33,896 bases of DNA from a virus (IMGVR_UViG_3300017757_002567:1-33896), one strand, 5' to 3'. Positions 1 through 33,896 are shown, numbered from the stretch's first letter. The notes: generated by a model from the letters alone, not told the origin. Program-made: numbers and translations.

Positions 1-220
1 AGTTGGAGGTGCCTGGAACGCAGGAACAGAGATAGTTACAGGAACAGTAGACTCAGTAGTTGGCGGAGCCGCTACAATGGCAGTCGCTATTACTGACGAT
101 GCAAGAAACATTGCAGACGTAACAATTGACACAGCACAAGGTGTTGTTAAAACAGTTGCAGAAAATGTAGACAAGCAAACCGACGAACTTCAAAAGGATG
201 ATGCGCCTGAGGGAAAGTAA
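1..220 (+). CDS. C-terminal part of unknown protein, zero-frame product (5' end outside window)
   Basis: An open frame enters from the left edge (codons start at base 2) and ends at TAA 218-220. The 72 visible residues are rich in Gly, Ala, Val and Thr, with evenly spaced acidic and basic residues, and end in EGK. I recognise no family. The last two sense codons are GGA AAG and form the heptamer G GGA AAG with the preceding G, directly before the stop. This is the same slippery sequence used by phage lambda for gpG/gpGT. The ORF may therefore give a short product (this one) and a longer frameshifted product. The frame is clear; the function is unknown. Confidence 0.75.
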   Translation, partial: VGGAWNAGTEIVTGTVDSVVGGAATMAVAITDDARNIADVTIDTAQGVVKTVAENVDKQTDELQKDDAPEGK

Positions 221-249
221 CTAGTTTTTCTTTTTTCAAAAAGAAAGAC
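211..249 (+). promoter_or_regulatory. Predicted -1 ribosomal frameshift site: GGGAAAG plus hairpin
   Basis: Bases 211-217 read G GGA AAG in the zero frame, followed at once by TAA. A six-base spacer (218-223) leads to an inverted repeat in which 224-235 pairs with 238-249: 12 possible pairs including one G-U, of which about 10-11 can form around a tight loop. Heptamer, stop and hairpin at this spacing are the classic elements of a stimulated -1 shift. The stem is almost all A-T, so it is weak. Confidence 0.6.
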
Positions 250-342
250 AAAGAACTAACAGCAGAAGAATTAATCGAACTTTTCAAACAGAATGTTGAT
301 AAGTTAGAAAAATATTGTGAAGCCAACCCAAAGGAATGTTAA
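211..342 (+). CDS. Predicted -1 frameshift extension of the preceding protein
   Basis: This open frame is -1 relative to the gene ending at 220 and runs to TAA 340-342. It has no ATG, GTG or TTG codon, so it is hard to translate on its own. Slippage on G GGA AAG would add 41 residues: a short Phe/Ser stretch, a KKKDKE basic-acidic patch, and an amphipathic helix beginning ELTAEELIELF and ending in Cys. A terminator lies just downstream, so both products would come from one transcript. An alternative is a one-base sequencing error that split one gene. The hairpin right after the heptamer makes a real frameshift more likely. Confidence 0.6.
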   Translation, partial: GKVTSFSFFKKKDKELTAEELIELFKQNVDKLEKYCEANPKEC

Positions 343-359
343 CCACATTTTTATTATAG

Positions 360-384
360 AAAAGCACACTTCGGTGTGCTTTTT
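360..384 (+). terminator. Intrinsic terminator with UUCG tetraloop
   Basis: AAAAGCACAC (360-369) and GTGTGCTTTT (374-383) form a perfect 10-bp stem around a TTCG loop, followed by T residues. It closes the transcript of the frameshifted gene and insulates the cyclase gene that begins at 402. Confidence 0.9.
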
Positions 385-388
385 CTTG

Positions 389-396
389 ACTAAATA
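389..396 (+). promoter_or_regulatory. T4-type late promoter box (ACTAAATA)
   Basis: The variant box ACTAAATA lies 5 nt before the cyclase ATG and just after the terminator. At T4 spacing the transcript would start at or next to the AUG. Confidence 0.5.
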
Positions 397-401
397 ATCG
401 T

Positions 402-2267
402 ATGAAATGGATTTACAGCAAGAGTGCTGTAGCAGTTACAATATTATTGCTACTAGCCGTTCGAATAGCAGACCCTACAGCATTACAAAGTTTGCGTAGT
501 CAAGTGTTTGATAGTTACCAACAGTTTGATACTATTGTAGATAGTAACGATGTTGCTATTATAAATATAGGTGAGAACAGTTTACAAGCATTAGGACAAT
601 ATCCTTTTCCTAGAACAACGTATGCACAACTTATACATGATATAAGACAGAAGAATCAAGGCATAATAGGTTTTACTATTATGTTTCCCGAACAAGATAG
701 ATTTGGAGGAGATGAGGTATTTGCTTCATGGTTAAAAGACAACGGCATAGTTTTATCCCAGACCCCAAGTTCCAAAGGTGTAAGGAGTACAGGTCCTCAC
801 ATTGGTACAGGAACGATAGGCCCTTTACCCGCACAGGACTTTGTACTGACATGGCCCAACCTAGTAACAAACATAAAACAACTAGAGACCATGGCCCTTG
901 GGATTGGTGTTAATGCATCAGCACCACAACCAGATAATCAAACAAGAACATATCCATTAACAATCGGTGTAGAAGGAAAACTATACCCTAGTTTTGCTAT
1001 AGAGATGTTACGGACTAATACAGGCAAGCCAAGTTATATTATTAAAACTACAGAAGTCGGTGTTAGTGAAATTGCTGTACCACCGTATGATCCGGTTGTT
1101 ACCCAACCTAACGGCACAGCATATATTAGATTCAATAACAACTTTGAAGAAGTAGAATATACTGGCGTAGATAGTTTGCCTAACTTAGGTAGTAAATATG
1201 TTATAATAGGTGTAACAGCAGAAGGCATTGCAAACCCTGTGCCTACACCAAAAGGACTGATGTATCCACAGCACATACAGGGCCATATGCTACAAAATTT
1301 TATAGACGGTTCAAATATACAGCGAAGTCAGTTAAGTGCTTTATATGAGCTCTTAGGAGCATTACTGGGTATGATATTAATCGGTTTCTGTGTGTATAGA
1401 ACACCTATATGGTTAACCATACCTGTTTCTTTAAGTATTATGGGTGGAATAGGGTGGTTTAGTGTAACAATGTACCAGTCAAAACTGTTATTATTAGATG
1501 CTACATTCCCAATACTTGCAACATTTTTAGTGTTTTCCCAAGCAACATTTAACAATTTTTACAAACAATACAAGTTAAGACAGCAGATAAAAGCACAATT
1601 CGGTACATATATCAGTCCTGAATATGTTGATATGCTTGTTAAAGATCCTAGTTTAATGAAATTAGGCGGCGAAAGAAAAGAAATGAGTTTCTTATTTGCA
1701 GACATAGTCGGCTTTACTCCTATATCAGAACAGTATATGAAGAACGATGACCCTGAAGGACTTGTAGAACTTATCAATGGCTTCCTAGATAAGATGACAA
1801 ATATTGTATTAGCCAATGGTGGAACGATAGACAAGTTCATGGGCGACTGCATAATGGCATTCTGGAATGCTCCAACACCTTGTAAAAATCATGCTGAGAT
1901 GGCAGTTAAAACTGCTATAGAAATTGAACTGTTAGGCGATGAATTGGAAAAACAAATGGAGCAACTTGGACTTCCGAGAGTGAAATTTGGTACAGGTGTA
2001 AACACAGGTACATGTATTGTTGGTAACATGGGTGCTGAAACTAGATTAGATTATAGTGTTGTAGGCGATGCTGTGAACTTAGGTGCTAGATTAGAAGCAG
2101 AAACTCGTAAACAAGATACTCCAATTCTTATTAGCGAATATACTTACATGCAATGTCCAAATCAAATATTCAAACAATTAGATGAAGTTACTGTAAAAGG
2201 TAAAGAGGAGCCTGTAAAAATTTATGCTCCGTTAATCAATAACGAAGTTAGAAAACTTTACAAATAA
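402..2267 (+). CDS. Membrane class III adenylate cyclase with CHASE2 sensor domain
   Basis: The protein has an N-terminal hydrophobic helix (about residues 8-20), an extracytoplasmic CHASE2-like region (about 25-310), three hydrophobic segments (about 313-332, 335-356 and 360-380), a short linker, and a class III nucleotide cyclase domain (about 425-600). All main catalytic residues are visible: metal Asp434 in FADIVGFT, adenine-selecting Lys478, metal Asp482 in GDCIMAFW, Asp550, and Asn559/Arg563 in NLGARLE. Lys plus Asp at the specificity positions points to ATP, so cAMP, rather than GTP. CHASE2-TM-cyclase is a standard bacterial sensor layout, but a membrane cyclase is unusual in a phage. 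The ATG is preceded by a late box and no Shine-Dalgarno. It ends base-to-base against the convergent gene at 2268. The role in infection is unknown; altering host cAMP signalling is inference. Confidence 0.9.
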   Translation: MKWIYSKSAVAVTILLLLAVRIADPTALQSLRSQVFDSYQQFDTIVDSNDVAIINIGENSLQALGQYPFPRTTYAQLIHDIRQKNQGIIGFTIMFPEQDRFGGDEVFASWLKDNGIVLSQTPSSKGVRSTGPHIGTGTIGPLPAQDFVLTWPNLVTNIKQLETMALGIGVNASAPQPDNQTRTYPLTIGVEGKLYPSFAIEMLRTNTGKPSYIIKTTEVGVSEIAVPPYDPVVTQPNGTAYIRFNNNFEEVEYTGVDSLPNLGSKYVIIGVTAEGIANPVPTPKGLMYPQHIQGHMLQNFIDGSNIQRSQLSALYELLGALLGMILIGFCVYRTPIWLTIPVSLSIMGGIGWFSVTMYQSKLLLLDATFPILATFLVFSQATFNNFYKQYKLRQQIKAQFGTYISPEYVDMLVKDPSLMKLGGERKEMSFLFADIVGFTPISEQYMKNDDPEGLVELINGFLDKMTNIVLANGGTIDKFMGDCIMAFWNAPTPCKNHAEMAVKTAIEIELLGDELEKQMEQLGLPRVKFGTGVNTGTCIVGNMGAETRLDYSVVGDAVNLGARLEAETRKQDTPILISEYTYMQCPNQIFKQLDEVTVKGKEEPVKIYAPLINNEVRKLYK

Positions 2268-2894
2268 TTATTCATCAGGAATATAGTTTCTAAATTCAGT
2301 AAATAACTTAGCATATTCTAGCAAATCCATTCTCAATGTCTGTAAGTGTTTTAACTCTATAGGCGTTGTAAATTTTGCTACTGAATATATAGGAATATAA
2401 TAATTTAAGATTTTATCTACTTTTTCTCTATCTTTAATTATGTCTTGAATTATTCTATGATAAAAGTTAGGCTCTGTGATAAGTTGACTCAGCCACACAT
2501 GATGGTCATCATGTGAGTTATATGAATATGCCATTTCTCTAACATCATATGAAATTGCTCGTACAGGATTAATATTACTCCTGTACTTTTTCATCACAGG
2601 TTTATATACCCACTTGTCTTCACGAGTGTGTTGATTTCTTATAAATGCTTTATACTCATTTAAAAAACTCTTATATAATCCATCTTCGCTTTGCTTAACT
2701 TCAACATTGTATTGTTTCATTAATTCGTCAGCATATTCTTGTATCTTTGGAGACAAGTCATCATACAACTCTCTGACATCGAGTATTGTGTAAGTTCCAT
2801 TAAAGAATGTACTTGGGATTGCCTTGTGTCGATTATATTTCGTAAGTTCTGTAGTAAGTTTTATAGCATCAAAATTGATAATATCTTTTGCCAT
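2268..2894 (-). CDS. Unknown protein, last gene of the minus-strand neck cluster
   Basis: This 208-aa, charged, Tyr- and His-rich, probably helical protein has no signal peptide or membrane segment, and I recognise no family. A stretch near the middle (SHDDHHVW) is rich in His and Asp and could bind metal, but no known motif is completed. I start it at the ATG at 2894, which sits 5 nt after GATAAGTA, the same layout as gp13 (GATAAATAGTAGT then ATGGCA). A GTG at 2909 in the same frame overlaps the Nudix stop and is the alternative start. It is convergent with the adenylate cyclase. Confidence 0.7.
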   Translation of the reverse strand: MAKDIINFDAIKLTTELTKYNRHKAIPSTFFNGTYTILDVRELYDDLSPKIQEYADELMKQYNVEVKQSEDGLYKSFLNEYKAFIRNQHTREDKWVYKPVMKKYRSNINPVRAISYDVREMAYSYNSHDDHHVWLSQLITEPNFYHRIIQDIIKDREKVDKILNYYIPIYSVAKFTTPIELKHLQTLRMDLLEYAKLFTEFRNYIPDE

Positions 2895-2899
2895 ACTAT

Positions 2900-2907
2900 T
2901 ACTTATC
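2900..2907 (-). promoter_or_regulatory. Variant late promoter box (GATAAGTA), minus strand
   Basis: GATAAGTA on the minus strand is followed by ATAGT and then the ATG at 2894. The same variant precedes the radical SAM gene at 7421. Confidence 0.45.
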
Positions 2908-3460
2908 ACATATTGATTTTTAGTATAGTGTGTAGTTTACCTGCACCTTTGTTACGACCTAGTGTGCTTCTAGCACCATCATGTAAAGGCTTGGGCCATT
3001 GACCAATCTCTACCCAAGCATACCCACAACTTTCTTTATTAAGTGTTGGTAAAAATTCTGTTTCCACCACAGCACAAAAACTGTAATACATGAAATGTTT
3101 ATTTTTACTTTGGTATGTATCGATTGGATTTAATTTTTTAAGTTCAGGAACAAAACCTATTTCTTCTTGAAGTTCTCGTTGAATACATTCATATGGTGAT
3201 TCGCCATTCTCTATGATACCACCCCAAAATCCCCAAGTATGTTTCATTCTTTTATCTGAGTTTCTTAATTGAAATAAACATCTTCCTGTGTCTTTTGCTA
3301 GGAATAAAACACCAGCGGCACTAATACCTTTGTGTTTATTAAAATTAGTTAAAGGATTTAACTGGTCTATGATACTTACTTTTTCTTTTAGATGTTTATC
3401 TTCCAGAATCCTGGGTTGTATGTCCCTTCGTAAGTGCTTGTCCACGTTGCGTTTTGCCAT
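2906..3460 (-). CDS. Nudix hydrolase
   Basis: This 184-aa protein has a perfect Nudix box: Gly81, five residues, Glu87, seven residues, then R-E-L-x-E-E-x-G-F (95-103). The family hydrolyses nucleoside diphosphates linked to another group, with Mg2+ held by the RELQEE glutamates. The local sequence HTWGFWGGIIENGE resembles GDP-mannose or NTP-type members, but the substrate cannot be read from it. The first 24 codons overlap the end of gene 15 in another frame (73 nt). The ATG at 3460 has an AGGA about 12 nt upstream. The next methionine is too far in to keep the fold, so I keep this start. It lies in a leftward operon with gp14 and gp15. Confidence 0.9.
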   Translation of the reverse strand: MAKRNVDKHLRRDIQPRILEDKHLKEKVSIIDQLNPLTNFNKHKGISAAGVLFLAKDTGRCLFQLRNSDKRMKHTWGFWGGIIENGESPYECIQRELQEEIGFVPELKKLNPIDTYQSKNKHFMYYSFCAVVETEFLPTLNKESCGYAWVEIGQWPKPLHDGARSTLGRNKGAGKLHTILKINM

Positions 3461-4833
3461 TTGTATTGTTTTCCTGTGTATGTGTTTGTAACATAATGTA
3501 AGTCTGTTACAGCAGATGCATCAAATACTTTGGTCCATGCACTTCCGTTGTACTCTACTATGTCATTTACGTCTGCTGATATACCCCACTGGCTTCCTGA
3601 TATTTCTGCTGTAAGTAAATACCTTTGTCCATTAGTAGCGGCATCTAATGTACCGTCTCCTGGATAACTTGATGTAGGGTCAATAATTTTAGTAATGTTT
3701 GTAAGTGTTGCTGTTGGTAATGTATCACCGTCTACTGTAAATACTAACTTAGCAGGATCTATACTATTCCTAGCAATAAATCCACTAACCATGTTAGTAA
3801 CTGAATCTATATCGTTTGATAAATTAAGTTGTAGTGTGCTACCAGTTGTTAATGGAATGTCGCTCATTTGTATTGAAGCATTACCTAATGTACCGGATGA
3901 GCCTTGTGGTGATATAGACTCTAATAAATCATTCCAATTTGCTTTTGTTGTTTCACCGTCATCGTAACTAGTACCTACTGTAGGACCAGTTTTAAATAAT
4001 GTTGCTTCTGTACCTTCAATTTGTAAGAAGTAATTATTAGGACTAACAGTATGTAATTCAAAATCACTTTCTAATGTCCTAAAGAAATCGTATATATCTT
4101 CGTCATATCCCATATCAGATACATTTGAGGTATCATATATGTTAGTGATAATTGTGTTAATAATTTTTTGTCTTTTAACTTTTGCTGGAGGACTAATCCA
4201 TATTGGCAAAGTAAATGTTAGGGTGGCAACGTCTATGGTTTCATCTACGCCTGCTGGTACACTTCTGTTTGACCAATTTATGTCTGTTAGTTCTACTTCA
4301 AAAATACTTGTCCAGTCTAAAGGATTTGTACTGCTTTGTAATTGTATACTTGGATTGAACAGCACTAATATCTGTTCCATTATTTGTAGTTTTTGGTCTG
4401 TGTTTCCACTCCAAATATCTACTTGCATTGTTAAATTATATGGTACAGGCATATATCTGTCTGTGCTATATAAGTTTCCTGGAAAACTTTGCGAATCACT
4501 GCCTGTTTTATATTGGCTAGTACCACTATCATATTGTCTTTCTGCAACTTGTACTTTACTAACTAACATAGGATCTTGTGCCCTATCTCTAGCAATTAGT
4601 AAACTATTAATACTACATGCAATAAAAGGAGTAGCATTAACCATGTTCTCACTACCCTTTCTTAATATGTGTGCAACCATTCTACTCATGTCTGCATATC
4701 TTACAGGAACTTTATTGTAAAATGTTGAACCGGCTCTCTTACCTTCTGATACTTTAAAGTCACCAAAGATTCTCATGAATTGTGTCAAGTATCGTCTTAG
4801 TTGTGCGTCATACCAGTAATCTAAATTAGCCAT
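3388..4833 (-). CDS. gp15: gp15-like tail sheath stabilizer/completion protein, enlarged
   Basis: The N-terminal half follows T4 gp15 in pattern: a start with a Y-x(n)-RRYLTQFMRIFGDF motif, then KVPVRYAD, then a central MQVDIWSGNTDQKLQIMEQI segment with LFNP, and a strand-rich end with TLTFTLPIWISPPAKV. In T4, gp15 caps the tail and joins it to the head neck. T4 gp15 is about 270 aa, while this one is 481. The extra C-terminal region is Ser/Thr/Gly rich and ends in two Trp/Tyr modules (about residues 396-470) similar to ones in gp14 and gp18 here. The start ATG overlaps the gp14 stop (TAATG), and the end overlaps the Nudix start. Confidence 0.8.
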   Translation of the reverse strand: MANLDYWYDAQLRRYLTQFMRIFGDFKVSEGKRAGSTFYNKVPVRYADMSRMVAHILRKGSENMVNATPFIACSINSLLIARDRAQDPMLVSKVQVAERQYDSGTSQYKTGSDSQSFPGNLYSTDRYMPVPYNLTMQVDIWSGNTDQKLQIMEQILVLFNPSIQLQSSTNPLDWTSIFEVELTDINWSNRSVPAGVDETIDVATLTFTLPIWISPPAKVKRQKIINTIITNIYDTSNVSDMGYDEDIYDFFRTLESDFELHTVSPNNYFLQIEGTEATLFKTGPTVGTSYDDGETTKANWNDLLESISPQGSSGTLGNASIQMSDIPLTTGSTLQLNLSNDIDSVTNMVSGFIARNSIDPAKLVFTVDGDTLPTATLTNITKIIDPTSSYPGDGTLDAATNGQRYLLTAEISGSQWGISADVNDIVEYNGSAWTKVFDASAVTDLHYVTNTYTGKQYKWQNATWTSTYEGTYNPGFWKINI

Positions 4834-5861
4834 TAATTATCTGCCTTTGGTTTAACTGCTTTACTGAGATTAGTTTTCTCATTTTGAGTTGTACCGTCTG
4901 TATTAGTAGTTATTGTATCATTATTAACAAATGATGTGAGCAGTTTATTAGCGGCACTCCAAGCCTTCTTGTTGTCGTCACTAATTTTACTCCATCTACT
5001 ACCTTGTTTTTTAAATAATCTATGAGGTTCGAAATCTGTTCTCAAGAAATAATCTCCGTTAACACAACTTATTGGGAATGAACTTCCACTGCCTACTATA
5101 CTTATACCATTAGGAGCAGTTCCGTCTCCTGGGAAGTATACGCCTGGCTTATCACTTTCTTCGTCAACATATAAATGTCCACCTTCGTAATAGCCTGAAT
5201 CATAAGCCACATCTGCATTAGCAAGTTCCATAACTTTATCACTAACTTGAATTTCTGTGCCGTAAGTACTTAGAATATTTCTTAAGTCTGTAGCAGTTTC
5301 TCCAGTACCAAGTATATCTCTGTATTCTGGACTGTCTGTGATATTAGTTAATTTAACTCTCCACAAGTGGGGCCACCATCTAGGATCATATCCTTCTGCT
5401 GGTCTGCCTGAATCACTTACTACAAAGTATCTGTTAATTGCTTCTCCGCCACCTAATAGTAAATCATCTCTTAAATGCGGTAGTTCAATAACATCACCTG
5501 CCATTAAACGTCTGCCAAGTAAACTTGCACATGTATTCATATGGAATGTCATAGACAAATTATCATTGCTCATAAACATACCAAACTGTGTTAAATCAAA
5601 GTCTGGTTCGCTTACATTGTAAGCACCACGTAGTTCATAAATGTCTGTGTCATACTTCCTATCTCTATTTTCTAAAAAGAGAACGTCTTGGATATATAAA
5701 TCACCCGAGCCAGTACTTGCAGTTGCGTCATCAGTATATGTGCCTATGTATTTGTGTACATAAACTCCTGTTCCGCCTGCATTAATAACTTCCGCTACTG
5801 CTCTATCTATGAAGCCATAGTCGTTAGTTTTGTTCTTGTTCCACAGTTGTAATCTTGGCAT
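4833..5861 (-). CDS. gp14: gp14-like neck protein
   Basis: This 342-aa protein matches the T4 gp14 pattern in its middle: a conserved YDTDIYELRGAYN-type stretch, FGMFMSNDNLSMTFHMN, then AGDVIELPHL and a later YDPRWWPHLWRVKL segment. gp14 forms part of the neck that joins filled heads to tails. After about residue 230 there is a tail with PGDGT and a module reading NGDYFLRTD...RLFKKQGSRWSKIS (268-293), which resembles modules in gp15 and gp18 of this phage. It is the first gene of the leftward late operon, 7 nt behind a GATAAATA box. Unlike in T4, gp13 is not adjacent; it lies at 12693 on the other strand. Confidence 0.75.
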   Translation of the reverse strand: MPRLQLWNKNKTNDYGFIDRAVAEVINAGGTGVYVHKYIGTYTDDATASTGSGDLYIQDVLFLENRDRKYDTDIYELRGAYNVSEPDFDLTQFGMFMSNDNLSMTFHMNTCASLLGRRLMAGDVIELPHLRDDLLLGGGEAINRYFVVSDSGRPAEGYDPRWWPHLWRVKLTNITDSPEYRDILGTGETATDLRNILSTYGTEIQVSDKVMELANADVAYDSGYYEGGHLYVDEESDKPGVYFPGDGTAPNGISIVGSGSSFPISCVNGDYFLRTDFEPHRLFKKQGSRWSKISDDNKKAWSAANKLLTSFVNNDTITTNTDGTTQNEKTNLSKAVKPKADN

Positions 5862-5868
5862 AATGTAG

Positions 5869-5876
5869 TATTTATC
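5869..5876 (-). promoter_or_regulatory. Late promoter box (GATAAATA), minus strand, for gp14 operon
   Basis: The plus strand reads TATTTATC, which is GATAAATA on the minus strand, 7 nt before the gp14 ATG. It lies back-to-back with the early promoter at 5891-5919. Confidence 0.75.
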
Positions 5877-5890
5877 ACTTTACAAAGTTC

Positions 5891-5919
5891 TTGACAAACA
5901 ACGTGAATACCTATATACT
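5891..5919 (+). promoter_or_regulatory. Strong host sigma70-type early promoter
   Basis: TTGACA (5891-5896), 17 nt, then TATACT (5914-5919). The start site falls just before tRNA-Ser. The same hexamers and spacing, and the same TTGACAAACA start, recur at 11451-11479. Confidence 0.85.
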
Positions 5920-5932
5920 AAGGATTAAACTA

Positions 5933-6022
5933 GGAAAGGTGGCTGAGTGGCTTAAAGCACCTCCCTGCTAAGGAGGAGTACGGGTAACTGTACCGAGAGT
6001 TCGAATCTCTCCCTTTCCGCCA
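5933..6022 (+). tRNA. trnS: tRNA-Ser (anticodon GCU)
   Basis: The cloverleaf is clear: acceptor GGAAAGG (5933-5939) pairs with CCTTTCC (6012-6018), followed by discriminator G and an encoded CCA. The anticodon stem CCTCC/GGAGG encloses loop CTGCTAA with anticodon GCT (5967-5969). There is a long variable arm as in serine tRNAs, and a TTCGAAT T-loop. It reads AGT/AGC, and AGT is the dominant serine codon in this window. It is the first gene after the early promoter. Confidence 0.95.
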
Positions 6023-6118
6023 GTTATTAAAACTAGTGTTAATCAATACCGGTAAATATGTGCTACCTAGTAATAAAGAATTATTAGGCAAACGTGGAAA
6101 CACAGAGAGAATTACAAA

Positions 6119-6325
6119 ATGGTAAAAGCAAAAGCAAAAGTATCTAAAAAAGCAACTAAGAATGACTGGTGGTTTCAAGATGTTGGCGACAACGTAATGA
6201 GAAACGCACAAGAAATTAGTGCAAACATTAGAGCAAACGCAGAAGAAATAAGTGCTAATATTCAAGCAAATTCACAAAGAGTTGGCGACAATATGAAAGC
6301 ATACCTAAATAGAAATTTAGGATAA
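6119..6325 (+). CDS. Small basic amphipathic protein between two tRNA genes
   Basis: This 68-aa protein has a Lys-rich N terminus (six Lys in the first 15 residues), then WWF, then a helix with internal duplication: EISANIRAN followed by EISANIQAN, bracketed by VGDNV and VGDNM. The pattern suggests an amphipathic coil or membrane-surface helix. I recognise no family. It lies between tRNA-Ser and tRNA-Ala in an early transcript and has only a weak purine-rich ribosome site. As an early small protein it could act on host functions, but that is a guess. Confidence 0.7.
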   Translation: MVKAKAKVSKKATKNDWWFQDVGDNVMRNAQEISANIRANAEEISANIQANSQRVGDNMKAYLNRNLG

Positions 6326-6336
6326 AATAACGGACT

Positions 6337-6412
6337 GGGGCGGTAGCTCAGTTGGGAGAGCGATTGGTTTGCAACCAATAGGTCGGAGGTTCGATCCCTC
6401 TTCGCTCCACCA
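6337..6412 (+). tRNA. trnA: tRNA-Ala (anticodon UGC)
   Basis: This is a 76-nt cloverleaf. Acceptor GGGGCGG pairs with TCGCTCC (two G-U pairs), followed by discriminator A and an encoded CCA. The D arm reads TAGCTCAGTTGGGAGAGC. The anticodon stem ATTGG/CCAAT encloses loop TTTGCAA with anticodon TGC (6370-6372). The T arm reads GGAGGTTCGATCCCTC. It reads GCA, the commonest alanine codon seen in the window. Confidence 0.96.
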
Positions 6413-6427
6413 GTTCATGAGGTAAAG

Positions 6428-6688
6428 ATGGCAGATGAGAAAGATAGAGAACTAGAGGATATTATCACTGGGGCAATATTAGATTTACTCATTGATGCAA
6501 GAGACCAAGGTATGGAATTACTAACGTTTGAGCAAATCTGTGACTTATTAGGTGTTGACGATATAAGTCTGATGTCTAAAATGGAAAAAGGTATGACGTT
6601 CGAACTAAACGATGAATTTTTAAATAAACTTAAAGATCCAGAAATAAGGAGAGCAATGCTCGAATCCTTTAGGGCCACAAAACATTGA
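6428..6688 (+). CDS. Small acidic helical protein of unknown function
   Basis: This 86-aa protein is strongly acidic at the N terminus (MADEKDRELEDII), with predicted helices and a possible helix-turn-helix-like segment LLTFEQICDLLGVDDISLMSKM (about 31-52). It has no membrane segment or signal peptide, and I recognise no family. It starts 16 nt after tRNA-Ala with a GAGGTAAAG ribosome site. Its stop TGA overlaps the TTG start of the reductase (TTGA), so the two are probably translationally coupled. Confidence 0.75.
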   Translation: MADEKDRELEDIITGAILDLLIDARDQGMELLTFEQICDLLGVDDISLMSKMEKGMTFELNDEFLNKLKDPEIRRAMLESFRATKH

Positions 6689-7401
6689 ATACAGAAAAAG
6701 TTACATGGGTCCATCACTGGACAGACAAAACATTTAGTTTTAAAACAACACGCAATCAATCTTTTCGTTTCGTAAACGGTGAGTTTGCTATGATTGGATT
6801 AATGGTAGATGACAAGCCATTAGTTAGAGCATACAGTATTGCAAGTGCAAACTACGAAGATGAACTAGAGTTCTTAAGCATAAAGGTACCCGACGGACCT
6901 CTTACAAGCCGTCTACAGCATTTAAAAGTTGGAGATGAAGTAATATGTATGCCTAAAACAACGGGCACTCTAACGATAGATAACTTAACTGTAGCGGATA
7001 ATTTATATTTGTTATCGACTGGCACAGGACTTGCTCCGTTTATGAGTATTATTAGAGCACCAGAAACATATGACAAGTTTAAAAATGTTATATTAGTACA
7101 CACAACTAGAACACATGCAGAACACACTTACACAGATGTAATTAAACAAGTACAAGAAGTATTTCCTTTAAAGTATTATGATACATGCACACAGGAAGAT
7201 TACGTTCGTAAAGGAAGATTTTGGGAACACGTGGATTTAATTACTAACGGTGGGTTTGATAAAGAAACTGACAGAGTTATGGTATGTGGCGGCCCAGAAA
7301 TGAATTATGAATGCCGAGACTTTTTTGAAGAGAATGGTTTTACAGAAGGCAACTTAGGTGAGCCTAATGATTTTGTACTAGAACGTGCTTTCGTAGACTA
7401 A
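6685..7401 (+). CDS. fpr: Ferredoxin/flavodoxin--NADP+ reductase, Fpr type
   Basis: This 238-aa protein has the layout of bacterial Fpr: FAD domain with RAYSIAS (48-54) and VPDGPLTSRL, then NADP domain with GTGLAPF (113-119), HTTR, and VMVCGGPEM (198-206). The C terminus FVLERAFVD matches the aromatic tail of the subgroup that ends near the flavin. It moves electrons between NADPH and ferredoxin or flavodoxin. The start is TTG at 6685 overlapping the upstream stop; the protein aligns with Fpr from its first residues, so this start is sound. The next two genes are radical SAM enzymes that need low-potential electrons, so feeding them is a reasonable inference. Confidence 0.92.
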   Translation: MNTEKVTWVHHWTDKTFSFKTTRNQSFRFVNGEFAMIGLMVDDKPLVRAYSIASANYEDELEFLSIKVPDGPLTSRLQHLKVGDEVICMPKTTGTLTIDNLTVADNLYLLSTGTGLAPFMSIIRAPETYDKFKNVILVHTTRTHAEHTYTDVIKQVQEVFPLKYYDTCTQEDYVRKGRFWEHVDLITNGGFDKETDRVMVCGGPEMNYECRDFFEENGFTEGNLGEPNDFVLERAFVD

Positions 7402-7407
7402 AAATAC

Positions 7408-7415
7408 GATAAGTA
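7408..7415 (+). promoter_or_regulatory. Variant late promoter box (GATAAGTA)
   Basis: GATAAGTA, then 5 nt (CATGC), then the ATG at 7421. It matches the variant at 2900-2907 on the minus strand. Confidence 0.45.
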
Positions 7416-7420
7416 CATGC

Positions 7421-9190
7421 ATGTTAGAAAACTTTAATCCAGAAAAAACACCCGTAGATGTTCTGCTTTTTGCAGATGACTTAACTTCTATTTGGTATTA
7501 TGAAGGCATGATACCAGGTTCAAGTGTGTATGACTTTGGTTTAAAGTTAGCAGACGACCAGGGTATGAAACAATTCACAGACGAAGAATATGCAAAATAT
7601 TTAGAATATGTAGAAAAAACATCACCAGAATCAGAACGAGTGTGTCATTATGTAGAAAACAATGACTTTTGTTCTGCACACCATACCGCAAGAAGTTATG
7701 CAATGTACAAACTTGCTCATGAACTGAGAAAGAAAGGTTATACAGTACAGGTTATAATACACTTTTGGTATCACACAGAAGATGATTTTAAAAAGATATT
7801 TGAAAAATTTATAGGTGATAATACATTAATGGTAGGTTTTAGTCAAACATTCCATAGTGCATTTAATCCTTGGGCATTATTTCATTCGTTATATATGCCT
7901 CCACAACGTCAACGCAAAATAAAAGAATGGATAAATGAAATAAATCCTAATACTAAATTAGTATCCGGTGGCAGTCCTCATACTTTAGAGACATTATTGG
8001 ATAAAAGATATGATAGTGCTATGTTTGATATGGATATTATTAATGTTGGGTATGCTGAAGCAACAATTTTTGAAATGCTAGACGATATTAAAGCAGGAAC
8101 AGAGTGGCCTACCTATACAGATAGAGGTAGTAGACTAGATATTCAAAACAGTACAATGAGTTACTGTGATGAAGATGCAATTATTAACGGAGATGAAATA
8201 CCATTAGAAACATCACGTGGTTGTATTTTTACTTGCAGTTTTTGTAACTTTGGATTATTAGGAAAACAAAAAGGTACATACATTAGGAAACAAAGTCTTA
8301 TCCAAGATGAATTAAAACGTAATTGGGAAGAGAATGGCATATACAAGTATTGGGTAATGGATGATACATTTAATGAAGATAGTGATAAATTAAAACTTGT
8401 AGCCGAAGCAAAACATAATGCTAACATACCATTAGAACTTAGTGCTTTTCTTAGATTAGACTTACAACATAGATTAAAACAAGAACAGTTATTATTAGAT
8501 TGTGGACTTTTTAATCCAACTTATGGTATAGAAACTTTAAATCCTTTAAATGGTCCATTGATAGGTAAAGGTTGGGATCCTTTAGAACAGTTTGAATACT
8601 TATGGGAATTAAAAAATGGTATTTTTAAAGACAAAGTGCAACTCTTTAGTTCATTTGTAGTTGGATTACCAGAAGACACCCACGAGTCTTTACAGTTGTT
8701 TAGAGAACAAATATTAGATCCTAAGTTTAATCCTTTAGATTATTTAATGATTAATCATATGTTTATTAGAGACTTGTCCTCACACCAAGTTACAACATCA
8801 GGAGATGAAAACTTTCAACAGACAGGTAGTAAGATAGATAGAAATCCAGAAGAGTATGGCTATACCTTTCCTGTACAAGAAGCAAATAGAATACAGCAGG
8901 CTACAAGTGGAGCAGTCGTTAGGTACTGGCGTAATAAACACGGCATAACTTATACTGGAGCACAACGTTATGTTAAAAAACTAAATGAAGACTTCCACAA
9001 AAGTAGGGGCTGGATGCCAAACCTTATTTCAACATATCATAAGATACCACAAGATGCAGAAAAAACAGACTATATGAAAAATTACTGGCAACAGTATTGG
9101 TCAAAAGTTATGGGAGTACAACAACACACAGTTTATAATTCTGTGCAATGGGTAAATGAAGGAAAAATTACAGAGTTTAAACCTATATGA
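7421..9190 (+). CDS. B12-binding-domain radical SAM enzyme, copy 1
   Basis: This 589-aa protein has an N-terminal Rossmann-like domain (about 10-230) with the cobalamin-domain pattern: AHELRKKGYTV, a MVGFSQTF strand, LVSGG, and INVGYAEATIFEML. A radical SAM domain follows, with C268-x3-C272-x2-C275 (RGCIFTCSFC) holding the 4Fe-4S cluster. After that come MDDTFNED, LSAFLRLDL, YGIETLN and VVGLPEDTHESL, which are usual strand motifs of this class. The classical DxHxxG lower-ligand motif is not seen, so cobalamin binding may be base-off or lost. The substrate is unknown. It is paralogous to the next gene, whose ATG overlaps its stop (ATGA). It may be electronically supported by the upstream reductase. 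Confidence 0.88.
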   Translation: MLENFNPEKTPVDVLLFADDLTSIWYYEGMIPGSSVYDFGLKLADDQGMKQFTDEEYAKYLEYVEKTSPESERVCHYVENNDFCSAHHTARSYAMYKLAHELRKKGYTVQVIIHFWYHTEDDFKKIFEKFIGDNTLMVGFSQTFHSAFNPWALFHSLYMPPQRQRKIKEWINEINPNTKLVSGGSPHTLETLLDKRYDSAMFDMDIINVGYAEATIFEMLDDIKAGTEWPTYTDRGSRLDIQNSTMSYCDEDAIINGDEIPLETSRGCIFTCSFCNFGLLGKQKGTYIRKQSLIQDELKRNWEENGIYKYWVMDDTFNEDSDKLKLVAEAKHNANIPLELSAFLRLDLQHRLKQEQLLLDCGLFNPTYGIETLNPLNGPLIGKGWDPLEQFEYLWELKNGIFKDKVQLFSSFVVGLPEDTHESLQLFREQILDPKFNPLDYLMINHMFIRDLSSHQVTTSGDENFQQTGSKIDRNPEEYGYTFPVQEANRIQQATSGAVVRYWRNKHGITYTGAQRYVKKLNEDFHKSRGWMPNLISTYHKIPQDAEKTDYMKNYWQQYWSKVMGVQQHTVYNSVQWVNEGKITEFKPI

Positions 9191-10977
9191 AGCACATAAT
9201 TACATATGATAAAGAATTTATTCATACAGAAGTAGATGTATTAATGTTTGCTAGTGACCCAACTGTGGGCAGGCTTTATGAAACACACTTAAACCACATC
9301 AACTATCAGAAACGTTGGTCACAAGAAGAGTATGACGAATATTTACAACTTGCAGATAAAATGGAACAAAAGTGTTGGACTAAAAATCAAGAATATACTC
9401 CAATAGGATATAAACAACAGGCATCCGAACACTGGATAGAGTGGCCCATGAGCAATGACCATAATTCTAGGTCAATGGGAGCAGACAGAGTTGCACATGA
9501 AGTTAGGCAAATGGGTTATACAGTACAAGTAATACATTATCCATTACACGCCTCAGAAGATTTAATACATAAAGTTTTTAAAAAGTTTGTAGGACCTAAT
9601 ACTAAAGCAGTAATGTTTGGACAAGTGTTTGCCTTTGGTACTGAACAACGAGGATTAGTTAATAGTGTATATTTTCCTCCAGCAAGACAGCATAAATTAA
9701 AAGAATGGGCAACAGAAATTAATCCTAACATAAAATTTGTTATAGGAGGAATACAATTTAATGCTACAGAAGAATTAAAAGGTAGAGGACAAGTAGATTC
9801 TCCACTACTAGACATAGATGTGTTTATGTTTGGTTATGCTGATGTTACAATTAGACATATGATGAAGGATTTAGACAACAACACACTTAAAAAAGTATAC
9901 ACTGACGCCAAAAGTTTGTTAGATATAGAAAATTCTACACAACATTATTTTCCTGAAGACATTGTTACACCAAAACAGCAATTATCTTTAGAAATTGGTA
10001 GAGGATGCATATTCAAATGTACATTTTGTGAATTTAACTTAATAGGCAAAGAAAAAGGCTCTTATATGAGGAGTTCATCAAGAGTAGAAGACGAACTAAA
10101 ACGTAATTGGGAAGAGTTTGGAGTATCAAATTATTGGATAACAGATGATACTGTAAATGATGACAGTGAAAAATTAGAAAAACTAGCAGAAATAAAAAGT
10201 CGTACAGGAATTCCGTTAAAGTGGTCCGGTTTTGCAAGATTAGATTTACAACACAGATTAAAACAAAGCCAACTATTAGTAGACGCCGGCGCCGGATGGC
10301 TACATTACGGAATGGAAACAACAATTCATGAAAGTGGTATTTTGTTAGGCAAGGGTTGGGATCCTGAGGAGCAGTTTGAATTTGTTAGAGAATTAAAAGC
10401 CGGCATATTCAAAGATGTAGGCATGAGTTCAAACTTTATGTTTGGTTTACCAGAAGATTCTTATGAAGGTTTAAAAGACTCATACAATAAATTAACAGAT
10501 TTAGAATATAATAAACTGGATGCTATATATCCTGTTATATATAAACTTCGTAGGTCCGTAGGTAAAGGTGAGAAACTAGATGGTACAAAAACTGAAAGTG
10601 TAATACAGGCAGATCCAGCCGGTTATGGATATACAGAGTATAGTCCAGACCAAATTAAACAGATTCGTTCATCAGGACTGTTCGGTCCCGGGCAAGAAGA
10701 CATGTTTTTTTACACAAATAAGCATGGTGTAACAATAATGAAAGCATATCACTATGCATCTACTACCAAAAAAACATTCAATCGTTTAAAAACACACGCC
10801 CACAGAAACCCAATTACAGCCAGTAACCTGTTAAGGCAAGAAATGTATAATGACCATACTGAATATTTTGATAAAGTAATGAATATCAAAGAACATAATA
10901 GAGTAGAGTCTGTAACATTGTGGAAAGATGATGTACCTACTACACTAACTGTTCAAGAATACAGAGATTCAATCTAA
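9187..10977 (+). CDS. B12-binding-domain radical SAM enzyme, copy 2
   Basis: This 596-aa protein is collinear with the preceding gene along its length. It has a Rossmann-like N-terminal domain (AHEVRQMGYTVQVIHYP, FVIGG, VFMFGYADVTI) and a radical SAM cluster motif C274-x3-C278-x2-C281 (RGCIFKCTFC). The shared blocks include DELKRNWEE, ARLDLQHRLKQ, GKGWDP and GLPED. Differences lie mainly in the first 100 and last 120 residues, where substrate contacts would be expected. Two adjacent, diverged but complete copies suggest two related reactions or a hetero-pair rather than a dead duplicate. Translation is coupled to copy 1 by the ATGA overlap. Confidence 0.88.
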   Translation: MKHIITYDKEFIHTEVDVLMFASDPTVGRLYETHLNHINYQKRWSQEEYDEYLQLADKMEQKCWTKNQEYTPIGYKQQASEHWIEWPMSNDHNSRSMGADRVAHEVRQMGYTVQVIHYPLHASEDLIHKVFKKFVGPNTKAVMFGQVFAFGTEQRGLVNSVYFPPARQHKLKEWATEINPNIKFVIGGIQFNATEELKGRGQVDSPLLDIDVFMFGYADVTIRHMMKDLDNNTLKKVYTDAKSLLDIENSTQHYFPEDIVTPKQQLSLEIGRGCIFKCTFCEFNLIGKEKGSYMRSSSRVEDELKRNWEEFGVSNYWITDDTVNDDSEKLEKLAEIKSRTGIPLKWSGFARLDLQHRLKQSQLLVDAGAGWLHYGMETTIHESGILLGKGWDPEEQFEFVRELKAGIFKDVGMSSNFMFGLPEDSYEGLKDSYNKLTDLEYNKLDAIYPVIYKLRRSVGKGEKLDGTKTESVIQADPAGYGYTEYSPDQIKQIRSSGLFGPGQEDMFFYTNKHGVTIMKAYHYASTTKKTFNRLKTHAHRNPITASNLLRQEMYNDHTEYFDKVMNIKEHNRVESVTLWKDDVPTTLTVQEYRDSI

Positions 10978-10984
10978 TCCACTC

Positions 10985-10992
10985 TATAAATA
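10985..10992 (+). promoter_or_regulatory. Perfect T4 late promoter box (TATAAATA)
   Basis: TATAAATA, then CAGGT, then the ATG at 10998. The 5-nt gap places a T4-type start site at the AUG itself. Confidence 0.8.
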
Positions 10993-10997
10993 CAGGT

Positions 10998-11420
10998 ATG
11001 GAACTACCACATAGACACCCAATAGCATTAATAGACAGACATGAGATTATAGATGACCAATCTATTGTTGCTAGTTATACAGTCCAAGCAGACCATCCAG
11101 TCCTAGAAGGACATTTCCCACATGTAAAAATTTGGCCCGGTGTTTATTTAATAGAAGGCATGAATCAATGTGCCGGTATCCATGCATTACATTTAGCAGA
11201 ACAAGATGTTGGCAAAGTAAAACATAGTGACTATGTTACCTTTGTTACAAGAGTAGACAACTGCAAATTTCGTAACCCAGTATTCCCTGGAAACGTTTTA
11301 ACACTTAAAGCAACTCTGCAAAAGAAAAAAATGAACAATATATTTTATGAATGTGAAATATTATGTGATAAAAAACGTGTTGCATCAGCAAGTATAGGAT
11401 TAACCGCTAAAAAACTGTAA
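10998..11420 (+). CDS. FabZ-like 3-hydroxyacyl-[ACP] dehydratase (hotdog fold)
   Basis: This 140-aa protein is the usual FabZ length. It begins with ELPHRHPIALIDR, has EGHFPHVKIWPGV and LIEGMNQCAG, and keeps the catalytic pair His39 and Glu53 with the 14-residue spacing of FabZ. FabZ removes water from 3-hydroxyacyl-ACP during fatty-acid elongation. In a phage this could alter membrane lipid or make an acyl group for another product. The close position behind a reductase and two radical SAM enzymes suggests one pathway, but it has its own perfect late box. Confidence 0.88.
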   Translation: MELPHRHPIALIDRHEIIDDQSIVASYTVQADHPVLEGHFPHVKIWPGVYLIEGMNQCAGIHALHLAEQDVGKVKHSDYVTFVTRVDNCKFRNPVFPGNVLTLKATLQKKKMNNIFYECEILCDKKRVASASIGLTAKKL

Positions 11421-11450
11421 TTTTCACTAAATTGATTCAAAAATTACCAA

Positions 11451-11479
11451 TTGACAAACATTTTTTTTGAAGTTATACT
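11451..11479 (+). promoter_or_regulatory. Second strong sigma70-type early promoter
   Basis: TTGACA (11451-11456), 17 nt including a run of eight T, then TATACT (11474-11479). It has the same hexamers and spacing as the promoter at 5891-5919, and serves the gene at 11511. Confidence 0.85.
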
Positions 11480-11510
11480 AACTAGTGATATTGTTGGAGT
11501 AAAATAAACA

Positions 11511-12668
11511 ATGGCTAGAAAGAAACAAAGAACAGTTTACGTTACCAAAGTTCCTGATTGGAAAAAGTATCAGGGCATGACCGATCCTGTGGAACAAGAG
11601 AATGCATTTAGAGAAATGGATTACTTTGTGCATTCTGAAATCTCAACTAAAGACCAAGTTTCTAAATTTAGGAAATGGGTTAAAGAAGCAAGTGGTTGGG
11701 ATAAAGACGATATTAAAATTATCTTAAAGAATCCGGATTGGCGATTTAGTAGTAGTGCCAAGTATGCATGGTGTTGGGCAAAGGTAGGCTTTATGCCAGA
11801 ACGTTTGTCTGGCTTTTATGAAAAAAGAATTCCAGAATGGTTAGAGCGAGGTAGAGAAGTGGTTGAAGAACAAGAAGTAAAGAAAGTTGAGAAGCCAAAA
11901 ATTTCTATACAAGAAAGAATGCTAGAGCAAATTTGTGACTTATGCGGTGACTGGGACGACATGTTAGATAACTTTATTGAAAAAGACAAAATAACTTTAA
12001 AAGACTTCAATCCTGAAAAAGACTTAAAAGTTTATCAAGGCGGTGTTATAAAGCCAGCACATGCTAAGATGATAAAGGATCAATACGAGGCTCATTTAGC
12101 AGAAGCAAAAGAAAGTTTAGAAGGTAAATGTGACCAACTAAATGAAGCATACAGTTTTATGGATAAGAAAATGAAAAAGGACTATGTTGGTTTCTTTGAA
12201 AAGATTCATCTTGCCTGCGATGCTGTTATACTTACTGGTAAAGCAACTAGAAAACAACGTAAGCCTAGAAGCAGAAGTAAAGAAAGCATTATTAAGAAAT
12301 TAAAGTTTCAAGTAGCCGATGGAGACTTAGGAATAGCATCTATATCGCCCACAGACGTCGTATATGCTAATGAACTTTGGGTTTACAATACAAAGTCCCG
12401 TAAGGTCGGTGTGTACCATGCATCGAACAAAGATCCACGCAATATGCAAAGACAAGGTGCTGGATTAATGGTTAAAGGCACAACAATACAAGACTTTTGT
12501 ACAGAGTCTAGTATGCAAAAGACACTTAGAAAGCCAAAAGAACAGATTAGCAACTGGACAGGAAATGCTAAAACACGTTTTGCTAAAGCATTCGACGAAG
12601 TAAAAACAACATCAACTAAACTAAACGGAAGAATCAACGATACTACAATCATACTTAGAGCCTTTTAA
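11511..12668 (+). CDS. Conserved-looking early protein of unknown function
   Basis: This 385-aa, Lys/Trp-rich soluble protein runs behind a strong early promoter with a TTGGAG ribosome site. N-terminal part (1-125): short helical motifs with Trp (DWKKYQG, KWVKEASGWDKDD, NPDWRF, KYAWCWAKVGF). Middle (130-240): charged helices with CDLCGDWDDM. Around 245-260 there is a very basic patch (RKQRKPRSRSK) that would suit nucleic-acid binding. The C-terminal part is strand-rich with LWVYNTKSRKVGVYHA. I do not recognise the family. The early promoter and basic patch suggest a role in early nucleic-acid handling, which is inference only. Confidence 0.75.
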   Translation: MARKKQRTVYVTKVPDWKKYQGMTDPVEQENAFREMDYFVHSEISTKDQVSKFRKWVKEASGWDKDDIKIILKNPDWRFSSSAKYAWCWAKVGFMPERLSGFYEKRIPEWLERGREVVEEQEVKKVEKPKISIQERMLEQICDLCGDWDDMLDNFIEKDKITLKDFNPEKDLKVYQGGVIKPAHAKMIKDQYEAHLAEAKESLEGKCDQLNEAYSFMDKKMKKDYVGFFEKIHLACDAVILTGKATRKQRKPRSRSKESIIKKLKFQVADGDLGIASISPTDVVYANELWVYNTKSRKVGVYHASNKDPRNMQRQGAGLMVKGTTIQDFCTESSMQKTLRKPKEQISNWTGNAKTRFAKAFDEVKTTSTKLNGRINDTTIILRAF

Positions 12669-12679
12669 CACTGGAAAGT

Positions 12680-12687
12680 GATAAATA
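12680..12687 (+). promoter_or_regulatory. Late promoter box (GATAAATA) for gp13
   Basis: GATAAATA, then GTAGT, then the ATG at 12693: a 5-nt gap and no Shine-Dalgarno. Confidence 0.8.
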
Positions 12688-12692
12688 GTAGT

Positions 12693-13460
12693 ATGGCACA
12701 AAGAATAGACCAAATAGGCTACAACAATAGAGACGAAATCATTAAAGAAATCCAGTTAAGACTGGCTGATGGTATGGTAGATGTTGAATTGGATAGAGAG
12801 CATTACGACATTGCAATAAACAAATCTATACAAAAGTATAGACAGTTGAGTAGTGGTAGTGTAGAAGAAGCAGTTATTTTTATACAAACTCAAGATGGTG
12901 TAACAAAATACACACTTCCTGATGAAGTTATAGACGTTAAACGTTTATACAGAAGAGGTATTGGAACTAATAGCGGTGGCGGTACTAACTTTGATCCATT
13001 TGATGTTGCATTTAACAATATGTACATGCTACAAGCAGGACAAATAGGTGGACTTGCAGTATTTGATGCATTTGCACAATACAAAGAAACTATTGGTCGT
13101 GTATTTGGTAGTGAGTACAACTTTACATTTAATCGCAACACAAAAGAATTAACTATTTTAAGAAACGTGGCACACGCAGAAGACATTGCAGTTGGAGTTA
13201 ATAATTTCATACCAGAGAGTGTTTTAATTAAAGACGTTTATGCCGCAGATTGGCTTTCAAACTTTGCATTAGCACAGAGTAAAATGATGCTAGGCGAAGC
13301 AAGAAGCAAATTCCCAGGTGGATTACCAGGACCAGGTGGAGCAGTAACTCTTAATGGTGATGCCTTAAAGGCAGAAGCACTAACAGAGATGGATCAACTG
13401 ATAGCATCAGTACACAACATGGAAGAAGGTAATAGCCCACTTGGCTTTGTAATGGGATAA
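12693..13460 (+). CDS. gp13: gp13-like neck protein
   Basis: This 255-aa protein begins MAQRIDQIGYNNRDEIIKEI and has LDREHYDIAINKSIQKYRQ, YTLPDEVIDVKRLYRRG, and a C-terminal block with SKMMLGEARSKF followed by a Gly/Pro stretch and LNGDALKAEA. These match T4 gp13, which binds the portal end of filled heads together with gp14. I start at the ATG at 12693 because it follows a late box by 5 nt. A GTG at 12678 in frame lies inside the promoter and is unlikely. The stop codon overlaps the late box of the next gene. gp14 and gp15 are on the opposite strand 7 kb away. Confidence 0.85.
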   Translation: MAQRIDQIGYNNRDEIIKEIQLRLADGMVDVELDREHYDIAINKSIQKYRQLSSGSVEEAVIFIQTQDGVTKYTLPDEVIDVKRLYRRGIGTNSGGGTNFDPFDVAFNNMYMLQAGQIGGLAVFDAFAQYKETIGRVFGSEYNFTFNRNTKELTILRNVAHAEDIAVGVNNFIPESVLIKDVYAADWLSNFALAQSKMMLGEARSKFPGGLPGPGGAVTLNGDALKAEALTEMDQLIASVHNMEEGNSPLGFVMG

Positions 13461-13463
13461 ATA
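13456..13463 (+). promoter_or_regulatory. Late promoter box (GATAAATA) for the oxygenase array
   Basis: The GATAAATA overlaps the gp13 stop codon. The array's first ATG is 32 nt downstream and has a TAGGAGA ribosome site, so this transcript has a normal leader. Confidence 0.75.
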
Positions 13464-13495
13464 CATTATAAATAATATTGTTGTAGGAGACAAAT

Positions 13496-14407
13496 ATGTT
13501 AAATAACATAAAACAAAATGATTTCACATTCGATGGTTGGAAGTATAGCACAATGCCTGCAATTAAGAATGCTGGAGATGAGAATACTGAAGCAAACAAA
13601 GGGTACTACATTGATTTACCTATCGAAATGCCTTTTACAGCAGATGAAATTTTTGATGACCAAGACTATGAATTTGCTGAAGAATTCGGTCTACAACAAA
13701 AGTTTACAACGCCATTTGCATCAAAAAACATACAGTGGAACGTAACTCCAAGTGCTGGCAGACCAGCAGGAACAATTGGTTACATTCAAACTAAAAAATA
13801 TCAAAACATGCTGAGAGACTATTTCGCAGAAACTTTTAATATTGACATGCTCGATAGAAAAGTTCCAGGAATGTTTCCAGTAACATTAATTAAGTTCCAA
13901 TGGAATTCACATTACCACAGAGAAGGTTATGCTGAACATCATACCCAAGCACAAAGAGAATACTTAGGTTTAAATAGAAGCCAGTATGCAATTAATTTTA
14001 AACTTTGGGGAGACACAGAAGGAACAGCAGTAGAGTTTGGTGAGCAATCAAGTGAAATTGATAGTTTAGAAAAATCTTTAATGCTAAAATTAATGGAGAA
14101 ACATCCAAATCCATATACTGGAGCAGAAAGAGTTGCAGTTACAGATGAATCAGGCGATACATTTGGTGTATACACAGGTAGAGATGGATTCTTAGGTGAA
14201 ACTAATGAATACGAAGAAAGAGAAGTAACACCAGTTGTTAGACGTGTAGGTTATCAAAACCCATACATGATTAATTTACAAAAGTATCACAGGATTGTAT
14301 TATCAGAACAAAAATCAAGAATTAGTATGAGATTGATGTGTTCAGATAAAGACTTTACGTTTGAACAAATAGAAGAACTCAACGAAAAAGGTCTTCTTTT
14401 AAAATAA
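13496..14407 (+). CDS. Putative Fe(II)/2OG-type oxygenase, array member 1
   Basis: This is the first of five tandem homologues (303 aa). The family pattern is an N-terminal signature (here YYIDLPIEMPFTADEIFDDQDY), a central strand ending in H-x-E (His141/Glu143 in SHYHREG), a NFKLWGD strand, a distal His265 in KYHRI, Arg275 and Arg279 in SRISMRL, and a C-terminal helix reading FEQIEELNEKGLLLK. HxE...H with an Arg about 10 residues later is the iron and 2-oxoglutarate signature of the double-stranded beta-helix oxygenases. The substrate is unknown. It has a longer N terminus (about 35 residues) than its neighbours. Assignment is by motif only; a structural role cannot be excluded. Confidence 0.75.
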   Translation: MLNNIKQNDFTFDGWKYSTMPAIKNAGDENTEANKGYYIDLPIEMPFTADEIFDDQDYEFAEEFGLQQKFTTPFASKNIQWNVTPSAGRPAGTIGYIQTKKYQNMLRDYFAETFNIDMLDRKVPGMFPVTLIKFQWNSHYHREGYAEHHTQAQREYLGLNRSQYAINFKLWGDTEGTAVEFGEQSSEIDSLEKSLMLKLMEKHPNPYTGAERVAVTDESGDTFGVYTGRDGFLGETNEYEEREVTPVVRRVGYQNPYMINLQKYHRIVLSEQKSRISMRLMCSDKDFTFEQIEELNEKGLLLK

Positions 14408-14420
14408 ATTAAGGATAAGT

Positions 14421-15218
14421 ATGTGTGTGAACACATATTTTGACATACCAGAACTATTAAAATATCCTTTGCCTTTTAAAGCAGAGGATATTTTATTGGA
14501 TTCAGACTTTGCCTTACAAGACGGGCACCAACCTCCAGAACATGTTTTTAAAAATGCAACTAAGATAGCATGGACTACTAACGAAGAAGCACCTAATTTA
14601 CAAATAGGATTTATAGCAGATAAAAATATATCACGTCTAATGCAAGAGTGGGCAAAAGATATATTCCCAAGTAATTTTTTTACAAGAGCATTTTATAACA
14701 GACCAACAAAAACTTTTCCAGCAACATTAGTAATGACTAAAGCAAGTGAATCTAGTAGATGGCATTACGAGGGATTTTATCCTTGGACAAAATTAGAAGA
14801 GGGGTTTGCAAGAACTAGTGCTGTACTTAATATTAAATTAAAAGCAGATGAGGACAGTGATATTGTATTTGGGCAACCAAGTAAGCATGTGTTAAATACT
14901 GTTGAGCAGTTATACAATTCGAGAACACCAGGACAAGATGTGCAATGGTGTAAAGATAAAAACATTAGAAGTAACTTTTATAGTGATGCTATAATGACTA
15001 TAGACGAAAACGTTACAGAAATAGATAGAAAAGTAAACTACGATTGTCCGTTCCTCCTAAACTTAGGACATTCAGATACCCACCCTAATCCTTGGCACCG
15101 TGTTGAAAATAGTAGAACTAAAGAACCGAGGATCAGTTTTAGATTAATGTGTAATGAAGAACTACCAATGGAACATTGGGTTGATTTACACAAGGAGGGT
15201 AAATTAATAAATGCATAA
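14421..15218 (+). CDS. Putative Fe(II)/2OG-type oxygenase, array member 2
   Basis: This is the shortest member (265 aa). It has the N-terminal signature YFDIPELLKYPLPFKAEDIL, metal-site candidates His115 and Glu117 (SRWHYEGF), distal His226 (PWHRVEN) and 2OG Arg candidates 237 and 241 (PRISFRLM). The C-terminal helix is EHWVDLHKEGKLINA. It has an AAGGAT ribosome site 13 nt after member 1 and overlaps member 3 by 8 nt. The region between GQPSKHV and the distal His is diverged from the others, so it may accept a different substrate. Confidence 0.75.
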   Translation: MCVNTYFDIPELLKYPLPFKAEDILLDSDFALQDGHQPPEHVFKNATKIAWTTNEEAPNLQIGFIADKNISRLMQEWAKDIFPSNFFTRAFYNRPTKTFPATLVMTKASESSRWHYEGFYPWTKLEEGFARTSAVLNIKLKADEDSDIVFGQPSKHVLNTVEQLYNSRTPGQDVQWCKDKNIRSNFYSDAIMTIDENVTEIDRKVNYDCPFLLNLGHSDTHPNPWHRVENSRTKEPRISFRLMCNEELPMEHWVDLHKEGKLINA

Positions 15219-16140
15219 TGTGAGAAATCATCTTTGTTCTTTTCCAAATTTGGAATTACCTATCACAGTAGATGATATTTTTACTGAAGATGATTACGAC
15301 TTAATTTACAACAGAAAAAAATTTAATGATAAGGTAGAAATCGTAGAGCACCCAGACATGTTTGGTTGGACAATGGCCCAAACAGAAAACATGAACTGGA
15401 TGTATAGTCCAAATGAGCATAAGATAGCCGGTACAGATATTGTGCTAGACATGGATCAAGATTTTGTTGAAGTTGAAAACATGAAAGGCTACAGACCTCC
15501 AACCAGTATAGGTATTATAACAAATAAAAAACTAATGTACACACTTAGAGAGTTTGCACAAGATACTTTCCATGAAGACTATCTAGCAGACATCTGGAGT
15601 TTGGGAGGAAAGAAAATTGTTCCTATTACACTTATTGGATTTAGTGGACCAAGTACATATCATACAGAAGGTTTATCAGGTTGGAGAAAAATTGCAGACG
15701 AAAGTTTGTTACAAAATAGAATCGAAACATCACGTACAAGTGCTGTATGCAATTTTAGATTATTAGGCGATGCAGATGATTGCTCAATTGAAGTTGCAGA
15801 ACCAGATGAAATATTTACAGCAGAATATGATGCATTAAACAAACGTTACACAGACCAATGGAAAGTTGATGGCAAAGAGCCTGTAACTATGTGGAGTGAT
15901 AACGGCATTAGTGTTTCTGAAACTATTGACCAAACATCAAGCAATAAAATGTTACAGCATTTAAAACCTGCAGGAAAAATAGAAGGATACCATAGTCCAT
16001 TTTTACTAAATTTATCTTCTTGGCACAGAGTTAATATTAAAACAATAGCACCAAGAGTTAGTTTAAGATTTATGGGACATAAGAATCAAACGTTTGAACA
16101 TTTTCAAAATTTGATAGATGAAGGAAAATTTTTAAAATGA
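15211..16140 (+). CDS. Putative Fe(II)/2OG-type oxygenase, array member 3
   Basis: This is a 309-aa member with FPNLELPITVDDIFTEDDYD near the N terminus. Site candidates are His151 and Glu153 (STYHTEGL), distal His272 (SWHRVN) and Arg282/286 (PRVSLRF). The segment NFRLLGD is shared with members 4 and 5. The middle carries an extra loop (about 200-245). The ribosome site AAGGAGG lies inside the end of member 2. Its stop overlaps the ATG of member 4 (ATGA). Confidence 0.75.
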   Translation: MHNVRNHLCSFPNLELPITVDDIFTEDDYDLIYNRKKFNDKVEIVEHPDMFGWTMAQTENMNWMYSPNEHKIAGTDIVLDMDQDFVEVENMKGYRPPTSIGIITNKKLMYTLREFAQDTFHEDYLADIWSLGGKKIVPITLIGFSGPSTYHTEGLSGWRKIADESLLQNRIETSRTSAVCNFRLLGDADDCSIEVAEPDEIFTAEYDALNKRYTDQWKVDGKEPVTMWSDNGISVSETIDQTSSNKMLQHLKPAGKIEGYHSPFLLNLSSWHRVNIKTIAPRVSLRFMGHKNQTFEHFQNLIDEGKFLK

Positions 16141-17066
16141 ATGGATGCTATATAGATGTACCTAATTTAGAACTACCTTGGTCAGCAGAAGATATTCTTT
16201 CAGAAGAAGATTTTGAATTAGTACATGCAAAAAATGGTGCATCGAGAGACCTTACAATACAATCAAAAAACATTATATGGACTAATGCAGGTAAGCAACG
16301 TTATGATTTACTTGCAGGCGGTAATCCTCAAAACCTTGCACAAGAAGAGATAGACAGAATACTTGCAGAACAAAGTTATTTTAATGGTACAGGAATAGTG
16401 CATGACCAGACACTAAAACGAGAAATGTGGGAGTGGCTAAACGATACGTTCCATAAAGACTATGTAGATAATTTATGGACCGGACCAAACGGTCATAGTA
16501 AAATAGTTCCTGTTACTGTGTTATGTTTTAATAAAACATCTGGATGGCATTGTGAAGGACCAATAGAAACACCGCATTTTGTTCCAAACACATTTGATGT
16601 TACTAGAATTAATAAATCACGACCACCTGCTGTATGTAACTTTAGACTACTAGGAGATGTAGAAAACAGTAAAATAGAATTTGCAGAGTGTTCAGAATCT
16701 TTAGAAATGATACACAATTTGGCTAGAGATAAATTTTTTGCAGATTGGATAGCAACTAACGTAGACCCGGAATGCCAATACGAATCGCCTATAGTTAGTA
16801 ACATTCTTCCCTCAATAAGTATTGTAAATAATATACGAGTAGGCCCTGTTAGCAGTTATATATTAGATATTGGCGCCTGGAAAAACCATATAAATAAAAT
16901 AGATTGCCATGAAGGAATGCATAATCCATATTTTGTTAATGTGTCAAAATGGCACAGAGTATTAACTAACAATACTCCTAGAGTAACTTTTAGAGTACAT
17001 GCTAGTAAGAATATAACTTTTAATAAGATAGAAGAACTTATAGAGTCGGAAACTTTTTTCAAATGA
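16137..17066 (+). CDS. Putative Fe(II)/2OG-type oxygenase, array member 4
   Basis: This is a 309-aa member starting NGCYIDVPNLELPWSAEDIL. Site candidates are His138 and Glu140 (SGWHCEGPIE), distal His273 (KWHRVL) and Arg282/286 (PRVTFRV). It is the closest relative of member 5: FNKTS-WH-EGPIE, NFRLLGD and KWHRVLTNNTPRVTFRV are shared, in places with long exact DNA identity. It has an inserted loop at about 55-80 that member 5 lacks. The start ATGA overlaps the stop of member 3, and the stop overlaps member 5 the same way. Confidence 0.78.
   Translation: MNGCYIDVPNLELPWSAEDILSEEDFELVHAKNGASRDLTIQSKNIIWTNAGKQRYDLLAGGNPQNLAQEEIDRILAEQSYFNGTGIVHDQTLKREMWEWLNDTFHKDYVDNLWTGPNGHSKIVPVTVLCFNKTSGWHCEGPIETPHFVPNTFDVTRINKSRPPAVCNFRLLGDVENSKIEFAECSESLEMIHNLARDKFFADWIATNVDPECQYESPIVSNILPSISIVNNIRVGPVSSYILDIGAWKNHINKIDCHEGMHNPYFVNVSKWHRVLTNNTPRVTFRVHASKNITFNKIEELIESETFFK
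16959..17000 (+). repeat. 42-nt exact repeat, copy in array member 4
   Basis: Bases 16959-17000 are identical to 17840-17881 and encode the catalytic distal-His/Arg block. Other exact matches between the same two genes are 16521-16540 with 17432-17451, and 16635-16659 with 17546-17570. Confidence 0.85.
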
Positions 17067-17947
17067 ATAATTGCTATATAGATTTACCAGAACTTGAACT
17101 GCCTTGGTCGGTAGACGAATTATTTTGTGATGAAGATTATAATATAATTAACGATGACAATAGTCACCTTAGACCGTACATGATTAAAACAGATAGACTA
17201 GTATGGAATAACTGGCAAGCCCAAGATGGAGGCGAAGCAAGTTGGATGTATGATAATATAATCACACCTAATAATAAACTAAATGTACATTTTAATGGTA
17301 CAGCACTTATTACAAATACTAAACTAAAACGTGAAGTGTATGATTGGGCTAGAGATACATTTCATAAAGACTACTTAGATGAACTTTGGGGAGTCAGTCC
17401 AAATGCCGCAAAATTTCCACCTATATCTATTTTATGTTTTAATAAAACATCAGCATGGCATTCAGAAGGCCCCATAGAAATTCCAAATGATATTCCTGTT
17501 GACTTTAGTACAAAAATACTTCGCCGTGTGAGAGCATCGATATGTTGTAACTTTAGACTACTAGGAGATGAAGACGATAGTATTTTACAATTTACACATG
17601 CTTCAGACGAGTTAAATAAAATGTATAGACAATTAGAACATAAATTTGTATATAAATGGTTTAACAATAATTCGCCTAATTCGCCTAATCCAGAATATAT
17701 TGTTAGAAATGGATTGAAAGTTTCTCCTTCTACTAGTTATATTGTAGATACAGAAAAATGGAAAAAACATATACCTATAAGTGTTGAACGTAAAGGAATG
17801 CATTGTCCGTTTTTTATTAACATAAACAAATGGCATAGGGTATTAACTAACAATACTCCTAGAGTAACTTTTAGAGTACATTCAGGCGATGCAATGAATT
17901 TTAGAAAAGTTGAAGAATTAGTATCTTCCGGAAATTTCTTTAAGTAA
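17063..17947 (+). CDS. Putative Fe(II)/2OG-type oxygenase, array member 5
   Basis: This is a 294-aa member starting NNCYIDLPELELPWSVDELF. Site candidates are His133 and Glu135 (SAWHSEGPIE), distal His258 (KWHRVL) and Arg267/271 (PRVTFRV). It is nearly the same plan as member 4, from which it seems to have separated by a fairly recent duplication. Members 3-5 are chained by stop/start overlaps, which suggests balanced co-translation, perhaps into one complex. It is the last gene before gp1, which has its own late-type box. Confidence 0.78.
   Translation: MNNCYIDLPELELPWSVDELFCDEDYNIINDDNSHLRPYMIKTDRLVWNNWQAQDGGEASWMYDNIITPNNKLNVHFNGTALITNTKLKREVYDWARDTFHKDYLDELWGVSPNAAKFPPISILCFNKTSAWHSEGPIEIPNDIPVDFSTKILRRVRASICCNFRLLGDEDDSILQFTHASDELNKMYRQLEHKFVYKWFNNNSPNSPNPEYIVRNGLKVSPSTSYIVDTEKWKKHIPISVERKGMHCPFFININKWHRVLTNNTPRVTFRVHSGDAMNFRKVEELVSSGNFFK
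17840..17881 (+). repeat. 42-nt exact repeat, copy in array member 5
   Basis: This is the second copy of the repeat at 16959-17000. The flanking sequence is diverged, so the identical block is shorter than the homologous one. Confidence 0.85.
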
Positions 17948-17957
17948 AAAATATTAG

Positions 17958-17965
17958 GATATATA
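17958..17965 (+). promoter_or_regulatory. Late-type box variant (GATATATA) for gp1
   Basis: GATATATA, then ATAGT, then the ATG at 17971. The 5-nt gap and the ATAGT spacer match other boxes, but the box departs from consensus at one base. Confidence 0.4.
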
Positions 17966-17970
17966 ATAGT

Positions 17971-18627
17971 ATGATAATAGGAATAACAGGCTTTATGGGC
18001 AGTGGCAAAGATACAGTTGCAGAAATGTTCGTAGAAAGAGGAGCAGTAAAAGATAGTTTTGCGGCACCACTCAAGGATTTATGTTCTAGTGTGTTTGGTT
18101 GGGAAAGACACATGTTGGAAGGCGATACTATTGCAAGTAGAGACTTCAGAGAAACAGCAGATATATACTGGACAAGAAAACTAGGCATAGATAATTTTAC
18201 TCCAAGACTAGCACTTCAGTTGCTAGGTACAGAAATAATGCGTACACATTTTAATCAGGACATTTGGTTAGATAGTTTAGAGTATCGTATTAGAAAACAA
18301 TCACAAAATGACCAACTAGTTGTTGTAAGCGATGCTAGATTTAAAAATGAGTTAGATTTAATTAAGCAACTCGACGGTATAGTTATTCATGTTATAAGAA
18401 ATGATATGCCTGAATGGTATGAAGTGGCATCACATGCCAATAAAGGTAGTGTTCCAGCAAAGCACACAATGGAAACACGTTATGCAAGTGTACATGCTAG
18501 TGAATGGAAGTGGGCAGGATATGATTTTGACTATGAAATATCTAACACAGGAACACTAACAGAATTGCAAGAACAAGTACATGCAATACATAATAATATC
18601 TTTTCTACCAAAATCAAAGCAATATAG
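17971..18627 (+). CDS. gp1: Deoxynucleoside monophosphate kinase (T4 gp1-like)
   Basis: This 218-aa protein has a P-loop GFMGSGKDT at residues 7-15, followed by the dNMP kinase pattern: DSFAAPLKDL, then WTRKLGIDNFTPRLALQLLGTE, VVVSDARFKNELDLI and VIHVIRND. T4 gp1 phosphorylates dGMP, dTMP and hydroxymethyl-dCMP to feed phage DNA synthesis. The specificity for modified dCMP cannot be read here. It is placed between late genes, as gp1 also is in T4, and has a late-type box in front. Confidence 0.88.
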   Translation: MIIGITGFMGSGKDTVAEMFVERGAVKDSFAAPLKDLCSSVFGWERHMLEGDTIASRDFRETADIYWTRKLGIDNFTPRLALQLLGTEIMRTHFNQDIWLDSLEYRIRKQSQNDQLVVVSDARFKNELDLIKQLDGIVIHVIRNDMPEWYEVASHANKGSVPAKHTMETRYASVHASEWKWAGYDFDYEISNTGTLTELQEQVHAIHNNIFSTKIKAI

Positions 18628-18673
18628 ACCTGAACGGTCTTATTTATCAAAACCTTGAAAAACCTTGTACCCC

Positions 18674-18697
18674 GGCGGTTTTATAATACCGTCTTTT
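18674..18697 (+). terminator. Possible terminator between gp1 and gp18
   Basis: GGCGGT (18674-18679) can pair with ACCGTC (18688-18693; one G-U) around an 8-nt loop, followed by TTTT. The stem is short, so this is a moderate call. The rest of the 122-nt gap holds only the gp18 promoter and leader. Confidence 0.4.
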
Positions 18698-18708
18698 GCA
18701 CATTATAT

Positions 18709-18716
18709 GATAAATA
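18709..18716 (+). promoter_or_regulatory. Late promoter box (GATAAATA) for gp18
   Basis: GATAAATA lies 33 nt upstream of the sheath ATG. The leader contains TTAGGAGA, a strong ribosome site. Confidence 0.8.
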
Positions 18717-18749
18717 TTCGTACTAACATATTTTAATTAGGAGATTATA

Positions 18750-21536
18750 ATGGCAGAATTAGTATCACCAGGTGTTAGCATTAGTGTATCCGACGAATCG
18801 TTTTATGCGGCGGCGGGTGCTGGTACTGTACCTTTGTTAATCATTGCTACGGCCCAGGATAAAACTGGACCAGATGGAACAAGTACAGCGGCATTTACAA
18901 CTAAAGCAAACGCAGGTAAATTAAAACTAATGACTAGTCAACGTGAGTTATTACAACAGTTTGGAAACCCAAGTTTCTATTCAAGTGGTAGTAATCAGTT
19001 GAATGGTTATGATCTCAATGAATACGGTTTACTAGCGGCCCACAGTTTCTTAGGTTTGGCAAACAGAGCATACGTTCTGAGAGCAGATATAGACTTAGGT
19101 GAATTAGCGGCATCCAGCAAGGCTCCAACAGGTGCTATTGCAGATGGATCATATTGGTTTGACACAGCATCTTCAACTTTTGGTTTAAGAGAATGGTCAG
19201 GCACAGCATGGGTTAAGAAAGACGTATCCGTTGTAGATTCAACAAGTATCAACTCAGGAACAGGTGGACCAAGTCAAGCATTTGGACAGAACGGCGATTA
19301 CGCAGTTGTGGCAAATACAGCGGCTGGTGGAACTGCTACTCAAGTTAAATACTACGAAAAATATTCAAACGACTGGTACCAAGTAGGTACTACAAGTTGG
19401 AGTTCAGCAACATCAAGTGACTTCCAATTTAGTACTCATTTATCAGTACCAAGTCTAAGGTCAGATGATACAACAGCATTATCTACTGGCGATGTATTTA
19501 TTCAAACTTCTACACCTAACACAGGTGCAAGTTTGTCTACTAAACTTTACAGTTCTTCAAGCAAGACTTTTAGTGCAGTAGCAACAACAATATACGCAAG
19601 TACAGATGCGGCCCTTACAGCAGTAGGTACAGCAAACGTTAAAGTTGGCGACCTTATTGCAATACATGGCGGCACAGAAGCAGAGTATGACCTGAAAAGA
19701 CATAATGGAGACACATCACTAGTAGCGACTGGTTCAGCCGCATTTGGTAGTGGTGTAGACGTTTCCGGCAACAGCAGTTTTGACATTGTTTACAATGGCG
19801 CAACTACAGTTGTAACATTGGCAGGAACAATTAGTACAACACCAGCAACATCAACAGCCGAAGATGCAGTATATGACATCAACGCGGCTCTTGGCGCGGC
19901 TAGTGTAACAGAAGTTCTTGCTTCAATAGGAGATAATAACAATATTATATTAACTTCTAGCAAAGGTAGAGATATTAAAGTACAAAGTAATCATGCAGAC
20001 TTTGGACCAAGTTCAATTGGACTAGGAACACAGGCGGTTACAGCGGACAAGACATATTCAAACTATGCGGCCCTTTCATATGTAGCATCTAAAACTACAA
20101 TGACAGGAACTTTAGCAGATGGTACTTACTGGTACAATGCGACAGTGGCTAAGGCTAACGTTGACTTATTAGAGCACAACGGTACTACTTGGGTTACTTT
20201 CACAAAAGACGTAAGTGTAACTGCAACAGCACCAACAGTACAATCAGACGGAACTGCTCTAGTAGCCGGTGACGCATGGTTGGACTCAGACGATACGGAA
20301 AACTTCCCTAAATTCTACAAGTGGTCAGGTACAGCCTGGGTTGCAGTAGACGGAAGTGACCAACATACATCAGAAGGAATAGTATTTGGAGACTTTAGAC
20401 AGTCTTCAGCAGGTTCTTTAGATGCAGACGCACCGGCGGCAACAGCATACCCAAGTGGTATATGGGGTTATAACAAACGTGCTTCAGCAGGTAACGTTAA
20501 AGAATACAAAATTAACTATACACCATCTGGAACAAATATTGGTAACGTATGGGTTGATGCTTCAGGAAACAAAGTAGACGGTAACATGTATGGATTAAGA
20601 AAAGCAGTACACAATTTAGTTAAAACTAAAATGCAATCTGCAATCGTTTCTAATGATGACATTAGAAGTGAAGTTAATGCATATAACATTATTGCCGCTC
20701 CTGGCTTCCCAGAATTGCTAGACGAAATGGTATCATTAAGCACAGACAGAAGAAATACTGCTTTTGTTGTTGCTGATACACCATTTAGACTTAAAGCAGA
20801 TGCTACAAGCACAAAAAATTGGGCAACTAACGCCAACAATGCTAGTGAGAATGGAGAGGACGGACTTGTTTCTGCTTCACCATACGCGGCAGTTTATTAC
20901 CCAAGTGCTTTAACAACTAACTTAGACGGTACCAACGTAGTTGTACCACCAAGTCATGTTGCTTTAAGAACTCTTGCATACAATGACCAGGTTGCTTTCC
21001 CTTGGTTTGCACCAGCAGGCTTCCAAAGAGGTCTTGTTCAAAATGCAACATCAGTAGGTTATGTAGATCCAGCGACTGGAGAGTACACAGCAGTGACACT
21101 CAACGAAGGTCAAAGAGATACATTATATGGTAACAAATTGAATCCAATTGCTCAATTCCCAGGACGTGGACTTGCAGTATTTGGTCAAAAAACTCTAAAC
21201 CCAACAGCAAGTGCGTTGGATAGAATTAACGTTGCTAGACTTATTGTGTACATAAGAGAAAGACTTGACGATATCGTTAAGCCATTCTTATTTGAACCAA
21301 ATGATGCAGTAACTAGGCAAAATGCTAAAGATGTAGTCGACGGTTTATTGAGTAACTTAGTTATTCAAAGAGGTTTATTTGACTTCGTTACAGTTTGTGA
21401 TGGAACAAATAATACTCCTGCTAGAATTGATAGAAACGAACTATACATTGACATTGCTATACAGCCTGTCAAAGCAGTTGAGTTTATATACATTCCGATT
21501 AGAATCCAAAACACTTTGGGCTCATCAGGTAGTTAA
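18750..21536 (+). CDS. gp18: Tail sheath protein (gp18-like), enlarged with surface modules
   Basis: The N-terminal part (MAELVSPGVSISVSDES, then VPLLIIATAQDKTGPDGT) and the C-terminal part (about 600-928, with GRGLAVFGQKTLNPTASALDRINVARLIVYIRERL and a C-terminal VKAVEFIYIPIRI) match contractile sheath proteins. The sheath contracts to drive the tube into the cell. Its 928 residues compare with 659 in T4. The extra length (about 125-590) is Ser/Thr/Ala-rich and holds at least five loosely repeated modules of the form G-D/S-Y/V-W ... W-S-G-T-A-W-V, at about 132-157, 181-212, 246-275, 457-486 and 506-536. These would lie on the outside of the sheath. It has a strong ribosome site and its own terminator. 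Confidence 0.92.
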   Translation: MAELVSPGVSISVSDESFYAAAGAGTVPLLIIATAQDKTGPDGTSTAAFTTKANAGKLKLMTSQRELLQQFGNPSFYSSGSNQLNGYDLNEYGLLAAHSFLGLANRAYVLRADIDLGELAASSKAPTGAIADGSYWFDTASSTFGLREWSGTAWVKKDVSVVDSTSINSGTGGPSQAFGQNGDYAVVANTAAGGTATQVKYYEKYSNDWYQVGTTSWSSATSSDFQFSTHLSVPSLRSDDTTALSTGDVFIQTSTPNTGASLSTKLYSSSSKTFSAVATTIYASTDAALTAVGTANVKVGDLIAIHGGTEAEYDLKRHNGDTSLVATGSAAFGSGVDVSGNSSFDIVYNGATTVVTLAGTISTTPATSTAEDAVYDINAALGAASVTEVLASIGDNNNIILTSSKGRDIKVQSNHADFGPSSIGLGTQAVTADKTYSNYAALSYVASKTTMTGTLADGTYWYNATVAKANVDLLEHNGTTWVTFTKDVSVTATAPTVQSDGTALVAGDAWLDSDDTENFPKFYKWSGTAWVAVDGSDQHTSEGIVFGDFRQSSAGSLDADAPAATAYPSGIWGYNKRASAGNVKEYKINYTPSGTNIGNVWVDASGNKVDGNMYGLRKAVHNLVKTKMQSAIVSNDDIRSEVNAYNIIAAPGFPELLDEMVSLSTDRRNTAFVVADTPFRLKADATSTKNWATNANNASENGEDGLVSASPYAAVYYPSALTTNLDGTNVVVPPSHVALRTLAYNDQVAFPWFAPAGFQRGLVQNATSVGYVDPATGEYTAVTLNEGQRDTLYGNKLNPIAQFPGRGLAVFGQKTLNPTASALDRINVARLIVYIRERLDDIVKPFLFEPNDAVTRQNAKDVVDGLLSNLVIQRGLFDFVTVCDGTNNTPARIDRNELYIDIAIQPVKAVEFIYIPIRIQNTLGSSGS

Positions 21537-21555
21537 GTATTACATTAACAAAATT

Positions 21556-21586
21556 AAAGGCGTCTTTTTTAAGGCGCCTTTTTTTT
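21556..21586 (+). terminator. Intrinsic terminator after gp18
   Basis: AAAGGCG (21556-21562) pairs with CGCCTTT (21575-21581) across a T-rich loop, followed by six more T. A shorter alternative is the palindrome AAGGCGCCTT. It sits 20 nt after the sheath stop. Confidence 0.8.
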
Positions 21587-21591
21587 GACTG

Positions 21592-21599
21592 CATAAATA
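21592..21599 (+). promoter_or_regulatory. Late promoter box (CATAAATA)
   Basis: CATAAATA, then CATAGT (6 nt), then the ATG at 21606. It lies directly after the gp18 terminator, and there is no Shine-Dalgarno. Confidence 0.7.
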
Positions 21600-21605
21600 C
21601 ATAGT

Positions 21606-22394
21606 ATGAAATTAGACTCAGAATTTACAAGACAAGAAAAACTTGATTCAGCATTCCAAAAGGTATGGCACAAAGACGGTCCAGGCTCTACCCAAGCACT
21701 AAATGACATTTATGATTACTTAGATTCTTTTAGAGAAGGTCTTTGGGAAGATATGGTTGCTGGTATAGAAGGTACTCCACACGAACAGATACAAACTGTA
21801 TTAGACAGAGATGAATCATATAAGGCAGTACTTGACCAACGTAATTATACTATAACAGATGCTCAACGTCTTGTAGCAGAGAATGAACATGGATTAGACA
21901 GTTGGATGGCTAACAATTTACGTTATGGGTTAGACCATAAACCACATTGGATTTCTGAAGATTCGGAAATACATTATGATTTCACAATAGATAACCCAAA
22001 CATACCAACAGCAAGAAAATTATTAGATAGATGGACACCGGAAGAATGTCCTATTGCAAGTTATTCTATACTTAGAGCAGACTCTGTTATAAAAAGACAC
22101 ACAGGTATTGAAAATAGATTAGGAAACTACATGAGAATTCATGTTCCTTTGTATATACCTGAAGGGGAATTGTATTTTGAAGTTTGTAATCTAGAAATTG
22201 ATTGGACAAAAACGTTTGGGTTTAACAATCAATGGATACATAGTGCATACAATGAATCTCAAGAACACAGAGCAGTTTTTAGTATAGACCTACACAGAAA
22301 CTTATTAGATTTACCTACTGGAGTACATTTTTTCAACTCCAAGTTCAAAGAATTAAACGAATTCCCTACAGATCCATACATCAGAAAGCAATAG
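21606..22394 (+). CDS. Aspartyl/asparaginyl beta-hydroxylase-like protein
   Basis: This is a 262-aa protein. The first 145 residues are helical with no recognised family. Residues about 150-240 carry the Asp/Asn hydroxylase pattern: SVIKRHTGIEN with metal-site candidate His165, YMRIHVPLYIP (Arg177), then WIHSAYNESQEHRAVFSIDLH with distal His212 and 2OG Arg222, exactly 10 residues apart as in the family. This family uses Fe(II) with two His and no acidic ligand. It lies between sheath and tube genes with its own late box, so it is made when virions are assembled. A virion-protein substrate is tempting but unproven. Confidence 0.85.
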   Translation: MKLDSEFTRQEKLDSAFQKVWHKDGPGSTQALNDIYDYLDSFREGLWEDMVAGIEGTPHEQIQTVLDRDESYKAVLDQRNYTITDAQRLVAENEHGLDSWMANNLRYGLDHKPHWISEDSEIHYDFTIDNPNIPTARKLLDRWTPEECPIASYSILRADSVIKRHTGIENRLGNYMRIHVPLYIPEGELYFEVCNLEIDWTKTFGFNNQWIHSAYNESQEHRAVFSIDLHRNLLDLPTGVHFFNSKFKELNEFPTDPYIRKQ

Positions 22395-22431
22395 CCATTA
22401 ACTGCTAGTATAAAGATTTTCTCCCATTTTA

Positions 22432-22439
22432 GATAAATA
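22432..22439 (+). promoter_or_regulatory. Late promoter box (GATAAATA) for gp19
   Basis: GATAAATA lies 56 nt upstream of the tube ATG. The leader includes TTAGGAGATATAAAC just before the ATG. Confidence 0.8.
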
Positions 22440-22495
22440 AATGTAACGATAAGACCTACTATTAAATTGTGTCTTATGGATTAGGAGATATAAAC

Positions 22496-23119
22496 ATGGC
22501 AGAACCAACAAAAAATAAATTTGGTGTTCCGATAGGTAGTGACCAAGGTATCTTAATGCCTAAACTGAAATTCAGATTTAGGGTTAGTATGCTAAGTGGA
22601 TTTGGCGGAGACCAAACCACTAGGGAATTTACTCAGAATGTTATGAACGTAACTCGTCCTAAAGTAAACTATGAAGAAGTTCCGATTGATTCTTACAACT
22701 CAAAAGTGTATGTCCAAGGCAAACACACATGGGATCCTATTACAGTTGTTCTAAGAGACGACATTAGTAATAGTGTAGCAAGAATTGTTGGCGCACAGAA
22801 TAGTAGACAACTTAATCACTTAGAACAAACGGCTCCAATTGCTGGTGAAGACTATAAATTTAACATGCTTGTTGAATCTTTAGATGGTTCTTCCGCTGAT
22901 GCAACTGAAGTTTGGTTCTTAGAAGGATGTTTTATAACTAACACTGACTACTCAGATGCCGACTATGCCACTAACGAACCTGTAACTGTATCATTAACAA
23001 TCAGATTTGATAATGCAATACATGAGCAAGGTACAAGTAGTGTTGTAGCAGGAATCTTAGCACAAGGAAATCCGTTTACTAATACTGCACCAGGACCAGC
23101 AGGAAGCACTGGCGCATAA
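22496..23119 (+). CDS. gp19: Tail tube protein (gp19-like)
   Basis: This 207-aa protein has the gp19 plan: KLKFRFRVSM, TRPKVNYEEVPIDSYNSKVYVQGKHTWDPITVVLRDD, a central insertion, then EVWFLEGCFITNTDYSDADYATNEPVTVSLTIRFDNA. gp19 subunits stack as hexamers to make the inner tube. I start at ATG 22496 because of the TTAGGAGA ribosome site 8 nt upstream; a GTG at 22469 in the same frame lies in the leader. The C-terminal tail is Gly/Ala/Pro-rich. It is followed after 20 nt by a second tube-like protein. Confidence 0.9.
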   Translation: MAEPTKNKFGVPIGSDQGILMPKLKFRFRVSMLSGFGGDQTTREFTQNVMNVTRPKVNYEEVPIDSYNSKVYVQGKHTWDPITVVLRDDISNSVARIVGAQNSRQLNHLEQTAPIAGEDYKFNMLVESLDGSSADATEVWFLEGCFITNTDYSDADYATNEPVTVSLTIRFDNAIHEQGTSSVVAGILAQGNPFTNTAPGPAGSTGA

Positions 23120-23139
23120 TAATTCGCTAGGAGGTTTTA

Positions 23140-24201
23140 ATGGCAATTTTTGATGGCTTGAAAGGGCCACTATACAGAGTAGCCGCAGAACTATTAGGAA
23201 CCGGGTACTATAACGGAGTCAACACTGGTTGGGCACACAAGAGTAATGATGAATCGAGAGTTAATCATTATCTTAGAGATTGGAACAATGCAAAGAGATT
23301 CAATCCTGGCATAAACCCAGTACGTCAAAAGTTTCAAGGATACGTCAATTTTCACTTCAATTCAGGAGTGCAAATTGACGCCCTGAACAGCACAGATACG
23401 ATGAATCAGTTAAGTTCTATGTGTAGAACTGCTGACGTACCAAGTGCAGAAATTCAAACAGATGTAAAAAATCAATATAATAGAAAACGTATTACGGTAA
23501 CTCACACAGAGATGAAACCTATAACTGTAACAGCATATGATACAGTTGATAGTGCGTGGGTAATAGTTTTAATGAAGGCTTATGCTCATTTGTTTGTTAA
23601 CCCAATTGGAAAATATGACCTTAGTGGTGAAAAAGATACACCAAAAATTACACCATACGATGTAGTTCCAGAAGCAATAGCATCAGGTGGATCAGAATCA
23701 GTTGCTTTAGGAAAGTTTGATAGTGACGCAATGGGTTACAATCTTAGACCAGGCAAAGAAAGAAACTTTATTACTAGTATGGACATTGTTAAGTACCATG
23801 GACAGAAAGCAATACGTTATACAATATTTAATCCTTTAATAACAAATTTTACAATAGATGGAATTGACCATTCAGACTCAGCACCAGCAATGATAACAAT
23901 GGATATTAGTTACGAAAACTTTACTATTAATCCAGCAGTAAATCAATGGATCACAGAAGAAGAATTACAACGATTCACAGGATTCAATCAAGGTGCCTGG
24001 GAAAAACTAAGATCAGGCGAAACAGGAGACGTTGGACTACCAGGTGGTTCTATGCGAAGCAGAAGTGTATTAGAAAATCCTGCTATGGCACAAAAGAATA
24101 TGGACTTTTTAATGGGCGGCATGGGAGATGATAACGGTGATGTAAGAAGCCCTCAATCAGAAAAGTTCTTTGAACAATTTACAGGTACATCTAATGAGTA
24201 G
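23140..24201 (+). CDS. Tail tube-like virion protein (baseplate/tube superfamily, tentative)
   Basis: This 353-aa protein starts behind a strong AGGAGG ribosome site. The segments VNFHFNSGVQIDALN, RKRITVTHTEMKPITVTAYDTVDSAWVIVLMKAYAHLF, and FNPLITNFTIDGIDHSDSAPAMITMDISYENFTINP have the strand order of tube-fold proteins: substrate of one ring sheet, then a helix, then a second sheet. The C terminus (about 280-353) is Gly/Met-rich and charged. T4 gp54, a tube initiator, is the nearest idea by size and context, but I cannot show specific gp54 residues. It directly follows gp19 and overlaps the next gene by 8 nt. Confidence 0.6.
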   Translation: MAIFDGLKGPLYRVAAELLGTGYYNGVNTGWAHKSNDESRVNHYLRDWNNAKRFNPGINPVRQKFQGYVNFHFNSGVQIDALNSTDTMNQLSSMCRTADVPSAEIQTDVKNQYNRKRITVTHTEMKPITVTAYDTVDSAWVIVLMKAYAHLFVNPIGKYDLSGEKDTPKITPYDVVPEAIASGGSESVALGKFDSDAMGYNLRPGKERNFITSMDIVKYHGQKAIRYTIFNPLITNFTIDGIDHSDSAPAMITMDISYENFTINPAVNQWITEEELQRFTGFNQGAWEKLRSGETGDVGLPGGSMRSRSVLENPAMAQKNMDFLMGGMGDDNGDVRSPQSEKFFEQFTGTSNE

Positions 24202-24631
24202 TAAAAGTCTATACGAAACATTTGGTAATGAAATTAGTTACGAAGTGCGTAGAGATAAACTTGTACAGTTTATGGAAAACAATACAATCAACTTTCCATT
24301 GCCAGAAGCAAGTGTAGAAATACTTGTCAACATGGTACCACAAAATTTTAAGGGTATAGACCCAAACAAAATTAATATTATAGAAAACAGACTTGAAAGT
24401 ATAGGCTTTAACGGCCCTACTGCTAAAACATTAGCAGTTGCACTAATTACAGTTGCAGACCAACAAGGTGTACACCCTATATCATACTTCGAATTAAATG
24501 AAGATAGCATAAAGTTAGCAGAACAAACATATAAAGCCATAAATAGTATTAGACCAAAAGGTAATAATATAGGTTTAACTGTTGACAAATTCAATAGAAA
24601 TTCAAAAATTGCATCAGTTATAAGACCGTAA
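24194..24631 (+). CDS. Unknown protein between tube-like protein and gp4
   Basis: This 145-aa protein is read from the ATG at 24194, which overlaps the end of the previous gene; an in-frame ATG at 24170 is further inside that gene and less likely. The protein looks all-helical, with a C-terminal segment rich in Asn, Lys and Ile. A stretch around KTLAVALITVADQQGVHPISYF is conserved-looking, but I recognise no family. In T4, gp2 or gp53 sits beside gp4, but neither resembles this protein. Context suggests a morphogenesis role. Confidence 0.75.
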   Translation: MSSKSLYETFGNEISYEVRRDKLVQFMENNTINFPLPEASVEILVNMVPQNFKGIDPNKINIIENRLESIGFNGPTAKTLAVALITVADQQGVHPISYFELNEDSIKLAEQTYKAINSIRPKGNNIGLTVDKFNRNSKIASVIRP

Positions 24632-24640
24632 AGAGGTAAC

Positions 24641-25114
24641 ATGGCTGGTAGTAAGCACTATTCACAAGGACAATATGTCGTACAAAACCCAAGCAAGTAT
24701 GTAGGTGCTAAGATGCCTTATGCTCGTAGCAGTTGGGAGACGGCGTTTATGAGGTTCTGTGATAATCATCCAAACATAACTAAATGGGCAAGTGAGAATG
24801 TAAAAATTCCTTACCAAAATCCCTTTACAGGTAAAATAACTAACTATGTTCCGGACTTTATGGTGCAGTACACAGACAAAAGCGGTAAACAGTTAGTAGA
24901 GCTCATAGAAATTAAACCTAAAAGTCAAACTATCATAGAAGCCGCTAGAGGAAAAGGCGATAAAGTACAAGCACATATTAATGCCGCTAAGTGGACAGCC
25001 GCTAGAGAGTGGGCAAGTGCTAAAGGAATGCATTTTAAAGTTATTACTGAAGACCAAATATTTAGAAACAATAAAAAGCGGAAGCCAGTACAACGTAAAC
25101 CGCGAAGGAAATAA
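24641..25114 (+). CDS. gp4: Head completion protein (gp4-like)
   Basis: This 157-aa protein has YARSSWETAFMRFCDNHPNITKWASENVKIPYQNPFTGKITNYVPDFMVQY, then LVELIEIKPKSQ and KWTAAREWASAKGMHFKVITED. It matches T4 gp4 (gp50), which seals packaged heads and has the TnsA-like nuclease fold. Candidate site residues are Glu in SWE, Asp in VPDFMV, and Glu and Lys in EIKPKS. The C terminus is very basic (KKRKPVQRKPRRK). The start has an AGAGGTAA site. Confidence 0.88.
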   Translation: MAGSKHYSQGQYVVQNPSKYVGAKMPYARSSWETAFMRFCDNHPNITKWASENVKIPYQNPFTGKITNYVPDFMVQYTDKSGKQLVELIEIKPKSQTIIEAARGKGDKVQAHINAAKWTAAREWASAKGMHFKVITEDQIFRNNKKRKPVQRKPRRK

Positions 25115-25230
25115 TGATTAAAGTAAGAGAACCACAACGACCAGTAGAAGGCGAATACACATTATGCAATAAAGGTGAAGTTGCTGTATACAAAAATGGA
25201 AAATGGGTTAGACCAAATGAAAATAAGTGA
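25114..25230 (+). CDS. 38-aa protein resembling a single sheath/neck surface module
   Basis: This gene starts in a TAATG overlap with the gp4 stop and ends overlapping the next start. The 38 residues contain EGEYTLCNKGEVAVYKNGKWV, which has the same G-x-Y-x...V-x-x-Y-x-x-G-x-W-V layout as the modules in gp18, gp15 and gp14. It is small, but the overlaps at both ends and the tight packing support it as a real gene. Confidence 0.55.
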   Translation: MIKVREPQRPVEGEYTLCNKGEVAVYKNGKWVRPNENK

Positions 25231-25372
25231 TATTATAGAATTTAAAACTCCAAAAAAGGTTTATAACAAATCAAAGGACTATGTGGATGCTAGAAATCAC
25301 AGATTTGACCAAATGTTTGGACACCCAACACGGAAATTATCTAAGAAAAAGTCTAAAAAGAAAAAGAAGTAA
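25217..25372 (+). CDS. Very basic 51-aa protein
   Basis: The gene is read from the ATG at 25217, which overlaps the preceding stop region; an in-frame ATG at 25175 lies inside the preceding gene. The protein begins MKISDIIEFKTPKKVYNK and ends in a run of Lys and Ser (KLSKKKSKKKKK). It probably binds nucleic acid or another acidic surface. I recognise no family. It is followed 4 nt later by a radical SAM gene. Confidence 0.6.
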   Translation: MKISDIIEFKTPKKVYNKSKDYVDARNHRFDQMFGHPTRKLSKKKSKKKKK

Positions 25373-25375
25373 TCT

Positions 25376-26425
25376 ATGTCTTCATTAATAGATTATAAAT
25401 TGTTACAAAGTCCAACAAGAGGACTCGTTCCTATGGCAAAACGTAACAATGAACTCAATCATACTATTACTAACAGTTGTACAATACCACATCGTAGTTT
25501 AAACATTACTACAAAGGGCGAATGCTTTATAGATAACTGTGAATTATATTTGCCATTTGTTATTTGTAATATAATGGACTGTTATGACTTAGAAGATGTA
25601 TGGAACAATCCGTTAGCAAAAGAATTACAAAAAGATGTAGAAGATAAAAAGTTTACATGGTGTGCTGTAGAGCATTGTAGGATAATGGAACATGATTTAC
25701 ATCACATAAACAATAAAGGACAAGAATTTTATAGTATATATGTTAATGTAGACGAAAGTTGCAACCTTGCATGTCCAAGTTGTAGACCAGAAATGATATT
25801 GCATACAAAAGGCGATAATTATGAACAACAATTAAAGTATGCAAAACATACAGTTGACTTATTACGAAGATTCAAAGAAAGAACACACATTACATTAACC
25901 GGAAATGGAGATCCTTTAGCAAGTAACATAATGAGACCGTTTGTTACTGACTGGATTCCTAATCACAATCATACTCTTACATTGTTTACAAATGGATTAT
26001 TGATGAGTAAGCAATTACCAGACAGTAAAATACTTCCTAATATAAGTGAATTTAAAATTAGTATAGACGCAGGTAGTAAAGAAGTATACGAGATAGTGAG
26101 AAGACCAGGCAACTTTGAAAAACTTATAGAAAATTTAGATTGGATGCATAAGAATAAACCAGAAGGTGCAGATGTACACTTTAGATTTGTGTGTCAAAAA
26201 GCAAATGCACATGATGTTGTTAATTTTGTTAAACTAACAGAACGTTATAATGCACAATGTACTATAAGTAGACTAGACGATTGGGGAACGTTTGATAATT
26301 TTGCAGAAGAAGATGTTGTTGACCAATTGGATCACCCTTTAAGACCAGAATTTTTAAATCAAATACGACAAGTAGTGGACTTGCCTTATGTATCTATACC
26401 ATATAACATTACAAAGTACTTGTAA
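25376..26425 (+). CDS. Radical SAM protein with N-terminal SPASM-like Cys domain
   Basis: This is a 349-aa protein. Residues 35-101 hold seven Cys in a SPASM-like order: C35-x-P, GECFIDNC (C50, C55), C64, C69, then a W76 segment and C96-x4-C101. The radical SAM motif C129-x3-C133-x2-C136 (CNLACPSC) follows, then LTGNGDPLAS and a LFTNG strand, FKISIDAG, and later FRFVCQKAN. In most SPASM proteins the auxiliary-cluster domain lies after the radical domain; here it seems to lie before it. SPASM proteins modify peptides or proteins. The substrate is unknown. It lies between gp4 and gp16 with no promoter of its own. Confidence 0.85.
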   Translation: MSSLIDYKLLQSPTRGLVPMAKRNNELNHTITNSCTIPHRSLNITTKGECFIDNCELYLPFVICNIMDCYDLEDVWNNPLAKELQKDVEDKKFTWCAVEHCRIMEHDLHHINNKGQEFYSIYVNVDESCNLACPSCRPEMILHTKGDNYEQQLKYAKHTVDLLRRFKERTHITLTGNGDPLASNIMRPFVTDWIPNHNHTLTLFTNGLLMSKQLPDSKILPNISEFKISIDAGSKEVYEIVRRPGNFEKLIENLDWMHKNKPEGADVHFRFVCQKANAHDVVNFVKLTERYNAQCTISRLDDWGTFDNFAEEDVVDQLDHPLRPEFLNQIRQVVDLPYVSIPYNITKYL

Positions 26426-26430
26426 CATAG

Positions 26431-26438
26431 TATAAATA
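26431..26438 (+). promoter_or_regulatory. Perfect T4 late promoter box (TATAAATA) for gp16
   Basis: TATAAATA, then GCAGT, then the ATG at 26444: a 5-nt gap and no Shine-Dalgarno. Confidence 0.8.
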
Positions 26439-26443
26439 GCAGT

Positions 26444-26968
26444 ATGACCAAAAAACTAGAAGAAGAATTTAATTTACCACCAATGGACGAAGCAAACTCA
26501 GACGAGCCTAATAAAATTATAGGAGATACTGAGGATAAACTTCCAGACTTGAATGACATTTCAGAATTTGATGTTACAGCAGTGGATATTGAAGATGTAC
26601 AAACAGCATTAACTAATGCAGAAAAGATTGACCATGCATTACAAAATGTTAAAGGTCTTGAAGAGCATGATTCAGAGATGGACGACATTGCTCAACAGGC
26701 AGTTGACAGTTATCAACAGTTAATGAACTTAGGTATGAACGTTGGAGACAGAGAAGCAGGTAGTATATTTGATAGTGCCGCCAAAATGTTAAAGACTGCC
26801 TTAGAAGCCAAAGACAGTAAAATAGATTCCAAGTTAAAACAAATTGATTTAATGATTAAAAAGGGCAGACTTGATAACAATGCACAATCAAGCAGTACTT
26901 CAGGTACAAATGGTGCAGTGGTAGACAGAAATGAACTACTTAAAATTATCAACACAAAGGAAAAGTAG
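26444..26968 (+). CDS. gp16: Small terminase subunit (gp16-like)
   Basis: This is a 174-aa protein with an acidic, Pro-containing N-terminal third, then a helical core (DDIAQQAVDSYQQLMNLG, and FDSAAKMLKTALEAKDSKIDSKLKQIDLMIKKGR), then a Ser/Thr/Gly-rich tail and VVDRNELLKII. Size, order and the central coiled-coil fit T4 gp16, which forms a ring that regulates the large terminase and recognises DNA for packaging. The large subunit gp17 is 1.3 kb downstream. Identification rests on position and pattern more than on a unique motif. Confidence 0.7.
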   Translation: MTKKLEEEFNLPPMDEANSDEPNKIIGDTEDKLPDLNDISEFDVTAVDIEDVQTALTNAEKIDHALQNVKGLEEHDSEMDDIAQQAVDSYQQLMNLGMNVGDREAGSIFDSAAKMLKTALEAKDSKIDSKLKQIDLMIKKGRLDNNAQSSSTSGTNGAVVDRNELLKIINTKEK

Positions 26969-26985
26969 TAAATTTTCCGAAATAT

Positions 26986-26993
26986 GATAAATA
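26986..26993 (+). promoter_or_regulatory. Late promoter box (GATAAATA)
   Basis: GATAAATA lies 21 nt before the ATG at 27015, with CGGAG as ribosome site in between. Confidence 0.75.
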
Positions 26994-27014
26994 AGTGCAT
27001 ACGGAGTTATTAAC

Positions 27015-27716
27015 ATGAGAGAACTTAAAGACATTATAACCGAATCATTCAATAAAGAATACGGTTACAGAATTAAATTAGCAAGAGATTGTAGTGCAGA
27101 CGACCTATCTAAATTAGAAAGTGCGTTGCAAAAGTATAACCTTGTAAGTGCTACACCTTGGAAAAGGTTGCCTATACAAGAGAATCCAATTGAATTCAAA
27201 AGACTTAAAGGTCTAAGTGTTACTTCAGAAGTATGTAGTACTGATGTTGTGTTAAAATATCCGGTCAATGAAAGAATTTTAGAAGTATATGTAGCAGTTT
27301 GTTGTGGTTGTGACCATGAACGTGTAATTGTTATGGGCGTAGACAATCCTAAAAGGGTTGAAAGCGAAATGGCTGAAGAAAGACTTGCTAATGACAAAGA
27401 CAGACAAGTAGAAGTTCCAGAAGCAATATTAGACGAAGTAGATAGCTCTGCAGAACAAGACCATTATGAAGCACAACAAGGTGAAACAGACGGTCCTCTA
27501 TTTGGAGAAGAATACAATGCTAAATTCTTAGCAGAGTTAGAAAAAATCAAAGCAGAAAAAGGTGCAGACTACTTCCGTAACTATCCAAGCAAAGATGGTA
27601 TTATGGGAGATGACCTACAAGCAATGCACGACACAATTACCGGTAAAGCACACGGTGGTTTGGCTCCAGAAGCCAAACATGTTGATGTTATATCACAAAG
27701 TTCAAGAAGAAACTAA
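27015..27716 (+). CDS. Unknown protein between the terminase genes
   Basis: This 233-aa protein begins MRELKDIITESFNKEYGYRIKLA. This short amphipathic start, with ITE, resembles the head-targeting leaders of T4-type internal head proteins, in which processing cuts after L/I-x-E. Residues about 25-115 form a compact strand-rich domain with CCGCDHERVIVMG. The rest is acidic and Gln/Glu-rich. I recognise no family. The next gene starts in its stop (TAATG). Confidence 0.7.
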   Translation: MRELKDIITESFNKEYGYRIKLARDCSADDLSKLESALQKYNLVSATPWKRLPIQENPIEFKRLKGLSVTSEVCSTDVVLKYPVNERILEVYVAVCCGCDHERVIVMGVDNPKRVESEMAEERLANDKDRQVEVPEAILDEVDSSAEQDHYEAQQGETDGPLFGEEYNAKFLAELEKIKAEKGADYFRNYPSKDGIMGDDLQAMHDTITGKAHGGLAPEAKHVDVISQSSRRN

Positions 27717-28078
27717 TGTCAGACGAAGGGCATTCTTATAAGAAATCACTTTATGGTGATAATGCTTCAGTAACTATCGATGCATCTGCAGATTCAATTG
27801 ATGGATTAAAAATAATGCTACAAAAAGTAGGCATTACTTTACCGTCAGGCGGACCAGAAGCACAAGAAGAGCCATGTGATGCATGTGATTCAGAAGAAAT
27901 GCCGTTAGATGCAGTAGTTGTTTCAAAACCAGAAGAAGATCCTACAGGAATGCAATTTCCGAGAACAGAAATAGACCCAGATGCAAAACCAGATGTATCA
28001 ATGTCCACAGATAAAGAAGTTTTAAGTAGTGTTATTAGAGATAGACTTAAAGACTTTTTAATGAACAGTTCTAAATAA
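27716..28078 (+). CDS. Unknown acidic protein between the terminase genes
   Basis: This 120-aa protein is highly acidic and probably mostly disordered. The first 45 residues contain SVTIDASADSIDGLKIMLQKVGI, a possible small alpha/beta unit. A CDACDSEE stretch and Pro/Asp-rich segments follow, ending in a helix EVLSSVIRDRLKDFLMNS. I recognise no family. It is coupled to the preceding gene by a one-base overlap. Confidence 0.7.
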   Translation: MSDEGHSYKKSLYGDNASVTIDASADSIDGLKIMLQKVGITLPSGGPEAQEEPCDACDSEEMPLDAVVVSKPEEDPTGMQFPRTEIDPDAKPDVSMSTDKEVLSSVIRDRLKDFLMNSSK

Positions 28079-28079
28079 C

Positions 28080-28087
28080 AATAAATA
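28080..28087 (+). promoter_or_regulatory. Late promoter box (AATAAATA)
   Basis: AATAAATACAC lies 26 nt before the ATG of the 49-aa gene at 28114. A second weaker TATAAATT lies at 28091. Confidence 0.55.
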
Positions 28088-28113
28088 CACTATAAATTCG
28101 CATAAGTAGTCAT

Positions 28114-28263
28114 ATGCATGAAAATCTATACTTTAAAATACCTGATATAAAATTACCAGATAAATTTTTCAGTAATACTGAACTGATAAGTGATTCAGCA
28201 CCCTTTAATATTGGTATGAAAGAAGTAACAAAAATGTATGAAAATGGAACATTACTTAGGTAA
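28114..28263 (+). CDS. 49-aa protein: miniature of the oxygenase-array family
   Basis: The N-terminal half (LYFKIPDIKLPDKFFSNTELISD) follows the array N-terminal signature, as in YFDIPELLKYPLPFKAEDIL or CYIDLPELELPWSVDELF. The C-terminal half (FNIGMKEVTKMYENGTLLR) follows the array C-terminal helix, as in FEQIEELNEKGLLLK. All of the about 200 residues that would hold the HxE...H...R site are absent. It therefore looks like an internal deletion that kept both ends in frame, 10 kb from the array. It could be a remnant, or a small partner that uses the conserved ends. It has a late box upstream, and its stop codon lies inside the gp17 late-type box. Confidence 0.65.
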   Translation: MHENLYFKIPDIKLPDKFFSNTELISDSAPFNIGMKEVTKMYENGTLLR

Positions 28264-28266
28264 ATA
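28259..28266 (+). promoter_or_regulatory. Late-type box (GGTAAATA) for gp17
   Basis: GGTAAATA, then TTAAT, then the ATG at 28272: a 5-nt gap. It overlaps the preceding stop codon. Confidence 0.5.
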
Positions 28267-28271
28267 TTAAT

Positions 28272-29867
28272 ATGCCAAAAGGAACAGTAAATACAGAGTT
28301 AGTTAAACAAGCATATTCGAAGATTCCGTATGATCCTGATATGCTGAGGGAGTTTCAAGCATGTTGCGACCCCAATACAGGTCCAATGCACTTCATGAAG
28401 AACTTTGTAAAGATACAACATCCTACAAAAGGTGGTATTAAGTTTGAACCTTTCGATTATCAAGAAGATTTAATTGCTAATTACAATGCACATCGTTATA
28501 GTATAAACATGCTGGGCAGACAGATGGGTAAAACCACTGTGGCGGCAGGTTACTTACTGTGGTTTGCAATGTTTAAGCCAGACAGTACAATATTAGTTGC
28601 GGCTCATAAGGCGGCTGGTGCCCAAGAAATTATGCAACGTATACGTTATGCGTATGAAAGCATTCCAAATCATATTAGAGCAGGTGTTGTAGAGTATAAT
28701 AAAACAAGTTTAACGTTTGATAACGGCAGTAGGATTGTTGCAAGTACAACAACTGAAAATACTGGTCGTGGTATGTCACTTACATTAGTATACTTAGATG
28801 AGTTTGCATTCGTGCCACCTAGAATAGCCAAAGAGTTTTGGACTTCATTATCTCCAACATTAGCAACAGGCGGTAAGTGTATTGTTACTAGTACACCAAA
28901 TAGTGATGATGATACTTTTGCTGGTATTTGGAATCAAGCAATCAAAACTGTAGACGAATATGGCAATGACCAAGATGTAGGTATAAACGGATTTAAAGGT
29001 TATCTTGCTACATGGGATCAACATCCTGATAGAGATAGCGACTGGGCTACAGAAGAAATGAGTAGAATTGGTGAAGAACGTTTTAGACGTGAACACGAAT
29101 GTGAATTTATTATATACAATGAAACATTAATAGATGCATTGCATTTGGCTAATATGGCCCACACAGAAACCCTGTACAAGACAGGACAAGTTCGTTGGTA
29201 CAAAAGGCCCACAGCAGATAAAATGTATGTGCTATCGTTAGATCCTAGTGCTGGAACAGGCGGAGATAACTCTGCAATACAAGTAGTAGAATTACCTAGC
29301 ATGGTACAAGTAGCAGAATGGTGTCATAACAAAACTCCTGTTGAAGGACAAATAAGAGTTATGATGGATATTCTAAAAGAATTAAAACAATACGGTTCAA
29401 AAGAATTATATTGGACAGTAGAGAATAATACAATTGGAGAAGCCGCTTTAGTTGTTATTAGAGATACAGGCGAAGAACAATTCCCAGGAACATTTTTACA
29501 CGATCCTGTTAAAGTACAAGGCAAACGAGGTCGTAAAGGATTTCATACAAGCAGTAAAACTAAAATTGACGGCTGTTTACAACTTAAACGTTTTATAGAG
29601 CAAGGCAAACTAAAAGTCTACAGTAAAGCATTTTTAAGTGAACTTAAAAACTTTGTTGCACGTGGTAATAGTTTTGCAGGGCAACCAGGTGAATCAGACG
29701 ACTTAGTTATGAGTATGGTTATTGTGTGTAGAATGATTAGTTACATTAGTACATTTGAAGATGACATATTTACAGTGGTAAACCAAAATATTGGCGATGG
29801 TTCAAGACCTGACGATGATGGGCCGTATGACGAATATGACGAACCTATGCCTGTTGGTATGCTGTAA
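28272..29867 (+). CDS. gp17: Large terminase subunit (gp17-like)
   Basis: This is a 531-aa protein. ATPase: Walker A GRQMGKTT (82-89), Walker B LVYLDEF (Asp176, Glu177), and the coupling motif VTSTPNSDDDTF. Nuclease: RNase H-like strands with Asp in LSLDPSAGTGGDNSA (about residue 323), Glu in WTVENN (about 384) and Asp in GESDDLVMSM (about 476), the acidic triad expected of gp17. It cuts concatemers and pumps DNA into the head using ATP. It is somewhat shorter than T4 gp17 (610 aa), mainly at the N terminus. The C terminus is acidic with DDDGPYDEYDEPMP. Confidence 0.95.
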   Translation: MPKGTVNTELVKQAYSKIPYDPDMLREFQACCDPNTGPMHFMKNFVKIQHPTKGGIKFEPFDYQEDLIANYNAHRYSINMLGRQMGKTTVAAGYLLWFAMFKPDSTILVAAHKAAGAQEIMQRIRYAYESIPNHIRAGVVEYNKTSLTFDNGSRIVASTTTENTGRGMSLTLVYLDEFAFVPPRIAKEFWTSLSPTLATGGKCIVTSTPNSDDDTFAGIWNQAIKTVDEYGNDQDVGINGFKGYLATWDQHPDRDSDWATEEMSRIGEERFRREHECEFIIYNETLIDALHLANMAHTETLYKTGQVRWYKRPTADKMYVLSLDPSAGTGGDNSAIQVVELPSMVQVAEWCHNKTPVEGQIRVMMDILKELKQYGSKELYWTVENNTIGEAALVVIRDTGEEQFPGTFLHDPVKVQGKRGRKGFHTSSKTKIDGCLQLKRFIEQGKLKVYSKAFLSELKNFVARGNSFAGQPGESDDLVMSMVIVCRMISYISTFEDDIFTVVNQNIGDGSRPDDDGPYDEYDEPMPVGML

Positions 29868-29881
29868 AATCTTAGTTAAAT

Positions 29882-29889
29882 GATAAATA
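29882..29889 (+). promoter_or_regulatory. Late promoter box (GATAAATA)
   Basis: GATAAATA followed by CATACATAACGGAG; the ATG is at 29914. The stretch TAAATACATACATAAC recurs after the box before gp32. Confidence 0.75.
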
Positions 29890-29913
29890 CATACATAACG
29901 GAGATACAAGTAA

Positions 29914-32445
29914 ATGGCAACAAGTGTAAAAACAGTAGCAGATAGAGTTTTTAACCTATTAAAAGGTTATGGATTCCAGATTGATACTTATAATAAAGAA
30001 GGCGAAGTTGTAGGCGATCCAGGAGATGCAATTAGATTTTTTGTTGAAGATCCAAACTTACTAGTTACACTTAATGTTCCTAAAGAAGAAATAAGACTTA
30101 GTATCAGTGCTAATACTGACCAAACAGATACACTAAGAAACCAATTAACAGAAATAGCAAAAGACTATTTAATGATGTTGGACTTTAGAGTATTTGGTAA
30201 AACACTAAAACCAAGCAGTGAAGCAATTAACATATCAAGAGAAGCAGACATGAAAGAACATAATAGAATGAGAAAACTAGCAGGGCTAGAAACTATCAAA
30301 GAAGATAGAACAGTTGTAGGATGTAATGATGACCAATCCTTGTATATGTTCTTAGGTAACGAACAAATTAATTTAGGTAAAACACCACAAGAGATTGGTG
30401 AAAAACTTAAAGAACTAAAACCAGATTTCAGTGATATGTATTATAGTTCAACAATGGACTTTGCAACAGAGTGCGGATTTGAAAACGATGACTCAGCAAA
30501 AGAATTAATGGATGCTGGCATACAAGCAATGAACGACGATGATGTATTTGAAGATGAAGAGAATGACTCCGAGTACGAAAACGATTTGGCTATGGAATTT
30601 GTTAAATTACCACTTGCTTCTATGAGCAAAGAAGAAATTAGAAGTGAAATGTCAGACATCTTTAATACTCTATATGCGATGGGTATGGGCGATGAACCAC
30701 AAACCGATGCCGGTAATGCAATGGAAGATTTAGGCACATCAGTTGAAGATTCCGGTGAGTATGTCAATGATGATTGGACATATCCTTCAACTTCAGATGG
30801 CGAAATATCAGATAATGATGTCCAAACAATAATTAAACATCAACAAACAGTTAAAGACGTAATAGGTCATGCATCATTAGACCAAGATCCAAAAGCACCT
30901 GAATTATTTAATAGTAAAGATGGTGGTCAGAATGAAGAATTAAATGTTTTAAGAAAAAGAGCTGGATTAGAAGAAAAAGAAGATAATTTTGTTTACGCAA
31001 GTGAACTAATATATTTTGACGAAAAAGGTAAAGAAATTGGTTATATGGATTTTGATGGTTATGATGATGCCAACACAGACAAAAGCGAAGAAGAATTACA
31101 AGCAATGGCACAACACCTCAACATTAAACCTGAGGACGGCAAAGTGGTTGGATTTTATGATGCCAGTGATGATGAAATAGATTTTAGTGGTCCTTCTGAT
31201 GAAACATATCCAGATGGAACTATAGGTGTTTTTATAGACAGTCATAACTACCCAAAAGACAAAGACAAAGAAATGGAAGAAGCAGAAAAAAGTGTAGAAG
31301 ATTGCATTCGTAAAACATTAGAAAAAGAAGGCGGAGCGGCTGGATTAGGTGCTCTAGAAGATGCATGTAAAGAAGCAGGCTTTGACGGTGATGTTAAAAA
31401 AGTTATTGCTAGTATGTCAGATGTTAAAGAACATGAACATGGTGACTTTATACTAGAAGGTAAAAATTGTGGCTGTGGACAAAATCCTTGTAAAACATAC
31501 GGCACTAAAAAAGAGTCTGTAGAAGAAACTATTGTTGTAGAAGCAAGTTTAGGTTCTATGAGAGGCAGTATTAAAACAAGTAACCAACCACTAGGCGGAA
31601 CAAAGATTATTGTTAAACATACTAAAGCAGTAAACGAAGAAGTACGTGGTTCTAGAAGTAGAAACATACAAAAGATATTCATTGAGAATAACGAAGAAAG
31701 ATTCTTATTCCCAAGCAAAAACTTAAATGGTGCCAGAGCAATGGCAAGACATTTATATAACGGTGGACAAATGCACGATACAGTAGGTGAAAGTATTGTT
31801 GCTATGTGTACTGAATTAAAAACATTAAAAGAATTCGCAAACTATGTTAAGAAGCAAGGTCTTATAAATGAAGAAAATAATGACTATGTAGAACTTGCAA
31901 GACAACATATTAGCACAATTAAAGAAACGTTTAAAAAATTAAGCGGTGTAAAAACTTACAGTAAAGCAGTTGAAAGTTTAAAAGACATGAACAATATTGA
32001 TGTTGTAAATGAAGTAAATTTAGAAGACCACTTTACAGAAACACACTTTGATGACAAAGTGGGTAAAGTACATGAAACTATCAGTAAGTTAGTAAATAAA
32101 CAAACTGCATTTGAAAGTATGATTATGGCAACTATTGAAAGTGAGAACTTTGCAGGTGTTAAAGAACTTATTAGTGAAGATCCAATGGACTTTGCTACAC
32201 CAGAAGCAAAACTAGGACATCAAGTATCACAGTTAGGATCTACTGCTAAGAGTCCACAACTTGCAAACTACTTAGGTAGCATTAGTAATAAACTAAGCAA
32301 TGGTGGACAAATGAATCAATTTGAATACAGAGCAGTTAAGGCTTCGTTACTTTCAGCACAAAGAACAGACCATGCTGAAATGGCCCATACTGTAACAGAA
32401 GAAGAGAAATATACCGATTTTATAAACAGTTTTATTAAAGATTAA
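29914..32445 (+). CDS. Large acidic protein of unknown function, probably virion-associated
   Basis: This is an 843-aa, strongly acidic protein. Residues 1-110 form a compact N-terminal domain. A short motif occurs twice, at 116-130 (RMRKLAGLETIKEDR) and about 344-357 (VLRKRAGLEEKED). In each, an L/I-x-E triplet (IKE, LEE) fits the cut site of the T4 prohead protease. About residue 520 there is a Cys cluster (NCGCGQNPC) that could hold a metal. The last third is helical. I recognise no family. The late box and ribosome site CGGAG suggest strong late expression. A structural or internal head role is inference. Confidence 0.7.
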   Translation: MATSVKTVADRVFNLLKGYGFQIDTYNKEGEVVGDPGDAIRFFVEDPNLLVTLNVPKEEIRLSISANTDQTDTLRNQLTEIAKDYLMMLDFRVFGKTLKPSSEAINISREADMKEHNRMRKLAGLETIKEDRTVVGCNDDQSLYMFLGNEQINLGKTPQEIGEKLKELKPDFSDMYYSSTMDFATECGFENDDSAKELMDAGIQAMNDDDVFEDEENDSEYENDLAMEFVKLPLASMSKEEIRSEMSDIFNTLYAMGMGDEPQTDAGNAMEDLGTSVEDSGEYVNDDWTYPSTSDGEISDNDVQTIIKHQQTVKDVIGHASLDQDPKAPELFNSKDGGQNEELNVLRKRAGLEEKEDNFVYASELIYFDEKGKEIGYMDFDGYDDANTDKSEEELQAMAQHLNIKPEDGKVVGFYDASDDEIDFSGPSDETYPDGTIGVFIDSHNYPKDKDKEMEEAEKSVEDCIRKTLEKEGGAAGLGALEDACKEAGFDGDVKKVIASMSDVKEHEHGDFILEGKNCGCGQNPCKTYGTKKESVEETIVVEASLGSMRGSIKTSNQPLGGTKIIVKHTKAVNEEVRGSRSRNIQKIFIENNEERFLFPSKNLNGARAMARHLYNGGQMHDTVGESIVAMCTELKTLKEFANYVKKQGLINEENNDYVELARQHISTIKETFKKLSGVKTYSKAVESLKDMNNIDVVNEVNLEDHFTETHFDDKVGKVHETISKLVNKQTAFESMIMATIESENFAGVKELISEDPMDFATPEAKLGHQVSQLGSTAKSPQLANYLGSISNKLSNGGQMNQFEYRAVKASLLSAQRTDHAEMAHTVTEEEKYTDFINSFIKD

Positions 32446-32452
32446 ATAAATA
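32445..32452 (+). promoter_or_regulatory. Late promoter box (AATAAATA) for gp32
   Basis: AATAAATACATACATAAC overlaps the preceding stop codon region. The gp32 ATG is 140 nt downstream, so late mRNA has a long leader. Confidence 0.65.
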
Positions 32453-32475
32453 CATACATAACAAGACAACGGTTA

Positions 32476-32489
32476 TTGTCGAAAGACAA
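32476..32489 (+). other. Small GNRA-loop hairpin in gp32 leader
   Basis: TTGTC (32476-32480), GAAA loop, GACAA (32485-32489). Further GACAA copies at 32465 and near 32499 could compete for the TTGTC strand, giving alternative folds. Confidence 0.5.
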
Positions 32490-32496
32490 AAAAAGG

Positions 32497-32525
32497 TTGA
32501 CAACATGGCACAAAGAAAGTAAACT
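32497..32525 (+). promoter_or_regulatory. Probable early sigma70-type promoter for gp32-uvsX
   Basis: TTGACA (32497-32502), 17 nt, then TAAACT (32520-32525). It has the same -35 and spacing as the two other early promoters, with one -10 base different. gp32 and uvsX are needed early for replication, so an early promoter in addition to the late box makes sense. Confidence 0.6.
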
Positions 32526-32533
32526 TAGGCACA

Positions 32534-32561
32534 GTAATACATAAACACAAAGTAGTATTAC
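32534..32561 (+). other. Hairpin at predicted 5' end of early gp32 transcript
   Basis: GTAATAC (32534-32540) pairs with GTATTAC (32555-32561) over a 14-nt loop. It lies just after the predicted early start site and 30 nt before the gp32 ATG, so it could protect the 5' end or act as an autoregulatory site. Confidence 0.45.
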
Positions 32562-32592
32562 ACATTATGGCACAAACATAGGAGACATTATT

Positions 32593-33609
32593 ATGGCATC
32601 TTTGGCAGAAATAAGGGCTAAATTGGCAAGCATGGAGAACACTAAAAGTTCTAGCCAATCATCAACAGGCGGCGACAACGCCATTTATCCACACTGGAAT
32701 ATCGACGAAGGAACATCAGCAGTCCTCAGGTTCTTACCTGATGCAGATCCTGATAACACGTTCTTTTGGCAAGAAAGACAAATGATTAGACTTTCTTTTC
32801 CAGGTGTAAAAGGCGGTGACAGTAAACCTGTTACAGTACAAGTACCATGTGCAGAAATGTACGGAGATACTTGTCCAGTATTAACTGAGGTTCGTCCTTG
32901 GTTTAAAGACGCAAGTCTAGAAGACATGGGTCGTAAGTACTGGAAAAAAAGAAGTTACATATTCCAAGGATATGTTACTGAAAACCCACTTAACGAAACA
33001 ACACCTGAAAATCCAATCAGACGTTTTGTTATATCCCCTCAAATCTTTAACATTATCAAATCAGCATTGATGGACCCAGACATGGAAAACATTCCTACTG
33101 ATTATGTAAATGGTACAGACTTTAGGGTTATGAAAACCACTAAAGGTCAATATGCTGACTACAGTACTTCTAAATGGGCTCGTAAAGAACGTGGCTTAAA
33201 TGAAGAAGAATTAGCGGCAATTGATACAAATGGTTTATATACATTATCAGACTTTTTACCAAAAAGACCTGGGCAAGATGAACTTAACGCAATTAGCGAA
33301 ATGTTCCAAGCATCAGTTGATGGTGAGTTGTATGATGTTGAACGTTGGGGTAACTTCTACAAGCCTTATGGCGTAGATGTTCCTGCAAATGCTTCAGCAA
33401 AACCTACAACATCAGCACCAGCACAAGCGGCTCCGGTAGTAGAAACTCCAGCACCAACAGTAACAACTGAACCAGTAGCAGAAACACCTGCTCCTGCAAC
33501 GGCTGAACCTGTGGCTGAAGCAACTGCACCTGCTCCTGCAACAGCAGAAGCAACTGGTGATAAGCCTAGTGCGGATGATATTTTAAATATGATTCGTAAC
33601 AGATCCTAG
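32593..33609 (+). CDS. gp32: Single-stranded DNA-binding protein (gp32-like)
   Basis: This is a 338-aa protein. The N-terminal LAEIRAKLASMENTK is the cooperativity region. The core begins about residue 30 (YPHWNIDEGTSAVLRFLPDAD, then FFWQERQMIRLSFPG). The zinc-site area reads VPCAEMYGDTCPVL: C86 and C94 match two T4 ligands, but the T4 third Cys is Leu97 here, so zinc binding is probably altered. A Pro/Ala/Thr/Glu-rich linker (about 270-320) leads to a short conserved end (ADDILNMIRNRS). gp32 coats single strands in replication, recombination and repair. The ribosome site is TAGGAG, with 10 nt to the ATG. Confidence 0.92.
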   Translation: MASLAEIRAKLASMENTKSSSQSSTGGDNAIYPHWNIDEGTSAVLRFLPDADPDNTFFWQERQMIRLSFPGVKGGDSKPVTVQVPCAEMYGDTCPVLTEVRPWFKDASLEDMGRKYWKKRSYIFQGYVTENPLNETTPENPIRRFVISPQIFNIIKSALMDPDMENIPTDYVNGTDFRVMKTTKGQYADYSTSKWARKERGLNEEELAAIDTNGLYTLSDFLPKRPGQDELNAISEMFQASVDGELYDVERWGNFYKPYGVDVPANASAKPTTSAPAQAAPVVETPAPTVTTEPVAETPAPATAEPVAEATAPAPATAEATGDKPSADDILNMIRNRS

Positions 33610-33618
33610 GAGAAGATA

Positions 33619-33896
33619 ATGCAGAAACCATTTGACCTAACTAAATTCAGGACGGGTATAACTAAAGGCATCACTGGTATCAGTGCAGGCTTTCATGACC
33701 CTCAGGATTGGATATCAACTGGTAACTACACTTTAAATTACTTAATAAGTGGGGACTTCCATAAAGGAGTCCCACTTGGTAAGGTAAGTGTATTTGCAGG
33801 AGAATCTGGTTCAGGAAAAAGTTTTATCTGTTCAGTTAATTTAGTAAAAAACGCACAAGACAAAGGCTGTCAAGTTGTATTATTTGACAGTAAAAA
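33619..33896 (+). CDS. uvsX: UvsX RecA-like recombinase, N-terminal part (cut by window end)
   Basis: The 92 visible residues begin MQKPFDLTKFRTGITKGI and include STGNYTLNYLISGDFHKGVPLGKVSVFAGESGSGKSF, with the Walker A at AGESGSGKS, then VVLFDSK. This matches T4 UvsX, which forms filaments on single strands and swaps strands during recombination-driven replication. It starts 9 nt after the gp32 stop with a TAGGAGAAG ribosome site, so the two are one operon. The rest lies beyond the window. Confidence 0.9.
   Translation, partial: MQKPFDLTKFRTGITKGITGISAGFHDPQDWISTGNYTLNYLISGDFHKGVPLGKVSVFAGESGSGKSFICSVNLVKNAQDKGCQVVLFDSK

Follow-up and report, generated by a model that had tools for sequence, protein, structure and literature searches.

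Genes for 2OG-Fe(II) oxygenases are frequent in marine phages and still lack an explanation. Of 16 T4-like cyanophages, 14 carry them, with up to five in each genome (PMC3037559), and 24 such genes were reported in S-SCSM1 (PMC9602691); the functions of the cyanophage enzymes are unproven in both reports. The locus described here is like these systems in that several divergent 2OG oxygenases are carried by a single marine T4-like genome (PMC3037559, PMC9602691). It differs from them in that its proteins match none of the Pfam models to which the cyanophage oxygenases belong (PF13640, PF13661, PF13759 and PF05721), are longer (~265-310 aa) and form a tandem array of one family in a fixed slot between neck and sheath genes. 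Since cyanophages carry up to five copies and S-SCSM1 carries 24 (PMC3037559, PMC9602691), the multiplicity of phage 2OG oxygenases is already known, and the suggestion of the original prediction that five copies are unusual does not hold. What is new is the orphan family, its tandem arrangement in a conserved slot and the set of enzymes linked to it; no description of the combination of family, slot and linked enzymes was found in the literature searched, of which coverage was partial.

Five oxygenase genes in the virion-assembly region

The window, meaning the whole stretch of DNA that was analysed, is an entire virus record of 33,896 bases. Its lineage is that of marine T4-like phages, jumbo phages among them. 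The window tail sheath resembles those of many marine viral contigs, reaching 95-100% identity over the best segment, and one of the sheath-related contigs is 339,794 bases long; among cultured phages, the closest sheaths come from jumbo phages, PA5oct-like ones included, at ~47-49% identity or less. The moraphage lineage (PMC12619734) was also considered as a match and gave no firm tie.

Five ORFs on the + strand, here called ox1 (13496-14407), ox2 (14421-15218), ox3 (15211-16140), ox4 (16137-17066) and ox5 (17063-17947), encode proteins of 303, 265, 309, 309 and 294 aa, respectively. As had been noticed in the sequence, the starts of ox3, ox4 and ox5 (15211, 16137 and 17063) overlap the stop of the gene before. 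All pairs of the five proteins match one another by BLASTP (E 4e-8 to 1e-86, 21-41% identity), so their paralogy is not due to chance and the initial description of a tandem set of paralogues is borne out. The array is bounded upstream by a head-tail adaptor/neck protein gene (12678-13460, + strand; PHROG 211, 4.6e-29) and downstream by a deoxynucleoside monophosphate (dNMP) kinase gene (17971-18627, + strand; PHROG 139, 1.2e-49), which is followed by the tail sheath gene (18750-21536, + strand; PHROG 10581, 8.6e-235), in agreement with the proposed location among virion-assembly genes. This neck-to-sheath position is shared by nearly all relatives that have the family.

A T4-type late promoter candidate, TATAAATA, lies 22 bases upstream of ox1. 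The count of this element across the window is at chance level, and 37 distinct relatives lack it ahead of their first oxygenase gene; we therefore do not claim a late promoter. A separate gene located between the sheath and tube genes (21606-22394, + strand) encodes an Asp/Asn beta-hydroxylase-family protein (PF05118, 1.4e-10). This sixth 2OG-type enzyme belongs to another family, had been overlooked and is present in some relatives only.

Active site, fold and maintenance of the paralogues

Iterative HMM searching over the fetched viral loci returned 161 matches in 64 loci, the window counted. We aligned 69 members of the family from marine viral contigs, and at a mean column identity of 19% the sole invariant residues were H138, E140, R162, N168, H273 and R282 (ox4 numbering). 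H138-x-E140 and H273 are expected to form the iron triad, an arrangement that is invariant in 69/69 sequences and follows the canonical order along the strands assigned by DSSP in the ox4 model. R282, judged by its position after the distal His, is expected to be the 2OG-binding Arg; it lies 9-11 residues past this His in 68 of the 69 members and 13 residues past it in one. The motifs first read in the five window proteins (HRE, HYE, HTE, HCE and HSE, with a distal (W/Y)HR) are exact. Two Arg residues do follow the distal His, as described, at spacings of 9-11 and 13-15 (11 and 15 in ox2) instead of the 9-10 and 13-14 originally given, and the second of them is found in 51/69 family members and is not invariant. 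The N-terminal motif (F/Y)-x-x-P-x-x-x-x-P does not match all five proteins as written and is nearer to Y-x-[DS]-x-P...P, with CSFP in ox3.

AlphaFold2 models were obtained for ox4 (pLDDT 91.3, pTM 0.89) and ox1 (pLDDT 87.6, pTM 0.85; first 27 residues with pLDDT < 50). For each model, all 50 PDB matches listed by Foldseek, and likewise by VIA-align, were enzymes of the Fe(II)/2OG superfamily, with a best VIA Z of 9.1 for ox4 (146 aligned, 3.0 A) and 10.6 for ox1 (133 aligned, 2.9 A), although these structural matches are distant (~10% identity, VIA Z 8-10). Both models thus match the superfamily fold, with its double-stranded beta helix, and the outcome named beforehand as refuting the assignment, folds lacking this helix, did not arise. 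With the HxE, His and Arg residues invariant and in canonical order, and with only 2OG-superfamily enzymes among the matches listed, the assignment to the Fe(II)/2OG-type oxygenases is upheld, and ox1-ox5 are very probably active enzymes of this class.

The best matches mix protein hydroxylases and demethylases (KDM4, FIH and prolyl hydroxylases) with proline 3-hydroxylase, BesD and WelO5. Because they span protein, amino-acid and natural-product enzymes, the fold does not decide the substrate. The best Foldseek E-values were to JmjC/FIH-type enzymes (KDM4, FIH, NO66 and JMJD7), again at ~10% identity. KDM4 contains HxE; JmjC enzymes, however, bind 2OG through a Lys on an earlier strand, whereas the conserved 2OG-type Arg of the window family comes after the distal His. 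BesD/HalB, WelO5 and proline 3-hydroxylase share the fold and the top VIA Z-scores with the window models, yet have no search-level sequence similarity to the family, and halogenases such as BesD and WelO5 have no carboxylate ligand, unlike the window family, where this ligand is invariant. Of the viral proteins in BFVD, short and unannotated ones from Caudovirales, such as A0A6J5LE05, come closest in fold.

None of the 69 members matched a 2OG family in Pfam at E <= 0.1, with PF13640, PF13661, PF13759, PF05721 and PF05118 included in the search. The 2OG-oxygenase families of PHROG were unmatched, the only hits being weak ones to other families, of which the most shared was phrog_6840 (function unknown; 5 members, best E 8.5e-4). 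Direct sequence searches of Pfam, NCBIfam, PHROGs and PDB sequences gave no naming match for the ox proteins, tblastn with five family members matched none of the annotated phages, and a profile search for the family in four cultured jumbo phages was empty. Sequence patterns found no relative in cellular genomes, where divergent ones could escape such patterns, and the 69-row alignment contains no conserved stretch suited to collection scans. Judged by these searches, the oxygenases appear to form an orphan, undescribed and phage-encoded family.

The family tree puts each of the five window copies in a place of its own, alongside its own orthologues from other contigs, and 4/5 of the nearest pairs shown have 99-100% support. 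Ratios of dN/dS against the nearest orthologue, calculated from separate dN and dS values, were 0.11 for ox1 (L022) and, with L008 as that orthologue, 0.14 for ox2, 0.07 for ox3, 0.28 for ox4 and 0.32 for ox5, with faster evolution in ox4 and ox5. The range of 0.07-0.32 indicates purifying selection, and therefore that all five copies are maintained. The tree and these ratios suggest that ox1-ox5 are old paralogues, each separately maintained. Copy number in the neck-to-kinase slot varies across the 44 distinct slots fetched, which hold zero (11), one (12), two (8), three (9), four (3) or five (1) copies, the zero-copy class taking in slots with another gene (L043 and L045) as well as sister-clade relatives; this places the window at the top of the range.

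A linked reductase, radical SAM and FabZ module

Also on the + strand, and ahead of the neck genes, the window encodes a ferredoxin-NADP reductase (6685-7401; phmmer 4.7e-75 to the bacterial FNR 6rr3), two B12-type radical SAM enzymes and a FabZ-like hot-dog dehydratase (10998-11420; PF07977 2.4e-20, FabZ structures 3e-18). The first radical SAM enzyme (7421-9190) matches PF04055 at 9.7e-8, with B12-binding radical SAM families of NCBIfam below cut-off, and the second (9187-10977) is its paralogue at 39.6% identity. The original prediction had missed the linkage of these genes to the array.

We counted linkage over 23 distinct loci covered far enough upstream. All 17 distinct loci that are fully covered and hold oxygenases in the slot have reductase and FabZ genes upstream, and 15 of these 17 have at least one radical SAM gene there as well; in the two without a radical SAM gene at this site (the L063 and L095 groups), there is an extra oxygenase upstream. 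Among sister loci without oxygenases, 5/5 distinct ones are without FabZ and radical SAM genes there, and two of the five have a reductase elsewhere. One further locus, L043, keeps the reductase, radical SAM and FabZ genes, and the protein encoded in its oxygenase slot was identified by eye, from sequence, as a class I SAM methyltransferase. The neck genes lie between the two halves of the module, which makes hitchhiking as one contiguous block less likely. All oxygenase-free loci lacking FabZ and radical SAM are sister relatives, and the linkage could stem from one gain or loss in a clade and not from shared function. ACP, considered as a partner for FabZ, turned up in just two records, those of 340 kb and 217 kb, and far away.

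Polytheonamide-type RiPP pathways likewise combine a B12 radical SAM enzyme with a 2OG hydroxylase. The window resembles them in joining B12-type radical SAM and 2OG enzymes, but differs in that no precursor peptide was identified in it and that FabZ and ferredoxin-NADP reductase genes are present.

Possible roles of the oxygenases

Since the oxygenases sit beside unusual chemistry enzymes that come and go together with them, this large marine virus of bacteria probably makes or modifies something chemically elaborate in the course of infection. We posit, at roughly even confidence, that the oxygenases are tailoring enzymes in one phage-encoded modification pathway with the reductase, the radical SAM enzymes and FabZ, for which the substrate may be a virion protein, a glycan, a lipid or a small molecule. 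The proposal draws directly on homology, fold, invariant active-site residues, purifying selection and gene linkage, from which we infer catalysis, a shared pathway, its timing and the nature of its substrate. In each ox enzyme, H-x-E...H would hold the Fe(II), and the Arg located 9-11 residues past the distal His would bind 2OG. Oxidation of a C-H bond with O2, most likely a hydroxylation, would follow, and the paralogues would most likely act on different sites or intermediates. The ferredoxin-NADP reductase would supply the pathway with electrons, and the B12-type radical SAM enzymes and the FabZ-like dehydratase encoded just upstream would be its other members. The virion-assembly block holds both halves of the module, one on either side of the neck genes, and for this reason the product would most likely belong to the virion or host surface or be joined to it. 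Against a single pathway stand the absence of radical SAM genes at the upstream site in the L063 and L095 groups and the acyl chemistry that FabZ suggests, an awkward fit for a protein substrate. More tentatively, and with somewhat less than even confidence, we envisage a marine jumbo-phage lineage with its own multi-step biosynthetic pathway in the assembly block, decorating virions or the host surface in a pattern set by the number of oxygenase copies (one to five). If the pathway reading is true, the phage makes a chemically elaborate modification that is not yet described. With a fixed slot, variable copy number and a consistent set of partner enzymes, the function of these oxygenases becomes approachable via the partners and not gene by gene.

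The oxygenases might instead be protein hydroxylases that act separately from the upstream radical SAM and FabZ enzymes and, as virions assemble, each modify particular residues of neck, sheath, tube, fibre or host proteins, a possibility that we regard as rather unlikely but serious. It would suit the fixed neck-to-sheath position in nearly all oxygenase-bearing relatives, the presence among the top folds of KDM4, FIH, JMJD7, NO66 and prolyl hydroxylases, among them vCPH, a viral collagen prolyl hydroxylase, and the Asp/Asn hydroxylase-family enzyme, sixth of the 2OG type, between sheath and tube. However, BesD, WelO5 and proline 3-hydroxylase rank equally high in the same structure searches, and relatives without an oxygenase of this family still have conserved sheath, neck and tube, so such a modification is not generally needed. 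The FabZ linkage would also be left unexplained.

It appears improbable that the enzymes reshape host metabolism, whether by consuming 2OG or by oxidising some metabolite of the host. Such an auxiliary role was proposed for the cyanophage 2OG-Fe(II) oxygenases (PMC3037559), and an isocitrate lyase gene lies near an oxygenase in two relatives (L148 and L095), but this gene was not found in 13 other records searched (mostly fragments), the oxygenase genes stand within the structural block, and drawing down 2OG needs no five divergent, separately maintained paralogues. Oxidation of a base or nucleotide, followed by phosphorylation by the adjacent dNMP kinase, is if anything a shade less probable: the kinase gene starts 23 bases past ox5, yet it also adjoins the sheath in oxygenase-free relatives, PA5oct included, so its position reflects ancestral synteny and a functional link to the oxygenases was set aside. 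Least credible of all is that the proteins are non-catalytic virion components retaining an oxygenase fold. Their genomic position among virion genes is the one point in its favour, whereas all 69 members keep the metal ligands and the Arg unchanged at 19% mean column identity, which a scaffold would not need.

For the pathway reading, a further association is found in the 340-kb relative, where a short, divergent pair of the family identified by HMM (L112:12216-13491) lies directly beside another radical SAM gene. Unlike the window array, this pair sits outside the assembly block, and, as with the BFVD Caudovirales proteins, its members are shorter (~170-235 aa) than the window oxygenases. 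Its neighbours include glycosyltransferase-like, methyltransferase-like and desaturase-like ORFs, named by eye from sequence.

Alternative occupants and positions of the oxygenase site

In two related loci, the interval between the head-tail adaptor (neck) gene and the dNMP kinase gene carries a class I SAM-dependent methyltransferase, named from its sequence, in place of the oxygenases (L043:5648-6463; L045, from about 801). Family members were also identified in other arrangements: at L013:6393-7472, one lies on the opposite (-) strand, flanked by the two neck genes, and a 340-kb relative encodes a short, divergent pair of 234 and 193 aa (L112:12216-13491, - strand) that directly adjoins a radical SAM gene, distant from the assembly block. 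Near the family oxygenase genes of two further loci we found phage-encoded isocitrate lyases (L148:3300-4583 and L095:3661-4872; PF00463, E about 1e-50), and none was found in the 13 other records searched.

Dehydratase, radical SAM and iron-sulfur cluster genes

The FabZ-like protein of the linked module (window 10998-11420, + strand) retains the His of GHFP and the Glu of LIEGMNQ, which on visual comparison correspond to FabZ's catalytic residues, His and Glu respectively, and may therefore be an active dehydratase. A third radical SAM protein of the window, with a Cys-rich, SPASM/twitch-like N-terminal part (25376-26425, + strand), is encoded between head closure and terminase genes and is found in only some relatives.

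SufB/SufD-family genes (PF01458) were identified in phage records L158 and L161 (about 12.5-16.8 kb), G001 (131357-134404) and G013. These apparently belong to a SUF-type iron-sulfur cluster assembly operon, in which SufC and SufS were identified by eye, and possibly support the many radical SAM enzymes. Radical SAM genes, seen as seven PF04055 matches of which two fall under the cut-off, span 4968-13826 of jumbo phage locus L167 (G001:1-20000), within a gene run at about 2.7-17 kb that also holds a PF13640 oxygenase (Pfam match) and methyltransferase, desaturase and carbamoyltransferase genes named by eye. The run resembles a cluster of biosynthetic or glycan genes.

A CHASE2-cyclase fusion

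At window 402-2267 (+ strand), a single phage protein fuses a CHASE2 sensor domain (PF05226, 1.3e-33) to an adenylate/guanylate cyclase domain (PF00211, 1.5e-18). Its gene is kept in several relatives, some of them without oxygenases.
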